Assembly (NCBI RefSeq): GCF_014873145.1
Contig: NZ_JADBEK010000001.1
Span: forward strand, 2,666,001-2,730,000
DNA from: Nonomuraea angiospora
Lineage (GTDB): Bacteria > Actinomycetota > Actinomycetes > Streptosporangiales > Streptosporangiaceae
Direction: 5' to 3'
DNA: 64,000 nt
The notes under the pieces are model-generated. The model was not told the DNA's origin, did not search any database, and saw only the letters and a program-made list of their open reading frames with translations. The translations under genes and the position numbers were made by a program. Shown piece by piece: positions 1 through 64,000 of the stretch; positions within the stretch are counted from its first letter, which is position 1, and each line of letters begins with the position of its first letter.

Positions 1-1511
1 AGGTGGCCCGCGCGGTCGTACACGGTGCCCAGCTCGGGCTTCATGTTGCGGCCGTAGTAGTTCTTCTCCTGGGCGTACCAGTACGTGGTGGCGTTGCCGT
101 GGGTGTCCACCGCGTAGTCCAGGTTCCACCGGTAGGCCTGCTGGCACCAGGCGTTGGCCGGGGTGCTGTTGTAGCAGGGCTCGCCGCTGTTGTTGCCGAA
201 CACCGGCACCGTCTGGACCGACTTGGTCTCCGGCTTGCCGGTGGCCCAGCCGGGCAGGCGGTTCAGGCCGAAGGTGTACTGGGTGCCGTCAGCAGTGGTG
301 ACCCGCCAGTACTCGCCGTTGTTGTCGCCGTTGGTGGCCCCGGTGAGGTACTCGATCCGGGTGCCGTCGTCGCGCTTGGGCCGCCACTGCTTGCTCGTGG
401 CGTCCTTGACCAGCTCGACGGCCGAGCTGCCGAGCGAGAGGATTGCGTTGTCCTGGTCCCAGCACAGGTCGCCGGTCTTCTTGCCGTCGACCATGCAGGA
501 CTTGTAGCGGCGCTCGATGTAGCCGCCGGGGTTGAGCTCGAAGCCCTCACCCGCCCAGGACGCCTGGTTGTTGGTGGAGGCGGTGCGCCCGTCCACGCTC
601 TGGGAGGAGTAGGCCAGCGAGATCTCCGGCTCCTCGCCGCCCAGCGCGGGCGGGGTGCGCATGTCGTAGCCCCAGGTGAAGTCGCCGGTCTGGGTGCCGA
701 CGCTCCAGTCCGCCGAGGCACCCAGCGAGGTGGCGGAGTGGTCTCCGGACGGCCCGGAGGCGGCGGCGGTCAGGGCGTACAGGCCGTTCGTCTCGAAGTC
801 GGCGGTCAGCGTGCCCGCCTTGACGTCGTTGTCGCTCTTGACGGGTTCGGGCAGGGCGCAATTGCTCGCCTTGGCGTCGAGCGCGCACCCCTCCAGCTTG
901 ACCAGGTGCAGGCGGGCGCCGTAGTCGCCGCCGTAGGCGTAGCGGAAGCCGGAGTAGTCGATCTGCAGGCGGGTCTTCTTGCCGGACGCGGCCTTGAGGT
1001 TCGCTCCCTGGCCGGGCGATACGCGCATCGCGAGGCCGAGCCGGTCCGTTTCGAGAAGCTCGACCTTGACCGGGTCGGCTGCGGCGGCGGCTTTGGCGTC
1101 TTTCTGCGGGGCCAGCTTCACGGGGAAGCCGGTCGCCGCCAGGGTACTCGCCCCGCTGCCGCCCAGCTCCGCCGCCTGGGGTTTGGGCCAGGCGGCGCCC
1201 GGTGGCGCCTTCCACGCCTGCTTCTCGACAGGATCGGCCAGCGGGGGCAGGACCGGGACGCTCGTGCCCTTGACCGGCTTCTCGTTCTCCACCGAGGGGG
1301 CCGACCGGGACGCGGCCTGCGCGGGCATGGCGTAGGTGAGGGGGACGACGAGGACGATGGACAGCACCACCGCGAGCCTGCGAGGCCAGGACGACTCGGG
1401 CTTGGGCGCCAGGAAACGGTTCCAGTAAGGGTCTGGAATGTCTGGTGCGTCGGATTCGTGAGGTCGATTCCAGCGGGATTCGGGCAGGTCTAACTCACTC
1501 GGCAGATCCAT
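1..1511 (-). CDS. RHS-repeat family secreted protein, N-terminal part (runs off left edge)
   Basis: The reading frame is open from an ATG at 1511 to the window edge, about 503 residues with no stop, so the 3' end lies outside. A GGGAGAGG Shine-Dalgarno stands just upstream of the ATG. Residues 1-45 are hydrophilic, followed by a hydrophobic stretch (VVLSIVLVVPLTYAMPAQA) that looks like a late signal or membrane anchor. Further in are beta-rich segments typical of actinobacterial RHS/wall-associated proteins: SGFRYAYGGDYGARLHLVKL, WGYDMRTPPALGGEEPEISLAY, SWAGEGFELNPGGYIERRYK and YRWNLDYAVDTHGNATTYWY, the last being the start of the RHS shell. Family members are very large cell-surface or exported proteins, often with a polymorphic toxin tip. 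No tip can be seen here. A LamG-domain stump upstream fits the usual LamG-RHS gene order. Confidence 0.85.
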   Translation of the reverse strand, partial: MDLPSELDLPESRWNRPHESDAPDIPDPYWNRFLAPKPESSWPRRLAVVLSIVLVVPLTYAMPAQAASRSAPSVENEKPVKGTSVPVLPPLADPVEKQAWKAPPGAAWPKPQAAELGGSGASTLAATGFPVKLAPQKDAKAAAAADPVKVELLETDRLGLAMRVSPGQGANLKAASGKKTRLQIDYSGFRYAYGGDYGARLHLVKLEGCALDAKASNCALPEPVKSDNDVKAGTLTADFETNGLYALTAAASGPSGDHSATSLGASADWSVGTQTGDFTWGYDMRTPPALGGEEPEISLAYSSQSVDGRTASTNNQASWAGEGFELNPGGYIERRYKSCMVDGKKTGDLCWDQDNAILSLGSSAVELVKDATSKQWRPKRDDGTRIEYLTGATNGDNNGEYWRVTTADGTQYTFGLNRLPGWATGKPETKSVQTVPVFGNNSGEPCYNSTPANAWCQQAYRWNLDYAVDTHGNATTYWYAQEKNYYGRNMKPELGTVYDRAGH

Positions 1512-1574
1512 GAACCTCTCCCAGTCGAGGGATACTGATCGGGACTTACTGGGCGGGCGGATTTACTGTGGGAT

Positions 1575-1740
1575 CTATTGGGCGGCAAGCGCCGGCCAGC
1601 GCGTCGTACGCCGGCGATGCGTGTAAAAGGGCGCCGGTGACTTCGCGGCTGTGGAACGGCCAGAGGACTCCGCCGCGCCAGTGCCCGGCTCCTCATCCAA
1701 CTGCCAGTGACCGACCAGCGCGGCAGCACTGTTGACCAGG
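1575..1740 (-). pseudogene. LamG/concanavalin-A-like domain remnant
   Basis: The minus strand encodes AALVGHWQLDEEPGTGAAES, which matches the opening strand of LamG-like jellyroll domains (the HWxLDE...GxxAxDSSG pattern). The similarity fades after about 25 residues, no start or domain body is left, and the frame ends at about 1575. In actinomycetes LamG-domain genes commonly precede RHS genes in the same orientation, as here, so this is probably a deletion stump of that partner. The family call rests on pattern recognition of one strand only. Confidence 0.4.
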
Positions 1741-1846
1741 TCGGCGAACACACAATCTACGGCCGTGCCCTCGGCGGTTCCCCAGGGACAAAAGACGTAT
1801 GAATGGGACCGCTTGTGATCATCGACGGTCCCGCCCCCGGGCATCG

Positions 1847-2258
1847 TCAGCCGCAGTGCGCACCACTCAGGTAGCGGTCTGCGTTGCCGGCGGTTGCCGA
1901 AACGTCGATGCACTTACCGGAAGCCGAGACATACGCAGGCCCGGCATAGTGCGCGTAATGCCCAGAGTCGATGACCCCCGAGCCACCAGCAACCCGGATA
2001 GCGGCCGCCTTAAAAGTGGTGGTGCCCGCCGTGGAGCCGTAACCGTAGGTGAGGGCGCAGTTCTTGCCCGAGCTGGAGTTGTAGTAGACCTCCAGGGTGC
2101 CGGCCCTGGTGCCGCTCTCCGGGATGGCGTACACGCCGACTCTGTTGTAGCCGCCGCCGCAGGGGCCGGTCGGCGCGCCGGCCGAGGCGGCGAGGCCGGC
2201 GAGCAGGCCACCTGCAAATCAGCACGATCCCTGAAACGGCCGCCAGTTTGCTGGTCAA
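1847..2258 (-). pseudogene. Spore-associated protein A homologue, frameshifted in the signal peptide
   Basis: The mature part is intact: cysteine-paired, with the family features TGPCGGGYNRVGVYAIPES, YYNSSSGKNCALTYGYG, VIDSGHYAHYAGPAYV and a terminal AHCG. These match the secreted spore-associated protein A family of Streptomyces and relatives. A signal peptide starts at TTG 2258 behind GGAAGGATGAG and reads LTSKLAAVSGIVLI. The second half of the signal (FAGGLLAGLAASAGA) lies in another frame. The break falls at a short T run near 2221-2225 and needs one base removed or two added. Either the gene is freshly inactivated or the sequence has an error there. The intact 130-residue body argues for a recent event. 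Confidence 0.7.
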
Positions 2259-2636
2259 CCACTCATCCTTCCGCTTGTGCCGCCCTCCCCGATACGGGAC
2301 GGCGACCTGGAACGCAGCGATCATCACGAGCAGGAGCAGGTCCGACAGGGGGTGCGCGCACACCAGGAAGTACGGGCTCCCGCCTCAGCGGGACGTCGTC
2401 AACGATACACCTTTTATGGAGCACATGCTCTGTTATTCGGCTCTCGACCCTACGGCGGCCCGTCGCCAACGCCGCAGTGATCCCGGGCCGGAGAACCCCT
2501 GCTCCCTCGAGCTCGGCGAAACCCGCGCGCAGCGCTGCACCGCTTCATTCGAAATGCCTCGGCGGCGGGCCCGAGGTCGGGTGCATCGCGGGAAAGGCCC
2601 GGGATGCGGGGGGGGATAACTGCCGGTCAGCGCTCT
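2259..2636. other. Intergenic stretch without a recognisable gene
   Basis: About 380 bp between the spore-associated protein and the recombinase wreck. Open frames exist on both strands, but none shows a family motif, a Shine-Dalgarno site or a plausible composition. It may be further decayed mobile-element DNA. Confidence 0.5.
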
Positions 2637-2976
2637 ACCGGTACCGCGTAGGCGGTGGAGCGGCCGATGGTGAGGGTGCGGGCAGCTCGGTGATCGAGAC
2701 ACCGTTGTCGACCAGGCGGCGTAGGGCGGCCGGCTCGGCGAAGCCGATCACGCGCGGCCGGCCGGTCTTTCTTGCCGGGCAGTGTGGCACCGGTGGCCTC
2801 GCGGCGCCTGGCGGCGATCATACCCTCGGCCTGGCGCTCGGCTCGCGTCTCCAGTTCGTATTCCGCGGCCGCGGCCAGGACGCGGGTGCCCAGATCGAAG
2901 TTCGCTTCATCTCATACACCATGACGATCACGCGCTGGTGCGGGACGACCTGCTTGATGGTGCGGGCGTACTCCAT
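2637..2976 (-). pseudogene. Serine recombinase/resolvase, multiply frameshifted and internally deleted
   Basis: Read across frames the minus strand gives MEYARTIKQVVPHQRVIVMV and YEMKR (catalytic-domain core), then a jump to NFDLGTRVLAAAAEYELETR with RAERQAEGMIAARRREATG (the long E-helix region), then RVIGFAEPAALRRLVDNGVS, then ARTLTIGRSTAYAV (C-terminal helix-turn-helix). This is the domain order of resolvase/invertase recombinases. At least three frameshifts and a deletion between EMKR and the E-helix make it non-functional. The N-terminal end abuts and overlaps the 3' end of the TetR gene, which suggests an insertion or deletion joint there. Confidence 0.7.
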
Positions 2977-3571
2977 CGTCTGAGTGAACACCGGCCGCGT
3001 TGCCAGGGAGCATGCGCAGGATCAAGTCGACGGCGTTCTCCGAGTGGACTCCTGGAGTCAGGACTTCCTGTAAGAGCAGGCCCCGGATCGCGGCAACGGT
3101 GACGGTGGCCATGGTCAGCGCTTCCCCGGCGTCGTGCCCTTCGCGTTCCGCGAGTGAGGCCAGCATTTTGGTCAGGTCGTCGAGCGAGTCGATGAACTCA
3201 CGGAACTCCTCCGGCCTGTACGCGGCCAGCCCTACGACGTGGAAGAAGCCGCGGACACGCGACAACTGCTCCGGGCGGGTGTAGGTCCGCCAGATCGCCA
3301 CGACGAGGTCGGCAAAGGTGCCCTGCTGGGCGGCTGCGAAAAGGGCCTCGTTGTCACGAGATCGCTGCGCCTTGAGCATGGCCGCCAGGACGCCCGGGAG
3401 TGACCCGAAGTGGTATCGCAGGAGGGCGTGGCTGGTCTCGGTCCGGGCGGCGATCTCACGGAGCGACACCTCCGGTGAGGGAAGGGCCTCGTCGAAGGCG
3501 TCGAGGAGCCGGGCCAGGAGGCGCTCGCGTGCGTCGCCTTTGCGTTCCGAGGTTGACAGGATCACTCCCAC
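2912..3571 (-). CDS. TetR-family transcriptional regulator
   Basis: 219 residues, start GTG 3571. The N-terminal helix-turn-helix is clear: LREIAARTETSHALLRYHFG, with the family's L-x-YHFG end of helix 3, followed by a helical ligand-binding domain. It is divergent from the amidohydrolase operon, with 87 bp between the two starts, so it is probably the operon's repressor. The palindrome TTTATCCATTGGAAAA lies in that gap. The last 30 or so residues (from GNAAGVHSDDGV on) are low in hydrophobic residues and run antisense-free into the recombinase remnant. The native C-terminus is probably lost and the present tail acquired at the joint. Whether it still folds is open. Confidence 0.85.
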   Translation of the reverse strand: MGVILSTSERKGDARERLLARLLDAFDEALPSPEVSLREIAARTETSHALLRYHFGSLPGVLAAMLKAQRSRDNEALFAAAQQGTFADLVVAIWRTYTRPEQLSRVRGFFHVVGLAAYRPEEFREFIDSLDDLTKMLASLAEREGHDAGEALTMATVTVAAIRGLLLQEVLTPGVHSENAVDLILRMLPGNAAGVHSDDGVRPHHQAGRPAPARDRHGV

Positions 3572-3573
3572 AG

Positions 3574-3589
3574 TTTATCCATTGGAAAA
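3574..3589. promoter_or_regulatory. Candidate TetR operator (imperfect palindrome)
   Basis: TTTATCCATTGGAAAA reads as TTTwTCCA/TTGGAwAAA with seven of eight arm positions paired. It lies between the divergent TetR and amidohydrolase starts, immediately upstream of the regulator's GTG. Position and symmetry suggest an autoregulatory operator. There is no second copy in the gap. Confidence 0.4.
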
Positions 3590-3658
3590 GATTGCTGGCG
3601 GTGCCGTGTTGCTTCGTACATGGTCGCAGTCAGCTCGCGACGGCGGAGGGAACGACTC

Positions 3659-4891
3659 GTGGGACGTTTACAGGTGGTCGGCGCGGCGGTCGCCGACGGG
3701 ACGGGGCGCGACCCCATAGACGTCGACGTCACCGTCGAAGACGGGTGGATCACCCAGCTCGGGGCCGCCTCCAGCGACGAACCCGGCGAGCGGCTCGACG
3801 CCGGGGGACTGACGATGACGCCCGGCCTGATCGACGCGCACGTTCACCTGGGCCTGTCGAGCCCGATCCAGCCGCAGTTCTCGTTCCAGATCAGTGCCGC
3901 CGAGATCGCGGCGGACATCTTCGCCACGGCCGGCGCAGCGCTCGACGCCGGCTTCACGACCGTCCGGGACACCGGCGGGATCGACGGCGGCGTCGTCACC
4001 ACGATCGCGAAGGGCAAGGTCAGGGGACCGCGCGTCCTGTCGTGCGGACCTGTGCAGTGCCAGATCGGTGGGCACGGCTACTACGGAGCCGCCTGGGAAC
4101 CCACCGAGCTCTGGAGCGGCCATCACCTTCCGGGTCTGTGCGCCTTGTCCATGATGTCGGGCAACGCGGACGAGCTGCGAGGCAACGTACGTGAGGCCTT
4201 TCGCCGCGGAGCCTCCTTCCTGAAGCTCTGTGTGACCGGAGGAGTGGTCAGCGCTCACGACCGGCTGACCGACACCCAGTTCACCGTGGAGGAGATCGCC
4301 GTCGCTGTGCAGGAAGCCGCGGCACGGGGCACTTACGTGACGGTTCACGCCCACAACAACGAGGGCATTCGGAACGCGGTCGAGGCCGGGGCGCGCTGTG
4401 TCGAGCACGGCACCGACCTCGATGAGCCCACGGCCACCTTGATGGCCACGCGCGGGGTCGCCCTTGTGCCCACGTTCGCCGTCGTCGAGCGACTGCTGCA
4501 CGACCCCGCGGAAGCCGGCCTCGGCGAGTCGGTCCGCGATCGTGTGCTGGGTGTCCGTGAGCGGATGACCGAGGCGCTCGCTGCCGCCAAGGAGGCCGGA
4601 GTGCGGATCGGGCTGGGTTCCGATCTCATCGGTCCGGCTCAGGACCGCCGAGGTGAGGAGCTCAAGTTGCGCGCGGAATTGGAGACACCGATGGAAGCCC
4701 TCGTGGCGGCCACGAAGACCAACGCCGAGATCCTCGGCCTGTCGGACCAGGTGGGGGTCATCGCTCCCGGAATGCAGGCAGACCTCGTGCTCTGGAACGG
4801 CAACCCGCTCGAAGATCCGAAGCTCTTCGCCGACCCCGCCAACGCCGTCCTCGTCGTCCAGGCCGGACGCGTAGTGAAGGACCTGCGATGA
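3659..4891 (+). CDS. Metal-dependent amidohydrolase (imidazolonepropionase-like)
   Basis: 410 residues from GTG 3659, chosen because GGAGGG lies 8-13 bases upstream. An in-frame ATG at 3620 lacks such a site and would add an odd basic leader. The amidohydrolase-1 layout is complete: N-terminal beta-sandwich strand, GLIDAHVHLG (metal HxH), FLKLCVTGG (bridging lysine), VTVHAHN, CVEHGTD and the late GLGSD aspartate, with the C-terminal sandwich strand ADLVLWNGNPL. Relatives hydrolyse amide, lactam or dipeptide bonds (prolidase-like group). The substrate is not evident. It is the first gene of a three-gene operon, its stop overlapping the next start (ATGA at 4888). Cytosolic, no signal peptide. 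Confidence 0.88.
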   Translation: MGRLQVVGAAVADGTGRDPIDVDVTVEDGWITQLGAASSDEPGERLDAGGLTMTPGLIDAHVHLGLSSPIQPQFSFQISAAEIAADIFATAGAALDAGFTTVRDTGGIDGGVVTTIAKGKVRGPRVLSCGPVQCQIGGHGYYGAAWEPTELWSGHHLPGLCALSMMSGNADELRGNVREAFRRGASFLKLCVTGGVVSAHDRLTDTQFTVEEIAVAVQEAAARGTYVTVHAHNNEGIRNAVEAGARCVEHGTDLDEPTATLMATRGVALVPTFAVVERLLHDPAEAGLGESVRDRVLGVRERMTEALAAAKEAGVRIGLGSDLIGPAQDRRGEELKLRAELETPMEALVAATKTNAEILGLSDQVGVIAPGMQADLVLWNGNPLEDPKLFADPANAVLVVQAGRVVKDLR

Positions 4892-5742
4892 GCGCCATGT
4901 GGCAGGGCTGCCTCGCCGACACCGACTACTTCGAGCTGCGTTCCAGCGGTGGGTACGACTACGGCGTCTGGGTCACCACGCCACCGGGCTACGACCCCGC
5001 CACGACGCCGGCGCCCGCGGTGTACGTGCTCGACGGCAATTGGGCCGTGGGCATGACGGCTCCGCTCATCGTCACCCAACTGGACCCCATGCAGCAGATC
5101 CAGCCCTATATCCAGGTCAGCGTCGGTTACGCGGGCGAGGAAGCACAGCACTGGGCACGGCTGCGCAACAGAGACCTCGTGCCACCCGGCGAGCCCATCG
5201 CCCAGGAGCTCATCGATGCCGTGGAAAAGGGATTCCAAGCGGGAATGACGACGCGCGAGGAAGCCGACGCCTACCTCGCCGAGTTGAGCGACACCCGCGC
5301 CGATGCGTTCCTGAGCTTCCTCACCACGGAACTGCACCCGCGGATCGAACGCGACTACGGCACAGCCGCGAGCGGTCACGGCCTTTTCGGCTACTCCTAC
5401 GGCGGACTTTTCAGCCTCTACACCTGGCTCTCCGGCAGCGCGCTCTTCGAGAGCGTCGGAGCGGGCAGCCCCGGCGTCACCAGTACGGACAGTCAGGTCT
5501 TCGCCCAGCTCGAAGAGATGGGCGACAGCCAGCGTGCGGCCAGGCTGCACGTGACCATCAACGTCCAAGAGCTTCTCGGCGACCTGGCCGTCTACCAGAG
5601 CATCACGAAGAACACCGCCACCCTCCTGCACCGCCTCACCTCACGCAGCGAAGCCGTCACCAGCGCGATCCTGGACGAAACGCACGTGACCGGCCTGCAG
5701 GCCTCGTTCCTCAGTTATCTCAGGACCTGCCGTGCCCGGTAA
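4888..5742 (+). CDS. Alpha/beta-hydrolase, esterase-D-like (putative esterase family)
   Basis: 284 residues, translationally coupled to the amidohydrolase by a 4-base overlap. The fold signature is a strand-rich N-terminus (YDYGVWVTTPPGY, PAVYVLDGNW), the nucleophile elbow GYSYGG (serine near residue 168) and a late ETHVTG histidine. This is the putative-esterase group that includes enterobactin esterases of the IroE type and S-formylglutathione hydrolase. No signal peptide is present, so it acts in the cytosol. With an amidohydrolase and an FAD oxidoreductase in one operon, it most likely hydrolyses an ester in the same small-molecule degradation route. The actual substrate is unknown. Confidence 0.85.
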   Translation: MSAMWQGCLADTDYFELRSSGGYDYGVWVTTPPGYDPATTPAPAVYVLDGNWAVGMTAPLIVTQLDPMQQIQPYIQVSVGYAGEEAQHWARLRNRDLVPPGEPIAQELIDAVEKGFQAGMTTREEADAYLAELSDTRADAFLSFLTTELHPRIERDYGTAASGHGLFGYSYGGLFSLYTWLSGSALFESVGAGSPGVTSTDSQVFAQLEEMGDSQRAARLHVTINVQELLGDLAVYQSITKNTATLLHRLTSRSEAVTSAILDETHVTGLQASFLSYLRTCRAR

Positions 5743-7039
5743 GCGCACGGACGTCGTGGTGATCGGGTCGGGGGTGATCGGCGCGTCGGTCGCCTTGGAA
5801 CTCGCCCGCCGTGGCTGGCAGGTGACGGTGGTCGACAAGGCCGGGGGCGCCGGCCACGGCTCCACGAGTGCGTCCAGCGCGGTGGTGCGGTTCAACTTCT
5901 CCACCGCCGCGGGCGTCGCCACCGCCTGGGAGGCACACTTCGGCTGGAGGTCGTGGGCGGAGCACCTCGGCCGCGATGTCGGGCCGTTGGCTCGGTACGT
6001 ACGGTGCGGGATGGCGATGCTGGACGTGGACGTGGCTCCTCGGTCGGTGTACCTGCCGCTGTTCCAGAACGCGGGTATCCCGTTCGAGGAGTGGACGAGT
6101 GCGGACCTGTCGGAGCGGATCCCGGGTATCGACGTCGGCAGGTACTGGCCACCGAAACGTATCGACGACGACGAGTTCTGGGCCGAGACCGAAACCACGC
6201 TGGGTGCCGTGTACACACCTGATGCGGGGTTCGTGAACGATCCGCAACTGGCGGCGCAGAATCTGGCCGCCGCCGCGCGGACACACGGTGCCGAGTTCCG
6301 GTTCCATGCGTCGGTGCGCGGGATCGAACGGGCCCATGGCCGGGTCACTGCGGTGACACTCGCGGACGGAAGCAGGATCCCCTGCGGCGTGGTGGTCAAC
6401 GCCGCAGGCCCATGGTCGACCCGCATCAACGAGCTGGCCTCAGTCGGATCCGACTTCACCGTGGGATGCCGGCCGTTACGGCAGGAGGTCGCGCATGTCG
6501 CGGCCCCCGTGGGTTTCGGCGCCGACAACCACGCCGGGATCTGCGTCGCGGACATGGACCTGGGTGTCTACCTGCGCGGTGAGGCCGGCGGAGGACTGCT
6601 GGTCGGTGGTACGGAACCGGAATGCGACCCGCTGCAGTGGGTGGACGACCCGGATGCCGTCACTGCGCATCCGACGACGGCGGTGTTCGAGGCCCAGGTG
6701 ACGAGGGCTGCGCGACGGCTACCGGCGTTGGAGATACCGAATCAGGCTCGCGGGGTCGTGGGAGTCTACGACGTCGCCGACGACTGGACGCCGATCTACG
6801 ACCGTACGGAGCTGGACGGGTTCTACGTCGCCATGGGGACGAGCGGTAACCAGTTCAAGAACGCGCCGGTCGTCGGCAAGTTCCTCGCCGCGATCATCGA
6901 ACAGACCGAGAACGGCGTAGATCACGACGAACGGCCGGTGCGATTCGTCGGCGAGCACACCGGCCTGGCCATAGACCTTTCGGCGTTCTCCCGCAAGCGT
7001 CCCCCCGGCACCGAGAACTCAGGCACAGTCCTGGGCTGA
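5732..7039 (+). CDS. FAD-dependent oxidoreductase (DAO / sarcosine-oxidase-like)
   Basis: 435 residues, start GTG 5732 overlapping the esterase 3' end by 11 bases, with CAGGA upstream. The N-terminal Rossmann motif is VVVIGSGVIGASVALELARR, followed by the second dinucleotide strand VTVVDK. A late GTSGNQFKNAPVVGKFLA segment corresponds to the FAD-contacting end of the glycine/sarcosine oxidase family. Such enzymes oxidise secondary or primary amines or amino acids. As last gene of the TetR-controlled operon it would act on an amine freed by the amidohydrolase and esterase steps. This is inference from order, not from a substrate motif. Confidence 0.87.
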   Translation: MPGKRTDVVVIGSGVIGASVALELARRGWQVTVVDKAGGAGHGSTSASSAVVRFNFSTAAGVATAWEAHFGWRSWAEHLGRDVGPLARYVRCGMAMLDVDVAPRSVYLPLFQNAGIPFEEWTSADLSERIPGIDVGRYWPPKRIDDDEFWAETETTLGAVYTPDAGFVNDPQLAAQNLAAAARTHGAEFRFHASVRGIERAHGRVTAVTLADGSRIPCGVVVNAAGPWSTRINELASVGSDFTVGCRPLRQEVAHVAAPVGFGADNHAGICVADMDLGVYLRGEAGGGLLVGGTEPECDPLQWVDDPDAVTAHPTTAVFEAQVTRAARRLPALEIPNQARGVVGVYDVADDWTPIYDRTELDGFYVAMGTSGNQFKNAPVVGKFLAAIIEQTENGVDHDERPVRFVGEHTGLAIDLSAFSRKRPPGTENSGTVLG

Positions 7040-7097
7040 TGCGCCTTCTCGGATGAGGAGCCACAGCCGGTGCGGGACCTTGCCCGGCGGCGAGGCC

Positions 7098-7172
7098 AGA
7101 AGCACCCACGGGCAGCAGTCGCGCTGCGGCGAACGTGTTGGTCACGGTGAAATAAGCCAGGCGAAGAGGCAC
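7098..7172 (-). pseudogene. N-terminal stump of an integrase-type transposase
   Basis: The minus strand reads PLRLAYFTVTNTFAAARLLP. This resembles the conserved start (LRLAYLxVTNxxALLRLLP) of a common actinobacterial family of rve-type transposases. The similarity stops abruptly. No inverted repeats or remaining body were found. The same family recurs as a different fragment at 20037-20279. Confidence 0.45.
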
Positions 7173-7344
7173 GGTCGATCATTCTGCCGCTTGTTCCACA
7201 CATGCGCTCCTCATGTCTGGATCGAGAGTATTCAACGGTCTCCGGGGCGGGCTCGCTGGTGGCCGCCGTCCTCGTGACGACGGCAGCCGACGGCCTGGGA
7301 GGCGCCCGAAACCCTGGGCCTCCTGGTCTGACAAGATCAGTTCC

Positions 7345-8331
7345 GTGTCTCAGCTGCAACAACGAATGGCCGCACTTGTCGACGAAGCCGGCTACCGCCG
7401 TGATGAGCCGATCGTGGTCGGCATGCAGCACGGCGATCGGCCACCCATCCTGCCGGCCCAGGGGCTGACACTCAATGGTGAGCCGCTGGGCGCGGCCACG
7501 CTCGCCTACACGGCTTCATTGTCGAAACAGATGACCGCTGCCTGCGCGGCGCGGCTCGCCCAACAGGGTGAGCTCGACATGGAGTCGGCCTTGTCGCGCT
7601 GGCTACCCCAGCTACCCGCGTGGGCGAACGCTGTCCGGCTTCGCCATCTCGTCCATCACACGGCAGGCATGCCGGCCGACGCCCAAATCGAAGCCCTCAT
7701 GGATCGGGACGCCGACCGAACCACAGAAGGCATCATCCAGGCCCTTGCCCAGTTCCCAGCGTTGGATCGCGAGCCGGGCGCTGAGCACGCCTACTCCAAC
7801 GCCGGATATGTCTGCCTTGCCGCCGTGGTGGAACGAGCGCTCGGCCGGCCGCTGCCCGACTTTGCCCGGCGTCAGCTCTTCACGCCGCTGGCGATGGTCA
7901 ATACCCGTTACTGGACGGGGCCCGATCCCGCACCGCCCGGCGCCGCCCCGCTCGTCTCCCCTCATCCCGCTCCCCTGTCTCTCGGCGATGGAGGGGTGTG
8001 GAGCACCGCCACCGATCTGCTGCGATGGGGCCAGGCCCTCAACGCCGACGAACTCGGCATCTCGGCGCTCATCCAGACCCCCGGACGCCTGGATGACGGA
8101 ACACCCATCGATTACGCCTGGGGCATCGGTGTCCGATCGCACGCCGGCTATCGCGTCTATCGCCACGGAGGAGGTTGGCAAGGCCTGCGCGTCCTCCATG
8201 CCCGAGTACCCGAGCTGGACCTGAGCATGGTCCTCATCGCGATCGCCGACCACACCGAACGCCGAGTAGACCTCCTCAACAGCCTTCTCGACGAGATGAC
8301 CAGCCGCGGCTTCACCCACTCGATGGACTAG
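7345..8331 (+). CDS. Serine hydrolase, beta-lactamase (class C) family
   Basis: 328 residues from GTG 7345. Upstream in-frame codons give an arginine/proline-rich leader that looks non-coding, and ATG 7366 is a possible alternative. Family motifs are present: S58-L-S-K61 (catalytic SxxK), YSNAG near residue 150 (the YxN motif) and RHGGG near residue 275 (the HxG/KTG equivalent). Members include esterases, D-aminopeptidases and penicillin-binding-like hydrolases. True beta-lactamase action is not implied. There is no signal peptide, so it is cytosolic, unlike most relatives. It stands alone, with a MarR stump in frame directly after its stop. Confidence 0.85.
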   Translation: MSQLQQRMAALVDEAGYRRDEPIVVGMQHGDRPPILPAQGLTLNGEPLGAATLAYTASLSKQMTAACAARLAQQGELDMESALSRWLPQLPAWANAVRLRHLVHHTAGMPADAQIEALMDRDADRTTEGIIQALAQFPALDREPGAEHAYSNAGYVCLAAVVERALGRPLPDFARRQLFTPLAMVNTRYWTGPDPAPPGAAPLVSPHPAPLSLGDGGVWSTATDLLRWGQALNADELGISALIQTPGRLDDGTPIDYAWGIGVRSHAGYRVYRHGGGWQGLRVLHARVPELDLSMVLIAIADHTERRVDLLNSLLDEMTSRGFTHSMD

Positions 8332-8439
8332 ATCACCGTCTCCGTCGAGCAGGACATCCTCAGCCCGCTGGACCAGGCCGAGCGGGCGACCCTGCGCACC
8401 TTGCTCCAGAAGATCACCGCAGAGCTGCCGTACCCCTAA
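8332..8439 (+). pseudogene. C-terminal stump of a MarR-family regulator
   Basis: Directly after the hydrolase stop, the same frame stays open for 35 codons and reads LSPLDQAERATLRTLLQKIT. This is the last dimerisation helix typical of MarR proteins (LxPLxxxERxxLxxLLxK). Nothing of the winged helix remains. Its stop overlaps the stop of the convergent cupin gene. A deletion that joined the hydrolase to a former MarR gene explains it best. Confidence 0.55.
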
Positions 8440-9005
8440 GGCTTGTCCCAGCCGGAGACGAACCAGCGCACTTCGCCCGTCTCGGGGTCGTACTCCCGCC
8501 GTTTGGTCGTGCCGATGTTACCGCCGTACACGTGGATCCCGATGGTGGGCTCGCCGCCGACGGCCGCGACGGCGTGGACGTCGTCGTCGGTGGTGCAGCA
8601 GACGGTCACCTGCCCCGGCGTCCACCGCGCGCCGCCCGCCGGCGTCAGCGGCCCGCTCGGGGTGGACGAGGTCGGCTTGAGGTAGCGGATCTCGTGTTCG
8701 ACCCCGGCGTAGATGCCGACGACACCCCACGTCTCGTGCGAGTGCACGTTGGTCCGCTGGCCCAAGTCCCAGACCACGGACGCCATCGACCAGCTCTCGT
8801 CGGGGGCGATGTGCATCGGGTACGTCAGGTGACGCGTGGACGACGCCCGCGTCAGCTCCGGCGGCAACCGGTACCCCTCGGCCAGGAGGGCCGACAGCAG
8901 CTCGCCGACCCGCGCCGTGATCTCGTGCTCGTCGATCTCGTGCTCGTCGCCGGTGCTCCGCACCACGAGTGCGACGTTGTCGATGAACGTCTGGAGGCGG
9001 TTCAT
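8436..9005 (-). CDS. Cysteine-dioxygenase-type cupin protein
   Basis: 189 residues. The double-stranded beta-helix iron site is visible as VHSHETWGVVGIYAGVEHE, with the two HxH histidines, the family glutamate and a following histidine, and later GGEPTIGIHVYGGNIG with the third metal histidine. These are the patterns of the CDO_I / thiol dioxygenase family, which oxidises cysteine or 3-mercaptopropionate to the sulfinate. The closing YDPETGEVRWF strand is also typical of bacterial members. The exact thiol is not predictable. The start overlaps the stop of the upstream DHFR-like gene (ATGA at 9002-9005), so the two are co-translated. Confidence 0.8.
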   Translation of the reverse strand: MNRLQTFIDNVALVVRSTGDEHEIDEHEITARVGELLSALLAEGYRLPPELTRASSTRHLTYPMHIAPDESWSMASVVWDLGQRTNVHSHETWGVVGIYAGVEHEIRYLKPTSSTPSGPLTPAGGARWTPGQVTVCCTTDDDVHAVAAVGGEPTIGIHVYGGNIGTTKRREYDPETGEVRWFVSGWDKP

Positions 9006-9649
9006 GACACCCTCCGGTACTTGAGGTGGGTGACGCCGGGCGCCTCGACGGCCCGTACCTGCTCAAGCCGTACGTCCGCGCCCCCGAGGTCGTCGAGGAG
9101 GCGGGAACCGCCACCGAGCAGCACCGGGACGACGTGCAGTTCGAGCTCGTCCAGCAGTCCCGCCGCCAGGTACTGCCGGGCGACGTGGCCGCCGCCCCAC
9201 AGCATGATGTCCTTGCCCTCGGCGGCCTTCTTCGCCTGTTCCAGCGCCGACTCGATGCCGTCGGTGACGAAGTGGTACGTGGTCCCGCCCTCCATCTCCA
9301 CCGGGCCACGCTCGTGATGGGTGAGGACGAACACGTCGTAGTGATACGGCGGGTTGTCGCCCCACCAGCCCTTCCATTCCTCGTCGCGCCAGGGACCGCC
9401 ACCGATGGGGCCGAACATGCCCCTGCCCATCACCGCGGCGCCGATGTCGCGGATCGCCTCCTCGAACACCGGTGTGCTCGCGTTCACCTCGCCGCCCTCC
9501 CCGCCATGGGCCCGGCGGAAGGCGGCCAGCGCGGCCACCCAGTCGTGGAGCCGCTCGCCGCCCTCGCCGAGCGGGTTCTCCACACTCTGGTTCGGGCCGG
9601 CGACGTAACCGTCCAGCGAGATCGAGATGTGACACCTGAGCTTGCTCAT
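9002..9649 (-). CDS. DHFR/RibD-like reductase family protein
   Basis: 215 residues from ATG 9649, chosen for the GAGGAGG site 6-12 bases upstream. A longer in-frame start at 9682 has none. KLRCHISISLDGYVAGPNQS is the opening of the RibD-C/dihydrofolate-reductase-like family. VMGRGMFGP, FVLTHHERGPVEM, IMLWGGGHVARQYLAAGLLD and ELELHVVPVLLGGGSRLLDDLG follow in the correct order, including the NADPH-binding GGG loop. Members are stand-alone reductases of unknown substrate and are often paired with other small genes. It is the first gene of a two-gene unit with the cupin, divergent from LysR. Confidence 0.88.
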   Translation of the reverse strand: MSKLRCHISISLDGYVAGPNQSVENPLGEGGERLHDWVAALAAFRRAHGGEGGEVNASTPVFEEAIRDIGAAVMGRGMFGPIGGGPWRDEEWKGWWGDNPPYHYDVFVLTHHERGPVEMEGGTTYHFVTDGIESALEQAKKAAEGKDIMLWGGGHVARQYLAAGLLDELELHVVPVLLGGGSRLLDDLGGADVRLEQVRAVEAPGVTHLKYRRVS

Positions 9650-9738
9650 TCCTGCCTCCTCAGCCGGGGTCGGCGCTTTCACCTATGAGCATGGCCGGGT
9701 GGAGAGATGACGTCTAATGGCAATATTTCGGGATTTAC

Positions 9739-9753
9739 ATCGATATTCTCGAT
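9739..9753. promoter_or_regulatory. Candidate LysR-type operator
   Basis: ATCGA-TATTC-TCGAT is a 5-bp inverted repeat with a 5-bp spacer, immediately upstream of the LysR ATG and inside the AT-rich gap shared with the divergent DHFR-like gene. LysR regulators usually autoregulate from such a shared divergent region. The assignment is positional. Confidence 0.35.
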
Positions 9754-9755
9754 AC

Positions 9756-10640
9756 ATGCTCAACCTGGTCCATCTCAGGGTTCTGGCCGCGGTGGCGCGC
9801 CTCGGATCCGTGACCGAAGCGGCCAAGGAACTGCACTACTCGCAGTCGTCGGTGAGCCACCACCTGGCCCGCCTGGAAGCGGCCACCGGCGTCAGGCTCA
9901 TCCAGCGCGTCGGCCGCGGCATCCGCCTGACCCCCGAAGGCCGGCTCCTGGCCGGCCGCGCCACCGAGATCATCGGCCGCGTCGACGCGGCCACCAGCGA
10001 ACTGGCCGCCCAGGCCGGCCTGCAGTCGGGCCGCGTCCGCCTGGCCGCCAACGCCTCACCACTGAGCACGATCGTCCCGAAGGCGGCCACCATCCTGGAG
10101 CGGACCCACCCGGGACTCGAACTGATCCTCATCGACCGCCACCCGGTCGAAGCCCTGCAGATGCTGCGCCAGGGCGAGATCGAAGTCGCCCTCGTCTTCC
10201 GGTACGCCAACGGCCCCGTCGAGGAGGAGGACGAGGGCTTCCGCCTCGTCCACGTCGGCGACGACCCGATCTACCTTATCAGCCGCCAACCCGACGACAG
10301 CCTCGCCAACCACCGCCACTCCCCCTGGATCGGCGGCTGTGAACGATGCCAGAACGAACTGATCAACGTGTGCCGCCGGGAGGGCTTCACCCCGCGCATC
10401 GCCTCGCTCAGCGACGACATGGTCGTCGTCCAGGCCCTCGTCGCCGCCGGCAAAGGCGTCACCACCCTGCCGGGACTCGCCCTCCAGGCGCACCGCCGGC
10501 CCGACATCCACGCCACCGAGCTGACCGGCTTCACCCGCCGCCTCTACGCCGTCACCTACGGCGACCCACCCGACCCACCGGCCACCGTCGCCCTGATCCA
10601 GGCCATCCGAAGCTCTACTGTCGACATCAGCGCCAGGTAG
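9756..10640 (+). CDS. LysR-family transcriptional regulator
   Basis: 294 residues from ATG 9756, giving the standard family start MLNLVHLRVLAAVARLGSVT. An ATG-like codon 39 bases upstream would add a non-family leader. The winged helix-turn-helix is EAAKELHYSQSSVSHHLARL, followed by the substrate-binding domain with RVRLAANASPLSTIVP. It is divergent from the reductase/cupin pair by 106 bp and probably controls it. The inducer is unknown. The protein is full length and shows no sign of decay. Confidence 0.9.
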   Translation: MLNLVHLRVLAAVARLGSVTEAAKELHYSQSSVSHHLARLEAATGVRLIQRVGRGIRLTPEGRLLAGRATEIIGRVDAATSELAAQAGLQSGRVRLAANASPLSTIVPKAATILERTHPGLELILIDRHPVEALQMLRQGEIEVALVFRYANGPVEEEDEGFRLVHVGDDPIYLISRQPDDSLANHRHSPWIGGCERCQNELINVCRREGFTPRIASLSDDMVVVQALVAAGKGVTTLPGLALQAHRRPDIHATELTGFTRRLYAVTYGDPPDPPATVALIQAIRSSTVDISAR

Positions 10641-11173
10641 GGGTGCCGTTAACCAACGTGGCACCCGCCGCCAAATACGGATGACCCCTACGTAACCTCG
10701 TGTAATACTCGGACTTCACCACCGACCTGGCAGCGAAGGCGTGGTCCCGCGGCAACCGCTCGTGGTGGGAAGCGTTGGCCGGCCGCCACTGCTGACCCCG
10801 CCAATACGTCAGGAACGCTCAGCCCCAGCAGAGCCAGCGATCTGGTCCACGCCGCGCTCGTTCTCGTCCATTTCGAACACCGGCAGATCAGCTGAAATTC
10901 AGCGAGAAAACGTCATTGGCCAAGGCGCTGGTATACCGCCCCACGGGTCAGAATGAATGATCGTCTGGCCGATCTCGGGACGCTGGCGCTCGATGAGCGT
11001 CTTCCGTGACGAATTCTCCTCGCATATCGTCGGCGATGGACCAGCCTACGCGTACACCTATCGTAATGGACGCGCCAGTGGGGCCCCCTAGGGCCCCCTA
11101 TGATTCGTCCAGGGGCCCCTATGCATTCCCTGGGCCATGTGCGCAGTTGACCGGCGATGGTACGAAAGCGTTC
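10641..11173. other. Intergenic region with a short relic frame and GGGGCCCC repeats
   Basis: A short frame at about 10705-10793 reads SDFTTDLAAKAWSRGNRSWW and stops after 28 codons. It may be a relic of an unrecognised gene. Three direct copies of GGGGCCCC(C)TA lie at 11080-11090, 11091-11100 and 11112-11121, each locally self-complementary, 50-95 bp before the secreted propeller gene. No clear promoter was identified. Confidence 0.4.
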
Positions 11174-12376
11174 GTGACCAAGCGAAAAATATTATCCCTG
11201 ACATCCAGCAGAATTCTCGGCGCGGTCGCGCTCACCGCGGGCCTGGCGACCGCGGCACCGGCGGGCGCGACAGCTGCGCCGGTCTGGGACCACCTGTCCT
11301 TTCCCTACGGGTACACCGAATCCGAGAAGCAACTCAAGGAACTCAACGATGTCGCCGCGCTGAGCGGCACCCAGGCTTGGGCTGTGGGGCAGGTGCGGAT
11401 GGAGGGCCGGCCGTACCCGCCGCCGGGTGTGGTCTGCCCCGACCTGTTCCGCTGGAACGGTCAGAAATGGGTGAACGACCGGCCGGATATCACCTGCCGG
11501 GGCGCGCTGACCTCGGTGTCGGCCGCCGCGGAGAACGACGTGTGGGCCACCGGTTCGACCATCGCCTACCACTGGGACGGTACGGCCTGGACCCTCACTC
11601 CGTACCCGACCGAAGAGAACAACCCTTTCTACCTTGATGATGTCGCCGCGGTGGGCGGCACGGCCTTCGCGGTCGGCAGGTCCAACCAGTCGAGCGGTGA
11701 GGTTTCCACGGCGGGCGTGATCCGCTGGAACGGCACCGCCTGGCAGAAGATGAGCCTCCCGCCGCTCGCGGGCAACACCGACCTGAGCGCGGTGCATGCT
11801 CTGGCGCCGGACGACGTCTGGGCGGTCGGCACCACCAACCGCTACGGGCCGAGCGCCGATGCGCACACCCTGGTGCTGCACTGGGACGGCCACACCTGGT
11901 CCCGGCTGCCGGATCCGCCGAAGGAAGCGCTGGTCGAGACCACCCTGGACGCGGTGGCCGCGCGGCCCGGCGAGGTGTGGGCGGCCGGTCAGCGGACCAC
12001 CTACGAAGCCAACGGCTTTTCGGTCAAGAAGCGCGAGGCGTTCGCCATGCGTTGGAACGGTAGCGAGTGGACGGTGACGCCGACCCCGGCGACCACCGGC
12101 TGGTACGGATCCTCCATCACCTCGCTGGCCTGGAAGGGCACCGAGGTGTGGGCCGGAGGCAGCGGGCAGGACGACGCCACCGCGCGCAGCGTCGGTGTGC
12201 TGCTGCGCTGGAACGGCACCGCCTGGCAGCAGGCGCCGAAACCGCCGCTGCTCGACGACTACCGGATCAAGCAGCTCGGCGCTGTACCGGGCGGCGGCCT
12301 GTGGGCCACCGGCTACGGCACCAGGGAGACCGACGAGCACGCCAAGGGCCAGTTCCTGGCCCGGGTCACCGGCTGA
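11174..12376 (+). CDS. Secreted beta-propeller protein
   Basis: 400 residues from GTG 11174. The in-frame sequence upstream of it is not protein-like. Residues 1-37 form a signal peptide: basic KRK, a hydrophobic core ILGAVALTAGLATAAPA and an ATAAP cleavage site. The mature part repeats a blade signature of the type DVWAVG...WNGTAW about every 45-55 residues (for example NDVWATGSTIAYHWDGTAW, DDVWAVGTTNRYG, EVWAAGQRTTYE, VLLRWNGTAWQQ), giving about six blades. Such proteins are common in the actinomycete exoproteome. No catalytic motif is seen, so no enzyme role is proposed. Transcribed alone. Confidence 0.75.
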   Translation: MTKRKILSLTSSRILGAVALTAGLATAAPAGATAAPVWDHLSFPYGYTESEKQLKELNDVAALSGTQAWAVGQVRMEGRPYPPPGVVCPDLFRWNGQKWVNDRPDITCRGALTSVSAAAENDVWATGSTIAYHWDGTAWTLTPYPTEENNPFYLDDVAAVGGTAFAVGRSNQSSGEVSTAGVIRWNGTAWQKMSLPPLAGNTDLSAVHALAPDDVWAVGTTNRYGPSADAHTLVLHWDGHTWSRLPDPPKEALVETTLDAVAARPGEVWAAGQRTTYEANGFSVKKREAFAMRWNGSEWTVTPTPATTGWYGSSITSLAWKGTEVWAGGSGQDDATARSVGVLLRWNGTAWQQAPKPPLLDDYRIKQLGAVPGGGLWATGYGTRETDEHAKGQFLARVTG

Positions 12377-13747
12377 ACCTTCCTCCCCGCGATGGAGTGG
12401 GTGATGTGCGCGAGCTGACCGCTGCGTCGGACGCCCCTGCCGCTACCCCGCTGTGGCGGGCGTGGGGGCGGTCGGCGGCGCAGGGCCTCCTTCGTCGGCC
12501 CCACGGCCTCGAGCAGGGTCTCCGCGGACCTCGCGATGCGGAGCCCGGCCGCGCCGACGAGCGCATCGGACCCATCCCGGTACGGGAGGCGGCCCTCGGG
12601 AGACGAGTCCGGCTGCCGGGATCTTTCGTGGCCGTCGGCCTGGCGTCCATGGCCGTGTACCGGGATCGTCAGTGACGGCCGGCCGGGGTTCTCTGATGAT
12701 CGCTGACAGTGAGTCATGGGGACGGGAATCGTCGTCGGGTGACCAGCCCGGGCAGTACTGCACGTGGACGTTGGGGCCGGGCTTCCAAAATTGGGGTCCG
12801 CAGGTATGGGAGTCGGCAGGACGCGAGCGGCACCCGCGCGGTCGCCGCTGAACTGCGTGCTCTGGCCGACGACCCAGCGCAGGGCGGACCCCACCTGATC
12901 GCGCGCCTCTGGGCCGCGGAGAAGGTGCTCAGCACAGTGCTGCAGGAGGATGATTCGGCAGGGGTGAACGCCCGGCTCAGGCCGCGCGAGCGGGCGCAGG
13001 CAGAGATGCGGTTGGGCAAAGCACCCCACGGTCGGGACCTCCGGTTCTCATCGAGACGAGTCCGACACGCTGTGGCTGGATGCAAGGACACCCGGCCTGA
13101 GGCGACCTGACATCTGGCCCGGACCGGCTATGTTCCCCGGTCCTGACGCACCTGCTCGGCGCCCTCCATGTGCCTCGCATGCTCGGCGAGGTAATCGAGG
13201 CAGTTGGCGGCGTGGATCTGCTGGACCAGCGCACCGTCCTCGGCCCTGCGCCCGCCGAAAACTGCATCCATGCAGTTCAAGCGGCATGTGAGTACTCGTG
13301 GAGGACTCCGCTGAGTCGGTCCCTTCTGCATATGTTCAGCTCGGCGATTCGCGTCGGATCCGTGATCGGGTCAGTTAACGCGAGCGCAGGGCAACACGCT
13401 GGTAGGCGGGCAGATTTTGCCCGTCCAAGGTTTGCCTCGGTACGTCTGTCGCCTCGATGACCGGCTGGTTTCGTTGCAATGCGCTACCACCGTGAGCGCT
13501 TCGGTGGCTTACAGCTTCGCCTGGACGATCACCGCTGTGGTTCCCGTACCTGTCGGCCGCAGTCGACCAGCTGCGTGCCCAAGGCATTCCGGTCAAAGAT
13601 CTCCGACACTGCCCAGCTCTCCGCTCGGCCACGCCCACCTCAACGTCCTGTGTGGCTACTCCATCTCCTCCTCAGCCGGACGCGAGCCTGCGGCAGCTCG
13701 GCTGGATTCCGATTCCCGCTGCCTCCCGGTGAGCAGGTCGGCGCGCT
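12377..13747. other. 1.4-kb gene graveyard
   Basis: There is no intact gene here. Protein-like scraps include a plus-strand segment near 12840-12960 (AVAAELRALADDPAQGGPHL then IARLWAAEKVLSTVLQEDD) and a minus-strand segment at 13128-13270 (LVQQIHAANCLDYLAEHARH). Neither belongs to a family I can name. A Tn3-type transposase tail is listed separately. Frames break every 50-150 bp, as expected for decayed insertions. Confidence 0.6.
13536..13685 (+). pseudogene. Tn3-family transposase C-terminal remnant
   Basis: The plus strand gives FPYLSAAVDQLRAQGIPVKD in one frame, then SPLGHAHLNVLCGYSI in the next. Joined, these correspond to the end of actinobacterial Tn3 transposases (YLxxAVxxLRAxGxxVxDEDIARLSPLxHxHxNxLGRYSF). 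A frameshift lies between the two parts near 13600-13620. No terminal inverted repeat was recognised. Confidence 0.5.
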
Positions 13748-14638
13748 TCAACGCGGCTGGCCGGTGAGGTGTGCCGGCTGGGTGGCTGCCAGGCTGGCCA
13801 GGAGCTTGAGCCGCTCTTCGGAGGTGCTGCCCGGTTCAGCGGTGTAGATGGTGAGGCCGTACACCGTCCGGCTGGACACGGGCAGGTCGAGAGACTGGTA
13901 GGTCAGCTCCAGGTCGCCGACCTGCGGATGCCACAGCTGCTTGCTGCCATCATGGCGGATACGCACGTCGTGGACGGCCCACTGGCCGCGGAACTCGGTG
14001 CTGAGCGTGGACAGCTCACCGACGAGGTCGCGCAGGGCCCGGTCGTGGGGCTCGCGTCCGGCCTCGGCGCGCAGCAGCGCGGCGCTGACGACGGCGGCCT
14101 CGTTCCAGTCGGCGAAGAACTGCTGCGAGCCCGGGTCGAGGAAGACGTAGCGGGCGATGTTGGCATGGCCGTGCCGCGTGGTGGCAGGGCTGTCGAAGAC
14201 CGGCGCGAGCAGGGCCCGGGCCAGCGCGTTGTAGGTGACGATGTCCTGGCGGCCGTTGCGTACGAACGCCGCCGACATCGTCATGGAGTCCAGCAGCCAC
14301 TGGACCCGCTGCGGGACCTGGACGTCCTTGCGGCGCGAAGATGCGCGGCGGGCGGCGTGGGCCAGATGGAACAGATAGGTGCGTTCGTCCTGGTCCAGGC
14401 GCAGGGCCTGGGCCACCGCGTCGAGTACCTCTTCCGATACGCCGCTGATGTGGCCCTTCTCCAGCCGCGTGTACCACTCGGTGCTCACACCGGCCAGCAC
14501 CGCGACTTCCTCGCGGCGCAGCCCGGGGACCCGGCGCCGGCCGCTGGTGGGCAGCCCGACCTGCTCTGGGGTCAGCTTCGCGCGCCGGGTGGTGAGGAAA
14601 TCCCGGATCTGCGCACGGTTGTCGGGCCGGTGGTCCAT
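13748..14638 (-). CDS. XRE-family regulator with MmyB-like ligand-binding domain
   Basis: 296 residues from ATG 14638. A GTG nine bases upstream is possible, and neither has a clean Shine-Dalgarno. The N-terminal helix-turn-helix reads VPGLRREEVAVLAGVSTEWY with TRLEKG after it, the family signature. The C-terminal PAS-like MmyB domain contains DIVTYNALARALL, ARYVFLDPGSQQFFADWNEA and LTYQSLDLPVSSRTVYGLTI. MmyB domains are thought to bind fatty-acid-like ligands. It is divergent from a short-chain dehydrogenase by about 250 bp, a very common pairing in actinomycetes in which the regulator controls the SDR. Confidence 0.9.
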   Translation of the reverse strand: MDHRPDNRAQIRDFLTTRRAKLTPEQVGLPTSGRRRVPGLRREEVAVLAGVSTEWYTRLEKGHISGVSEEVLDAVAQALRLDQDERTYLFHLAHAARRASSRRKDVQVPQRVQWLLDSMTMSAAFVRNGRQDIVTYNALARALLAPVFDSPATTRHGHANIARYVFLDPGSQQFFADWNEAAVVSAALLRAEAGREPHDRALRDLVGELSTLSTEFRGQWAVHDVRIRHDGSKQLWHPQVGDLELTYQSLDLPVSSRTVYGLTIYTAEPGSTSEERLKLLASLAATQPAHLTGQPR

Positions 14639-14887
14639 GCCTTCCACGGTAACCGCAGGGTTCGCGCAGGTGGCGGTGGTAGAGGGGTTGAGCTTGTCCC
14701 CCCTATAAACGCGCTCTGCCTCGCGCGCGGCCAGGCGGGTTTCCTGGGATCAGCAGGTAGAACGCGACCTGCGATACGGAGATGGACCCTGTCCGGCCAG
14801 CTCTTGTAGTGGTGATCGGCCCGCCCATCACCGTCGAAGCCCTCCTGTGATGCACCAACTGGACCTCCAACACCCGGGAGTATGACC

Positions 14888-15586
14888 ATGACCGGCAAGA
14901 CCGTACTGATCACCGGCGCGACCAGCGGCATCGGCGCCCACACCGCACGATTGCTCCTCGACCGCGGCCACCGCGTGGCCGTCACCGGCCGCGACGAGAC
15001 CAAACTCAAGTCCTTCCTCGACGAGACCGGCCACCCCGACCGGCTGCTCGGCATCATCGCCGACGCCGCCGACTGGCCGGCCACCCAAGCCGCCGTGACC
15101 CGCACCGTGGCACACTTCGGCGCCCTGCACGCCGCGGTGGCCAACGCCGGCTTCGTCCCCGCCGACCACCCGCGCACCATCGCCGACGGCGACCCGGAAC
15201 TGTGGGCGCCCATGGTCCTCACCAACGTCCTCGGCCCCGCCCTGCTGGCCAACGCCGCCCTGCCCCATCTCGAGACCACGGGCGGGCGGCTGGTGCTCAT
15301 CGGCAGCGTCGCCGGCCTGAAGAACAGCCCCGCCAACCTCTACTCCGCCACCAAGTGGGCCGTCACCGGCATGGCCGAGAACCTGCGGATGTACGCCACC
15401 AGCCGCGGCATCGGCGTCACCCTCGTCAACCCCGGCATGACCGACACCGCCTTCTGGCAAGGCGGTGTCCCGCCCTTCGCCCTGTCCCCCGAGCCCGTCG
15501 CCGAGGCCGTCTGCTTCGCCCTCGGCCAGCCGGCCGGCGTCGACCTCAACACCCTGACCATCCGGCCGGTCGGCCAGCCCGTCTGA
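14888..15586 (+). CDS. Short-chain dehydrogenase/reductase
   Basis: 232 residues. ATG 14888 is preferred over ATG 14882 because GGGAG then sits 7 bases upstream. The classical SDR layout is TVLITGATSGIGAHTA (NADP-binding TGxxxGIG), a VANAG motif (the NNAG equivalent), SVAG with the catalytic serine, and YSATKWA (YxxxK). LVNPGMTDTAFW is the strand after the active site. Substrate unknown. It is the sole target-like gene divergent from the MmyB regulator. Normal length for classical SDRs. Confidence 0.9.
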   Translation: MTGKTVLITGATSGIGAHTARLLLDRGHRVAVTGRDETKLKSFLDETGHPDRLLGIIADAADWPATQAAVTRTVAHFGALHAAVANAGFVPADHPRTIADGDPELWAPMVLTNVLGPALLANAALPHLETTGGRLVLIGSVAGLKNSPANLYSATKWAVTGMAENLRMYATSRGIGVTLVNPGMTDTAFWQGGVPPFALSPEPVAEAVCFALGQPAGVDLNTLTIRPVGQPV

Positions 15587-16338
15587 GGCAGATCTGACGC
15601 CCTGTGGTGTCGCAGCCGGTCGCGAGCCGTGGTGTTCCCAGGGGAAGCGAGACAGCCACCCCGACAGGTGGCCAGAGATCTCCTGGTCGAGTCCGCGTGT
15701 GAGACATGCGGGGTCCCCCTCGTGAGGGATGACCTTCGGGCTTGTGCGAACACCGAGCAGATCATCATGTTGGAACGCCACCATGCCCGCACCGACCGGC
15801 GGGCACGGCATGCACGTGGTCCTGGAGGCCGTCGGCCTATCAGGACTGCCCAGGGCTGAGGCGTTGACGTCGAGCCCGGCCACCGCGGCGAGGTCCTCGA
15901 CCACGCGGAGAGCCTGCCGGGCTCTCGCCTTCCCCACGTCGGCGCACGGTGATCACGCCACCATGACGGAGCATATAGTAACCATTCAGACACTGTTGGC
16001 GATTTCCAGAACCCGAGCAACCCGCACTTCGGGCCTGCATATCCATGCATCAGGGCTGCATAAACGGACCCCAAATCGGCACGAATGGGATATTTTTCCG
16101 CAGAACACGAGGGGCTCAAATTGACTCGGCGCATTTCCTCAAGCCAGAGCCTCACGAAGATCATTTTATATCAGACAGAATCGTCGACGCACTGTCCCAT
16201 TACCAGCGGGTAACACGGATTTTGGCGCTGCCGTGTTCCGGCCGGCCCACGGACAGCGGGGAGTCCCGGCCAACAGCCGCCAGACCGCGCGTCGGTGTTC
16301 AACGACAGCGAACTATGACCGTTCGTCACGCCTGTCCG
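15587..16338. other. Intergenic stretch without a recognisable gene, partly AT-rich
   Basis: About 750 bp. The first half is GC-rich with only weak open frames on both strands. The second half (about 15960-16230) is clearly AT-richer than the rest of the window, for example ATATTTTTCCGCAG and GATCATTTTATATCAG. This suggests non-coding or foreign DNA. No family motif was seen. Confidence 0.5.
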
Positions 16339-16560
16339 TCAGTCGCCTCCGTCGCCTCCGCCGCCGTCACCACCGTCACTGCCACCGTCGCCACCAGCCC
16401 CGTCGTGACGGTAGCTGGAACCACCGGATGAGTACTTGTGGCGCCCCTCAAATATCCACCAAAGTACGACCCAAGGTGCCCATAAGAACCAATAACTCAG
16501 AAATACGTCCAAAAGGAAGAGTCCGACATTCACCAGCTGGTTGTCGGTCGGTTCGAACAT
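16339..16560 (-). CDS. Small membrane protein with Gly/Asp-rich tail
   Basis: 73 residues from ATG 16560, with a GTG two codons earlier as an alternative. Residues 10-35 (LVNVGLFLLDVFLSYWFLWA then PWVVLWW) form one long or two short transmembrane helices. The tail from residue 45 on is soluble and built of G, D and S (GGDGGSDGGDGGGGDGGD). Codon use is ordinary for the coding parts of the window, and the surrounding 500 bp is AT-richer. I know no function. A stand-alone gene. Confidence 0.5.
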   Translation of the reverse strand: MFEPTDNQLVNVGLFLLDVFLSYWFLWAPWVVLWWIFEGRHKYSSGGSSYRHDGAGGDGGSDGGDGGGGDGGD

Positions 16561-16790
16561 GGTCACAGGCTTCACCCTTACAGTCAAAGGTTTTGGACCG
16601 ATGCTTGAGGTATAAGCGTGCCACCACCGCCGGTGTTGGTGCGGTACTCCGCCCACATGTCCACATCGCCCGGACCGTCGTCGTCGGGCTCCGTCTCGCC
16701 GGCCGCCTACTGCGCCTGCAAGCGATGGAGGGTGGAGTCTCACTCAAGCCCGCGTGCGGTGACATGTTCCTCGATCCCCGAAGCCTTGGC

Positions 16791-17534
16791 TCACGAAAGG
16801 TCGAAGATGAGACCGGATGTGGCGATGCCGATCTCACCGTCGTATCCGGCCCCAGCGGCGGCTCGCGCGGCTGGGGTGTCTGTGCCCGGTTGCAGGTGCG
16901 TCAGTAACAGGTGCCGGGCATCGGCTTCCAGGGCTTGCCGGCCCGCCTGACGGGCGCTTGTCAGGTAACGCCGGGAATCCTCCGGGACCTGGTTCACATA
17001 GGTGGCCTCGGCCAGTAGCAGGTCAGCACCACGCGCCAGTTCCACCCTGTCTGGGCTTGGGCCGCTGTCACCGGTGTACGCGAGCACCCGCTCGCCGGCT
17101 GTCAGCCGTATGCCGGCATTGGGTACCGAGTGCGGCAGCAGACGAGTCTGCGCGCGAAACGGGCCGATGTCGAATCCACTGCCGACGGTGAACTCGTGCA
17201 GGACATAGGCGTCGGTCAGCAACCCTGGGCGGTCCAGCGCGAGTACCGCATCCAGGGCGCCGGGCAGCGAGTACACCGGCAACGGCGCCGGCGGGTCATC
17301 ACGCATTGCGCGCGCCCGCAACAGCGGGCTCAGATCGGCGCAGTGATCAGGATGTCCGTGACTGATGAACACCGCATCGATCTGATCGGCGCTGACCTGT
17401 TCCAGCAGCCTCGGCACCGTCGCATACCCAAGGTCGACGAGCAGCCTGAACCCGTCGTGCTCCACGAGGTAACCACTGCAGGCCTGGCCCGCCGCCGGCC
17501 ACGCACCGCATCCGCCAAGGATCGTGAGCAGCAT
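16791..17534 (-). CDS. MBL-fold metallo-hydrolase (RNase Z-like group)
   Basis: 247 residues. The opening MLLTILGGCGAWPAAGQACS is typical of the small MBL group. Metal ligands: H59-G-H61-P-D63-H64, histidine in LLPHSVPNAG, aspartate in YTGDSG, and histidine in LLLTHLQPG. With the LAEATYVNQ strand this matches the beta-lactamase-superfamily-2 / RNase-Z-like hydrolases common in actinobacteria. It lacks the tRNA-binding arm of true RNase Z, so a small phosphodiester or ester substrate is as likely. Start ATG 17534; monocistronic. Confidence 0.87.
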   Translation of the reverse strand: MLLTILGGCGAWPAAGQACSGYLVEHDGFRLLVDLGYATVPRLLEQVSADQIDAVFISHGHPDHCADLSPLLRARAMRDDPPAPLPVYSLPGALDAVLALDRPGLLTDAYVLHEFTVGSGFDIGPFRAQTRLLPHSVPNAGIRLTAGERVLAYTGDSGPSPDRVELARGADLLLAEATYVNQVPEDSRRYLTSARQAGRQALEADARHLLLTHLQPGTDTPAARAAAGAGYDGEIGIATSGLIFDLS

Positions 17535-17745
17535 CCGTGAACTCTAACGGATGCAGCTCGTCCTCAGCGGTCGGCACGAAGTCGCGGTCCGCCGTAAGGC
17601 GCTGGAAGCCGAAGGAGGTGCAAGACTTCCTCGCCAGGCTGTCGCAGGTGTGGAATGCGATCGAACAGGTCGTGCCGTCCGGCCTAAGAACGCGTCGCAG
17701 AGCCACCTCTTTCCCAATAGTTGTTGGATAAATTAAAATCCCAAG

Positions 17746-18261
17746 GTGTCTTCGGAAAATCGGGATGACCTTGTTCCACTGCGTGCCCTGGCCAATCCGC
17801 TGCGCATCCGCATCGTGTCGCTGCTCACCGGCGCGTCGATGTCGGCCACCGAGGTCGCCGACGAACTCGGCATCGCGCACGCCTCAGCCAGCTACCACCT
17901 GCGCCAGCTGGCCAAGGCGGGCTTCCTCCAGCAGACGGATGAGCGGCCGCGGGCAGGAAAGGGCCGCCCGCAGCTGCGCTACCAGTACGATCCGTCCAGC
18001 GGCGAGCGCCTCGACCGGTCCGAGGGACGGCAGCTCCTCCACCAGGCGATGAGCACTGACCTGGCCAGGCGCCTGAATGAGACTGATCGCCAGCGCGTGT
18101 CCATGGACGCCGAGGTATGGCTGGCCAGGCCCGTCTGGGAGGAGATCGTCGGCCTGATCGGCCAGGCTGTGGCGCTCCTGCACGACAAGGCCGGACCGCC
18201 GCGCGACGGCGTCAAGGTCAGCATGACCGCGCTCCTGCTCGAACTACGTGACGAACGGTGA
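17746..18261 (+). CDS. ArsR-family winged-helix regulator
   Basis: 171 residues, start GTG 17746. LRALANPLRIRIVSLL is the ArsR/SmtB N-terminal helix and ATEVADELGIAHASASYHLR the recognition region, ending with the beta-wing DERPRAGKGRPQLRYQYDP. No cysteine metal site is seen. An AT-rich block (TTGTTGGATAAATTAAAATC) stands directly before the GTG with no good Shine-Dalgarno, so a near-leaderless transcript is possible. First gene of an operon with an MFS fragment and an M29 aminopeptidase. The next start overlaps its stop (GTGA at 18258). Confidence 0.88.
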   Translation: MSSENRDDLVPLRALANPLRIRIVSLLTGASMSATEVADELGIAHASASYHLRQLAKAGFLQQTDERPRAGKGRPQLRYQYDPSSGERLDRSEGRQLLHQAMSTDLARRLNETDRQRVSMDAEVWLARPVWEEIVGLIGQAVALLHDKAGPPRDGVKVSMTALLLELRDER

Positions 18262-18785
18262 TCGGCCGCCTGCTCGGCTGCGCGGCCGGTGCCTTTTTGT
18301 CGATCGGGCTGCTCATCCCGGCGGTTCCGCGATACCTCACCGGCCCGCTGGGCCAACAGGCGGGCGTGGTGGGCGTCTCGCCGGCCGTCACCGCGGCGGC
18401 CGGGGTGCTCGCCCGCCCACTGGCCGGACGGATGGCCGACCGGGCCGGACGGCGCACGGCCCTGTGCGCGGGCGCGCTGCTGCTGTCCGGCACGTCCCTC
18501 GCCCTGATCGGCGCCGGGCAGGGCCTCGGGCTGCCCGCCTTCCTCAGGATGGCGGTGCACGGCCTGCCCGCCGGCGAGCGCGGATCCGCCGTCGCCACCA
18601 CGACGGCCTTCTTCGACATCGGATTCCTCAGCGCCGCCCTGGCCCTCGGCGCCCTCGCCGACCGGTTCGGCCTGGCCGGCGGCTTCGCCCTCGCGGGCGC
18701 CGTGTCGACCGCCGGAGCGCTGCTGTTTATGCCCGTACGCCACAACGAACACGAAGGAGCCCCCCTTGACCATTCCCCTCGCTGA
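18258..18785 (+). CDS. Shortened MFS transporter (internal deletion)
   Basis: 175 residues against about 390 for the family. The first part carries helices 1-4 with the helix 2-3 signature (GRMADRAGRRTALCAGALLL). It then passes in frame from LALIGAGQGLGLPAFLRMAV straight into GERGSAVATTTAFFDIGFLS and the last two helices. The middle helices are therefore missing while the frame is kept, so transport is unlikely unless the short form dimerises. The start GTG overlaps the ArsR stop, and its own end overlaps the aminopeptidase start. I regard it as a decayed but still translated efflux gene that may serve translational coupling. Confidence 0.7.
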   Translation: MIGRLLGCAAGAFLSIGLLIPAVPRYLTGPLGQQAGVVGVSPAVTAAAGVLARPLAGRMADRAGRRTALCAGALLLSGTSLALIGAGQGLGLPAFLRMAVHGLPAGERGSAVATTTAFFDIGFLSAALALGALADRFGLAGGFALAGAVSTAGALLFMPVRHNEHEGAPLDHSPR

Positions 18786-19980
18786 CCTGTCCGGCTATGC
18801 CGACGTCGTGTTCGACGTGGCCGTGCCCCTGCTGGCGGACGACCGGGTGCTGATCAACGCCGAGATCGAGCACGCCCCGCTCGCCCGCGCCCTGGCCGAG
18901 GCCGCCTACGCCAGAGGCGCCCGCTACGCCGACATCTGGTACTTCGACCCGCACGCCAAACGATCTCGCGTCCGGCACGCCGACACCGCGAGCCTGGCCG
19001 AGGTGCCCTCGTGGCTCGACGCCCGCAACGACGAACTCGAACGGCACGGCGGCATCCTCGTCAACATCCGCGGCGCCGCCGCCCCCGACCTCTTGGCTGG
19101 GCTGGATCCGCTACGCGTCGGGCTGGACCGCATGCCGTCCCTCACCTCCCGGCAGCGGCTCCAGCTCAACAACCTGGTCCGCTGGACGATCGTCCCCTAC
19201 GCCACCCCCGAGTGGGCCCGCGCCGTCTTCGGCGAACCCGACCAGGCCAGGCTGTGGCGGCACGTACGCCGCATCCTCCGTCTCGACGAGCCCGATCCGC
19301 GCGCGGCGTGGCGGCAGCGCATCGCCGAACTGCTCGATCGCGCTCAACAGCTCACCGAGATGCGCCTGGACGCCGTGCGGTTCGAGGGGCCCGGCACCGA
19401 CCTGACCATCGGCCTGCTCCCTGACGCCCACTGGACCGCCGCCCGCCTGGAGGACATCAAGGGCCGCCCGTTCCAGGCCAACCTGCCGACCGAGGAGGTG
19501 TTCACCACCCCCGACTACCGGCGCGTCGACGGCACGGTCCGCGCCACCCGGCCGCTGTCCCTCGACGGCACCGTCATCCGCGACCTGGAGCTGACCTTCG
19601 CTGACGGCGTCGTGACCGGTGTCAGGGCGAGCACCGGAGCTGACGTCGTGCGCGCGCACCAGGCCACCGACGCGGGAGCGGCCCGGCTGGGCGAGCTCGC
19701 TCTGGTCGACCGTTCCTCGCGGGTGGGCGAAAGCGGCATCACCTACCTGGAGACCCTTCTGGACGAGAACGCCACCTGCCACCTGGCCTGGGGCGCCGGG
19801 CTGCCTCCGGGCACGCCCGCCCACCTGCGCACGGACGATCCCGCACGGCTGGACGCGGCGGGCGTGAACACCTCGCGCGTGCACGTCGACTTCATGGTCG
19901 GCGGCCCAGACGTCACGGTCACCGGGCTGCGGCCCGGCGGGAAGGTGGTGCTCCTGCGCGACGACGCCTGGGAATTCTGA
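18766..19980 (+). CDS. M29-type aminopeptidase
   Basis: 404 residues from TTG 18766, with GAAGGAGC 6-12 bases upstream. The fold matches thermophilic M29 metallo-aminopeptidases: N-terminal Rossmann-like domain (YADIWYFDPHAKRSRVRHA), then the metal-site domain with GTDLTIGL, NLPTEEVFTTPDY (metal glutamate and catalytic residues), SGITYLETLLDENATCHLAW, and HVDFMVGGPDV, which gives the closing histidine and aspartate ligands. Cytosolic. Co-transcribed with the ArsR regulator and MFS fragment, which suggests peptide or peptide-like compound processing under ArsR control. Confidence 0.88.
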   Translation: MTIPLADLSGYADVVFDVAVPLLADDRVLINAEIEHAPLARALAEAAYARGARYADIWYFDPHAKRSRVRHADTASLAEVPSWLDARNDELERHGGILVNIRGAAAPDLLAGLDPLRVGLDRMPSLTSRQRLQLNNLVRWTIVPYATPEWARAVFGEPDQARLWRHVRRILRLDEPDPRAAWRQRIAELLDRAQQLTEMRLDAVRFEGPGTDLTIGLLPDAHWTAARLEDIKGRPFQANLPTEEVFTTPDYRRVDGTVRATRPLSLDGTVIRDLELTFADGVVTGVRASTGADVVRAHQATDAGAARLGELALVDRSSRVGESGITYLETLLDENATCHLAWGAGLPPGTPAHLRTDDPARLDAAGVNTSRVHVDFMVGGPDVTVTGLRPGGKVVLLRDDAWEF

Positions 19981-20036
19981 CGTCCTGCCACAGCCGGGAG
20001 CATCAACGTAACGGCTGACCTTAGTTGTTGAAGTGG

Positions 20037-20279
20037 TCAGGCCGGCCGTGTGCCGCTCGAAAATTGTGTTCGCACGATCAACGCCTTGATCAGCCGGCGG
20101 GTGCCGCGCCGTCCCGGGCGCCGCCTGCCGGGGCAGGTCCATCTACGTGCCACGAGGTTGCGATGCCAGCGCAAGATCGTCACTGGAGCGACCGGGAACA
20201 CCTCCACCCACTGACGGCGGTGGACCAGCCGCGACAACGCCGCCGCCGCGCCGATGAAAGCGACCACGGCGGCGACCAC
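20037..20279 (-). pseudogene. Integrase-type transposase fragment
   Basis: The minus strand reads VEVFPVAPVTILRWHRNLVA then RRWTCPGRRRPGRRGTRRLI. This is the conserved stretch before the rve catalytic domain in a widespread actinobacterial transposase family (PDTVLRWHRxLxARR...RPGRPRT). The catalytic domain itself is absent and the frame stops after 80 codons. No inverted repeats were seen. A start fragment of the same family is at 7098-7172. Confidence 0.65.
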
Positions 20280-20418
20280 GTCGCGAACCCCCGGACCGCT
20301 CGCCTCCGCGATCGCGAGCAGGTGGCCGACGGGCCATCTCCATTCGCGCTGGGCGCATGCCGCCGGAAAGGTCGCCGTCAGGGAAATCGCCGTCAGAGCG
20401 TTCGCCGCCGGGGGACGG

Positions 20419-21144
20419 TCACGTGACGCTGCCCGCCGGCTTCCTGCGGGTGCGCCGGTCGGGCACCGGGGAACGGCCGGCGGCGTGATCGGCGAAGGCG
20501 TCGGCGGCTGTGGCGACGTCGCCTTCGCGCAGCAGCGTGACCAGGCGGCCGTGCTCGTCGGCCATCGCCCGCCAGTCGCCCTCGAACAGCGGGTCGGCGA
20601 TGGCGCGCAGCGCGCGCAGGTTGGGTTCGAGTACCTCCCACATGCGGGTCAGGAACGGGTTACCGGCGATCTGGACGACCCGGGTGTGGAAGGCGATGTC
20701 GACGTCGCGGAACCGGCCGACGTCGTTGACCTCCACGGCCTCGCGCATCTCGGCGACCAGCTCGCCCAGCTCGCCGAGCTGTTCGGCGGTGATGCGCTCG
20801 GCAGCCATGGTGGCGGCCAGCCGTTCGAGCGGCTCGCGGACCTGGCGGGCGTACTCGGCGTCCTGGGTGGAGATCTCGACGACGAAGTTGCCGCGCCGCG
20901 GCACGTGCACGAGCAGGCCCTCGCGGGCGAGCTGCTTGACGGCCTCGCGGACCGGCGCTTGACTCACTCCGAGACGGCGGGCGATCTCCGACTCCACCAC
21001 GCGGTCGTTCGGCGCGAGGTCGCCTTCGACGATGGCCTGCCTGAGCAGTTCGTACACCCGATCGGAGATCAGAGTGGGGCGAACGGAGTCTTTGCTCGTG
21101 GCCAGCCGCGAGGCGAAGCCGCTCACTTCCGGTGTCGATGCCAT
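20419..21144 (-). CDS. GntR-family regulator, FCD (FadR) subfamily
   Basis: 241 residues, ATG 21144 after a GGGGAA site. The winged helix (VYELLRQAIVEGDLAPNDRV, then ARRLGVSQAPVREAVKQLAR) is followed by an FCD domain whose metal or ligand residues are visible in FRDVDIAFHTRVVQIAGNPF and ADEHGRLVTLLREGD. FCD regulators of this kind respond to sugar acids or related metabolites. It stands at the left end of the fucoside cluster. A half-separated copy of the shared operator (21193-21217) lies 49-73 bp upstream of its start. It is the best candidate for repressor of all the promoters that carry the TATCGAT motif. Confidence 0.9.
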   Translation of the reverse strand: MASTPEVSGFASRLATSKDSVRPTLISDRVYELLRQAIVEGDLAPNDRVVESEIARRLGVSQAPVREAVKQLAREGLLVHVPRRGNFVVEISTQDAEYARQVREPLERLAATMAAERITAEQLGELGELVAEMREAVEVNDVGRFRDVDIAFHTRVVQIAGNPFLTRMWEVLEPNLRALRAIADPLFEGDWRAMADEHGRLVTLLREGDVATAADAFADHAAGRSPVPDRRTRRKPAGSVT

Positions 21145-21192
21145 GTGTTCCCCATCATGCGCTGTCGCGTCCCCCTGTTCATCATAAGAGTG

Positions 21193-21217
21193 ATCATCGC
21201 TTAGCAGGTATCGATGG
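21193..21217. promoter_or_regulatory. Cluster operator, copy 1 (interrupted)
   Basis: ATCATCGCTTA and TATCGATGG are both present but separated by GCAGG, unlike the contiguous form of the other copies. It lies upstream of the GntR start and overlaps the end of the esterase gene. It may be a weaker autoregulatory site. Confidence 0.45.
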
Positions 21218-22192
21218 TGACAACCGGCCGGCCAGCCAGGCGAGCTTGACGACCTCGTGGTCGGGGCCGCCGCCCTCGTGGTCGTTGAACGGGTAGACGC
21301 TGATCTGCTTGTCGCCGGCCGGCAGCGCGGCGCGCTCCCCGTAGTGGTTGAAGGCCGCGTACACGGTGGACGGCGGGCAGATGCGGTCCATGAGGCCGAC
21401 GGAGAACAGCGCGGGGGCCGTGGCCCGCCGGGCGAGGACGGCGGCGTCGAAGTAGGACAGCGTGCGCATCACGGTCTCCGCGTGCGCGCGGTGGAGCTTC
21501 ACGTACCGGGTGATCTCCACGTAGGGGGGCTGGTCGGTGAAGGTGGCGGCGCGCGGGAAGCAACACAGGAACGGCACGTCGGGCAGGACCGCCAGCAGGC
21601 GGGGCGCGAGGCCGGCCGCGGCGAGGGCGATGCCGCCGCCCTGGCTGGTGCCGGTCACCGCGACCCTGTCCGGGTCCACCGCCGGGTGGGCGCGCACGGC
21701 CGCCACGGCGCGCACCGCGTCGGTGTAGAGGCGGCGGTAGTAATAGCGCTCCGGGTCGAGCACGCCGCGGGTGAGGAACCCGGGCGCGGCGACGTCGCCG
21801 GTCGCGACGTCGGGGTCGGGGGTGTCGGCCCCCTGGCCGCGGCTGTCCATGACGAGGTGCGCGTAGCCGGCGCACGCCCAGAGCCGCTTCTCGTGCGGCA
21901 CGCCGCGCCCGCTGCCGTAGCCCAGGTACTCGACCACGGCGGGCAGCGGCCCGGTCCTGGTGACCGGCAGGTGCAGCCAGCCCCGGACGGGATGGCCGCC
22001 GTAGCCGGCGAAGGTGACGTCGAAGGTGTCGATCGTCGCCAGGCCGTTCGCCACCGGCTCGGCCGTCATCGCCAGGTCGAAGGCGTCGCTCTCGGCGAGA
22101 CTCTTCGCCCAGAACGCGTCGAGGTCGGGTGGCTCCGGCAGAGCCGGCCGGTACTGCTCAAGCTGGTCAAGCGGCAGATCGAACTGTGCCAT
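21194..22192 (-). CDS. Acetyl xylan esterase / cephalosporin-C deacetylase family (CE7)
   Basis: 332 residues, start ATG 22192. The family layout is a hydrophilic N-terminus with PPDLDAFWAKSLAES, the oxyanion strand VVEYLGYGSGRG, the RGQGAD motif, the nucleophile elbow VTGTSQGGGIALAAAGL (catalytic serine), a late GLMDRICPPSTVYAAFNHY (aspartate) and NDHEGGG (histidine). CE7 enzymes remove acetyl groups from short oligosaccharides inside the cell, and none shows here a signal peptide. In this cluster it would deacetylate imported oligosaccharides before or after the fucosidase acts. The shared operator lies 10-27 bp upstream of its start. Confidence 0.9.
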   Translation of the reverse strand: MAQFDLPLDQLEQYRPALPEPPDLDAFWAKSLAESDAFDLAMTAEPVANGLATIDTFDVTFAGYGGHPVRGWLHLPVTRTGPLPAVVEYLGYGSGRGVPHEKRLWACAGYAHLVMDSRGQGADTPDPDVATGDVAAPGFLTRGVLDPERYYYRRLYTDAVRAVAAVRAHPAVDPDRVAVTGTSQGGGIALAAAGLAPRLLAVLPDVPFLCCFPRAATFTDQPPYVEITRYVKLHRAHAETVMRTLSYFDAAVLARRATAPALFSVGLMDRICPPSTVYAAFNHYGERAALPAGDKQISVYPFNDHEGGGPDHEVVKLAWLAGRLSPSIPAKR

Positions 22193-22201
22193 CGCCCACC
22201 A

Positions 22202-22219
22202 ATCATCGCTTATCGATCG
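22202..22219. promoter_or_regulatory. Cluster operator, copy 2 (esterase promoter)
   Basis: ATCATCGCTTATCGATCG, 10-27 bp upstream of the esterase ATG and overlapping the end of the lactonase gene. It matches the consensus ATYATCGSYTATCGATNG. Confidence 0.65.
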
Positions 22220-23076
22220 TCAACCGATGCATCGAAGCAGGGCCCCCGATCGTTGTCAACCTGAGGCATCAGGCCGTACGCGCGCCTGGCGGTGCCGCTC
22301 AGCACGAGCCGGCGACCGGCGGCGTCCAGCCCGGCCAGCCCGCGCCGGGCCAGCCGCAGCGAGGCGGCCCGAGAGCCGCGGGCCAGGCAGATCGGCCAGT
22401 CGGAGCCGATCATGCACCGGCCGGGGCCGAACTCCCCGGCCGCGTGCGCGACCAGGGCGGCCACCCGCTCCTCGGGCACGCCGTGCTGCTGGGTGAGCAG
22501 GCCGGAGATCTTCATGAACACGCCGGACACCCGGGCCGCCCGCCGCACCTGCTCCCGCCACTCCCCCGGATCGGCGGCGGCGAGGTTCGCCGGGTTGCCG
22601 AGATGATCGACGATCACGGTCAGCCCGGGGTGGCGGGCCGCGGCCTCGGCCGCCGCTGGGACGGCCGCGTGGTGCAGGTTGACTTCGAGCGCGACGCCGT
22701 GCCGGGCCAGGACGGGGACGAGCGCCCGCGCGCCCGGCGGCGTGGCCTCCCACGAGGCGCCGCCGAGCCGCATGCCGTTCGGCCGGGTGCGCGCCAGCAG
22801 TTCGGCGAAGCGCGCCGGGCCGAGCCCGGCGCAGGCGTTGAGGTTGCCGACGTGGCCGAGGAGCAGGCCGGGGTGGCGCAGGCGCAGGTCGGGCAGCAGG
22901 ACGTTCTCTGCCCGGTCGCCCCGGGACGCCTCGACCAGGATCGCGCCGGTCAGCCCGAGGCCCGCGCCCGACGCGGCCAGGTCGTCGGCGGTGAACGTCC
23001 GGTGGTACGGCGACCCCGGCCGGATCCAGGGATAGCCCTGGTCGAGGTCCCAGAGGTGGACATGGCAGTCGATCAC
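22210..23076 (-). CDS. Amidohydrolase-2 family protein, probable sugar-acid lactonase
   Basis: 288 residues from GTG 23076, chosen because CGGAG stands 5 bases upstream and the protein then begins MIDCHVHLW, exactly as in the family. An ATG at 23121 would overlap the operator. Further motifs are EASRGDRAENVLLPDL, the VIVDHLGNP metal histidine, GVFMKISGL and IGSDWPICL (late aspartate). Amidohydrolase-2 members in sugar clusters hydrolyse fuconolactone, rhamnonolactone or galactarolactone. With the aldo-keto reductase and a fucosidase beside it, L-fuconolactonase is the most economical proposal. It is divergent from the 630-residue protein and shares its operator. Confidence 0.82.
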   Translation of the reverse strand: MIDCHVHLWDLDQGYPWIRPGSPYHRTFTADDLAASGAGLGLTGAILVEASRGDRAENVLLPDLRLRHPGLLLGHVGNLNACAGLGPARFAELLARTRPNGMRLGGASWEATPPGARALVPVLARHGVALEVNLHHAAVPAAAEAAARHPGLTVIVDHLGNPANLAAADPGEWREQVRRAARVSGVFMKISGLLTQQHGVPEERVAALVAHAAGEFGPGRCMIGSDWPICLARGSRAASLRLARRGLAGLDAAGRRLVLSGTARRAYGLMPQVDNDRGPCFDASVDDR

Positions 23077-23121
23077 GTCGGCTCCGTGTTGACAGGCGTA
23101 TTCGGGCTCAAGAAGATTCAT

Positions 23122-23139
23122 ATCATCGGCTATCGATGA
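23122..23139. promoter_or_regulatory. Cluster operator, copy 3 (divergent promoter)
   Basis: ATCATCGGCTATCGATGA in the gap between the divergent lactonase and the 630-residue gene, 16 bp before the latter's ATG. It could control both directions. Confidence 0.65.
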
Positions 23140-23154
23140 ACGATTGGTGTTCTC

Positions 23155-25047
23155 ATGCGCATCTCACACCCGCCGGCGCTGCTGGCGAGCCGCACCGTGA
23201 CCGACCCGCCCGCGTGGGCCGGGCTGCAGCGCGAGCTGTTCGCCGCGCAGGACAAGGCCTGGCGGATCTTCGCCGACCGCTACACCGAGGGCGACGGTCG
23301 GCTGGTCTTCCGCGACCGGCTCGGCCAGGGGCTCGACGGCCGCGACGGCGTGGACGACTTCTACGAGGCGTTCTTCAACTGGCCGACCCTCTACCTGCTC
23401 GGCGGCAGCGACGACGTGCTGGCCGCGGCCCGCAGGCATTGGCGGGGCGTCACCGCGCAGCTCGCCGAGATGGGCATGCTGGTGGACGGCTTCGAGCGCG
23501 GCTACGACTGGTTCCACCAGGGCGAGGGCCTGCTGCTGTTCTACGGCCTCTGTCTGGCCGAGCCTGAGGACGGCGAGCTGAGGGAGCTGGCCACCCGCTT
23601 CGCCGACCTCTACCTGCCCGGCGGCCCCAACTACGACCCCGAGCACCGGGTGATCCGTGCGCCGCACAACGGCGCCGCGGGGCCGCGCTGGGGCTTCAGC
23701 GACCACGACGTCTACTTCCCGTGGAGCCTGGCGCTGCGCCCCTACGGCCTGCCGCTCGACTGGATCGCCGAGGCCGCCCCCTTCGACGACCTGGCCGCCG
23801 ACCCGGCGCGGGCCCGCGCGTATGGCAAGGCGATGTGGGAGCGCATGGGTCGCGGCGACACGATCGTCAACCTGGCCGCGACCAGCCTCGTCGCCAACGC
23901 CTACCTCCTCGGCGGCGAGGCGCGCCACGCCGCCTGGGTGAGCGAGTACGTGGACGCCTGGCGGGAGCGGCTGGACGGCCGCGAGATCGTCCCGGACAAC
24001 GCCGGCACACACGGCGTCGTCGGCGAGCACCTGGACGGTCGCTGGTACGGCGGCCACTACGGCTGGTCCTGGCCGCACGGCCTGCCGCCCGTCGGCACCG
24101 CCGCGATCGTCGGCGCGGCCAACGCCGCGCTGCTCACCGGCGACCGCTCCTACCTCGAGCTGGCCCGCAACCCCCTGGACGCGGTGCTGCGCGAGGCGGC
24201 ACCCCGGCGGCCGGCCGAGGTGACCACGATCACCAAGCGCTGGCGGCCCCACCTGCGCGGGCTGGCGGACGAGCCGACGCTGCTGGCCCCGATGCGCCGC
24301 GACGACTCCGGCTGGTTCGACCACAACGTCATGCCGACCCAGCTCCCGGTCGCCCTGTGGCACTTCAGCAGGGACTCCGCCGACCGGGAGCGGATCGACC
24401 GGCTGCGGGAGGCGTCGAGCTGGGACTGGACGGCGGTGCACAGCCAGCGCACCAAGGAGGAGTCGGGCCACGAGGAGCCCTGGTACGAGTACCTCGCCGG
24501 CCGCAACCCCGGCTACCCCGAGCGGATGCTGCGCAGCGCCGCCGACGTCTGCGCCGAGCGGGTCGCCGCGATCGAGAACGACCCGGTGGACCCGGCCGTC
24601 GGGCCCGACGCGTTCGGCATCCACGACTGGCAGGACCGCAACCCGGTCGTCACGGAGGCGCTCCTGCAGCTCACCACCGGCTCGCCGCAGGTGCTCTACA
24701 ACGGCGGCCTGGCCCAGATGCACGTGCGCTACTTCGACGCCGGGCGCCGCCGCCCCGGGCTGCCGCCGGACGTGGCGGCGCTGGTGTCCGCCATCGACCC
24801 GGAGCGCACGGTGATCGAGCTGGTCAACCTGGGCGGCGCGGCGTGCTCGCTGGTGGTGCAGGGCGGCGCGTTCGCCGAGCACCGCCTCGACGCGGCCGGC
24901 GCCGACGACGAGCCGCCCCGGCCGGTCGGGGGCCCGCACGTCGGCGTCCGGCTGCCGGCCAGGACGCAGGTGCGGCTGACGCTGGCCATGACGCTGCACG
25001 CCGCCCGCCCCGCCTGCGCGACGCCGCCGTGGGAGGTGGCGGGATGA
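23155..25047 (+). CDS. Unrecognised 630-residue cytosolic protein of the fucoside cluster
   Basis: No family can be named with confidence. The protein has no signal peptide or membrane segment. Residues 30-440 are helical and rich in aromatic and acidic residues: YDWFHQGEGLLLFYGLCL, WGFSDHDVYFPWSLALRPYG, DNAGTHGVVGEHLDGRWYGG, HYGWSWPHGLPPVGTAAIVG. This suggests an (alpha/alpha)6-barrel of the kind used by glycoside hydrolases, lyases and dehydratase/isomerases. Candidate acids and histidines sit in SDHD, GTHGVVGEH and DRWYGGHYGW-like clusters. A C-terminal beta-rich domain (TVIELVNLGGAACSLVVQGG) follows. The gene overlaps the aldo-keto reductase start (ATGA 25044) and carries the shared operator, so it acts in the same pathway. 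Confidence 0.75.
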   Translation: MRISHPPALLASRTVTDPPAWAGLQRELFAAQDKAWRIFADRYTEGDGRLVFRDRLGQGLDGRDGVDDFYEAFFNWPTLYLLGGSDDVLAAARRHWRGVTAQLAEMGMLVDGFERGYDWFHQGEGLLLFYGLCLAEPEDGELRELATRFADLYLPGGPNYDPEHRVIRAPHNGAAGPRWGFSDHDVYFPWSLALRPYGLPLDWIAEAAPFDDLAADPARARAYGKAMWERMGRGDTIVNLAATSLVANAYLLGGEARHAAWVSEYVDAWRERLDGREIVPDNAGTHGVVGEHLDGRWYGGHYGWSWPHGLPPVGTAAIVGAANAALLTGDRSYLELARNPLDAVLREAAPRRPAEVTTITKRWRPHLRGLADEPTLLAPMRRDDSGWFDHNVMPTQLPVALWHFSRDSADRERIDRLREASSWDWTAVHSQRTKEESGHEEPWYEYLAGRNPGYPERMLRSAADVCAERVAAIENDPVDPAVGPDAFGIHDWQDRNPVVTEALLQLTTGSPQVLYNGGLAQMHVRYFDAGRRRPGLPPDVAALVSAIDPERTVIELVNLGGAACSLVVQGGAFAEHRLDAAGADDEPPRPVGGPHVGVRLPARTQVRLTLAMTLHAARPACATPPWEVAG

Positions 25048-25949
25048 GCGTCGCGCTGCCCAGGCTGGGCCTCGGCACCGCGCCCATCGGCAACCTCTTC
25101 GCGGAGGTGAGTGAGCGGGACGCCGCCGCCACGGTGGCGGCCGCCGCGGCCGAGGGCATGACGTACTTCGACACCGCCCCGCGCTACGGCCACGGGGTGG
25201 CCGAGGACCGGCTCGGCCGGGCCCTGGCGAGCGGCGCGGCACCCGGCGCGGTGATCTCGACGAAGGCCGGCTGGCTGCTGCGGCCCGGGGAGCGGGTGGT
25301 CACCGACTGGACCGAGCGCGGCCTGCGCGAGTCGCTGGAGTCGAGCCTGCGCCGGCTGCGCCGCCCGGCGGTGGACGTGCTGTTCCTGCACGACCCGGAC
25401 GACTTCCGCGAGGAGATCCGGCGCACCGGCTACCCGGCGGCGCGCAGGATCCGCGAGGAGGGGCTGGCGGGGGCGATCGGCTTCGGGATGAACCACTGCG
25501 AGCCGCTGGCGGCGTACGTGGCCGAGTTCGAGCCGGACGTGGTCCTCATCGCCGGGCGGTTCTCGCTGCTCGACCACGACGCGCTGACGACCCTGCTGCC
25601 GCTGTGCGCGAAGACCGGGACCACGGTCGTGGTGGGCGGGGTGTTCAACACCGGGCTGCTGGCCGACCCGCGGCCGGGCGCGATGTTCCACTACCGCGAG
25701 ACGCCCCCGGACGTGCTGGCGCGAGCGCGGCGGTGCCGGGCGGTCTGCGCGGAGTTCGGGGTGCCGCTCGCCGCGGCGGCGGTGCGGTTCCCGTACCTGC
25801 ATCCGGCCGTGGGGTCGGTGGTGGTGGGATGCCGGTCGGCGGACGAGGTGCGCGCCAACGCGGCGGCGGCGCGGGCCGAGATCCCGCCGGAGCTGTGGCA
25901 CCGCCTCGCCGCGGAGGGCTTCGTCCCGCCCGAGCTCCTGGAGGCATGA
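25044..25949 (+). CDS. Aldo-keto reductase, probable aldose (L-fucose-type) dehydrogenase
   Basis: 301 residues, ATG 25044 overlapping the preceding stop, with GGGAGG upstream. The AKR tetrad is visible: D43 and Y48 in TYFDTAPRYGHG, lysine in ISTKAGW and histidine in LFLHDPD. The C-terminal NAD(P) site is VVVGCRSADEVRANAAA. RYGHGVAEDRLGRAL and the overall look match the D-threo-aldose / L-fucose 1-dehydrogenase subgroup. It would oxidise free L-fucose (or a like sugar) to the lactone, the substrate of the neighbouring amidohydrolase. The sugar specificity is inferred from context. Confidence 0.85.
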   Translation: MSVALPRLGLGTAPIGNLFAEVSERDAAATVAAAAAEGMTYFDTAPRYGHGVAEDRLGRALASGAAPGAVISTKAGWLLRPGERVVTDWTERGLRESLESSLRRLRRPAVDVLFLHDPDDFREEIRRTGYPAARRIREEGLAGAIGFGMNHCEPLAAYVAEFEPDVVLIAGRFSLLDHDALTTLLPLCAKTGTTVVVGGVFNTGLLADPRPGAMFHYRETPPDVLARARRCRAVCAEFGVPLAAAAVRFPYLHPAVGSVVVGCRSADEVRANAAAARAEIPPELWHRLAAEGFVPPELLEA

Positions 25950-26007
25950 CCCCCCACCGTGACCGGGCCCGCCGTGACCGGGCCCGGCCGGTCCCGGGGC
26001 GCCGGGG

Positions 26008-26802
26008 TCAGCCCGCGTCCCGGGACGCCAGGTACTCCTCCAGCCCGGCGCCGGTCAGCGGGTAGTAGTCGGACAGCCGGCCGCCCTCGTCCAGCCGCCG
26101 CCGGGCGAACTCCTCGCGGTCCTGGTGCAGCAGGGAGTCCTCGGCCAGCGCGACGGCGCTGCGCTGCGGCACGACGACCGCCCCGTCCTCGTCGGCGACG
26201 ATGAGGTCGCCGGGCGTCACCAGCGCGCCGCCCACGCCGACCGGCACGTTGAACGCCGACGGGAACAGCTCGGTCTGCGAGGCGTAGTGCGGCGTCACCC
26301 CCGTGCACCAGATCGGCACGCCGAGGGCGCGCACGCGCGCGGCGTCGCGCACCCGCCCGTCGACCACGATGCCCGCGCCGCCGCGCAGCTTGAAGTAGCG
26401 GACCAGCATGTCGCCGAGGCAGCCGGTGAAGTGGCTGGCGTGGGCCGACACGACGAGCACGTCACCCGGCCTGATGGACTCCAGCACCGCCCACAGCGCG
26501 GTCTTGCGCTCGGCGTCCTCCTGCTCGCCGCCGGAGAAGACGTCCTCCCGCTGCGGGAGGAACTGCAGCGTGACCGCTCCCCCGGCGACGCGGACGTCCG
26601 GCTCGCGGTGCAGCGGCACGGGCCCGTCGATGAAGGTGCGGGTGATGCCCATCTGGTGCAGCTTGGCGCAGGCGGTGGCGGCGCTCACGCCGCCGAGCGC
26701 CGCCACCATCCGCGCGGTCGGCCGGACGAAGGGCGAGGACTGCGCCGGCCCCAGCATCGTCTCGTAGGTCTCCTGCTCAACGCCGTGCATGTTCGTGTTC
26801 AT
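26008..26802 (-). CDS. RraA-like class II pyruvate aldolase / decarboxylase family protein
   Basis: 264 residues, ATG 26802 after GGTGAGAG. The RraA fold signature is present: GDVLVVSAHASHFTGCLGDM (the GD strand and active-site loop), VRYFKLRGGAGIVVDGRVRD (arginine and aspartate that bind pyruvate and metal) and VTPGDLIVADEDGAVVVP. RraA homologues include 4-hydroxy-4-methyl-2-oxoglutarate and related aldolases, and they recur in sugar-acid clusters where they cleave 2-keto-3-deoxy acids. In this cluster it could split the keto-deoxy acid made from L-fuconate into pyruvate and lactaldehyde. It is divergent from the fucosidase with a shared operator between them. Confidence 0.82.
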   Translation of the reverse strand: MNTNMHGVEQETYETMLGPAQSSPFVRPTARMVAALGGVSAATACAKLHQMGITRTFIDGPVPLHREPDVRVAGGAVTLQFLPQREDVFSGGEQEDAERKTALWAVLESIRPGDVLVVSAHASHFTGCLGDMLVRYFKLRGGAGIVVDGRVRDAARVRALGVPIWCTGVTPHYASQTELFPSAFNVPVGVGGALVTPGDLIVADEDGAVVVPQRSAVALAEDSLLHQDREEFARRRLDEGGRLSDYYPLTGAGLEEYLASRDAG

Positions 26803-26828
26803 GCGATGCTCTCACCCAACCGTCGACA

Positions 26829-26846
26829 ATTATCGCCTATCGATGG
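26829..26846. promoter_or_regulatory. Cluster operator, copy 4 (divergent promoter)
   Basis: ATTATCGCCTATCGATGG between the divergent RraA-like and fucosidase genes, 27-44 bp from the former's ATG and 52-69 bp from the latter's GTG. Confidence 0.65.
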
Positions 26847-26897
26847 TAGATGTAACTGCCGATCAGCGAGGGCTGTCAACCGTGGGAGGAGACGCCG

Positions 26898-28157
26898 GTG
26901 TCAGGCGGATCGGCAGAGTGGTTCCGGGCGGCGCGGTTCGGATTGTTCGTTCACTTCGGCTTGTACAGCCTCGCCGCGCGGCACGAGTGGGTGCGCAGCC
27001 GCGAGGCCATGTGGGACGCCGACTACGACCGCTACCTGGAGCGGTTCGACCCCGACCTGTTCGACGCCGCCGCCCTGGCCAGGGCGGCGCGCGAGGCGGG
27101 GATGCGGTACGCGGTGCTGACCGCCAAGCACCACGACGGCTTCTGCCTGTTCGACTCGGCGCTGACCGGCTACACCTCCGTCCGGGCGGCCGGCCGCGAC
27201 CTGGTCGCCGAGTTCGCCGAGGCGATGCGGGCGGAGGGGCTGCGGGTGGGGCTCTACTACTCGCTGCTGGACTGGCGCCATCCCGACTTCACCGTCGACC
27301 GGTACCACCCGCTGCGCGACAGCCTGCCGCCCGAGGAGGCGGCCGGGCGCGACATGGCGCGCTACCGGGCGTACCTGCACGGGCAGGTGCGGGAGCTGCT
27401 CACCGGCTACGGCCCCATCGACCTGCTGTTCTTCGACTTCACCTATCCGGCGAAGGGGCCCGCCGAGTGGGGCGCGGCGGAGCTGATGGCGATGGTCCGG
27501 GAGCTACGCCCGGGGATCGTGGTCAACGACCGGCTCGGCATCCCGGGTGACTACGTCACGCCCGAGCAGTACCAGCCCGACGCGCCGCTGACCCGCGACG
27601 GCGCCGAGGTCCTGTGGGAGGCGTGCCACACGCTGAACGGCTCGTGGGGCTACGACCGCGACAACCACGACTACAAGAGCCCGGACCTGCTGGTGCGCAT
27701 GCTCGTGCAGTCGGTCGCCTGCGGCGGCAACCTGCTGCTCAACGTCGGCCCCACCGGGCGGGGCGCGCTGGACCCGCGGGCCGCCGAGACGCTGCGCGCG
27801 ATCGGCGCGTGGACGTCCCTGCACGCGCGGGCGGTGCACGGCGCCGGGCCCAGCGTGTTCGAGCCGCCGCCGAACGCGCTCTACACCCAGCGCGGCGACC
27901 GGCTCTACCTGCACCTGCTCGCCTGGCCGCTCAAGCACGTCCACCTGCCCGGCCTGGCCGGCCGCGTCCGGTACGCGCAACTGCTGCACGACGGCTCGGA
28001 GGTGCGCATGCAGGAGCTGGACGGCGGCGACCACGAGCACAACAACCTCGCTCCCCCGGGCCGGGAGCCGGGCACGCTCACCCTCACCCTGCCGGTGGTC
28101 CGGCCGGACGTGCTGCTGCCGGTCGTCGAGCTCGTGCTGCGCGGCGAAGGGCACTGA
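26898..28157 (+). CDS. GH29 alpha-L-fucosidase, cytosolic
   Basis: 419 residues from GTG 26898 with GGGAGGAG 7-14 bases upstream. GH29 landmarks: FGLFVHFGLYSL near 14-25, KHHDGF at 77-82 (substrate-binding histidines), YYSLLDW near 120, and the nucleophile Asp180 in IDLLFFD. The late block is also typical: WEACHTLNGSWGYDRDNHDY and GGNLLLNVGPTGRGALDP. A short C-terminal beta domain follows. No signal peptide is present, so imported fucosylated oligosaccharides are the likely substrate. The acid/base cannot be assigned from sequence alone, as it varies within the family. Confidence 0.93.
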   Translation: MSGGSAEWFRAARFGLFVHFGLYSLAARHEWVRSREAMWDADYDRYLERFDPDLFDAAALARAAREAGMRYAVLTAKHHDGFCLFDSALTGYTSVRAAGRDLVAEFAEAMRAEGLRVGLYYSLLDWRHPDFTVDRYHPLRDSLPPEEAAGRDMARYRAYLHGQVRELLTGYGPIDLLFFDFTYPAKGPAEWGAAELMAMVRELRPGIVVNDRLGIPGDYVTPEQYQPDAPLTRDGAEVLWEACHTLNGSWGYDRDNHDYKSPDLLVRMLVQSVACGGNLLLNVGPTGRGALDPRAAETLRAIGAWTSLHARAVHGAGPSVFEPPPNALYTQRGDRLYLHLLAWPLKHVHLPGLAGRVRYAQLLHDGSEVRMQELDGGDHEHNNLAPPGREPGTLTLTLPVVRPDVLLPVVELVLRGEGH

Positions 28158-28202
28158 CGCCGCACGAAATGGCTCTTGAACAAGTGAGGCAGCCGAAATA
28201 AC

Positions 28203-28217
28203 ATCTCCTATCGATAG
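28203..28217. promoter_or_regulatory. Cluster operator, copy 5 (importer promoter)
   Basis: ATCTCCTATCGATAG, 25-39 bp upstream of the binding-protein ATG. It keeps the core CCTATCGAT of copy 4 and is followed by a loose inverted continuation GACGATTAATGAT. Confidence 0.6.
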
Positions 28218-28241
28218 ACGATTAATGATGGAAGTAGGCAC

Positions 28242-29483
28242 ATGAACAGGCGATTGCTGGCGGCCGCGGTGACGGCCCTCGTGTTAACGGCGGCGTCGGC
28301 GTGCGGTGGCGGCGGCGGCACGGAGGGCGGAGCGGGCAAGACCACGCTGCGGATGATCGTCAACATCACGCCCAACCTCACCGAGCAGTTCTGGAACGGG
28401 TTGTTCGACCGTTACGAGGCCAAGCACCCGGACGTGACCGTGCAACTGGAGCTCACCGGCACCATCGAGGCCGAGGCCAAGCTGCGCCAGGACCTCGCCG
28501 CGGGCGACCCGCCCGACATCGCACAGCACGTGGTGCCCACCCCGGAGACCGCCGAGCTCTTCGTGGACCTGTCCGGCGAGCCGTGGGCCGCGAAGACGCC
28601 GCTGTTCGACGAGTACGCGATCGGCGGCAAGCACTACGTGGTCGGCGTCGGCGAGCAGATCCAGTCGCTGGTCTTCTACAACAAGAAGGCGTTCGCCGAC
28701 GCGGGCCTCGACGCCACCAAGATCCGCAACATCGCCCAGTTCGAGGAGGCGATGGGCAAGCTCAAGAAGGCCGGGCTGGTCCCGCTGCAGACCGCCGGCC
28801 AGTGGGTGACCGGGGCGCAGTTCAGCATGCTGGCCGACGCGGGCGTGCTCACCGCCGACCCCGACTGGACGGTCAAGCGCAAGAAGGGCGGGACGACCTT
28901 CGCGGCCAGCGGCTACAAGCGCTACTACGAGCTCTACCGGTCCTGGCTCGAGCAGGGCTTCCTCGACAAGAGCGCGCTCGGGCTGCAGTACCCCGACGGC
29001 CAGGCCGCCTTCCTCAAGGGCGGCTCGGCGATGTACATCATGGGCTCGTACTTCGTGCCCGCGGCCGACGAGGCGGGCAAGAGCGACGACATCGGCGTCT
29101 TCCCCGTGCCGTCCGACGGCGCGTACCCGCCCGGCCAGTTCGGCAACATGGCGCAGCCGTACACGGTGGTCGCGCAGTCCAAGCACCGCGAGGCGGCGAT
29201 CGACCTGGTCGAGTGGCTGGTGACCGACGAGGAGGCCATCAAGGTCCAGCTCGCCGCCGACGGCAACCTCCGCAAGGGGTTCGCCTACGACGTCTCCAGC
29301 CTCGGCGACGGCGTGCAAAAGGTCCTCGACGAGGCACCGACCGTCCTGGTCAAGCAGGGCGACCGGCAGCCGGTCCAGGGCTACGCCGACGAGCTGAACA
29401 AGCAGATCCAGTCCCTGTTCACCGGCGCCTCGGCCGATGACGTCGCCACGAAGCTGGACCAGTGGTGGGACTCGCAGGGCTGA
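28242..29483 (+). CDS. Sugar ABC transporter substrate-binding lipoprotein
   Basis: 413 residues, ATG 28242 after GGAAG. The signal peptide ends in a lipobox, ASAC with the lipidated Cys21, followed by a glycine-rich linker. The body is a family-1 solute-binding protein: FWNGLFDRYEAKHPDVTVQL, KLRQDLAAGDPPDIAQHVVP, VFYNKKAFADAGLD, FLKGGSAMYIMGSYFVPAAD. Such proteins bind oligosaccharides at the outer face of the membrane and deliver them to two permeases. It is the first gene of the importer operon. The operator just upstream links it to the fucoside regulator. Confidence 0.93.
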   Translation: MNRRLLAAAVTALVLTAASACGGGGGTEGGAGKTTLRMIVNITPNLTEQFWNGLFDRYEAKHPDVTVQLELTGTIEAEAKLRQDLAAGDPPDIAQHVVPTPETAELFVDLSGEPWAAKTPLFDEYAIGGKHYVVGVGEQIQSLVFYNKKAFADAGLDATKIRNIAQFEEAMGKLKKAGLVPLQTAGQWVTGAQFSMLADAGVLTADPDWTVKRKKGGTTFAASGYKRYYELYRSWLEQGFLDKSALGLQYPDGQAAFLKGGSAMYIMGSYFVPAADEAGKSDDIGVFPVPSDGAYPPGQFGNMAQPYTVVAQSKHREAAIDLVEWLVTDEEAIKVQLAADGNLRKGFAYDVSSLGDGVQKVLDEAPTVLVKQGDRQPVQGYADELNKQIQSLFTGASADDVATKLDQWWDSQG

Positions 29484-30424
29484 GCGCGGACTCCGTGCGG
29501 GTGGCCGCGCGGAGTCCCGGTTCCGATCGCAGCACGCCGGGCGGCCGGCGCCGCCGCCTGCGCGAGGCGGCACTGAGCGCGGGCATGCTCGCCCCCGCCG
29601 TCGTGGTGTACACGGTCATGACGATCGTCCCGGTCATCGTGGCGCTGTACCTGAGCCTCACCGACTGGAACGGCTTCTCCTCGGCGGCCTTCGTCGGCCT
29701 GGACAACTACGCCCGCCTGTTCGACGACCCGGACACCACCCGGGCCGCGGTGGTCACCGTGATCGTGGCCTTCTTCGGATCGGTGGGGATGCTCGGACTG
29801 GGCCTGGTCTACGCGCTCCAGCTCAAGGAGCGGAACTGGGCCAACTCCTTCTTCCGCACCCTCGCCTACTACCCGCACGTGATCAGCTCGCTCATCCTGG
29901 GCTTCCTGTGGAGCGCCATCCTCGGCACCAACGGCGCGATCAACAACACCCTCGCCGACCTCGGCGTCGGCCCCGTCGGCTTCCTGTTCGACGAGAACCT
30001 CGCGGTGATCACCCTGGTGGGCGTCATCGTGTGGGCGGGCTTCGGCTTCAACGTGGTGCTGTTCGTGGCCGGCCTGCAGACGGTGCCGCGCGAGCTCGTC
30101 GAGGCGGCGCAGATCGACGGCGCGTCGCGACGGCAGATCAACCGCAGGATCGTCATCCCGATGATCGCGCCGGTGGTCACCGTCGCCATGGTGCTCAACC
30201 TGGTGGGGCTGATCAAGGTGTACGACATCGTCGTCAGCCTCACCGACGGCGGCCCGGCCGGGGCCACCGAGACCATCGCGTACGTCATCCTCACCAGGTC
30301 GTTCGCCGGCACGGACGTCGGCTTCGCCACCGCCCAGGCCGTGGGCCTCATGATGGCCTCCGCGGCGCTGTCGGTCGTCGTCACCGCCCTGCGCAACCGG
30401 CAGGACCGGGCCGCGGCGAGCTAA
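29462..30424 (+). CDS. Sugar ABC transporter permease (MalF type)
   Basis: 320 residues if GTG 29462 is used, overlapping the binding-protein gene by 22 bases. GTG 29495 is an equally plausible start. Six transmembrane helices are visible, beginning with LAPAVVVYTVMTIVPVIVAL, and the cytoplasmic EAA loop reads ELVEAAQIDGASRRQINRRI, which docks on the ATPase. The family N-terminus with LSLTDWNGFSSAAFVGLDNY is typical of MalF/UgpA permeases. It pairs with the next gene. No ATP-binding subunit is encoded in the window, so a shared multi-sugar ATPase (MsiK type) from elsewhere is expected. Confidence 0.92.
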   Translation: MVGLAGLSADSVRVAARSPGSDRSTPGGRRRRLREAALSAGMLAPAVVVYTVMTIVPVIVALYLSLTDWNGFSSAAFVGLDNYARLFDDPDTTRAAVVTVIVAFFGSVGMLGLGLVYALQLKERNWANSFFRTLAYYPHVISSLILGFLWSAILGTNGAINNTLADLGVGPVGFLFDENLAVITLVGVIVWAGFGFNVVLFVAGLQTVPRELVEAAQIDGASRRQINRRIVIPMIAPVVTVAMVLNLVGLIKVYDIVVSLTDGGPAGATETIAYVILTRSFAGTDVGFATAQAVGLMMASAALSVVVTALRNRQDRAAAS

Positions 30425-30442
30425 GTACCCCAGGAGCCTTCC

Positions 30443-31297
30443 ATGACCCCCAACCCCCGCGCCGGCGCGCGGCGGCCTTCGCCGGTCCGCGTCGCGCTGC
30501 TGACCCTGCTGTTCGCCGTCATGACCGTGCCGGTCTACCTCCTGCTGGTCAACAGCTTCAAGTCGCAGCAGGACATCCAGAACAGCCCGTTCTCGCTGCC
30601 GTTCGCCAGGATCTCGCTGGACCACCTGGCGGCGGCGGTGCAGAGCCCCCAGTACAACGTGCTCAAGAGCTACGGCTTCACGCTCGTGCTGGTGGTGGCC
30701 GTCGATGTGCTGTGCATCCTGTTCGCCGGGCCGGCCGCGTACGTGATCGCGCGCAGCCTCAAGCGGCGCACCCAGTTCCTGCTGCTGTTCTTCCTGGCCG
30801 GCACGTTCATCCCCGCCTCGGCCCTCATCGTGCCGCTGATCTACGTGCTGCGCGCGATCGGGCTGGGCAACACGGTGACCGGGCTGATCCTGCACGACGT
30901 CGCCATGACCCTGCCGGTGAGCATCTTCCTGTTCGTCGGCTTCATCCGGACCGTCCCCCGGGACATCGACCACGCGGCCGCGATCGACGGGGCCGGGCGG
31001 CTGCGCACGTACTGGCAGGTCATCTTCCCGCTGACCCGACCGGCCGTGATCACGGTGCTGATCCTCAACTCGATCGGGATCTGGAACGACTTCATCAGCC
31101 CCCAGATCCTGCTGAGCCCCGGGTCCGGCACCTACACGGTCACCACCGCCATCTACGCCGGCATCAGCCAGTACTCCACCGACATGACCAAGGTCTTCCC
31201 CAACCTCCTCCTCGCCGTGGCCCCGGTGATCATCTTCTTCGTCTACATGCAGCGGCACATCATCAGCGGCCTGACGGTCGGCGCGCTCAAGGGCTGA
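30443..31297 (+). CDS. Sugar ABC transporter permease (MalG type)
   Basis: 284 residues, ATG 30443 with CAGGAG 6-11 bases upstream. Six transmembrane helices begin with VALLTLLFAVMTVPVYLLLV. The conserved EAA-like loop is IDHAAAIDGAGRLRTYWQVI, and the closing segment YMQRHIISGLTVGALKG is the typical MalG C-terminus. Together with the preceding permease it forms the translocation path for the oligosaccharide bound by the upstream lipoprotein. Separated from the secreted beta-helix protein by only 36 bp, which suggests one transcript. Confidence 0.93.
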   Translation: MTPNPRAGARRPSPVRVALLTLLFAVMTVPVYLLLVNSFKSQQDIQNSPFSLPFARISLDHLAAAVQSPQYNVLKSYGFTLVLVVAVDVLCILFAGPAAYVIARSLKRRTQFLLLFFLAGTFIPASALIVPLIYVLRAIGLGNTVTGLILHDVAMTLPVSIFLFVGFIRTVPRDIDHAAAIDGAGRLRTYWQVIFPLTRPAVITVLILNSIGIWNDFISPQILLSPGSGTYTVTTAIYAGISQYSTDMTKVFPNLLLAVAPVIIFFVYMQRHIISGLTVGALKG

Positions 31298-31333
31298 GCG
31301 GGCCCCACCCCCCACCTCCGGAAAGGCGGAAGA

Positions 31334-34300
31334 GTGTCCATCACACGACGGCTGCGCGCCACCCTGGCGACTTGCCTCCTGTTATCCCTGGCGGCGACGC
31401 CCGCGGTGGCTCACGCGGCGGTGCCCGCGGTGGCTCACACGGAGAGCGCGCCGCGGCCGCCAGGAAAGATCCTCTACGTCGCGCCCGGCGGTGACGACGC
31501 CGGCAGCGGGACGAAAGCCCGCCCCTTCCGCACCCTCGAAGGGGCCAGGGACGCGATCAGGAAGCTCAAGGCCCGCCACGGCCTGCCCCCCGGCGGGGTG
31601 ACCGTCTACCTACGCGAAGGCGCTTACCAGCGGAGCGCGTCGTTCGCGCTCGACCAGCGGGACTCCGGCACGGCGAAGGCGCCGGTCGTCTACCGCTCCT
31701 ACCCCGGCGAGACGGCCCGGCTCACCGGCGGGCGGCAGCTCGACCACGACAGCTTCACCCCGGTGACCGACGAGGCCGTGCTGCGGCGCATCGTGGACGA
31801 GCCGGCCCGGGGCAAGGTGCTGCGGGCCGACCTCAAGGCCCTCGGCCTCACGGACTACGGGCAGCTCAGCCGGCACGGCTACTGGAAGGCCAACGACGTC
31901 AGCACCGTCCCGCCCATGGAGCTGTACGTGGCGGGCCAGGGCATGACGCTGGCCCGCTGGCCCAACGAAGGCACCGTCCAGATGAACCAGATCATCGACG
32001 CCGGGCCCACCGTGAAGGACGCCGACCTGCAGAACCGCGGCGGCACGTTCAGCTACGGCTACGACCGGCCGCGCCACTGGACGCAGGCCGAGGACGTCTG
32101 GCTGGACGGCATCTTCGGCTACAGCTGGGAGTGGTCGTACAACAAGATCGCCGCGATCGACCCCGAGGCGAAGACGATCACCCTGCGCTACGGCGAGATG
32201 TCCGGCCTGATGAAGTCGTGGTACCCGGACTTCCACTTCGCCCAGAACCTGCTGGAGGAACTGGACGCCCCCGGCGAGTACTACATCGACCGGGCCGAAG
32301 GCGTGCTGTACCTGGTGCCCAACGCGGCCTTCCGCACGAAGCAGGGCGACATCACCGTCACCATGCTCAAGGAGCCGATGATCAAGACCGCCGGCGCCTC
32401 CCACGTCTCCTTCCAGGAGCTGGCGCTGGAGTACGGGCGCAGCCTGCCCGCGGTGATCCTCGGCGGCAGCCACGTCACCATCGAGCGCAGCGACATCCAG
32501 AACTTCGCCGACGGCGGCGTGTACATCAACTCGGCCGGCCGCTACGTCTACGACGGCATCCCGGACAAGAACAAGGGCCGCGACCACGCCGTGGTGTCCT
32601 CCACGATCCGGCACGTGGGCGGCGTGGGCGTCGTCCTCAACGGCGGCGACGACAAGACCCTGGAGCCGGGCCGCAACCGGGTGGAGAACTCCCACATCCA
32701 CGACTTCGCCTACTACCACAAGGCGTACAACCCGGGCGTGATGTTCGACGGCGTCGGAAACACGGCCCGCGGCAACGAGATCCACGACGCGCCGCATCCC
32801 GGCATCATCGTCCACGGCAACGACCACCTCATCGAGTACAACGACATCTACGACATCTGCCAGGACTTCCAGGACCTCGGCGCGATCTACATGAACGCCG
32901 GCATGACGCCGCACGAGCGGGGCACCGTGATCCGGCGCAACTACTTCCACCACATCGGCGAGGGGCGCGACGGCGTCGAGGGCGTCTACCCCGACAACCT
33001 CACGATGGGCCTGACGATCGACGAGAACGTCTTCTACCGGATGGGCAACGACGCCATCAAGAGCGGCTCCGGCGACCACATCAAGACCAGGAACAACATC
33101 TTCGTCGACACCCACGTCCCGTACGACAACTACGAGATGTGGATGGGCGACCAGCCGGACAACACGGTGGACAAGAACTACCTGCCCGCCTGGCGGAAGC
33201 TGTTCGAGGAGAACGGCGGCTTCGCCGGCACCCCGTACGCCGCGAAGTACCCCGAACTGCTCACCTTCTTCGACGAGAACCACTACTTCCCGGCGAAGAA
33301 CTTCTTCGAGAACAACCTCGTCTGGAACCCCGAGCTGGCCCGGGCTTCCAGCGTCAACCAGCACGGCGCGCGGGACGTCAAGAACCTGCTCAACTACGCC
33401 GGCAACTGGGTCGCCGACCGGAACCCCGGCTTCACCGACTGGCAGGCCGGCGACTTCTCCCTGACCGCGGACGCCGAGGTCTTCCAGCGCATCCCCGGGT
33501 TCAAGGCCGTCCCGTTCGCCGAGATCGGCACCCACGGCAAGGTCGGGCTGCCGGGCGGGCCCGACCGGATCGAGCTGACCGCCCTCCACCTGCCCGGCGA
33601 CGAGCTCACCGTCCCGCTCGGCAAGACGGTGTCCGTCCGGGCCGAGCCGGTGCCGTGGAACGCCACCGACCAGGCGGTGACGTACGCGAGCAGCGACCCG
33701 GCGGTGGCCACGGTGAGCGCCGGCGGCGCGGTCACCGCGCTCATGCCGGGCACCACCACCGTCTCCGTCGCCTCCAAGGCCCACCCCGAGATCACCGACA
33801 CGGCCACCGTCACCGTGAGCAAGGGCGACGGCGTCATGCACGCCACCGACTTCGAGTCCGGCGGCAACGGCTGGCCTGTCGATCCCAACCGCGCCATCGT
33901 CGCCGACGCCGCCGGCAACCATTGGTACCGGATCGTCAAGGGCGCCAACGGGCTGCTCGACCGCGCCTTCACCGACTACGCGCTGTCGTACCGGCTGCGG
34001 ACGCCCGCGCAGGTGCCCGAGGGGGCCGTCCTCATCATGTACGACCGCCAGGGCGGCGCCGGCGGCGGCTACGTCCGCTACCGGCACGCGGCGGCCGGGC
34101 CGACCTGGACGCTCTACGACGCGCAGTGGCGGACGCTGAGCCAGGCCGTCCTGCCGGCCGAGCGCGGCCTGCGCCCCGACACCGTCTACGACGTGCGGAT
34201 GACGGTGCGGGGGGCGTCTGTGAGCGTCAGCGTCGGCGGCGAGGCCGTTCTCGAAGGCGAGAACCCGGCGCACAACCCGTCCGGGAAGGTCGGCTTCTAC

Positions 34301-34363
34301 GCCGAGGGCTTCACGCACCTCGACTTCGACGACGTCACGTTCTCGTTGCCACGGGCGTCCTGA
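31334..34363 (+). CDS. Secreted parallel beta-helix glycosidase, GH141-like, with Ig-like domain
   Basis: 1009 residues, GTG 31334 after GGAAAGGCGG. Residues 1-28 are a signal peptide ending AVAHA. The next part has the GH141 look: ILYVAPGGDDAGSGTKARPF, GVTVYLREGAYQRSASFAL, a GG..L linker, MTLARWPNEGTVQ, then a long right-handed beta-helix with many N-D/G-N turns (PHPGIIVHGNDHLIEYNDIY, DLGAIYMNAG, TIDENVFYRMGNDAIKSGSG). A Big2-type Ig domain (VTYASSDPAVATVSAGGAVT) and a jellyroll-like domain of about 170 residues close it. GH141 members are alpha-L-fucosidases or xylanases, so it would trim the polymer outside the cell. Catalytic residues were not assigned. Confidence 0.82.
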   Translation: MSITRRLRATLATCLLLSLAATPAVAHAAVPAVAHTESAPRPPGKILYVAPGGDDAGSGTKARPFRTLEGARDAIRKLKARHGLPPGGVTVYLREGAYQRSASFALDQRDSGTAKAPVVYRSYPGETARLTGGRQLDHDSFTPVTDEAVLRRIVDEPARGKVLRADLKALGLTDYGQLSRHGYWKANDVSTVPPMELYVAGQGMTLARWPNEGTVQMNQIIDAGPTVKDADLQNRGGTFSYGYDRPRHWTQAEDVWLDGIFGYSWEWSYNKIAAIDPEAKTITLRYGEMSGLMKSWYPDFHFAQNLLEELDAPGEYYIDRAEGVLYLVPNAAFRTKQGDITVTMLKEPMIKTAGASHVSFQELALEYGRSLPAVILGGSHVTIERSDIQNFADGGVYINSAGRYVYDGIPDKNKGRDHAVVSSTIRHVGGVGVVLNGGDDKTLEPGRNRVENSHIHDFAYYHKAYNPGVMFDGVGNTARGNEIHDAPHPGIIVHGNDHLIEYNDIYDICQDFQDLGAIYMNAGMTPHERGTVIRRNYFHHIGEGRDGVEGVYPDNLTMGLTIDENVFYRMGNDAIKSGSGDHIKTRNNIFVDTHVPYDNYEMWMGDQPDNTVDKNYLPAWRKLFEENGGFAGTPYAAKYPELLTFFDENHYFPAKNFFENNLVWNPELARASSVNQHGARDVKNLLNYAGNWVADRNPGFTDWQAGDFSLTADAEVFQRIPGFKAVPFAEIGTHGKVGLPGGPDRIELTALHLPGDELTVPLGKTVSVRAEPVPWNATDQAVTYASSDPAVATVSAGGAVTALMPGTTTVSVASKAHPEITDTATVTVSKGDGVMHATDFESGGNGWPVDPNRAIVADAAGNHWYRIVKGANGLLDRAFTDYALSYRLRTPAQVPEGAVLIMYDRQGGAGGGYVRYRHAAAGPTWTLYDAQWRTLSQAVLPAERGLRPDTVYDVRMTVRGASVSVSVGGEAVLEGENPAHNPSGKVGFYAEGFTHLDFDDVTFSLPRAS

Positions 34364-34431
34364 CCGGCGTCCGGGGCTGACCTCCTCGCCCACCCGTACC
34401 CGTCACGGATCTCCACCACCTCGCCGTCGCC

Positions 34432-34464
34432 GGCTCCTACGACGACCGTGCCGTCGTAGGAGCC
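34432..34464. terminator. Strong hairpin, probable terminator of the fucoside cluster
   Basis: GGCTCCTACGACG and CGTCGTAGGAGCC form a perfect 13-bp stem with a 7-base loop (ACCGTGC), about 70 bp after the beta-helix gene stop. There is no T run, as is usual for actinobacterial hairpin terminators. Confidence 0.55.
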
Positions 34465-34706
34465 GAACGCCTGCGCCTCTCGGCCGCGGACACTCGGCTG
34501 GCTGGTGTGGCCCCTGCTTTGCGCGCTGTGGAAGGGGCCACGACATGCCATTGATGGCGAAGCGCGCCCAGGGCTCGGCCACATCGCGGGCCGCCCATCC
34601 GCCTTCCGCCTGTCAAGCGCCGGCCAGCGCATCGGCCGGATAACGATTGCCGCCGGGGGTAGTTGTGATCCCAGGTTGTGATCCTCCTCTGGCACGATCG
34701 CCGACC

Positions 34707-35429
34707 ATGAAGAAGATGATCACCTTGGTGGTGGCCTGCGGCGCACTGATGCTGGCCGCCGTGCCGGCGCAGGCCGCGCCGAAGGACCCTGTCAGCGCAT
34801 TGAAGGCCCAGCTGGTGCCCGGGCACGGCGTGCGGTTCACCGACACCGTCACCTGGTCGGACGGCACCGACAATCGGGAAGCCCGGGACAACAAGGGCAG
34901 CTTCCAGTTCGGCAAGAAGGGCATCGCCGCCTTCGACATCACCATGGACTACGGCAGCGACGACAAGGAACGCTTCGTCTCCGTCGGCAAGACCGGTTAC
35001 TACTCGGGCGGGCGCCTGGAAGGCCTGCTTCCCGAGGGAAAGACCTGGTTCAAGACCGGTGGCGGCGCCATTCCCGACTCCTGGGCCCAGTTCCTCAATC
35101 TGGCCGAGCCGAAGACGTTGGCCGCGTTGATCAAGAACGGGAAATCGAAGGGGAACTCCGTCACGGGCTCGATCACGCTGAAGGAACTCAAAGCGGTCTC
35201 GGCCTGGGTCGGTGGCGCGAGAACAGGCAAGGAGAACGACGGCGTCAAGATCGCCTACACTCTTACCCTGTCCTCGGCGGGCCTGGTGAGCAGGGTGCAG
35301 ACGTCGTACACACTGTCACGCGACGGGGAGCTCGACGAGGTCACCGTCGACAGCCGCTACACCGGGTGGGGCAGCAAGGTGTCGATCAAGGCACCGGACC
35401 CCGACACGGTGACCAGCAAGTTCCGCTGA
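34707..35429 (+). CDS. Secreted protein, LolA/LppX-like fold suspected
   Basis: 240 residues from ATG 34707 (MKKMITLVVACGALMLAAV), the start that gives a proper signal peptide cut at AQA-AP. An in-frame ATG 60 bases upstream adds a hydrophilic leader. The mature part is a run of amphipathic beta-strands with lysine-rich turns, for example KGSFQFGKKGIAAFDITMDY, ERFVSVGKTGYYSGGRLEGL, VTGSITLKELKAVSAW and SSAGLVSRVQTSYTLSRDGE. This pattern resembles periplasmic lipid-carrier folds of the LolA/LppX/LprG type, but without the lipobox. No cysteine or catalytic motif. Monocistronic. The fold guess is weak and the secreted status is firm. Confidence 0.65.
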   Translation: MKKMITLVVACGALMLAAVPAQAAPKDPVSALKAQLVPGHGVRFTDTVTWSDGTDNREARDNKGSFQFGKKGIAAFDITMDYGSDDKERFVSVGKTGYYSGGRLEGLLPEGKTWFKTGGGAIPDSWAQFLNLAEPKTLAALIKNGKSKGNSVTGSITLKELKAVSAWVGGARTGKENDGVKIAYTLTLSSAGLVSRVQTSYTLSRDGELDEVTVDSRYTGWGSKVSIKAPDPDTVTSKFR

Positions 35430-35834
35430 CCCTCACCTTCCGCCAGCACCCAGGGCGGCCGCGCCTCCTCAGGCCCGGGCGCTCTGGCCACTGCCCCAGC
35501 AGTGCGCGCTGGTCCGGCCGGGACCGGAGATCATGGCGGGTCCGCGTGGATCACCGGCGCCATACGCCCGGACTGGGGCGGCGTCGACGCCATCGCGGAC
35601 AGAATCCTCTTCGCAGAGGATCGGCTGCACGTGTCGTTGCCGGACATCTGCGTCCGGGCCGTGCAGGCCGCCGCTATCCCCACCATGGCACCTGACGCCT
35701 TCACCCGGCAGAGTCCCGCACGTCGGCAATCGACCGATGACGCGCAGACGAAGCAGGGCTGGTCGGCGATTCCGTTGGCGCGACCCCTGCCTCCTGCCGC
35801 ATGGGACGGATCATCATCCCGTCATAATCGGCCC
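35430..35834. other. Intergenic stretch with a small hairpin
   Basis: 405 bp without a convincing gene. ATCCTCT-TCGC-AGAGGAT at 35604-35621 is a perfect 7-bp stem with a 4-base loop. A plus-strand frame reading WITGAIRPDWGGVDAIADRI may be a relic, family unknown. Confidence 0.4.
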
Positions 35835-36428
35835 ATGGGAAAGAGCTACGAACGGATAGACGGCAGGCTGCGTGCCTTCATCGAGGCGCAGCACATCTTC
35901 TTCACCGCTACGGCGCCACTGGACGGCGACGGCACCGTCAATCTTTCGCCCAAGGGCCTGAATGGGTCGTTCGCCGTGCTCGACGAACTCACCGTGGCCT
36001 ACCTCGATTTCGCCGGCAGCAACGCCGAGACGATCGCTCACCTGCGCGAGAACGGCCGCATCACCTTGATGTGGTGCGCCTTCGATGGTCCTCCCAACAT
36101 CGTTCGCGTGCACGGCCGTGGAGAGCCGGTCTTCCGCGACGATGCACGTTGGGCCGAGCTGATGGGCTACTTCCCGGACATCGACCCGACCCTGCATGGC
36201 CTGCGTGCGATCATCGTCGTGACCGCCGAGAAGATCCGCGATACGTGTGGATACGCCGTCCCATTCATGACCTATGACGAGGACCGCCCACTGCACGCGT
36301 CGCGCTTCGCGCGTGAGACCGATGAGTCACTCGACGCGTACTTCCAGAAGAAGGAGCACATCGCGACCAGCATCGATGGTCTTCCGGGGCTGCCCCTACC
36401 GCTGCCACCGCTTCCGCGCACCACATAA
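35835..36428 (+). CDS. Pyridoxamine 5'-phosphate oxidase-fold protein
   Basis: 197 residues from ATG 35835 (MGKSYERIDGRLRAFIEAQH). The split-barrel FMN-binding look is FFTATAPLDGDGTVNLSPKG, LTVAYLDFAGSNAETIAHLR, ENGRITLMWCAFDGPPNIVR and VHGRGEPVF. This is the subgroup annotated as pyridoxamine 5'-phosphate oxidase family proteins of general stress or flavin/F420 type, not PdxH itself. A tail with a proline-rich end (PLPLPPLPR) follows. Frame-compatible sequence upstream of the ATG is not similar to the family. Monocistronic, cytosolic, substrate unknown. Confidence 0.85.
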   Translation: MGKSYERIDGRLRAFIEAQHIFFTATAPLDGDGTVNLSPKGLNGSFAVLDELTVAYLDFAGSNAETIAHLRENGRITLMWCAFDGPPNIVRVHGRGEPVFRDDARWAELMGYFPDIDPTLHGLRAIIVVTAEKIRDTCGYAVPFMTYDEDRPLHASRFARETDESLDAYFQKKEHIATSIDGLPGLPLPLPPLPRTT

Positions 36429-36629
36429 CACCCGGCCGGTGGAGCGACACCCGCGGCGGGGTTCGCCCGGAAGATGGTCATGCCACCCGGGACTCCCCGC
36501 TCGGCCAGTAGGCCGCGCTCGAATCGGGCTCCGGAGCGCACCATGGCGACCATGTGGGGCGCATTCACCGCTCGCCGGCGGGCCTGGGCGGTCTAGGGAT
36601 GATGAGACCGGAGAACCGGGAGCGGAACA

Positions 36630-36860
36630 GTGATCAACGATCATCTTGAACGCCTGTCAAAGGGCGACGATGGTCCCGAAGGCGCGACAGCCGGCGACCA
36701 GCCGTCCACGCCGATCATCGAGACGATGCGGGCGCTGCTGCTCGACCTGCCCATGGGCTCGTCGGGGGCGGTGGCGGCGGCGTGGCTGGGGGGCGCGGTC
36801 GTGCTCGGGCTGCCGGTGGCGGCCGTGCTGTTCCGCCGCCGTACCGCTTCAGGCGGCTAG
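36630..36860 (+). pseudogene. C-terminal fragment of an ABC-2 type permease
   Basis: A 76-codon frame from GTG 36630 ends TPIIETMRALLLDLPMGSSG then AVAAAWLGGAVVLGLPVAAV and LFRRR. This is the last membrane helix and its lead-in (NPVTPVxExxRxLLLxxPxG...AWxxGxxxxxxxxAxxLFRRR) of daunorubicin-resistance-type ABC-2 permeases. The first 25 codons do not fit the family. The other five helices are gone. It may be translated, but it cannot transport. Confidence 0.6.
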
Positions 36861-36878
36861 TGTCATCCGCCGGAGGTT

Positions 36879-37282
36879 GTGGCGCATCCAGGACCGTCCG
36901 CAGTGGAGATCCACTTATCGGACAGTGAGCGGGCTCGGCTGATCGGCATGTCAGCGGAGTCGTCGAGGGTGGCGGTCCGGGCGAGGATCGTGCCGGCGTG
37001 TGCAGGGTCGGGGATCAGCACTGCGCAGGTGGCACGGGACCTGGGCCTTGCGGAGAGCACGGTGCGCAAGTGGCGTGCGGCTTTCGCCCGAGGTCGGCTC
37101 GAGGCGCTGGCCGACGACGCGCGCACCGGCCGACCCAAGGCGGAGCTACAGTGTCCCGGGACGAGCGGGCGGTGCTGCAGCGATGGGTGCGGCGGGCCAA
37201 GTCCGTGCAGGTCCTGGCGATGCGCGCGACAATCGTGCTGGGGTGCGCGGACGATATCCCGCCGGCCCCTTGGATCAGCTGA
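36879..37282 (+). pseudogene. IS630-type transposase N-terminal fragments
   Basis: EIHLSDSERARLIGMSAESS then ISTAQVARDLGLAESTVRKW and RLEALADDARTGRPK form the helix-turn-helix start of an IS630-family transposase. Shortly after, in another frame, a second start-like piece appears: SRDERAVLQRWVRRAKSVQV then LAMRATIVLGCAD. The DDE catalytic part is missing. The end overlaps the 3' end of the convergent secreted-protein gene. Two partial copies or a scrambled one are both possible. Confidence 0.6.
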
Positions 37283-39143
37283 GGTCGGGAAGCGTAAGGA
37301 GATGCAGGCCGCCCTCCGGTGTCCCGGCCGCCGTCACCTCCAGCACGCTGCCGCTTCCGTCGGCCTTCGTCGCGCCGGCGTCCCACACCCCGGCGGCGTT
37401 GCGCCCGCGATCCCACACCCCGGCCCCCGGCACCACGGTCTGCACGTGCAGCGCGCCGTTGGGCAGAGCAGCCGCCGAGACGCGGGACACGGAGCCGTTG
37501 TCGTCGATCCGCGTCGCGCCGGCGTCCCACGCTCCGGCGGAGCTGCGCGCGCGGTTCCAGACTCCGCTCCCGGGCACCACCGTCTGTACGTGCAGCGTGC
37601 CGTTCGGGAGGGCGGCGGCCGAGATGGCACCTGCCTCCCCGTTGTCATCGATCTTCGTCGCACCGGCGTCCCATACGCCCGCGGCGCTACGGGTGCGATC
37701 CCACACCCCGGACCCGGGCACCACGGTCTGCACGTGGAGAGCGCCGTTCGGGAGCGCGGCAGCCGAGACTGCGCCCACCGCCCCGTTGCCGTCGATCTTC
37801 GTCGCGCCGGCGTCCCACACGCCCGCGGCGCTACGGGTGCGATCCCACACCCCGGCCCCCGGCACCACGGTCTGCACGTGCAGGGCTCCGTTGGGCAGAG
37901 CAGCCGCCGAGACGCGGGAGATGGTGCCGTTGTCGTCGATCCGCACCGCGTTCGCGTCCCAGGTGCCAGAAGGGCTGCGGGTGCGGTCCCAGACCCCGCT
38001 CCCCGGCACCACCGTCAGCACGTGCATGCTGCCGTCCGGCAGCGTCGCCACGGCCACGTCCGAGATGGAGCCGTTGCCGTCGATCCGGGCCGCGTTCGCG
38101 TCCCACGTGCCGGAGGGGCTGCGGGTACGACTCCAGACCGTGCCGCGCAGGGGCCGGTCGACGGCCCCGTAGTAGGGGCTCCAGACGCGCGCCTTGTAGA
38201 AGGCCGCGCCCGTGCGGGTGCGGGTCATGGCGGGCGCGAAGAAGTTCACGGTGTCCGTGCACCAGGTGTTGTACGTGCATCTGGCCGAACTGGCCTGGGT
38301 CTGGACGATCTGGCCGGACGGCTGGTTGCCGATGGACTTGACGGCGCCCCGGTTCGCGCCGCCGGGGAGGGCGGCGTCGAAGGTCTTCGTGGCCTTGTCG
38401 TACAGGTAGGCAGCCGAGCCCGTGGTGAGCCAGAGTTTGTTCGGGTCGTGGGCGTGGGCGTACACGTCGTGGCCGCCGGGTGTCGGCAGGACGGACCTGC
38501 GTGCGGTGTCCTCGCGCAGCTCCGGCCGGGCCAGGGTGCCCTCGACGGCCAGGGCGGTCAGGATGGGCTGCCCGGTGACGAAGTCCTGGCCGATGACCCA
38601 CAGCCGCCTGATCGCCGGGTCCCACAGGGCGGCGTGCGCGTCGGTCAGCCGGTACTCGCCGTACGCGGTGGCGTCGGGGCCCTGCGAGGACGCGTACACC
38701 CTGACCCAGCCCCCGGCGGAGGCGGCGACCGCGATGTTGCCGTCGGGCAGCAGCTCGGCCGCGTGCAGGTTGCCCGGCAGGACACGCGCCCACTGACGGA
38801 CACCGTCCGGGTAGGAGACGACGGCGGCGATGCCCCGCCCGCCCCCGGCGGCGACGACGAAGCTCTGTGCGCCGGACGGAAGCTCGCGGAGCTTGAAGTC
38901 GGCGATGAGCCCGAACGCCGACACCTCGTCGCTCGTGAAGCGGCCGGGCGTCACGCTGGGCTGCCATGTCCATTTCACGGACGGGGAGCTGTCCCAGTCG
39001 GCGGCCGCCGGGTCGAACGCGATCAGCCGCCGGGCCGCCTGGTCCCCGCCCACCACCCAGTAATCCCCCGGCGCGGCGGCCGCCCGCCCCGCGGGAAGCA
39101 TCATGCCCAACAGCATGACGGCGACCATTGCCGACCTCTTCAT
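37275..39143 (-). CDS. Secreted protein: N-terminal propeller-like domain plus 48-residue tandem repeats
   Basis: 622 residues from ATG 39143, chosen for the TGGAGGAC site and a clean signal peptide (KRSAMVAVMLLGMMLPAGRA). Residues 25-330 form a propeller-like domain (DYWVVGGDQAARRLIAFDP, VVAAGGGRGIAAVVSYPDGV, LLPDGNIAVAASAGGWVRVY), similar to what I recall of the DUF6528 family. Residues 340-615 are five to six tandem repeats of 48 residues built on VVPGSGVWDRTRS-GVWDAGAT-IDDNG-SAAALPNGALHVQT. The repeats are close to identical at the DNA level (144 bp), a sign of recent expansion. Extracellular; ligand unknown. A TGATC-ATC-GATCA inverted repeat lies 20-30 bp before the start. Confidence 0.8.
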   Translation of the reverse strand: MKRSAMVAVMLLGMMLPAGRAAAAPGDYWVVGGDQAARRLIAFDPAAADWDSSPSVKWTWQPSVTPGRFTSDEVSAFGLIADFKLRELPSGAQSFVVAAGGGRGIAAVVSYPDGVRQWARVLPGNLHAAELLPDGNIAVAASAGGWVRVYASSQGPDATAYGEYRLTDAHAALWDPAIRRLWVIGQDFVTGQPILTALAVEGTLARPELREDTARRSVLPTPGGHDVYAHAHDPNKLWLTTGSAAYLYDKATKTFDAALPGGANRGAVKSIGNQPSGQIVQTQASSARCTYNTWCTDTVNFFAPAMTRTRTGAAFYKARVWSPYYGAVDRPLRGTVWSRTRSPSGTWDANAARIDGNGSISDVAVATLPDGSMHVLTVVPGSGVWDRTRSPSGTWDANAVRIDDNGTISRVSAAALPNGALHVQTVVPGAGVWDRTRSAAGVWDAGATKIDGNGAVGAVSAAALPNGALHVQTVVPGSGVWDRTRSAAGVWDAGATKIDDNGEAGAISAAALPNGTLHVQTVVPGSGVWNRARSSAGAWDAGATRIDDNGSVSRVSAAALPNGALHVQTVVPGAGVWDRGRNAAGVWDAGATKADGSGSVLEVTAAGTPEGGLHLLTLPDLS

Positions 39144-39160
39144 CCGGTCCTCCACGATCG

Positions 39161-39179
39161 ATGTTGATCATCGATCATG
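39161..39179. promoter_or_regulatory. Inverted repeat upstream of the repeat-protein gene
   Basis: TTGATCATCGATCATGA contains TGATC-ATC-GATCA, a 5-bp inverted repeat with a 3-bp spacer, just before the start of the divergent-from-nothing secreted-protein gene. Possible operator. It shares ATCATCGAT with the fucoside operator but lacks the TATCGAT core, so I do not join it to that regulon. Confidence 0.3.
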
Positions 39180-39606
39180 ACTCAAAGCGGGCACGCCGTC
39201 GAGGACGGGCCGGCCGGATCCAGGTGTTCTGTCCCCATGAGGTCGGTGACGATGCCCCGCTGATCACCTTCGCCCCCTGATGCACGGGGCGACTCGTCAG
39301 GCGGCGTCTCACTGAGATCGCGAGCTGAGAGGTGACGGTCGCCCGGGGAAGCAGCGCGGTTGCTGGTGTGCCTCGGCCGGCGCTTACGCGGCAGGCTCCA
39401 CCCTCGCGGAACGCCGCAGCATGCGCGATGACGCCCAGATGGCGAAGAGTGGACGTTGCATCAGCTGCGCCACAGCAGCGCGCTGACGCACCTGGCCGCC
39501 GCCGGCCGCACCGCTCCCGACGTCCAGGCCAGGGCCCGCCACCGGCATCTGGCTGGTCTTGGCCGCTACGTGCGGTTCGGCGCTCCTGTCCCCGCGCGGG
39601 CGCAGG
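39180..39606. other. Intergenic stretch holding a tyrosine-recombinase remnant
   Basis: About 430 bp between two minus-strand genes. The only recognisable content is the integrase tail listed separately at 39450-39582. The rest shows no motif. Confidence 0.5.
39450..39582 (+). pseudogene. Tyrosine recombinase C-terminal remnant
   Basis: The plus strand reads WTLHQLRHSSALTHLAAAGR then HRHLAGLGRYVRF. HQLRH is the catalytic HxLRH motif, and H-x-x-L-x-x-L-x-R-Y corresponds to the second histidine and catalytic tyrosine region of XerC/phage-type integrases. About 44 codons survive in frame. No att site was recognised. Confidence 0.55.
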
Positions 39607-40218
39607 TCACGCGCTCCGATCGTTCCCGGTGAACAACCTGTCCAGATGCAGATCGATCGCGGCCAGCGCGTCCGGGGGCCTGATCACGTCCAGTTCGATC
39701 AGGGGGGTGAGGCCGGTGAGGGCGAGGAGCAGGTTGGTCTCGGTCGCCGGGTCGCGGTCAGGGTCGATGTGCCCGTCGGCGACCGCCTGGCGGACCAACT
39801 GCTCGACGAGGGCCCGTCCTTGTACGAGGCCGCGGCGCGCCTGCTCGTGGACGGCCTCATCGTGCAGCGCTTCCAGGACGTAGGCGGCGCTCATCCGGCT
39901 GGTCGCGCGGGCGTCGGCATGCAGGGGGAGCATTTCCGCGAGCGTCAGCCGCAGCACGTCACGGGGGTGCGGACGGTCACCGAGCTTCTCAAGGCCCTGC
40001 TCCACCCGCAGCGAGGTCTGCTCGGACGCGAAGTCCATGGCGAAGGAGAGCATGGCGGCCCGGGAGGCGAAATAGTGCTGCAGCTGCCCGAGGGAGATGC
40101 CCGCCTCCTGCGCCACCACGCGCATCGTCAGATGCGCGACGCCGCGCTGCTCCACCACCCGCCACAGCGCGCGGGCGATCGCTTCGCGGCGCCCGCGGTG
40201 ATCCACCTGTTTCGGCAT
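39607..40218 (-). CDS. TetR-family regulator
   Basis: 203 residues from ATG 40218 (MPKQVDHRGRREAIARALWR), with GAGGGAGAGG upstream. A longer in-frame start at 40266 would run into the operator. Helix-turn-helix: LTMRVVAQEAGISLGQLQHY with FAS after it. The ligand domain carries YVLEALHDEAVHEQARRGLV and LLALTGLTPLIELDVIRP, as in TetR_C_6-type actinobacterial regulators. It is divergent from the carboxylesterase by 86 bp and is its likely repressor. Confidence 0.9.
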   Translation of the reverse strand: MPKQVDHRGRREAIARALWRVVEQRGVAHLTMRVVAQEAGISLGQLQHYFASRAAMLSFAMDFASEQTSLRVEQGLEKLGDRPHPRDVLRLTLAEMLPLHADARATSRMSAAYVLEALHDEAVHEQARRGLVQGRALVEQLVRQAVADGHIDPDRDPATETNLLLALTGLTPLIELDVIRPPDALAAIDLHLDRLFTGNDRSA

Positions 40219-40256
40219 CGCCGGCCTCTCCCTCGTACCCCGGAGCCTTTCCCATA

Positions 40257-40284
40257 CAGCTGACATAATACAGTTGACCTATAA
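40257..40284. promoter_or_regulatory. Direct-repeat operator/promoter between TetR and carboxylesterase
   Basis: CAGCTGACATAATA is followed immediately by CAGTTGACCTATAA: two 14-bp direct repeats with 11 of 14 positions the same, in the AT-rich gap between divergent genes and 21 bp before the esterase ATG. Probable TetR site overlapping the esterase promoter. Confidence 0.5.
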
Positions 40285-40304
40285 CGTTCGAGGAAGGAAG
40301 CGCC

Positions 40305-41816
40305 ATGCCTGAACAGCCAAGGGTGCGCACCACGGAAGGCCTGGTGCAGGGGCGCCGGCGGCAGGGGCACGCGGTGTTCCGCGGCATCCCCTACGCCCAG
40401 CCCCCGGTGGGAGCGCTCCGCTTCGCCGCACCCGCCCCGCCGCACCGTTGGGAGGGGACGAGGCAGGCGGTCGAGTTCGGCCCCGTGGTGCCGCTGTCCC
40501 TGCCGATCGACGTGCCCCCGCAGGGCACCGACTGGCTGACGCTCAACGTCGGCACTCCGGATCCCGGCGCGGCGGGACTGCCGGTGCTGGTGTGGATCCC
40601 CGTGGGCGGCTACCTCTCGGCGGCGTCGAGCGACCCGATGTTCGACCCGGCAGCGCTGGCCGAGGCGGGACTCGTCGTGGTGACCATCAACTGCCGCGTG
40701 GGCGCGGAGGGTTTCGCGTTCCTCGACGACGCGCCGCCCAACCGCGGATTCCTCGACCAGATCGCGGCGCTGGAGTGGGTGCAGCGCAACATCGCCGCCT
40801 TCGGAGGCGACCCCGGCCAGGTCACCGTGGCCGGGGTGTCTGCCGGGGCAGGGTCGGTCGCCGCCCTCCTGACGATGAAGCCGGCGCGCGGCCTGTTCCG
40901 GCGGGCCATCGCCCATTCGGTGCCGGGGCTGCACAGCACCCCCGCGCTGGCACGGCAGGTCACCGCCGCGTTCGCGGACCGGCTCGGCGCGGCGGCCCCC
41001 ACCGCCGCGGCCTTGCGCGACATCGACCCCTGGCGCCTGGCCGCAGAGCTCACCTCCTTCAACGCCGGCCTCCATGCACACCGGGAGAGCTGGGGACCTC
41101 TCACGGAGACCGGCACTGCCCTGTGCCCCGTCGTCGACGGCGAGGTCCTCCCGGAAACGCCCTGGACCGCGCTGAGCGGCGCGCGCGCGAGCGGGACCGA
41201 GCTGCTCGTCGGCCACACCCGGGACGAGTTCAGGCTGTTCAGCGTCATGAGCGGGCGGCAGGGCACCTTCACCGAGCAGGACGCCCGTACAGCCCTGGAA
41301 CTGCTCGCCCCCCAGCCGCACGGCGCGCAGGCCTACCGTGCCGCGTTTGCGCAGGCCAGCCCGGAGGAGCTGGTGGAGACGGTGTACTCCGACGCCCTCT
41401 TCCGCATGCCGTCACACAAGCTGGCCGAGGCGAACGCCGCAGCCGGCGGCACCTCGTACCTGTTCGAACTGTGCTGGACCGCCCCGGTCCTCGGCGGCGC
41501 CCTGGGCGCCTGCCACAGCCTCGACATCCCCCTGGCGTTCGGCACGCTGGACAGCCCCGTCGGCGCGCAGCTCATCGGCGACAAGCCCACCCCCGACGCC
41601 ATCGCGCTCTCCCACGAGCTCCAGCAAACATGGATCCACTTCGTCACCACCGGCGACGCGGGATGGCCCGCCTACCGGCCCGACCAGCAGCTCACCCGCG
41701 TCCTGGACGCCGAGTCGGAGACTCTGCCCTACCCCGAACAGGCCTCCCGCCGGATCTGGGAAGGCCACTCCCCCGCCCCTTTCGATCTCTCGCAGGACGG
41801 AGACACTGCAGGGTGA
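40305..41816 (+). CDS. Type-B carboxylesterase
   Basis: 503 residues, ATG 40305 after GGAAGGAAG. Family landmarks: FRGIPYAQPPVGALRFAAPA, PVLVWIPVGGYLSAAS (oxyanion loop, here IPVGG where HGGG is usual), FGGDPGQVTVAGVSAGAGSV (nucleophile GVSAG), VGHTRDEFRLF (acidic residue region), and CHSLDIPLAFGT with the late histidine. The change of the oxyanion HGGG to VGGY is unusual and may alter activity. Cytosolic. Members hydrolyse aliphatic or aryl esters. Presumably induced by the compound sensed by the divergent TetR protein. Confidence 0.9.
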   Translation: MPEQPRVRTTEGLVQGRRRQGHAVFRGIPYAQPPVGALRFAAPAPPHRWEGTRQAVEFGPVVPLSLPIDVPPQGTDWLTLNVGTPDPGAAGLPVLVWIPVGGYLSAASSDPMFDPAALAEAGLVVVTINCRVGAEGFAFLDDAPPNRGFLDQIAALEWVQRNIAAFGGDPGQVTVAGVSAGAGSVAALLTMKPARGLFRRAIAHSVPGLHSTPALARQVTAAFADRLGAAAPTAAALRDIDPWRLAAELTSFNAGLHAHRESWGPLTETGTALCPVVDGEVLPETPWTALSGARASGTELLVGHTRDEFRLFSVMSGRQGTFTEQDARTALELLAPQPHGAQAYRAAFAQASPEELVETVYSDALFRMPSHKLAEANAAAGGTSYLFELCWTAPVLGGALGACHSLDIPLAFGTLDSPVGAQLIGDKPTPDAIALSHELQQTWIHFVTTGDAGWPAYRPDQQLTRVLDAESETLPYPEQASRRIWEGHSPAPFDLSQDGDTAG

Positions 41817-41879
41817 ACCCCAGCCGGTTGTGCGCTCCGCGTCGCTCGGCGATCGACGCCCGGCCGTCACCACTCCCGG

Positions 41880-42167
41880 GTAGCGCCCTTGCATCCCCTC
41901 CGGCGCGCCGGCCGCCGTCGTCGTGAAGGCAGCGGAGGTGACGATGGCCGCAGCCGCCGCGGCGGCCACGCGAGCCGCCATCAGGAACCAGTAGCCAGGA
42001 GCCACAGCCGCTGCGACATTGGCCAGCACGAAGACCAGCAGCCCGGCGACCATCACGGTCCGTTTGGGGAAGCGTTCGAAGACGACCGCGAGCGTCGGCG
42101 CGCCGATCGCATAGACGACCGCGAACACGGTCACCGTCCGGGGCGAGAGCCTGGCGGGCACGCCCAT
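41880..42167 (-). pseudogene. MFS transporter N-terminal fragment
   Basis: The minus strand encodes RLSPRTVTVFAVVYAIGAPT, LAVVFERFPKRTVMVAGLLV and ANVAAAVAPGYWFLMAARVA, that is helices 2-4 of a drug-efflux-type MFS protein with a degenerate helix 2-3 loop motif. It begins after helix 1 and ends before helix 5, in unrelated sequence on both sides. Deletion remnant. Confidence 0.6.
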
Positions 42168-42278
42168 CGCCCTCTGGTTCTGGGCGTCATGGTGCGCGGC
42201 CGTGCGAGTGGATGAAAACGCACCGGCCGGGTGTTACAGCGTCCTGAACGTGAGTTGGCCGATCAAGGGATGGATGCC

Positions 42279-42728
42279 ATGCCTCTTGCAGGTGAGTACG
42301 AACCCAGCCCGACGACGTGGGTGCGCGAGCAAGTGGAGCTGTACGAGAGCTCCGGCGGCACCGAGGGCACGACCCTGATGGATACGGGGATGCCCGTCAT
42401 ATTGCTGACCACCCTGGGTGCCAAGAGCGGCAAGATCCGCAAGACGCCGCTGATGCGCGTGGAGCACGAAGGCCGATACGCCGTGGTCGCCTCGCAGGGC
42501 GGGGCTCCCCAGCACCCCGTCTGGTACTTCAACATCAAGGCCCACCCTCTTGTGGAACTTCAGGACGGCCCTGCCAAGCAGGACATGAAGGCCCGTGAGG
42601 TGACCGGCGCCGAGAAGGCCGAGTGGTGGGAGCGTGCGGTGGCGGCGTATCCGCCGTACGCCGACTACCAGAAGAAGACGGACCGGGAGATCCCCGTGTT
42701 CGTGCTGGAGCCGCTGGACAGCGACTGA
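42279..42728 (+). CDS. Deazaflavin (F420)-dependent nitroreductase (Ddn) family protein
   Basis: 149 residues. ATG 42279 is chosen because AAGGGATGG lies 5-13 bases upstream; ATG 42270 is an alternative. Family motifs: [79 protein letters not shown], and the C-terminal [20 protein letters not shown]. These are the Ddn/FGD-like split-barrel proteins that use coenzyme F420 in actinobacteria. Substrates range from quinones to nitroimidazoles, and none can be named here. Monocistronic. Confidence 0.92.
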
Positions 42729-43113
42729 CCGCGCGGAAGCCCTGCTCCACGGGACGTACGGGGTCCGCGCCCGCCGGGCGTCTGTGCGTCCCGTTGTGCT
42801 TCTCTCTTGCCTCCTGGTACGGACGGGTCGGTGACGTCGAGGAGGCCGAGCAGCCGCTGCTCGGCCCGACGCTCCTGCCGGAGATCGAGCGCAGGCTCGC
42901 CCACGTGAGAAGTCGGGCAACGCGGCGGTGTACGGACCGGACATCGACCGGCCGGCGCTCGCGCGCCTCGTCCTCGCGAGCGACAACACGTCACGCGACT
43001 GGACGCCACCACCACCGGCCGCAGAACGCTGACACGATTCATGGAACTCTCATCCCATCACCATGCGGTTCCAAGACCCCTCCACGACCCTGGTGCCGTA
43101 AGGAGGGGGAGTC
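42729..43113. other. Intergenic stretch with a possible relic frame
   Basis: 385 bp. Around 42910-43032 one frame reads KSGNAAVYGPDIDRPALARL and stops. It looks protein-like but belongs to no family I recognise. No regulatory element was identified except the GGAGGGGG before the next gene. Confidence 0.4.
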
Positions 43114-43512
43114 ATGACCGTGGTACCGGAAGTGATCATTGGGCCATCACCCGTCACAGGCCTGCGGGAGTCGGTGAAGGCGTTCGTGGCCGATTGGGGT
43201 GAGCAGGCGAGGATTCCGGTGGAGGTGTGGGCCCTGCCGGAGGGTGCGGTTCCCCACGAAGCGGCCGTCCTCGCCTTCGCGGTCCTGGTCGACGCGTTCT
43301 CGGCCGTCGAGCAGGCCACGTACGTCTCCATGGCGCTGACCGCGGGGGTCACCTTGAGGCTGACCGTCTGCGACGACGGGCCGGGGTCCGGCTCGCACGA
43401 GGTCATCGACCGGAGCGAGCTTCACGCCCGGGCCGCCGCGTTGGGAGGGCGGTACGACATCGCCTCATCGGTCGGCAACGGGACGACCGTCACGCTGGAG
43501 CTGCCGCTGTGA
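43114..43512 (+). CDS. Stand-alone histidine-kinase-like ATPase domain
   Basis: 132 residues, ATG 43114 after AAGGAGGGGGA. The C-terminal half is a GHKL ATPase end as in HisKA_3 (LiaS/DegS-type) kinases: LRLTVCDDGPGS (G1 box) and SELHARAAALGGRYDIASSV with GNGTTVTLELPL (G2 region). The N-box helix (EAAVLAFAVLVDAFSAVEQA) lacks the usual E-x-x-x-N residues, and there is no phospho-acceptor histidine domain. It is therefore either a degenerate ATPase, an anti-sigma-like partner or a kinase remnant that kept its frame. Not adjacent to a response regulator. Confidence 0.65.
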   Translation: MTVVPEVIIGPSPVTGLRESVKAFVADWGEQARIPVEVWALPEGAVPHEAAVLAFAVLVDAFSAVEQATYVSMALTAGVTLRLTVCDDGPGSGSHEVIDRSELHARAAALGGRYDIASSVGNGTTVTLELPL

Positions 43513-43653
43513 CCCTCCGCCCTCATGTTGCGGGTGAGCGGGTCAGACCGGAGGCGGTGACGGTCGCCGGCGGATCTGCGGGTGCTCGGCGCCTTGCCAA
43601 CCAGCCGCTCACGGGAGATACGTAGAAGAGATCCGTATGTCCATGGAGGTAAC

Positions 43654-44970
43654 GTGCCGGTGATCCCCGGACCGCCCGTACGAGGTGACGGCGGGCTGCA
43701 TGACATCGCTACCGCGGGCGGCCTGCACGCCTACCAACTGCAGCTGCACGCCGAATACGGGCCGGTCGTACGTTTCGAGCTGCCCGGCACGGACTCAGCG
43801 GTCTCCATCGCGGACCCGGTGCTGCTCGAGGCCACGGCCGGGGTCAACAAACGGCCGGACGAGCTGTTCGAGTTCCTGGCCCCGCTGTGCGAGGCCGGCA
43901 ACCTGCAGACCCTGCCCGCGGACGAGCACACGCCATGGCGCCGCGCGGTCCTGTCCGTACTGGCCGGTCGCCGCTCCCACGAGGCCCACTTCCCCGGCTT
44001 GACCGCGCTCGCCGGCGGGCTGGCGGACCGGTGGGCGGAACAGGCCGGCGAGGGACCGGTCGAGTTGCAGAAGGACCTGAGCGCGCTGTCGCTCCGGATG
44101 ATCTGCCAGTACGCCCTCGGCAACGGCGTCCACGACCCGGACAAGGTCGTGACGGCCTTCGAGGTCGTGCTCACGGAGTACCTGGGCCGTCAGTACCAGC
44201 CGGCCGACCCGGGAACCGAGGAACAGAGACGCAAGCGTGCCCAGGAAGCCCTGACCTACCTGCGCGCAACCGTGAACGACGTGCTCGCCTCGGCCCGGCA
44301 GGACGGCAACGCCCTGGCCGCGGCGCTGGTCGCGGCGGGAATGAGCCCGGCCCGGGTGCGGGACACCGTATTGATGATCATGCTTGCCGCCCACCACACG
44401 ACCGGCGTGGCGGTCTCGTGGACCCTCTACCTGCTCTCCCGGCACCCCGCCGAGGCCGAGCGGGTGACGGCGGAGATCGACGAGGTCCTGTCCGATCGGG
44501 TCGCACCCGAGTACGCCGACCTCAAACGGCTGCCCCGTCTTCAGATGGCGCTCAAGGAATCGATGCGCCTGTATCCGCCGGGTCCGTACGGGGCTCGCGA
44601 GACCACCGAGGATCTCGTCCTGGCCGGCTACGAGATCCCCACCGGGACGACCATCTTCTATCCGTTCTGGGCCGTCCACCTGAACCCACGGTACTGGCCC
44701 GATCCCGAGACGTTCGACCCTGGCCGTTTCACCCCCGACCAGGTCGCCGGCCGACCTCGCTACGCCTACATCCCGTTCGGCCTCGGGCCGCGCAGCTGCG
44801 AAGGCGCGAGCCTGGCCATGGTCGAGGCCGAACTGGTGCTGGCGATCCTCCTGAGGAGGTTCCGCTTCCAGCCGGCCTCCGGACACGACGTCGTCCCCGT
44901 CGAACGGTTCGTGCTGTGGGCCGCGGACGGGATCCGCATGAACCTGACGCCACGGCCGACAACCCGGTGA
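43654..44970 (+). CDS. Cytochrome P450 (CYP51-like I-helix)
   Basis: 438 residues from GTG 43654, which has GGAGGT 5 bases upstream. An earlier in-frame start (43582) has no site. P450 landmarks: I-helix AAHHTT at 245-250, ExxR E302-S-M-R305, and the heme loop FGLGPRSCEG at 375-384 with Cys382 as thiolate. The His in place of the usual Asp/Glu before the conserved Thr also occurs in CYP51-type enzymes. The meander FDPGRFTPDQ is normal. Soluble, no membrane anchor. No ferredoxin or reductase gene is adjacent, so redox partners must come from elsewhere. Substrate unknown. Confidence 0.93.
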   Translation: MPVIPGPPVRGDGGLHDIATAGGLHAYQLQLHAEYGPVVRFELPGTDSAVSIADPVLLEATAGVNKRPDELFEFLAPLCEAGNLQTLPADEHTPWRRAVLSVLAGRRSHEAHFPGLTALAGGLADRWAEQAGEGPVELQKDLSALSLRMICQYALGNGVHDPDKVVTAFEVVLTEYLGRQYQPADPGTEEQRRKRAQEALTYLRATVNDVLASARQDGNALAAALVAAGMSPARVRDTVLMIMLAAHHTTGVAVSWTLYLLSRHPAEAERVTAEIDEVLSDRVAPEYADLKRLPRLQMALKESMRLYPPGPYGARETTEDLVLAGYEIPTGTTIFYPFWAVHLNPRYWPDPETFDPGRFTPDQVAGRPRYAYIPFGLGPRSCEGASLAMVEAELVLAILLRRFRFQPASGHDVVPVERFVLWAADGIRMNLTPRPTTR

Positions 44971-45369
44971 CGACCCAGGCTCCCCGCCGAGCCGTACGAC
45001 CTGCGTCGACGCCGGCGCGGCCGCGGCCAGGCGGCTGCTGACCGCGCACGGCCTGAACGGCTTCTTCGCCGAGCGGTCCGCCGGGCCGGGGATCGTCGAG
45101 CTGGTCGCCAAGGGCGGGGCCATCGAGGGCGCGGCGCGCACGGAGCGCTGCTGTTCAGCCGGGACTCGGCCGGCGACGCCGAGCTGATGGACACCTACGC
45201 GGCGCTGCTGATCTCGTCCTACAACGGCTCGGCGGGCCGCTTCGTCCCGGTGCGGCCGGACGACGCGGTGCTGAGGCCGTTCGCCGAGATCCGCCGGCCG
45301 ACCGACCTGCGCCGCGGCTACGACGCGGAGGTGGCCGAGCTCGCCGCCGCCCTCACTCAGAAGCGGTAG
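44971..45369 (+). pseudogene. Frameshifted remnant of an unrecognised gene
   Basis: The first frame reads VDAGAAAARRLLTAHGLNGF and SAGPGIVELVAKGGAIEGAA. It shifts near 45145 into LFSRDSAGDAELMDTYAALL, ISSYNGSAGRFVPVRPDDAV and a helical tail DAEVAELAAALTQKR. Joined, the two parts give about 130 residues of good protein composition and a natural-looking end, so this was the 3' part of a gene. I cannot name the family. Confidence 0.5.
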
Positions 45370-45397
45370 CGGTCAGGCGGCGGCGGGCTCCCACCTC

Positions 45398-46027
45398 TCA
45401 GAGGCGGTCGAGGATCTCCCGCAGCTGGGCGACCTCGGCCTGCTGGGCGGTCTCGATGGTCTTGGCCAGCTCCTTGGCCTCGGCGTTGGAGCCCTGCGCC
45501 TGCTCGGTACGCGCCATCTCGATCGCGCCGTTGTGATGGGCGATCATCAGCTCGGCGAACTGCCGGTCGAACGCGCCGCCCTTGGCCGCCTCCAGCTTCT
45601 TCATGTCGTCCTCGGACATCATGCCGGGCATGTCATGACCCATCCCGTGGTCCATGCCTTCGGACGGCATCGGCTTGCCCCAGGCCGTGAGCCAGCCCTT
45701 CATGGTCTGGATCTCCGGGTCCTGAGCGGCCTTGATCTTCGCGGCCAGCTCCTTGACCTCCTTGTCGGCGGCCCGGGTCCCGGCCAGGTCGGCCATCTCG
45801 ACCGCCTGCTGGTGGTGCGGGATCATCATCTGCGCGAACATCACGTCCGCGTCGTTGAACGCCGCCGCGGGCGAGGCGCTCGCCGTCGTCGCGGCGGGTG
45901 CGCTGCTGGACATGCCGGCCATGTCCGGCCCCGTCGAGCCGCTGCCGGCGCCACCGCAGCCGGCGACCAGCGCGAGCACGGCTCCGGCCGCCGCGGTGGC
46001 AGCCGGGATCCTCATATTCGTGAACAT
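45398..46027 (-). CDS. DUF305 lipoprotein
   Basis: 209 residues from ATG 46027 with GAAGGA 8 bases upstream. A lipobox (LVAG-C24) ends the signal. The mature protein has the two DUF305 ferritin-like halves: FNDADVMFAQMMIPHHQQAV with EMADLA, and FDRQFAELMIAHHNGAIEMA. Between them is a methionine/histidine-rich linker (GMDHGMGHDMPGMM) suited to copper binding. DUF305 proteins are linked to metal handling at the cell surface. The DUF6153 gene lies upstream in the same direction. The two are commonly paired in actinomycetes and probably form a copper-related unit. Confidence 0.9.
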   Translation of the reverse strand: MFTNMRIPAATAAAGAVLALVAGCGGAGSGSTGPDMAGMSSSAPAATTASASPAAAFNDADVMFAQMMIPHHQQAVEMADLAGTRAADKEVKELAAKIKAAQDPEIQTMKGWLTAWGKPMPSEGMDHGMGHDMPGMMSEDDMKKLEAAKGGAFDRQFAELMIAHHNGAIEMARTEQAQGSNAEAKELAKTIETAQQAEVAQLREILDRL

Positions 46028-46105
46028 GGTGTTTTCCTTCGGTGATGGAGGTACGCAGGCCGTCATCGCGGACCGGCTTTTCAGCCCATCCGCCGATATT
46101 TCGGC

Positions 46106-46504
46106 CTATATGCGCATCACCGAGAGCACCGCGGGGCCCGGCGCCAGGCGGCGCGGGGGCGCTCTGGCCGCCGTACGCGCCGGGGACCCCCAGCCGCCCA
46201 TCCCCGCATGCCGGCAGAGTGCGGCGGCCCAGGCGACCGCGAGCAGCAGCGCGATGACCGAGGTGAGCACGGCCAGGCACACGTCGCTCGGGTCGAACCC
46301 GGCCGCGTCCCGCGAGCAGATCGCGGCCTCGCTCCGGTCCGTCCCGAAAGACCCCACGGGAGAGGCGTGAACGTGCGAGCCTTGAGCGACGGCGCCACCA
46401 TGATGAGAGGCGAGGTGCCCGAGCGTGTGCATGCCGGCCACGCCGAACGCGATCAGCAGAGGCAGCAGCCAGGGAAGGCCGGGCAGGAGCGACCGCCGCG
46501 CCAC
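46106..46504 (-). CDS. DUF6153-like membrane protein
   Basis: 132 residues from GTG 46504, chosen for GGAGGGAG 6 bases upstream. A membrane helix (LLPGLPWLLPLLIAFGVAGM) is followed by a His-rich extracellular loop (HTLGHLASHHGGAVAQGSHV), a pair of cysteines (AAICSRD, SDVCLAV), a second helix (VLTSVIALLLAVAWAAALCR) and a basic Ala/Pro tail. The arrangement matches DUF6153, which co-occurs with DUF305. Likely to bind metal at the outer face. 78 bp separate it from the DUF305 gene, which it precedes in transcription. Confidence 0.75.
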   Translation of the reverse strand: MARRSLLPGLPWLLPLLIAFGVAGMHTLGHLASHHGGAVAQGSHVHASPVGSFGTDRSEAAICSRDAAGFDPSDVCLAVLTSVIALLLAVAWAAALCRHAGMGGWGSPARTAARAPPRRLAPGPAVLSVMRI

Positions 46505-46802
46505 GCGCTCCCTCCTCACCCCTGTCGGCCTTAGTATCCGCGCCAGGATAGCCAGCGGCATCACTGCTCACCCGGTCAACAGAACAACTACGACTCATAG
46601 TAATAGATGTGCCGGGACCATGAGCCTCCCGTTGAACGCCGCAGGCGCGGCGCGCGTATCTCCTCTTGGACCGGCGCAACCACCCCCTGGCGCAGGTGGC
46701 GCCCGCCGTTCCGGATCTTCAATGCCGCAAACAGGCCAGACAGCCCTTTCACTTCTGTACTATTTCGCCCCAGGTTCTGGAGATTTACGAGGAGGCGTCG
46801 TA

Positions 46803-47783
46803 GTGGCCCTGCCGACAAGGCTTGGACGAACAGCGGCGGCCGCGGCCCTGTCCATGGTCGCGCTGGCCGTCACTCCCGGCGCCGCCGTGGCCGAGCCGTC
46901 GCCGGCCAAGGCCAGGGCCAAGCTCGTGAAGCTGAACGAGCAGGCCGACCAGGTGGTCGAGCGGTACAACCAGGCCACGGAGGCCCACAAGAAGGCCAAG
47001 AAGAAGTACGAGACCCTCAACACCGAGCTCCGCCTCAAGGACGCCCAAGCCGGCGCCCTGCGCGACGACCTCGTCCGGCTGGCCGTGAACGACTACCAGT
47101 TCGGCCCGCTCAGGGGGTGGGAGCGGTTCGCCGGCCAGGCCGACCCCCAGGCGATCCTCAACAGCATGGCCTCCTTCCAGGAGATGACCGAGTCCCGGGC
47201 GGCCAAGATCCGCGCCTACGAGGCGGCCACCAAGGAGCTGCGCGATCGGCGCAACGACGCCAAGACCACGCTGGCGGAGGCCGACGCCGCGCGGGACAAG
47301 GTGCGCGACGAGAAGTCCAAGATCGAGAAGCTGATCGCCGAGCAGACCAAGCTGCTGCGCAGGCTGAACGCCTTCAAGACCGGCGACCCCAACAGTGCCG
47401 GCATCAAGTACACGGGCCCGGCCTCCGGCAACGCGCGCGTGGCGCTGCAGTTCGCCTTCGCCCAGGTGGGCAAGCCGTACCGGTTCGGCGGCACCGGGCC
47501 GGGCTCCTACGACTGCTCCGGCCTGACCCAGGCCGCGTGGCGGCAGGCGGGGGTCGAGCTGCCCCGTACGACCTGGACCCAGTGGAGCTGGGGCTCCGCC
47601 CGCCGCGTCCCCCTGAACTCGCTGCAGCCCGGGGACCTGCTCTTCAGCAAGGGGCTGGGGCACATGGGCATGTACGCCGGCAACGGGAAGATGGTGCACG
47701 CGCCGCAGACCGGGGACGTCATCAAGGTCGTCGATCTGGACGACTACTGGCGCACCCGCCTGCTCGGCGCGGTCCGCCCCTGA
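46803..47783 (+). CDS. NlpC/P60 peptidoglycan endopeptidase (RipA-like)
   Basis: 326 residues from GTG 46803, with GAGGAGGCG 7-15 bases upstream. The signal peptide ends AVA-EP. Residues 32-190 are a long charged coiled coil (ARAKLVKLNEQADQVVERYN, EADAARDKVRDEKSKIEKLI), which in relatives blocks or positions the enzyme. The catalytic domain (about 205-326) has YDCSGLTQAAW (Cys nucleophile), GHMGMYAGNG (His) and MVHAPQTGD (third polar residue). It cuts stem peptides of peptidoglycan during growth or division. Monocistronic. Confidence 0.93.
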   Translation: MALPTRLGRTAAAAALSMVALAVTPGAAVAEPSPAKARAKLVKLNEQADQVVERYNQATEAHKKAKKKYETLNTELRLKDAQAGALRDDLVRLAVNDYQFGPLRGWERFAGQADPQAILNSMASFQEMTESRAAKIRAYEAATKELRDRRNDAKTTLAEADAARDKVRDEKSKIEKLIAEQTKLLRRLNAFKTGDPNSAGIKYTGPASGNARVALQFAFAQVGKPYRFGGTGPGSYDCSGLTQAAWRQAGVELPRTTWTQWSWGSARRVPLNSLQPGDLLFSKGLGHMGMYAGNGKMVHAPQTGDVIKVVDLDDYWRTRLLGAVRP

Positions 47784-47910
47784 CCGGGGGCGCGCGCTAC
47801 GCGGCCCTCCCCTGACCGGAGATGCGCTACGCGGCCCTGCCCTACCGGGCAGGCTCGGCGCGGCCGTCCCCTGACCGCTCTACGTGGTCCGGCTCTGGCC
47901 GGGGGATGGT
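47784..47910. repeat. Short degenerate direct repeats after the NlpC gene
   Basis: CGCTACGCGGCCCT occurs at about 47793 and 47826 and a looser CTCTACGTGGTCCG at about 47878, each next to a CCCTGACCG-like string. The copies are about 33-50 bp apart and fill the gap between two convergent genes. Confidence 0.5.
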
Positions 47911-48552
47911 CTACGTGGCCCGGTGAGCCCGGCCGAGGAGGTGCGCGAGGGCGGGGACGGGCGGCTGAGGCGCGAAGGCGAACCGCTCGACCTCGTCCAC
48001 GACGAAGCCCGCCCGCCGGATCGCGGCGAGCGTGTCGCGGTTGGGGCTGCACCCTCCGGCCATGCGCCGCCACAGCGGGGTGATCGCGTGCTGGAGCAGG
48101 CCGATCGCCGGGTTGGACGAGCGTACGTGCTCGTAGAAGCGCAGCTTCCCGCCCGGCCTGAGCACCCGGACGATCTCGGCCAGCGCCGCCGGCGGCGAGG
48201 GCACGCTGCACAGCACGAGCGAGACCACCGCGGCGTCGAAGACCTGGTCCTCGCCCGGCAGAGCCTCGGCGTGCCCGGCCACGACCCGCACGGGCACGGG
48301 TGCCGAGGCGGCCTCGGCCTCGGCGAAACGGCGCAGGGTGTCCTCCGGTTCGACCGCGACGACTTCGCTGACCGTCTTGGGATAGTGGGCGAAGTTGCGG
48401 CCGTTGCCGGCGCCGATCTCGATCACCCGACCCTCCAGCCCGTCGAGAAGCCGCTTCCGGTGCTCCCAGCCGCCACGCAGGTCCGCGGCGGCGGAGGTCT
48501 CGATGTACACGCGGGCCATGCGGGGATGCTGAAATCCGGACAGGTCAGTCAC
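47911..48552 (-). CDS. Class I SAM-dependent methyltransferase
   Basis: 213 residues from GTG 48552, with AGAGG 8-12 bases upstream. SAM-binding motif I is GRVIEIGAGNGRNFAHYP, the acidic end of beta-2 VVAVEPEDTLRRFAEAEA, motif II FDAAVVSLVLCSVPSPPAAL, and motif III RVLRPGGKLRFYEHV. The C-terminal part (LWRRMAGGCSPNRDTLAAIR) matches the METTL7/UbiE-like group with its conserved GC-x-x-NR. Small-molecule or lipid methylation is likely. The acceptor is unknown. Confidence 0.9.
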   Translation of the reverse strand: MTDLSGFQHPRMARVYIETSAAADLRGGWEHRKRLLDGLEGRVIEIGAGNGRNFAHYPKTVSEVVAVEPEDTLRRFAEAEAASAPVPVRVVAGHAEALPGEDQVFDAAVVSLVLCSVPSPPAALAEIVRVLRPGGKLRFYEHVRSSNPAIGLLQHAITPLWRRMAGGCSPNRDTLAAIRRAGFVVDEVERFAFAPQPPVPALAHLLGRAHRAT

Positions 48553-48733
48553 GACGATCACCTCTGTTAGCGGGCTACCGTCTTCCAGACTGGCTCATGA
48601 CAGACGAAAACGGCCCACGACGGCTCGCGGCCGGGGTCGCACGACCGCTCGGGGTCCGGAGGCGTGCGACCGCCTCACGGCTGAGCGATGGCCTGCGGGC
48701 GCGCCCAAGCAGGACCGCGGCTGTGCGGCGGGC

Positions 48734-49005
48734 GGCTCGGCATGATCGTGCTCGACCAGCGCGGGTCTCGGCGGTCCCGGGCTGCTTGGCGCGACCGCGC
48801 TCAACCGGCGCAGGTCCCGATCGTCCCGGTCGGCGGTCGGCTCGGCGTGACCACGCTCAACCGACGTCGGCCCCGACCGTCGCGATCAGCGGTGGCTCGG
48901 CGTGATCGCCTTCAACCAGCGCTGGCCCCGGCCATCGCGATCGGCGGGCGGCTCGGCATGAGCGCGCTCTACCGACGCCGGCCCCGACCCGCCCGGGGTC
49001 GGCGT
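48734..49005. repeat. Degenerate minisatellite, five units of 49-56 bp
   Basis: Units start at GGCTCGGC or close variants at 48734, 48783, 48839, 48894 and 48950. Each continues with YGATCGCGCTCAACCGRCG-like sequence and a GGCCCCGACCRTCGCGATC-like end. Copies differ by about 15-25 percent. It lies in the 500-bp gap between two minus-strand genes and has no reading frame that looks like protein. Confidence 0.7.
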
Positions 49006-49052
49006 GCGTGCCGTCGCCTGTGCGACGTCCGGGCGGCGGCACGCACGGGCCG

Positions 49053-50978
49053 TCATTTCTCGCAACGCACGGGATAGGTGGTCTGCGCCGTCGGTTTGTT
49101 GTGGTTCAGGACCTCGATCTTGACCGTGCCGTCGGTCCTGGTGGGCCGGCTCCAGCTGAACGCCTGGATGCCGAGAACCCCACCCTCCGGGATCGTGTGG
49201 GTGAAGGTCTGCCCGGCCTGGCCGTCGATGACCCAGTGGTAGCTGACCTCCGTACCCGGCGGCGCCTTGAACTCGCCGAAGGCCGTCAGGTACGGATCGG
49301 CGACGCAGTCGCCGTAGTAACCGACCGACTCGATCTCGGTGATCTGCACCGTGCCCGGCGACGGGTCGGGCTGCGTGCAGGTCCAGGTGTAGGGCTCCTG
49401 CTTGGCGGGCTTGTTGTGGTTCAGGATCTCCAGGCGGACCACGCCGGAGCCGCTGGACCTGGTGTTGCTGTACCAGAAGTCGCCGATCCTGCTCCGTACA
49501 CCGGGCTTGAGCGTGGCGGTCCTGAGCGTGCCCGGCTTGCCGTCGACGACCAGGCGGTACTTGACGTCCGCCTCGCGGTCCGTCACGACCATGGCGTCCG
49601 CCCGCAGGCTGAACGAGCCGTCGCACTGGCCGGTGAAGTGGGAGGTCAGCATGTACTCGACGGTCAGCTTGGCGTCGCCGCCCTCCTCGACGCAGGTGAA
49701 GGAGAACACGCGCTCGACCGGCTCGGCGGGGCCGCCCTCGACCGCGAGGCCGAGCGTGTGGGTGCCGTTCCGGCCGGAGTCGAGGCTCCAGGTGGCGGAC
49801 ACGTCACGGGTGCGGGGCTGGTCGCCGGCGGGGAAGTCGACGCTCTGCGGCGTCCACTTGACGCCGTCGAGGATCCACCAGTACGTGACCTTCCGCGCCG
49901 GGCCGGCCGGGAGCGAGATGCGGCCGGTGGCCTGGTACGAGACGGGCTCCAGGCAGCTGCCCTCGTAGTCGCCGGGGGTGACGTCGGCGATCCGCGGCAC
50001 CGGCTTCTGCGCGGGCGGCTCCGACGGCGGAGGGCTCGTAGGCGGAGGCGTCGTGGGCGGCGGCGTCGTAGGCGGAGGGGACGTAGGCGGAGGCGTCGTG
50101 GGCGGCGGCGTCGTAGGCGGAGGGGACGTAGGCGGAGGCGTCGTGGGTGTGCTGGAGCAGGTCACCTGGTAGGTGGCACGTCCGGAGTCGCGGCCGCCGG
50201 CGTTGAGGATGCGGATGGCCTTCCAGCCGCCGGTGGAGCTGCCCACGGACAGCGGCAGCGTCACCTGACGGGTACGGGGCCCGCCCGCCGCGAAGTACAG
50301 CGACTCGGGCCGCCCCTCCCCCGCACTGCCGTCGATCCACTGGTAGTCGACCTTGGCGGGCGTGCGCGACACCTGGACGGTGCCCGTGAACAGCACCGTC
50401 GCGGGGCAGGCGCCGCGGTAGGTCGCCGGGCTAGCCGCGACGCCGGCCGCGGCGGCCAGCGGCCTGCCGGGATCGGCGGGCAGCGGATGGGCGCCGTCCC
50501 ACACCACGACGGGGCCCGCGCACGCGACGCTGAAGCGGCCCTTGGCCGACAGCCCCTTCCTGCCGAGGATCTCCACGGCCTGCCAGCCGGCAGTGGTCCG
50601 CTCGAACGTCTGGCGGTCGGTCACGACCACCTTGCGCGTGCCGTTGACGCGGAAGCTCTTGATGGCGCCCTTGCTGCCGTCACCGCGTACCCAGCGGTAA
50701 CGCACGGTTCCCCGGCCCTTGGCCGCGACCACGGCGGAGAACCCGACCGTGGTGGGGCAGGCGCCGGACTGCTTGGCGGGGCTCGCCTTGACCTTGGCCA
50801 CAGCCGTCTTCACCGCGGGCCGGACCGTCTTGGCCCCGGGCGCGGCAGTCCTGACCGCAGGCGCGGCAGTCCTGACCGCAGGCGCGGTGGTTTTGACGGC
50901 GGGGGCGGCGAGCGCCGGAGGGGCGGCCAGCAGGCTGCTGAGCAGCGCGGCACCCAGCAGCAACGCTGTCCTTCTCAT
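49053..50978 (-). CDS. Secreted multi-domain Ig-like protein with Pro/Thr linker
   Basis: 641 residues from ATG 50978 (MRRTALLLGAALLSSLLAAP), with AAAGGGA upstream. A signal peptide is followed by an Ala/Lys/Val-rich stretch with AAPAVRTAAP repeats, then four to five beta-sandwich domains. These share a strand pattern: CPTTVGFSAVVAAKGRGTVR then RYRWVRGDG, CPATVLFTGTVQVSRTPAKV then DYQWIDG, and KVTYWWILDG, each with two cysteines. A Thr/Pro linker (TPPPTSPPPTTPPP) splits it after domain 2. Typical of extracellular adhesive or wall-bound proteins. No sortase motif or enzyme site. The linker DNA holds perfect 45-bp repeats. Confidence 0.8.
   Translation of the reverse strand: MRRTALLLGAALLSSLLAAPPALAAPAVKTTAPAVRTAAPAVRTAAPGAKTVRPAVKTAVAKVKASPAKQSGACPTTVGFSAVVAAKGRGTVRYRWVRGDGSKGAIKSFRVNGTRKVVVTDRQTFERTTAGWQAVEILGRKGLSAKGRFSVACAGPVVVWDGAHPLPADPGRPLAAAAGVAASPATYRGACPATVLFTGTVQVSRTPAKVDYQWIDGSAGEGRPESLYFAAGGPRTRQVTLPLSVGSSTGGWKAIRILNAGGRDSGRATYQVTCSSTPTTPPPTSPPPTTPPPTTPPPTSPPPTTPPPTTPPPTSPPPSEPPAQKPVPRIADVTPGDYEGSCLEPVSYQATGRISLPAGPARKVTYWWILDGVKWTPQSVDFPAGDQPRTRDVSATWSLDSGRNGTHTLGLAVEGGPAEPVERVFSFTCVEEGGDAKLTVEYMLTSHFTGQCDGSFSLRADAMVVTDREADVKYRLVVDGKPGTLRTATLKPGVRSRIGDFWYSNTRSSGSGVVRLEILNHNKPAKQEPYTWTCTQPDPSPGTVQITEIESVGYYGDCVADPYLTAFGEFKAPPGTEVSYHWVIDGQAGQTFTHTIPEGGVLGIQAFSWSRPTRTDGTVKIEVLNHNKPTAQTTYPVRCEK
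50041..50147. repeat. Perfect 45-bp tandem repeat coding the Pro/Thr linker
   Basis: Positions 50041-50085 and 50086-50130 are identical 45-bp units, and 17 bases of a third follow. Each unit encodes 15 residues of the TPPPTSPPPTTPPPT type on the minus strand. Identity suggests recent slippage. Confidence 0.85.
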
Positions 50979-51079
50979 CGGGGGTCCCTTTCTTTCCACA
51001 GAAGAGGGACCATGCTTTCCGGCCCGGCTTGGGGATCACTTGGACCTCTCTTGTAACAACCGTCAAGGGATCGGCCAGA

Positions 51080-51844
51080 ATGTTCCAGTACGGCGGTATC
51101 GGTCGGATGAGGGGGCGTGTGGACGAGAGCGTGTCGTTAGCCCAGCTAGCCCATCGGCTGGAGGAGGTGGTCAGCGAGCTGCGCGGCATCCCCGTCGACG
51201 TCGAACGGGTGGAGGACGACGAGCGGGTCCGGAAGCAGATCGCGGACGCCGTCCGCACGGCCGGCGAGCTGCGCGCCATGCACCCGGTGGGCTCGACGGA
51301 ACGCGGCCGCGAGGAGCAGAAGAGCCGGCTGCGCGTGCTCGACGCACTGCGGCGCGGCATGACGATGCGCACGATCGTCCACTCGAGCGTCCTGGACCAC
51401 CCCCGCAGGGCGGCCCGGCTCAGGGAGCTGCACGCCGCCGGCGACCTGCACCGGGTCATCGACGAGCCGATCCAGCAACTGCTCGTCTTCGACCGCGCGG
51501 TGGCGTTCGTCCGGATCACGCCCGTCCCGCACTCGCCGGGGGCTCTGGTGATCAGGCAGCAGAGCCTGATCGCCACCCTCGTCGAGCTGTTCGAGCGGAC
51601 CTGGGCCAAGGCCAGGGAGGTCACCGAGCCCACGCACCGGCTGACCCAGCGGGAGCGCGAGGTGCTCGCGCTGATCGCCGAGGGGCGCTCCAACAGCGCC
51701 GTCGCCCGCGCCCTGTCGATCACCGAGGCGGCCGTCGGCAAGCACGTGGCCAGCGTGTTCACCAAGCTCGAACTGCCCGCGACCGCCGACGACAACCGGC
51801 GGGTGCTGGCCGTGCTCGCCTACCTGCGCGGCGCGGCGGGGTAG
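51080..51844 (+). CDS. LuxR-type transcriptional regulator
   Basis: 254 residues from ATG 51080 with AAGGGA about 8 bases upstream. The helix-turn-helix is C-terminal: LTQREREVLALIAEGRSNSA then VARALSITEAAVGKHVASVF. The middle (RRGMTMRTIVHSSVLDHPRR, LHRVIDEPIQQLLVFDRAVA, LVIRQQSLIATLVELFERTW) is the domain seen in actinobacterial LuxR proteins related to TrmB/phospholipase-D-like sensors, without a receiver domain. It is divergent from the secreted Ig-like protein by about 100 bp and may control it. Confidence 0.87.
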   Translation: MFQYGGIGRMRGRVDESVSLAQLAHRLEEVVSELRGIPVDVERVEDDERVRKQIADAVRTAGELRAMHPVGSTERGREEQKSRLRVLDALRRGMTMRTIVHSSVLDHPRRAARLRELHAAGDLHRVIDEPIQQLLVFDRAVAFVRITPVPHSPGALVIRQQSLIATLVELFERTWAKAREVTEPTHRLTQREREVLALIAEGRSNSAVARALSITEAAVGKHVASVFTKLELPATADDNRRVLAVLAYLRGAAG

Positions 51845-51905
51845 GGCCAGGACTACCCCGTTCTCGCCCCAGCCCCCCTGCGGACGGGATCCGGCTCGCA
51901 CTTGA

Positions 51906-52451
51906 ATGAACGTCATGCAACGTATGACTGGATTGTTGGTCGGCGCGGTCTTCGGCGCGGTTTTCGTCGTCGTCAACGCGCAGAGCCCGCTGAACACCTT
52001 GACCGTGAACGTCCTGCGGGCGGCCGCCTGCCTGGCGGCGGCGAGCGTGGTCGCCATGTGGTTCGTCGCGGCCCGGAGGGAGCACACCGCCGGGGGGCCG
52101 CGACCGAACATGTTCGGCCGCGGTTACTTGATCGTCGTCGCCGCCGAGGCGCTCCTGCTCTTCGGCGGCCTCCGGGTGCTGGCCGCCTGGGGGCTTCCCG
52201 CGCAGGCCAACGTGGCCTGGGTCGCGTTCGTGGTCGGCGTGCACTTCATCGCCCTGGCGCCGATCTGGAAGGACCGGGGCATCGCCGTACCCGGTGCGGT
52301 TCTCACCCTGCTCGGCGTCGCCGGCCTGATCCTGGCCCCGACGGGCGCGGTCGCCTGGGTGCCGCTCGTCAGCGGCGTGCTGTCCGGGGTGGCGCTCCTG
52401 ACCGGCGCCGTCGCGTTCGGCTGGCGCGGCGTGACGGCGCGCACGGCCTAG
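51906..52451 (+). CDS. Integral membrane protein of unknown function
   Basis: 181 residues with five or six transmembrane helices: LLVGAVFGAVFVVVNA, VLRAAACLAAASVVAMWFVA, YLIVVAAEALLLFGGLRVLA, WVAFVVGVHFIALAPIWK, AVLTLLGVAGLILAPTGAV and VLSGVALLTGAVAFGW. The short hydrophilic ends and small size resemble several actinobacterial DUF families, but no motif decides which. It starts at ATG 51906, 61 bp after the LuxR gene in the same direction, so co-transcription is possible. Confidence 0.75.
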   Translation: MNVMQRMTGLLVGAVFGAVFVVVNAQSPLNTLTVNVLRAAACLAAASVVAMWFVAARREHTAGGPRPNMFGRGYLIVVAAEALLLFGGLRVLAAWGLPAQANVAWVAFVVGVHFIALAPIWKDRGIAVPGAVLTLLGVAGLILAPTGAVAWVPLVSGVLSGVALLTGAVAFGWRGVTARTA

Positions 52452-52648
52452 CCCGCGCAAAGCCGCGCGCCGTAGGCCGCGCTCGGCGGCTACCTGCCCG
52501 AACGGGCCGCCGACCTCGACGACCTCAAGCCGGCGCTGCAGCGCCTCCTGACATGCCCCAGCCGCCGGGCCGGCAGCCATTGAGCGGGGCAACGAAGCCC
52601 CGGCGGACGCCCTTCCCCCGCGGCCGACATGCCGGTGAAATCAGGAGC

Positions 52649-53689
52649 ATGATGACTGCCGACATCTCTCCCCACGATCTGGACGACGCTTCTGACGCGG
52701 ATCTCCGAGGTCAGTACGACCTGGCGGTCGCCGCGTTCGCGGTGGACCGGCCCGACGCGCCGAAGCCTGACTACGACACGTTCGTGGGCCGGTTACGTGC
52801 CATTCCGCCCGGCGTGAGCAGGCAGTGGTGCTGGGTGGCGCGCCGGCGAGGTCGCATGGCGGGTATCGCGATCACGCAGTTGTCGGGGCCGGAGAACGAC
52901 AACAGCGTTGTCGTCGACGTTCGCGTCCTTCCTGAGCTGCGCCGGCAGGGGATCGGGACGGCGCTGCTCCGCCGAGCGCTCGGCGAATCGCCGGTCGGAG
53001 ACCGTGAACTCGTCGTTGGACGAGGTGTGACCGCCGGTGGCGACGGCGAGCAGTGGATCCGCGCGCGGGGGTTCACCGTCGTGCAACGGGTGGCCCTGCA
53101 GGTGCTCACGGTGAGTGAGGCGGACCCGGCACTCTGGGAGGTCCCCGTGCCTCCCGGTCACCGTCTGGAGCGATGGACGGGAGCCGCTCCCGACGCCCTC
53201 GTGGAGTCCTACGCGCGAGCCCGCGGGGCCATCGGCGACGCCCCTACCGGCGACTCCAGCTACCGTCATCCGCACTGGTCCGTACCCGGTGTGCGGCAGG
53301 CCGAGCAGGACGCGCGCCGGCGCGGCGTCGAACACCGGACCGTCGTGGTCGTGCACGAGGCGAGCGACGCCGTGGTCGGCCTGACAGAGCTGGAGATCTT
53401 CCCCGGCATGCCGGGCACGGCCGTCCAGCAGGACACGGCCGTGATGCCCGGGCACCGGGGACGCGGGCTGGGCCGCACCGTGAAAGCCGCCATGATGCGC
53501 CGGCTGCTGGCCGAGCGACCGGGGATCGCCGTGGTGGTCACGAACGTGGACGCGAGCAACGATCACATGACGCGCGTCAACCATCAACTGGGATATGTCA
53601 CGACACGTATCATGCTCACCGCCGAGGCCGCTCTCGGCGCGCTCGAATCCCGGCTTGGCGCACCTGAAGGGCAACACGACCTTCCGTGA
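52649..53689 (+). CDS. Tandem GNAT acetyltransferase
   Basis: 346 residues, ATG 52649 (or 52652) after CAGGAGC. Two GNAT domains are present. In the first, VVVDVRVLPELRRQGIGTAL carries the acetyl-CoA loop RRQGIGTA. In the second, AVMPGHRGRGLGRTVKAAMM carries HRGRGLG, followed by VVVTNVDASNDHMTRVNHQL, the typical beta-5/alpha-4 end with NxHM-x-x-x-N. The layout is that of mycothiol-synthase-like double GNATs, but the active-site pattern does not define a substrate. Monocistronic, cytosolic. Confidence 0.88.
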   Translation: MMTADISPHDLDDASDADLRGQYDLAVAAFAVDRPDAPKPDYDTFVGRLRAIPPGVSRQWCWVARRRGRMAGIAITQLSGPENDNSVVVDVRVLPELRRQGIGTALLRRALGESPVGDRELVVGRGVTAGGDGEQWIRARGFTVVQRVALQVLTVSEADPALWEVPVPPGHRLERWTGAAPDALVESYARARGAIGDAPTGDSSYRHPHWSVPGVRQAEQDARRRGVEHRTVVVVHEASDAVVGLTELEIFPGMPGTAVQQDTAVMPGHRGRGLGRTVKAAMMRRLLAERPGIAVVVTNVDASNDHMTRVNHQLGYVTTRIMLTAEAALGALESRLGAPEGQHDLP

Positions 53690-53756
53690 CTCAAGCATCC
53701 GATTCTGTCGGTCCCGTACGCCATGATCAGTCACCCGACCCACGATGAGGAGCGCC

Positions 53757-54719
53757 ATGGGTGACGAAAGGGGATGGTCCGGGATCGGCTGGGATTCCTG
53801 GACGGAGCTTGAGCTGATCCGTGCACGGCTCGACGCCGGCGCCGACCCGAATACCCACGTGGATTACCTCGGGACCCCGCTGCACGCAGCGGCCGAGCGG
53901 GGCTCACCCGAGGTGGTCGCCGAGTTGGCCGGACGCGCCGACGACGTCGACACCGCGTTCAAAGGCCGCACCGCGCTGTGGGCGGCCGTCTTCGCCAACC
54001 GCCCCCGCAACGTCCAGGCCCTCGTCTCCGCCGGGGCCGACCCGTGGCGTCCCATGATGAACGGCTGGTCACCGGGCCGTCTCGCCCAGGCCGGGCCCAC
54101 CCCCGGCCTCTTACCGCCACCCTCGCCGGGGCTCGGCCTGTCCGAAGCCGAGGCGACCGCCGTGGCCGAGGCCGGACGCCTGATCGCCGCGCTCGGCAGC
54201 CTCCACTACGAGGGCCTGAGCCTGGCCTGCGTGGCCGGCATCACCGCAGCGGAGGCGGTCCGGCGGCTCGAAGCCACCCCCGCCGACGAGGACGACCTCG
54301 GACTCGTCGAGGACGACCCGTGGTCCGACTTCGACCGCAGCATCACCATCGTCGGCATCACCGACGTGCCCGGCGGCTGCGTCATCTCCCAACCGTGGGG
54401 CTACGGCGCCTCCACCCCCGGCGTCATGAAGCGCGTCTCGACCGGCACCGTCTGCTACGCCATGTACGCCAACCCCAAGAGCGGCAACCAGGGATGCGTC
54501 ACCCGCGACGGCGACTTCACCGCCTGGGACACCCACCCGGGCGGCGGCTCCGTCGCCTCCGACGAACCCTCCGACGAGATCCTCGCCACCTACCTCTACC
54601 ACGGCCACGCCCTGGCCTACTGCTGTGCCGGCGCGGGCCTCCGCCTCACCGACCCCCGCCCGATCATCGGCCCGCCCGACACGTGGCTCCGCCTCCCCGA
54701 CCGCGACTACTGGTCCTGA
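53757..54719 (+). CDS. Ankyrin-repeat protein with DUF6461-like C-terminus
   Basis: 320 residues from ATG 53757, with GAGGAGC 6-12 bases upstream. Ankyrin repeats occupy about 15-110 (LIRARLDAGADPNTHVDYLG, TPLHAAAERGSPEVVAELAG, TALWAAVFANRPRNVQALVS). The C-terminal half (SITIVGITDVPGGCVISQPW, GYGASTPGVMKRVSTGTVCY, AMYANPKSGNQGCVTRDGD) matches what I recall of DUF6461, a family often attached to ankyrin or other repeat modules in actinomycetes. Role unknown; possibly immunity to a toxin, by analogy with similar small repeat proteins. Confidence 0.75.
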   Translation: MGDERGWSGIGWDSWTELELIRARLDAGADPNTHVDYLGTPLHAAAERGSPEVVAELAGRADDVDTAFKGRTALWAAVFANRPRNVQALVSAGADPWRPMMNGWSPGRLAQAGPTPGLLPPPSPGLGLSEAEATAVAEAGRLIAALGSLHYEGLSLACVAGITAAEAVRRLEATPADEDDLGLVEDDPWSDFDRSITIVGITDVPGGCVISQPWGYGASTPGVMKRVSTGTVCYAMYANPKSGNQGCVTRDGDFTAWDTHPGGGSVASDEPSDEILATYLYHGHALAYCCAGAGLRLTDPRPIIGPPDTWLRLPDRDYWS

Positions 54720-54916
54720 CGCGTCGCGGGGCCGAACGAAGCGGTGCCGGCCCCGACGCGACATGGTGTGAAGATCAGCTGACGTGCCTGGCCAGGTGCC
54801 GGTGGCGGGACTTGGCCTGGAAGCCGGGGGCGGTGCGGCCGGCGGCGGCCCGGAGGGGGCACGCGCGACCCTGGCACGGCGGTGGCCATCGGCGAGGTGA
54901 CGGGGCTGCCGGAGCG

Positions 54917-56281
54917 TCATGGTTGCAGGTAGGGCTGGAAGACGCCCTCGGGGTCCCATCGCGCCCGCACCGCCTGCAGGCGCTCCCACGTGTCGGGCGT
55001 GAACGACCGCCGGCTTCGGGACGGAGCGGCCGGCAGATCGGCCTCCGCGATGTAATGCCCGGCCGCCGACGGCATGACCTTGCCCATCGCCTCGCGCAAC
55101 CAGCGGATGTTGACCTGGTCGTGCGCCGGCGCCTGCCAGATCGCGTAACCGACGACGTAGCTCCTGCCCAGCGCCGAGAAGGCCATATCGGGCATCGCGG
55201 CTCCGCAGGGCGGCGCGGGAGTGATGTTCGCCAGCACGAGTGACTTGCCGGACGGAGCCTTGGCGACGTCGTCCGCGAGCAGCGGCAGCAGCGCGCCGAG
55301 GTCCTCCGTCGACCAGAGGGTGTCGGCCGCGACGCGGTGGCGCTCCGGCCAGAGCCCGTCGGAGCCCTCGAACAGGGCGTCGAAGGTGGCCGGCTGCTCC
55401 GCCGAGCGGGCCAGGGCGCGCCCGGCGAGGGGGCACGCCCGGAACGCCTCAAGAGATCGGGCCGCCTCGTCCGCGGAGTCCGCGAAACAGGTGGCCGTGA
55501 CGACGATCGCCTTCGTCCCGGGCTCCTGCGGCGCCGTGCCGAGCGTGATGCTGAGCTCGACCGCCGGGGGGAGCGACGCCGCGACCTCGACGGCCCAGGA
55601 CGTCACGTCCGCCACGTCCGTGAGCGGGAAGACGTAGGAGCCGGTGGTGATCGCCGCCGGGAGCCGGCGCAAACGCAGCCGGAACCGGGTGACGACCGCG
55701 AAGAACCCAGGCCCGGCTCCGCGCGCCGCCCAGAAGAGGTCGGCGTTCTCGTCCTCGCTGCACCGGACCACCTCGCCGGCCGCCGTCACGGCTTCGATCT
55801 CCGCGACGCTCAGGCAGGCCGGCCCCCACACTCCGGGGTTCCAGCCGAGCCCGCCGCTCAGCAGGTAGCCGCCGAGCGCGACGGAGCCGCAGTGCCCCAC
55901 GGGGAAGGCCAGCCCGTGCTCGGCGAGCGCGGCGGCGAGATCGCGGCCTCTGACGGCGGGCTGCGCGCTCGCCGTGGCCGAGGCGGTGTCGACGGCGGAC
56001 GCGTCGAGCCGGGAGAGGTCGATGAGCATGCCTCCGTCGCGCACCGAGGCGCCCACCCAGTTGTGGCCACCCGCCCGCACGGCGAGCCGCATGCCGGCCG
56101 AGCGGGCGAACCTGACGGCCGTCTGGACGTCCCGCTCGGAGGCGACCTGGACGATCACGTCGGGGAACCGCTCCGGCTTGAGCCCGTTCCACACCGCGGC
56201 CGCCCTGAGGGCCTCGTAGCCGGCCTCGCCTCGCCTGACGAGCAGTCCCTCGAGGTCTCGGCCCAGCTCCATGTCGGACAT
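54917..56281 (-). CDS. FAD-binding oxidoreductase, berberine-bridge-enzyme type
   Basis: 454 residues. The PCMH FAD domain has VRAGGHNWVGASVRDGGMLI, with the histidine that carries 8-alpha-linked FAD, and FPVGHCGSVALGGYLLSGGL, whose GHCG cysteine gives the second (6-S-cysteinyl) link in bicovalent members. The BBE C-terminal segment is present as TWERLQAVRARWDPEGVFQP. Such enzymes oxidise sugars, alkaloids or polyketides. No signal peptide. It lies 27 bp downstream of the ABM-domain gene in the same direction, so the two may form an operon. Confidence 0.92.
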   Translation of the reverse strand: MSDMELGRDLEGLLVRRGEAGYEALRAAAVWNGLKPERFPDVIVQVASERDVQTAVRFARSAGMRLAVRAGGHNWVGASVRDGGMLIDLSRLDASAVDTASATASAQPAVRGRDLAAALAEHGLAFPVGHCGSVALGGYLLSGGLGWNPGVWGPACLSVAEIEAVTAAGEVVRCSEDENADLFWAARGAGPGFFAVVTRFRLRLRRLPAAITTGSYVFPLTDVADVTSWAVEVAASLPPAVELSITLGTAPQEPGTKAIVVTATCFADSADEAARSLEAFRACPLAGRALARSAEQPATFDALFEGSDGLWPERHRVAADTLWSTEDLGALLPLLADDVAKAPSGKSLVLANITPAPPCGAAMPDMAFSALGRSYVVGYAIWQAPAHDQVNIRWLREAMGKVMPSAAGHYIAEADLPAAPSRSRRSFTPDTWERLQAVRARWDPEGVFQPYLQP

Positions 56282-56308
56282 CCTAAAGGTGGTCGCGCGC
56301 CACGGCCG

Positions 56309-57280
56309 CTAACGGGTGATCACGGCGAAGACGGCGATGGACAGCGCGTAGCACAGCACGATCACGAGCGCTCCGGCGGCGCCGGCGAGGAACGAGCGGG
56401 GCACATCGGGGCGCAGCCAGGCCGCGAAGGCCCTGTTGACGAGCGGCATCAGGACCCAGGTGAGGATGGCGACGCTCAGCACGTTGCCGATGAACAGGAC
56501 GAGGTAGAGGGGCAGGCCCGCGCCGCTCAGCACCCGGCTCACCGTCAGGTTCAGCGCCATCACGGTCGGATAGAGGGCCAGCAGCACGCACATGGCCTGC
56601 TTCCAGTTGGGCGGGACGCCCTCGCCGGCGGCTCCGCCGCCGAACCGGAACCAGCCGCCGAACGCCGACTTGACGGTGCGCACGTCGAAGTCGACGACGC
56701 AGTCGCGGCCTTCGTCCAGGAGCTTTCTGCGGGTGTCGGACGCGAGCCAGTTCTCGAGGTGTTCGCGGGTGTCGAACCGGGTCATGACCACCCAGTGCGG
56801 CTGTATGCCCGGCACGGGCGCGAACGCCTCGAATCCGAGGAAGCCGGGAAACCTCTCCTCCGCCCTGTGGAGTCTGTCCTGCCAGCGCGTGAAGTCGCCC
56901 TCGCGGCCCGGCCGCACGTTGTGGGAGATCACCGCCGTGACCGCTTCGCTGCCGGGCGTCCTTCCCGCGAGGACCTCCAGCGCCGGCGGCTCCTCCAGCA
57001 GCGGCCGGACCTCGTCGAGCAGAACCCTGCGCGACTCCGAATTCAGCCACCCGGTCAGCCGGGCGATATCCGAGAAACGAAAAACAGACACCCAGGAGGG
57101 CTGCTCGCCGGGAATCGGCGGATAAGCCTCCGCCCCCTCGAAACCAGCGAATGAGCGCATGCTCTCATTTATTTCCTGCTGCCAGCGGCGATATTCTTCC
57201 TCGCGGCCTTCACGAACCTTTGACGAAATGACCACGGTCACGCCGCGATCCGAGGCCCCACGGTTCGAACCAGGCTTCAC
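56309..57280 (-). CDS. Double ABM-domain membrane protein
   Basis: 323 residues from GTG 57280. This start is chosen because a TATACT -10 box ends 7 bases before it, which implies a leaderless message. Two antibiotic-biosynthesis-monooxygenase (ABM) domains occupy about 10-105 and 110-205 (VVISSKVREGREEEYRRWQQ, AVISHNVRPGREGDFTRWQD), each with the PxxPG and W-x-x-x-x-R strands. Three transmembrane helices follow (AMCVLLALYPTVMALNLTVS, LVLFIGNVLSVAILTWVLMP, LAGAAGALVIVLCYALSIAV). This architecture is known in bacteria but of unclear function. It may protect against or modify a quinone-like compound near the membrane, together with the BBE enzyme. Confidence 0.85.
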   Translation of the reverse strand: MKPGSNRGASDRGVTVVISSKVREGREEEYRRWQQEINESMRSFAGFEGAEAYPPIPGEQPSWVSVFRFSDIARLTGWLNSESRRVLLDEVRPLLEEPPALEVLAGRTPGSEAVTAVISHNVRPGREGDFTRWQDRLHRAEERFPGFLGFEAFAPVPGIQPHWVVMTRFDTREHLENWLASDTRRKLLDEGRDCVVDFDVRTVKSAFGGWFRFGGGAAGEGVPPNWKQAMCVLLALYPTVMALNLTVSRVLSGAGLPLYLVLFIGNVLSVAILTWVLMPLVNRAFAAWLRPDVPRSFLAGAAGALVIVLCYALSIAVFAVITR

Positions 57281-57287
57281 CTGGGCA

Positions 57288-57293
57288 AGTATA
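57288..57293 (-). promoter_or_regulatory. -10 box for a leaderless transcript
   Basis: TATACT on the minus strand, with 7 bases to the GTG at 57280, places the expected transcription start on the start codon itself. No Shine-Dalgarno site is present. No convincing -35 box was found. Confidence 0.5.
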
Positions 57294-57392
57294 GTCCACG
57301 ACGGCTCGGAGAAGCATGGCGGCAATGACTTTGGGCAGGGCAGTCGAGGGGGACGAAATTTCAGCCGCAATTTACCTGCCGGAGGTTATGAG

Positions 57393-57959
57393 ATGGGACC
57401 CAAGGAATTCATGGCCGAAGCCGTGCGACTCGCCACGGAGTCCGTCGTGAACGGCTGGGGCGGCCCGTTCGGCGCGGTCATCACCAAGGACGGGGAGATT
57501 CTCGCCCGCGGCCAGAACCGCGTCCTGCTCACCGGCGACCCGACCGCGCACGGCGAGATCGAGGCCATCCGCAAGGCCATCCAGATCCTGAACCCGGAGG
57601 CGCCCACCGTTACGGAGGACCGCCTGAACGCCTCGACGCTCGAACTCGTGCCGCGCCCGGAAGGATCGCCCGACCTCCTGCCCGAGCGGGCCCGGATGCT
57701 CATGGGATACTCCCTCTACTCGAGCGGGGCTCCGTGCCCGATGTGCATGAGCGCCATCTACTGGTCGCGGATCGACTCGGTCCACTTCAGCTCCGACCTC
57801 GAAGCGACCAGGAAGATCGGTTTCGACGACGGCTTCCAGTACGAGGACTTCCAGCGGCCCCTCGACCAGCGCAAGATCCGGATCGAGCAGATCTATCCTG
57901 AGCTCGGCGCCCAGGCGTACGCCGCCTGGGCGAACAAGCCGAACCACCACCCGTACTGA
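57393..57959 (+). CDS. Nucleoside/guanine deaminase family protein
   Basis: 188 residues from ATG 57393 with GGAGG 7-11 bases upstream. Zinc-site motifs: TAHGEIEAIRKA (HAE with the catalytic glutamate) and SSGAPCPMCMSAIYWSRI (PCxxC). The domain order and the C-terminal FQYEDFQRPLDQRKIRIEQI are those of bacterial guanine/cytidine deaminase-like proteins that include tRNA adenosine deaminases, but the long insertion between the two motifs (about 45 residues) favours the small-molecule group. Divergent from the ABM gene by 112 bp. Confidence 0.9.
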   Translation: MGPKEFMAEAVRLATESVVNGWGGPFGAVITKDGEILARGQNRVLLTGDPTAHGEIEAIRKAIQILNPEAPTVTEDRLNASTLELVPRPEGSPDLLPERARMLMGYSLYSSGAPCPMCMSAIYWSRIDSVHFSSDLEATRKIGFDDGFQYEDFQRPLDQRKIRIEQIYPELGAQAYAAWANKPNHHPY

Positions 57960-58139
57960 TCCGCCGGACGCCTGGGCGGGGTCGTTCAGGAGTGCGAGCG
58001 CGGCGGTGGCGCGGGCGAGCTTCATGCCCGGCGCCCCGCGCAGTAGCCCGCTCGTCAGGCCCCTGGGCAGGAGAGCCGATGCGTGGCCCCCGCACCCCAG
58101 ACGAGCGCCGGCGCGCCGAGCGTGCCGCAGCCGGCCCGG

Positions 58140-58793
58140 CTAGCGCTGGCAGCGCCCGTAGTCGACCACGAACGTCCCGCCGCCCGCCGCGCCCGCGCCG
58201 GCCGGGTCCGCCGCCCCCGCCGCCGCGCCGATGCCCACGTCGGTCAGCGTCGGGCTCAGGACGATCTGGCGGTGGCCGTACGTGCTGACGTACACCCACC
58301 AATGGACGGCGGCCCGGGGCGTGCCCGACCCGCCCCAGCCGGTGTAGGTGGTCTCGGCGTAGGCCCAGGAGATCGGGTTCGGGCAGTAGCCCGCGCCCGT
58401 TATCCGGCTGTACGGCGTCGAACCGGTCTGCGGGTTGGTGTGCGAGTCCGCGCCCGGCCGCCACCACTTCAGGGTCGCGGCGGCGCCGGCGTGCGCGGCC
58501 GCCGCGGCGTCGAGTTGGCTGTTGCGGGTGAGCGGCGCCAGCCCGGCGCTGGCGCGCTCGGCGTCGATGAGGCAGTGCACCGCCTGCCGCACCATCGTGA
58601 GGTTGGCGCTGGTGGGAGCCTGGTCGTAATACGCTGACGCGGCAGCGCAGTTCGGCGCGGCAGTGGCCGGGGCGCTCTCCACGGCGCTCAGCGCCGTCAG
58701 GCCGAGGGCGGCGGCGCCGAGCAGGCGGACGGTGCGCGACCGGACGGCGGGGAGCTGGGGCCGCCGCCGGATGGATGGTGACAGATCGCTCAT
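58140..58793 (-). CDS. Secreted CAP (SCP/PR-1) domain protein
   Basis: 217 residues from ATG 58793 after GAAGGGAG. The signal peptide (VRLLGAAALGLTALSAVESA) ends PATA-AP. The CAP domain follows: MVRQAVHCLIDAERASAGLA and PLTRNSQLDAAAAAHA (helix 1), a middle segment GADSHTNPQTGSTPYSRITG, then WAYAETTYTGWGG (cavity glutamate) and WWVYVSTYGHRQIVLSPTLT with DVGIGA, the CAP2-like signature. Two cysteine pairs. Bacterial CAP proteins are exported; their action is unsettled. A 19-bp perfect palindrome lies 54-72 bp upstream. Confidence 0.88.
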   Translation of the reverse strand: MSDLSPSIRRRPQLPAVRSRTVRLLGAAALGLTALSAVESAPATAAPNCAAASAYYDQAPTSANLTMVRQAVHCLIDAERASAGLAPLTRNSQLDAAAAAHAGAAATLKWWRPGADSHTNPQTGSTPYSRITGAGYCPNPISWAYAETTYTGWGGSGTPRAAVHWWVYVSTYGHRQIVLSPTLTDVGIGAAAGAADPAGAGAAGGGTFVVDYGRCQR

Positions 58794-58846
58794 GACAGGA
58801 CTCCCTTCGTTGAGCCTCCAGTGAACGGCGGATCCCGGGCGGGCGC

Positions 58847-58865
58847 CTGAGTAGGCCCTACTCAG
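58847..58865. promoter_or_regulatory. Perfect 19-bp palindrome upstream of the CAP gene
   Basis: CTGAGTAGG-C-CCTACTCAG has all nine arm positions paired. It stands in the promoter region of the CAP-domain gene and about 150 bp from the divergent WD40-HEAT gene. TGAGTA...TACTCA half-sites recall, from memory, operators of NarL-type response regulators for cell-surface genes in Streptomyces (MacR). The spacing is one base longer here. Confidence 0.6.
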
Positions 58866-59011
58866 ATGTCCGCGGGCCGAAGCCCGCCGGAGCGAGGTCG
58901 GCCGGCCCGCTCGACAGGGCCGCAGGCCGCGATCACGCCTCCGTTCGCGCACGGCCGTTCTCCCGGATTTCGAGTCGCCGGAAACACCGGAAACGTGCTA
59001 CCTCTCAGGGG

Positions 59012-60994
59012 GTGCCCGACAAAGGTGATCTTCATATCGGGGCGTCGCAGGACCACGGCGACGCCATCACCGCGGTCGCGGTCTCCCCGGACGGACGGAT
59101 CGGGGCGACCGGCGCGCGCTCCGGCGAGATCCGGCTGTGGGATCTGCGCCATGGCCTGCTGACCGCCTATCTGGGAGGGCTGCAGGCCGGACCTGTGGAC
59201 AGCGCCGCGTTCATCGGCGACGCCAGGCAGCCCAAGTTGCTGACCACGGGCCCGTCAGCCTCGCTGTGGACGGTGACGACTGAGGCCCTGGAATGGCGAC
59301 AGCTCCCCTGGGACGGCGGGCGGCTCCTCACCCCCTCAGACCGGGAGGCGGTGCTCAGGCAGTGCGGAGACCTTCGTTGGTTGGGCGTCTTCGGCTCGAG
59401 CAAGCAGCATGATCCGGCGGCCCTGGGACGCACCGGCTCCGGACTGATCGTCGTGAGCGATGGCAGAGGACCGATCGAGGCCTGGCGACGTCCCCCCGAG
59501 GAAAAACCGTACGCCGATGCCGAGGTCGTGTGGGCCTTCGGCGACAAAGGTGACGCGGCGGATCAGCGGCTGATGCGCTGTTGCGACCTATGGCGGCTCG
59601 TGGTGTCCCCGCGGCGCGGCCGGGTGGTCGTTCTCGACGCGGAGACCGGGGCGGTCGTGACCGCGTTCGTCCCGCCCGCCCGGCCGACGGCGATCGCGGC
59701 GCATCCGGACCGGCCGCTGGTGGTGCTCGGCGGGCGGGACGGTTCGCTGTCGTGGTGGGATGCCCGCTCGGGGCACTGTCTCGGACGTGTTCAGGCGCAT
59801 GGCGGACGCGTCCGCGGGTTGGCGCTCGCCACCGGCACCGACCTGGTGATGTCGGTTTCCCAGGACGGCACGGCCGCGCTGTGGCGGCTGCACGGCCGTG
59901 GTCCCGTCGGCCGCTTCGCGCCGCCCACGACCTCCGGCCCCCGGGAGCTGACCCAGGTGGCCGGTACGCCGGACGGGCGGTGCTGGCTGATCGGCGGGCG
60001 CGGCGGCCAGGTCCACGTTCTCCACTGGTCCGGCCATGCCGGGCTCGTGCCGCAACGCGTCGGTCACCCCTCCCGGGTGATGGGCGGCGGTGACGTGGAG
60101 ACCCTGCTCGACGACGTCCGCCACCACTGGGACGACGGCCCGGCGAGCGTGGCCGCGGTCCGTGAGCTGGCCTCGGACGACCTCGACGCGGCCTGGCAAG
60201 AGATGGCGGTGGACGCGCTGTGGGACCTGATCGTGAACGGTGCCGACCGAACGGCCCGGGAGTCCGCGGTGATCGCGCTGGCGGAGATCGACCAGGGCAA
60301 GGCGACCACCGCCCTCTACCAGATGTTCCGCCGTCACGACGGGCACGGTTCCGCCGGGCGATTACTGGCGTACTTCACCGGCGAGGACGAGCCAACGACG
60401 GAGGAGCTCATCGCGAGCTTGCCCGAGCTCGGCAACTTCCTCGGTGCGCTCACCTCGGCCGCCTTGGGGGAACGGGGCGCTGCCGCCGTCCCGGCGGTGC
60501 ACGCGGCGCTCCGCGCGTTTCCCTTTCCGGCACGAGAGGACGCCGAGCACTGGTTCCGCGACGAGTCGGCCAAGTACCGGCTGATGTACGCCCTCAGGCA
60601 GGCCGGTGCCGCCGCGGCGCCCGCGACGCCGACCCTGCTGGCCGTGCTGGAGGATGACGAGATCTACCGGGACACCCGGCACCAGGCGGAGGTGACCCTG
60701 CAGGCGATCGGCCTCCCGGAGACGGCCGACACGATCGCCGCCGAGATCCGGCGGCGGGCAGACCTCGGCCACGACGGCGAGGACGAGGAGACGGAAGGCT
60801 TCAGCCTCCTGCTCGATGTGCTGCTGGGCATGCCACCCTCGGCTCTGGCGGCCTCCCGCGAGCTCGGACCGGCGCTGGAGGCGGTGCGGCGTCGCTTCGG
60901 TGGCGGCGTCAGCACGTACGAGGAGAACGGCGAACTCGTACAGGTCTACGAGATACGTCTTGCCGACTGCATCGACGAGAAGATCACAAGGTGA
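59012..60994 (+). CDS. WD40 propeller plus HEAT-repeat protein
   Basis: 660 residues, start GTG 59012 in CAGGGGGTG. The N-terminal 370 residues are WD40-like blades (ITAVAVSPDGRIGATGARSG with EIRLWDL, LVVLGGRDGSLSWWDARSGH, DLVMSVSQDGTAALWRLHGR, RCWLIGGRGGQVHVLHWSGH). Residues 380-650 are alpha-helical HEAT-like repeats (WQEMAVDALWDLIVNGADRT, ESAVIALAEIDQGKATTALY, APATPTLLAVLEDDEIYRDT). The fusion suits a cytosolic scaffold. No enzyme motif was found. It resembles sensor or adaptor modules in actinobacterial conflict or signalling systems, but nothing nearby confirms that. Monocistronic. Confidence 0.75.
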   Translation: MPDKGDLHIGASQDHGDAITAVAVSPDGRIGATGARSGEIRLWDLRHGLLTAYLGGLQAGPVDSAAFIGDARQPKLLTTGPSASLWTVTTEALEWRQLPWDGGRLLTPSDREAVLRQCGDLRWLGVFGSSKQHDPAALGRTGSGLIVVSDGRGPIEAWRRPPEEKPYADAEVVWAFGDKGDAADQRLMRCCDLWRLVVSPRRGRVVVLDAETGAVVTAFVPPARPTAIAAHPDRPLVVLGGRDGSLSWWDARSGHCLGRVQAHGGRVRGLALATGTDLVMSVSQDGTAALWRLHGRGPVGRFAPPTTSGPRELTQVAGTPDGRCWLIGGRGGQVHVLHWSGHAGLVPQRVGHPSRVMGGGDVETLLDDVRHHWDDGPASVAAVRELASDDLDAAWQEMAVDALWDLIVNGADRTARESAVIALAEIDQGKATTALYQMFRRHDGHGSAGRLLAYFTGEDEPTTEELIASLPELGNFLGALTSAALGERGAAAVPAVHAALRAFPFPAREDAEHWFRDESAKYRLMYALRQAGAAAAPATPTLLAVLEDDEIYRDTRHQAEVTLQAIGLPETADTIAAEIRRRADLGHDGEDEETEGFSLLLDVLLGMPPSALAASRELGPALEAVRRRFGGGVSTYEENGELVQVYEIRLADCIDEKITR

Positions 60995-61023
60995 GCGGTC
61001 CGAAGATCGGGTTCTCTGGAGAT

Positions 61024-61029
61024 TTGACA
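61024..61029 (+). promoter_or_regulatory. Possible -35 box for the GntR-ABC operon
   Basis: TTGACA, 60 bp before the GntR start and just ahead of the 40-bp palindrome. No matching -10 box at 16-18 bp is obvious. The palindrome would cover that spot. Confidence 0.35.
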
Positions 61030-61042
61030 ACACTCGATCACT

Positions 61043-61082
61043 GCAGCACCCTTTCCCTATTCGAATAGAGAAAGGGTGCTGC
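61043..61082. promoter_or_regulatory. 40-bp near-perfect palindrome covering the GntR ribosome-binding site
   Basis: The left arm GCAGCACCCTTTCCCTATTC and the right arm pair at 19 of 20 positions (one C-A mismatch), centred on TTCGAA. It lies between a TTGACA box and the ATG at 61084. The right arm contains AAAGGG, the only Shine-Dalgarno-like run, 9-13 bases before the ATG. It can be a regulator-binding site in DNA and a hairpin that hides the ribosome site in RNA. Confidence 0.8.
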
Positions 61083-61083
61083 G

Positions 61084-61500
61084 ATGATCGAGTTCCATCT
61101 CGACCGCGGCTCGGGCGTGTCGACCTACCTCCAGCTCGTCCACCAGGTCAAGCAGGCTCTCAGGCTCGGCACGCTGCGGCCGGGTGACCAACTGCCCACC
61201 GCCCGCGAGGTGGTCGAGAGCCTGGCCATCAACCCCAACACCGTGCTCAAGGCCTACCGCGAGCTGGAGCGGGACGGGCTGGTCGAAGGGCGGCCGGGCA
61301 TGGGGACATTCGTGCTGCAGAGCGTCACGGGTTCGACGCTCGTCGCCCACACACGATTGCGGCGCGACCTGGAGAGGTGGGTACGCGAGGCACGCGAGGC
61401 CGGGCTCGACCAGGAGGACCTGAGGGCACTGTTCACCGTTGTCCTCGCGGACTCCCACAAGGACAGCCCCGGGAAGGGCGCGAAGGAAGGAGCGGCGTGA
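61084..61500 (+). CDS. GntR-family regulator, YtrA subfamily
   Basis: 138 residues, ATG 61084. The winged helix is STYLQLVHQVKQALRLGTLR then PGDQLPTAREVVESLAINPN and TVLKAYRELERDGLVEGRPG. After it comes only a short helical tail, the YtrA type that lacks a large ligand domain. YtrA regulators sit at the head of ABC-transporter operons and repress them until antibiotic or envelope stress. The stop overlaps the ATPase start (GTGA at 61497). The large palindrome just upstream is its expected autoregulatory site. Confidence 0.92.
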   Translation: MIEFHLDRGSGVSTYLQLVHQVKQALRLGTLRPGDQLPTAREVVESLAINPNTVLKAYRELERDGLVEGRPGMGTFVLQSVTGSTLVAHTRLRRDLERWVREAREAGLDQEDLRALFTVVLADSHKDSPGKGAKEGAA

Positions 61501-62354
61501 GGCCGGCGCTGAGGACGGACGGGCTGGGCGTGCGGTACCGCCGCTCCTGGGCGTTGCGTGACTGCTCGTTGTCCATCCCGGCCGGGCGCGTGGCCGCGCT
61601 CGTGGGACCGAACGGCGCGGGCAAGACCACGCTCATGCACGCCGCCGTCGGCCTGCTCAAACCCACGTGCGGCAGCGTCGAGGTGCACGGGGAGGTGGCG
61701 TTCGTGGCCCAGGACAGGCCGCTGACCGAGAGGTTCACCGCCGCCGAGATGCTCGCCTTCGGCCGCCGGGTGAACTCTCGATTCGACGACGGCGCCGCCC
61801 GTGACCGGCTCGACCGGCTGGGCGTGCCGCTGGATCGCAAGGTGGGTGTCCTGTCGGGCGGCCAGCGGGCGCAGGTGGCGATCACGCTGGCGATGGCCCG
61901 GCGGCCCGACCTTCTCGTGCTGGACGAGCCGCTGGCCAACCTCGACCCCCTCGCCAGGCACGATGTGATGCGCTCGATCATGGCGGAGGTGGCCGAGCGG
62001 GAGCTGACCGTGCTGCTGTCCTCGCACGTGGTCGCCGACATCGAGGAGACCTGTGACTGGCTGGTCATGCTGAACGACGGGCAGGTGCAGGTGAGCGGCG
62101 ACATCGAGGAGTTACTGGCCGGCCATTACGTGCTCACCGGGTCCACCGAATCGGCCGGGACGATGGGAGCCGGGGCCGCGGTCGTGAGCGCGAGCCGTGC
62201 CGGGAGGCAGGCCGAGCTCCTCGTCAGGGGCGAGCCCGCGCCCGACCCGCGCGCGCAGGCGCGGCGGGCCGGGCTGGCCGATCTCGTCATGGGATATCTG
62301 CGCAGCCCCGAGTCGACGGCGCTGCCCGGCCCGGAGCACGTGATCCGGCGGTAG
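61497..62354 (+). CDS. ABC transporter ATP-binding protein
   Basis: 285 residues, GTG 61497, coupled to the GntR gene. Walker A GPNGAGKT at 37-44, signature LSGGQ at 119-123 and Walker B LLVLDEP at 139-145 are intact, with the H-loop in LLSSHVVADIEE. The C-terminal region (TGSTESAGTMGAGAAVVSAS and on) is the extension common in antibiotic-type ABC-2 ATPases. YtrA-type operons normally continue with an ABC-2 permease. Here the next gene is on the other strand, so the permease is missing or distant. A C-terminal ABC-2 permease fragment exists at 36630 but is unrelated in position. Confidence 0.93.
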   Translation: MRPALRTDGLGVRYRRSWALRDCSLSIPAGRVAALVGPNGAGKTTLMHAAVGLLKPTCGSVEVHGEVAFVAQDRPLTERFTAAEMLAFGRRVNSRFDDGAARDRLDRLGVPLDRKVGVLSGGQRAQVAITLAMARRPDLLVLDEPLANLDPLARHDVMRSIMAEVAERELTVLLSSHVVADIEETCDWLVMLNDGQVQVSGDIEELLAGHYVLTGSTESAGTMGAGAAVVSASRAGRQAELLVRGEPAPDPRAQARRAGLADLVMGYLRSPESTALPGPEHVIRR

Positions 62355-62386
62355 CCGGCGGAACGCGGCCAGCCGTGGTGAGCGCG

Positions 62387-64000
62387 TCAGGTCTTTTCGA
62401 GGACGTGCACCTGGGGGAGATCGCGGTGGCGATGGTGGGCTTGGGCGATCGCAGCGAGGTTGTCGCGTCCCAGGGCACGGTAGGCCATGGTGAGCAGTTC
62501 GTTCGCCTGGTGCTCACGTTCTGGGTCTCCCGCACTGATCCAGTGCAGGTCACGGCCGAGGGCGAGAGCGTCGGCGGGGTGGCCGGCGGCGCAGCGGCGC
62601 CGCGCCTCGGCGACGCGGGCGTCCCGGACGGCCGGGTCGCCGGTCAGCTCCTGTTGCAGGGCTGCGCAGAAGCCGCCGTCGTCCCATGGTCTCTGCCGGT
62701 CGCGTTTGATCGCGGTGTCACCGTCGACGAGCGCGCCGCCGCCGTCCAGGGTCTCGATCCGATCCGGATCTCCGTGCTCGAGCAATTCTGGGGATTGCCC
62801 GTAGGCCTTGTGGTAGTCCTCGCCCTGTTCGTCGCGGTCGCCGGTCTCGAAGGTCATCAGGACCTCGCGCAGGAGCCGTAGCCGGCGCCGTCGTGCGGCC
62901 ACCTCGGGGTCCGTGGGATCGGCCGGATCGTCATCCTGATCTCCGAGGTGGCGCCATCCCCATTCGAGCGTGCGCCGGACTGCCTCGAGAGGGGTGCCCG
63001 ACGGGAGGCCCACGCCGCCACCGTCGTTGTTGTAGTAGGAGGCGACTCCGGTGCAGGTGCGGCCGTCGTCATACCAGAGCCCGAAATGCAGCCCGTCGGT
63101 GCCGCCGTGCATGAACGTGAGGAACTCGGGCGGGTCGCGGTAGTAGCGGCCGTGTACGCGCACATCGATGCCGGGCCGGGAGCCGCGGGCGGGATCGTCG
63201 AACAGGTCCATGATCCCGAACGGGCACAGTTCCAGGTCGTCGAGGGCCTGCTTTCCTGCCGGGCCCAGGGACAGCAGGAAGGCCCGGAAGCGGAAGATCG
63301 GGTCGGGCAGCTGGAATCCCCAGTCGCGGGCAAAACGTTCTTCGATCGCGGCGCGTTCGCGCTCCACCTGGGCCACAGCAGCCGACCTCGCCTGCTCGTC
63401 CTGTTCCTGTGGCCGGTTCGCCGCCTTCCACACCGCGTAGTCCCGCAGTTCGGCGGCGCAACGCGCGGCGGCCCGCCGGCGGCCGGCCCGTTCCCACGGC
63501 GTCGGTGGCGGATCGGGTTCGCCGAGTATCGTCGCCCGCAGCCGTTCTTCGGTAGTGGAGCGGTCGATGCCCGGGTACCGCGACCGGCGCTCTTCCCGGG
63601 CGGCCTTGGCCGGCAGCCAGCGGCCGGGGTCGGCCGCCACCCGCCTTCTCGCCTCACCGGCCGGCAGGAGAGCGATCTCCTGATCGAACGTCCGCAACGC
63701 CGCCGCCCTCTGCCGCCGCACATGGGCGTCAATCTCGGCACACGACGCGGTGTAGGCGTCCCACTCCTGAGCCAGATCCTCCTCGGGAAGATCGGCGCGC
63801 TCGAGAAAGAACTCGAACCTTTTCCCATATTCGAGATCGTCGTATTGCGCCGCTATCTGCTCCCGCAGCCCCGCGAGGACCTGCCCGTCGTCTTCCTCCT
63901 CGCTGTACCACAGCGCGGGTACGTCCTCGGGGTGCGCCACCTGGTGCCGGTGGAGATCGACCGTTGTCCGCCGACCGAAGATCGACACGCGCGCCGTCAA
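62387..64000 (-). CDS. HPF1/DUF2228-like protein (runs to right edge)
   Basis: At least 537 residues. The frame is open to the window edge (a TTG stands at 64000, but the true start may lie beyond). The N-terminal 240 residues are charged and helical. The middle part, about 240-350, reads LCPFGIMDLFDDPARGSRPG, HGRYYRDPPEFLTFMHGGTD and GLHFGLWYDDGRTCTGVASY. The DPPEF-(x)n-GxHFG-x-W-x-DD pattern is that of HPF1/DUF2228 and bacterial relatives annotated as ADP-ribosylation family proteins. In animals HPF1 completes the PARP active site. A helical repeat-like tail (ARRRCAAGHPADALALGRDL) resembles TPR. No partner PARP was seen in the window. Role unknown. Confidence 0.65.
   Translation of the reverse strand: MTARVSIFGRRTTVDLHRHQVAHPEDVPALWYSEEEDDGQVLAGLREQIAAQYDDLEYGKRFEFFLERADLPEEDLAQEWDAYTASCAEIDAHVRRQRAAALRTFDQEIALLPAGEARRRVAADPGRWLPAKAAREERRSRYPGIDRSTTEERLRATILGEPDPPPTPWERAGRRRAAARCAAELRDYAVWKAANRPQEQDEQARSAAVAQVERERAAIEERFARDWGFQLPDPIFRFRAFLLSLGPAGKQALDDLELCPFGIMDLFDDPARGSRPGIDVRVHGRYYRDPPEFLTFMHGGTDGLHFGLWYDDGRTCTGVASYYNNDGGGVGLPSGTPLEAVRRTLEWGWRHLGDQDDDPADPTDPEVAARRRRLRLLREVLMTFETGDRDEQGEDYHKAYGQSPELLEHGDPDRIETLDGGGALVDGDTAIKRDRQRPWDDGGFCAALQQELTGDPAVRDARVAEARRRCAAGHPADALALGRDLHWISAGDPEREHQANELLTMAYRALGRDNLAAIAQAHHRHRDLPQVHVLEKT

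Follow-up and report, generated by a model that had tools for sequence, protein, structure and literature searches.

A repeated palindrome in the promoters of a Nonomuraea sugar-gene cluster, most likely an operator for the FCD-family GntR regulator encoded there

Repressors of the FCD (FadR) subfamily of GntR proteins have the operator TKGT-N3-ACMA, according to Suvorova et al. 2015 (PMC4494728), who also tabulate the DNA contacts of FadR Arg35 and Arg45, the latter a base-contacting residue. As cited there, the FCD-GntR protein BioR has the consensus TTATMKATAA and NanR the direct repeats TGGTATAW. For Atu1419, a VanR-type FCD-GntR protein, PMC7797058 gives the operator ATGTATACAT, a DNA-looping tetramer and hydroxycinnamic acid genes as targets.

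In the literature searched, with RegPrecise predictions outside its scope, we found no description of a GntR protein with ATCGATTATCGAT, of one with SQAPVREA or of a Nonomuraea GntR protein together with a fucosidase, and no described operator site for the FCD-GntR group treated here; TTATCGATAA was absent among the matches listed. We analysed a 64-kb window, the whole stretch of DNA under study, together with the genome around it and related loci. The repeated sites in its sugar-gene cluster are real, their exact copies are confined to the cluster, and their position is conserved along with the regulator. Judged from these comparisons, the FCD-family GntR protein that the cluster encodes very probably uses the repeated sequence as its operator.

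The sugar-gene cluster and its repeated element

The cluster comprises the following genes.

20419..21144, - strand: FCD-type GntR regulator, recognition helix SQAPVREA (PF00392 E=5.5e-17, PF07729 E=2.4e-27; alignment)
21194..22192, - strand: acetyl xylan esterase family protein, AXE1 (PF05448 E=2.9e-104)
22210..23121, - strand: amidohydrolase, fuconolactonase-like (PF04909; NF052480 88.9 bits, under the 400-bit cut-off)
23155..25047, + strand: 630-aa protein, conserved regulon member (no Pfam or NCBIfam match; homologues listed carry a precomputed PF26099)
25044..25949, + strand: aldo/keto reductase, AKR (PF00248)
26008..26802, - strand: RraA-like aldolase family protein (PF03737; NF006093 above cut-off)
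26898..28157, + strand: alpha-L-fucosidase family (GH29) protein (PF01120 E=2.7e-82)
28242..31297, + strand: ABC sugar transporter, solute-binding protein (SBP) and two permeases (PF01547, PF00528, NCBIfam permease matches)
31334..34363, + strand: right-handed beta-helix protein with a Big_2 domain (PF13229, PF02368)

The regulator combines an N-terminal GntR winged helix with a C-terminal FCD domain, as befits the FCD subfamily, and its residues D149, H153, H198 and H220, invariant across nine aligned sequences, are candidates for the metal site (Asp plus three His) of the FCD effector pocket. The amidohydrolase probably starts further in, at about 23076, given that in four of six relatives the alignment does not begin until residue 12-13, and a gap of 36 nt suggests that the beta-helix gene probably belongs to the transporter operon. 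The oxidative pathway of L-fucose uses a fucosidase, a dehydrogenase, a lactonase, a fuconate dehydratase and an enzyme that cleaves ketodeoxyfuconate. Candidates for this pathway in the cluster are the GH29, AKR, amidohydrolase (lactonase match below cut-off) and RraA-like proteins; no dehydratase family was found among the cluster proteins scanned.

The core of the repeated element, ATCGNNTATCGAT, occurs exactly at 22205, 23125, 26832 and 28210 (- strand), and these are the only four exact copies in the genome of 13,093,168 bases (13.09 Mb). Consistent with the preliminary description, which had seen copies nowhere else in the window, the 18-mer ATYATCGSYTATCGATNG at ≤3 mismatches matches the 64-kb window only within the cluster: at 22202-22219 and 26829-26846 (no mismatch), 23122-23139 (one), 28200-28217 (two) and, on the - strand, 28208-28225 (three), against a mean of 0.21 and a maximum of 2 in 100 shuffles. 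That description had also proposed a genome scan with the motif. Allowing one mismatch, the core has 24 additional places genome-wide, 2 in the cluster and 22 outside; since the shuffle mean of 0.32 per 64 kb scales to about 65 expected genome-wide, the 22 are no excess. Eight of them were inspected, and two of the eight lie inside a long open frame. A place near 3.76 Mb lies between candidate genes, one with sub-threshold HTH matches only and the other with none, and another, near 1.33 Mb, follows the 3′ end of a gene whose product has an RpiR-type HTH and a SIS domain. No Rfam match for a non-coding RNA was found within 20000-32000.

The consensus first given is incomplete. In full, the element spans 20 bp and forms an imperfect palindrome, ATCGNYTATCGATANNCGAT, in which two overlapping ATCG-N5-CGAT operators can be read, offset by 7 bp; the rightward extension to about 20 bp, with its third half-site, is clear at three of the five sites (S3, S4 and S5), which fit the 20-mer at ≤2 mismatches.

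Sites, promoters and the copy before the GntR gene

Four exact cores and one site with a wider spacer, ATCG-N12-CGAT, bear out the claim of one sequence repeated at five promoters of the cluster (no strand is assigned to the sites).

21196..21215: S1, N12 form ATCGCTTAGCAGGTATCGAT, upstream of the GntR gene, inside the last codons of the esterase gene
22205..22217: S2, ATCGCTTATCGAT, upstream of the AXE1 esterase gene
23125..23144: S3, 20-bp ATCGGCTATCGATGAACGAT, between the divergent amidohydrolase and 630-aa genes
26832..26851: S4, ATCGCCTATCGATGGTAGAT, between the divergent RraA-like and GH29 genes
28203..28222: S5, 20-bp ATCTCCTATCGATAGACGAT, upstream of the ABC transporter operon

The sites were said to stand directly upstream of every transcription unit. 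Their placement at promoters holds, but they are not all strictly intergenic, because S2 overlaps the 3′ end of the amidohydrolase ORF and S1 that of the esterase ORF. Four candidate promoters accompany S2 to S5; the pairings were chosen by eye, and most of the -10 hexamers are weak.

22231..22259, - strand: AXE1, TTGACA-N17-TTCGAT; S2 starts 13 nt downstream; TTGACA kept in 7/7 Nonomuraea, 33-43 nt ahead of the core
23089..23117, + strand: 630-aa gene, TTGACA-N17-GAAGAT; S3 starts 7 nt downstream; TTGACA kept in 7/7 Nonomuraea, 36 nt ahead of the core in six and 37 in one
26851..26879, - strand: RraA, TTGACA-N17-GTTACA; S4 core starts 6 nt downstream; TTGACA kept in 7/7 Nonomuraea, 35 nt ahead of the core
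28176..28204, + strand: transporter operon, TTGAAC-N17-TAACAT; S5 overlaps the -10; TTGAAC kept in 5/7 Nonomuraea, 27 nt ahead of the core

The conserved TTGACA and TTGAAC boxes place the operators on or just after the candidate -10s, which fits repression. A generic promoter scan recovered none of the four pairings and returned a single site, GTTACA-N16-GATAAT at 26856-26829, with S4 between the hexamers. Its GATAAT falls inside the element, and the core contains TATCGAT, which is compatible with TAnnnT and lies near starts, as would be expected if the motif were itself a promoter element (a -10 or a sigma-specific sequence) rather than a repressor site. We regard this as extremely improbable: the conserved box lies upstream at all four sites, and the element is palindromic, reaches 20 bp and has its exact core in one cluster of a 13-Mb genome.

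S1 consists of the outer half-sites of the 20-mer with the centre missing. As it overlaps the last AXE1 codons without an N5 core, and the esterase and GntR genes are adjacent on the same strand, S1 might be a remnant or plain esterase coding tail, with the GntR gene read from the esterase promoter only. This is rather unlikely. The N12 form at S1 is kept in all eight Nonomuraea species compared, and seven of the last nine esterase sense codons (TTG, TCA, CCA, ATA, CCT, GCT and CGA) have a usage of ≤2% in the cluster; a simulation of codon usage yields ATCG-N12-CGAT at S1 in 6.5e-5 of draws. In addition, 4 of the 12 close relatives left after deduplication have N12 pairs upstream of GntR (expected 0.17), a count to which full 20-mers, themselves containing N12 pairs, can contribute. 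The interrupted copy first placed at 21193-21217 corresponds to this N12 form.

Conservation of the sites with the regulator

S2 to S5 are kept in 7/7 Nonomuraea clusters with the full gene set, and orthologous clusters of Streptomyces, Amycolatopsis, Catenulispora, Hamadaea and Jiangella have sites in the same promoters. We scored N5 sites lying ≤450 bp upstream of a gene start or ≤60 bp inside it in 26 clusters from several genera, a set that excludes L067-L069 (same genomes as L059, L061 and L062) and the partial cluster L060. Sites were present at 24/24 starts of the 630-aa gene, 23/23 of the amidohydrolase, 25/25 of RraA and 23/23 of GH29, the divergent pairs (amidohydrolase/630-aa, RraA/GH29) mostly counting one shared site twice, and at 15/16 of AXE1, 23/25 of SBP and 13/26 of GntR. 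Of the 13 clusters in which GntR has no upstream N5 site (≤1 mismatch), seven are from Nonomuraea and have just the N12 form. Comparison supports a palindromic operator in the neighbouring promoters and, as the N12 form in Nonomuraea, in the regulator's own promoter. Recurrence in the same promoters across genera strongly supports the earlier claim that the units are co-regulated, likely by the FCD-GntR protein.

When 54 genomes of the genus were searched motif-first, close matches to the 20-mer turned up in 7 of the 8 that have a GntR orthologue and in 1 of the 46 that lack one. Each of the 14 places that differ from the 20-mer by at most one mismatch belongs to a cluster encoding a GntR of the clade, 13 of them in the seven orthologue genomes and one in genome G040, where the palindrome sits between the 3′ end of a related GntR gene (43% identity) and an SBP gene. 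One genome, G025, has the regulator and no 20-mer within two mismatches. Among 30 FCD loci of the host genome, examined out of 46 FCD matches (16 FCD genes were not included), 28 have no site at ≤1 mismatch, the two exceptions being the cluster locus and a paralogue; the HTH pattern was empty in 11 of these loci, with some helices off-frame, whereas the motif scan covered all 30. The SQAP helix is by itself no predictor of the operator, since a third GntR protein of the genome (951139, 39% identity) has this helix but lacks a good site in its neighbourhood.

We also counted palindromes upstream of GntR without preselecting a motif, after dropping loci with similar or short upstream DNA (12/22, 34/45 and 13/13 kept). 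ATCG-N5-CGAT ranked first among relatives of 67-91% identity (8/12, expected 0.17) and third among those of 44-57% (8/34, expected 0.43), and TATCGATA was enriched in the most distant homologues (7/13); thousands of word and spacer pairs are tested in this count and unrelated ones surface too, such as ACGC-N1-GCGT (4/12). A site lies ≤400 bp upstream of GntR in 13/22, 20/45 and 7/13 loci of the three identity groups, against none in each with the reversed pattern, and 8/45 middle-identity and 1/13 distant loci have no site anywhere. These loci were fetched by GntR similarity, so the presence of GntR in them is not independent evidence. Because reversed-pattern controls preserve composition and not codon bias, shuffles, other FCD loci and orthologue-lacking genomes were added as controls. 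Counted over whole loci, the distant group shows no enrichment of N5 inverted pairs (9, compared with 14 for spacer 3 and 20 for spacer 6); this count left out 16 redundant loci of 80, and its lag counts include a period-3 coding signal, lag 7 being partly the motif itself. Weight-matrix scores serve only to rank sites, because retraining enlarged the set behind the matrix from 7 seeds to 78 distinct 20-mers, some of them in shifted registers.

Binding by GntR is predicted here, and the sequence would be compatible with an unlinked, distantly encoded transcription factor that also controls the cluster; in one relative (L070), an ORF beside the cluster resembles, by eye, a LacI-type regulator. 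Such a factor is very unlikely, since the 20-mer accompanies the GntR orthologue or its 43%-identical homologue in the motif-first search, and GntR genes of 32-57% identity from other genera and phyla, Bacillaceae included, have related palindromes upstream. The distribution over genomes, the empty FCD loci and the palindromes found without preselection all favour the regulator first proposed, and we conclude that the FCD-GntR protein is very probably the binder of the sites.

Recognition code and comparison with known systems

For the favoured reading, with the cluster's own GntR protein as repressor, we propose that a dimer would read ATCG-N5-CGAT half-sites, with a third half-site 7 bp on at three of five sites, and would sit on the -10, the transcription start or the early transcribed region. 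Predicted targets are the esterase, amidohydrolase/630-aa, RraA/GH29 and transporter promoters and GntR's own gene. Bound at these promoters, GntR would keep RNA polymerase off, and its release may follow when an intermediate of the pathway binds the FCD domain. This effector is probably a carboxylate, for instance a sugar acid; fuconate and 2-keto-3-deoxyfuconate are the candidates first suggested. The regulon would then be a local, autoregulated catabolic one of known type, with the conserved 630-aa protein tied to it.

The operator appears to belong to an FCD-GntR clade and not to the cluster's regulator alone, with relatives in Nonomuraea, Streptomyces, Amycolatopsis, Jiangella, Microbacterium, Bacillaceae and others. 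The earlier description took it for a new operator of this regulator group; its G/C spacing is canonical for FCD proteins. The element provides a candidate operator for a large FCD-GntR group whose regulons may be readable from sequence. An altered recognition helix may be linked to the altered DNA code: we take Ser52 and Gln62 of the cluster's GntR to align with Arg35 and Arg45 of FadR. Tentatively, it is possible that SQAP-helix FCD-GntRs form an old regulator/operator class common to Actinomycetota and Bacillota, in which the code changed from TKGT to ATCG (Arg45 to Gln) and ATCG half-sites in 7-bp phase offer two overlapping dimer registers (N5 and N12). If so, two dimers might cooperate at a promoter or compete for it, the N12 form at S1 would have a low affinity that suits autoregulation, and two paralogous regulons of the class would exist in the genome.

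BioR regulates biotin genes and not sugar catabolism. It too is an FCD-GntR departing from the consensus (PMC4494728), and its TTAT..ATAA resembles the TATCGATA of the distant homologues, but the BioR consensus is 10 bp long with MK rather than CG at its centre. Atu1419 has the same type of FCD domain as the cluster regulator and represses from palindromes that cover the -10 or lie between it and the -35, much as predicted for the cluster; its operator ATGTATACAT, its looping tetramer and its hydroxycinnamic acid target genes set it apart (PMC7797058). Several phased half-sites per operator are common to NanR and the Nonomuraea sites, whereas NanR has direct repeats of another sequence and the Nonomuraea half-sites also form inverted pairs (NanR as cited in PMC4494728). 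Set against the TKGT-N3-ACMA repressors of the same paper, the Nonomuraea operator has C for G/T at -4 and no conserved T at -2, and so departs from the canonical FadR-type sequence, while its core ATCG-N5-CGAT keeps the G/C spacing (consensus from PMC4494728). Common to both are an odd-centred palindrome in which positions -3/+3 are G/C and -5/+5 are T/A, extra half-sites beside the main palindrome and, as predicted for the cluster, an autoregulated local regulon.

Extent of the operator and the nature of S1

Scanning the window with the 18-mer proposed as a shared operator, and allowing up to three mismatches, recovered only the four sites of the preliminary description, one of which also matched on the opposite strand in a shifted register; shuffled sequences gave a mean of 0.21 matches and 2 at most. 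The 13-bp core, ATCGNNTATCGAT, occurs in four exact copies in the 13.09-Mb genome, each inside the cluster, consistent with the claim that the repeated sequence is limited to it. One mismatch added two places inside the cluster and 22 outside. Since the shuffle mean predicts ~65 one-mismatch places, those outside are fewer than expected, and the proposed genome scan did not yield many unrelated hits. An off-cluster site near 3.76 Mb (L150), ATCGGCTAACGAT, has candidate genes diverging on either side of it, one of which gave an HTH match below threshold; the site is a possible distal target.

A scan of the genus with a symmetrised pattern, together with a weight matrix over orthologous clusters, gave a fuller element, the 20-bp imperfect palindrome ATCGNYTATCGATANNCGAT. 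Its right-hand half-site is partly kept (C 38%, G 77%, A 80% and T 66% at positions 17–20 of 71 distinct exact cores); S3, S4 and S5 (upstream of the amidohydrolase/630-aa, RraA/GH29 and transporter genes) show it clearly in the window, and S2 (upstream of AXE1) does not. One reading of the 20-mer is a pair of overlapping ATCG-N5-CGAT palindromes offset by 7 bp. ATCG words on the same strand at a lag of exactly 7 numbered 101, 100 and 34 in close, middle and distant relatives (GntR identity 67–91%, 44–57% and 32–40%), an excess that is in part the motif itself; in these groups the comparison lags 8, 10 and 11 gave 4–9, 16–31 and 5–12. Spacer-5 inverted pairs were not enriched across whole loci in distant relatives.

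The sites described earlier are therefore real, but their consensus was incomplete, and the copy called "interrupted" (S1, upstream of GntR) is ATCG-N12-CGAT, which corresponds to the outer pair of half-sites in the 20-mer at unchanged spacing. S1 overlaps the tail of the AXE1 esterase gene, where seven of the nine final sense codons are at ≤2% usage in the cluster:

21194–21223, rare codons at the esterase end (TTG TCA CCA ... ATA CCT GCT ... CGA)

An N12 pair arose in the S1 region in 6.5e-5 of draws in a codon-usage simulation. Together with the rare codons, this makes selection at the DNA level likely, and with it autoregulation of GntR through S1.

Conservation and promoter placement

Six related species (L056–L059, L061, L062) retain the genes for GntR, AXE1, amidohydrolase, 630-aa protein, AKR, RraA, GH29, SBP and permeases, and promoter alignment shows S1–S5 in each of the six clusters, with the left half-site of S5 altered in L058. 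The L057 amidohydrolase and AKR genes may be broken or misassembled, because their matches fall in split frames (3477–4238, 6161–7121). In the 19.5 kb fetched at L060 (genome G025), GntR and a diverged esterase are the only cluster genes; S1 is present as well, and G025 has no 20-mer within two mismatches. In Nonomuraea gerenzanensis, a 97%-identical GntR gene lies at 6184229–6184951 of NZ_LT559118.1, where no annotated feature is listed.

Across 26 clusters from several genera, we counted sites with ≤1 mismatch up to 450 bp upstream of, or 60 bp inside, each gene start. Sites accompanied the 630-aa (24/24), amidohydrolase (23/23), RraA (25/25), GH29 (23/23), AXE1 (15/16), SBP (23/25) and GntR (13/26) genes, counts that are not independent since divergent neighbours share sites. 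Four loci (L070 16936, L074 10379, L077 10977, L080 6422) carry, besides a distal site, an extra one 42–45 nt upstream of SBP, reading STCGACTATCGAT followed by YAYTCRCGA.

TTGACA stands upstream of S2, S3 and S4 in 7/7 species, 35 nt from the core at S4 (all seven), 36–37 nt at S3 and 33–43 nt at S2; TTGAAC precedes the S5 core by 27 nt in 5/7 species. The candidate promoters are our own reading, with 17-nt spacers and mostly weak −10 boxes. Because such spacers put the −10 box, start or early transcribed region under the sites, the operators would occupy the position of a repressor. A generic promoter scan at S4 paired GTTACA with GATAAT instead, in which case S4 would lie between the hexamers. 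The start of the amidohydrolase ORF (23121) is probably too early, since four of six relatives align from residue 12–13 only and the 23076–23121 extension contains the divergent gene's candidate promoter.

Probable assignment of the operator to the FCD-GntR protein

The cluster-wide operator very probably belongs to the FCD-GntR repressor, judging from how sites and regulators are distributed. In 54 genomes of the genus, 14 places match the 20-mer with at most one mismatch. Eight of these genomes have an orthologue of the cluster GntR, and seven of the eight account for 13 of the places, all in their clusters. The remaining place is a perfect palindrome in G040, one of the 46 genomes that lack an orthologue; it is flanked by an SBP gene and a GntR gene of 43% identity. 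We also counted every 4-base inverted pair in the DNA upstream of GntR genes, after deduplication and with no motif preselected. ATCG-N5-CGAT ranked first in close relatives (8/12; expected 0.17); TATC-N7-GATA (6/34), CGAT-N1-ATCG (8/34) and ATCG-N5-CGAT (8/34) led in middle relatives, and TATCGATA (7/13) and CGAT-N1-ATCG (6/13) in distant ones. Over whole loci, sites at ≤1 mismatch numbered 127, 103 and 43 in the close, middle and distant groups, vs 4, 0 and 3 for a reversed-pattern control, and occurred in 22/22, 37/45 and 12/13 loci, leaving 8/45 middle-group loci without any. Within 400 bp upstream of GntR, a site was present in 13/22, 20/45 and 7/13 loci (controls 0).

The host genome has 46 FCD matches. 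Of the 30 FCD-GntR loci examined, 28 showed no site at ≤1 mismatch; the exceptions are the cluster regulator and, at 10.856 Mb, its paralogue. A third GntR with the SQAP helix had no good site nearby. The suggested co-regulation by the FCD-GntR protein thus gains from a site that tracks orthologues and is missing from most FCD loci examined, but 13/26 clusters lack an N5 site (≤1 mismatch) at the GntR gene itself, and the site-free middle-group loci and the third SQAP GntR also speak against it.

The paralogue, 50% identical to the cluster GntR, lies in a second cluster (L063, 10.846–10.866 Mb) that also has homologues of the RraA, 630-aa, transporter, AKR and amidohydrolase genes. The operator-like site of this cluster reads ATCGCTAATCGAGTAACGAC, and there may be cross-talk between the regulons.

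Regulon content and comparison with FCD operators

The regulon comprises GH29, AXE1, a sugar ABC transporter, AKR, an RraA-like protein and a fuconolactonase-like amidohydrolase (the last below the model cut-off). This content fits a regulon for taking up and oxidatively degrading an acetylated glycan that contains L-fucose. By analogy with FCD biology, a sugar acid would be the effector. None of the cluster proteins scanned was assigned to a dehydratase family. A candidate for the dehydratase step, or for another one, is:

23155–25047, 630-aa protein without a Pfam-A match here (PF26099 precomputed for the homologues listed)

Its gene accompanies the cluster regulator in many fetched clusters, and some sources name the protein linalool dehydratase/isomerase-like.

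PMC4494728 gives TKGT-N3-ACMA as the FCD consensus, with BioR and NanR as exceptions, describes weaker extra half-sites 7–12 nt from the centre in many FCD groups, and tabulates Arg35 and Arg45 as base-contacting residues of FadR. The cluster core shares with that consensus G at −3, C at +3 and T/A at −5/+5. It departs from it in C at −4 and in having no fixed T at −2. The regulator differs too: Ser52 and Gln62 presumably stand in place of FadR Arg35 and Arg45 (by our alignment around the tabulated positions), and Gln62 may be linked to the changed DNA code. SQAP occurs in all 80 homologues fetched, which is not an independent correlation because SQAP belonged to a homologue search pattern. 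Our literature searches, mostly of paper listings, turned up no description of this operator. The operator of the preliminary description was correct, though under-described, and is a useful, testable and unstartling addition to a known kind of system. We conclude that it is very probably that of the FCD-GntR repressor, in a variant of the FCD code common to a wide clade.
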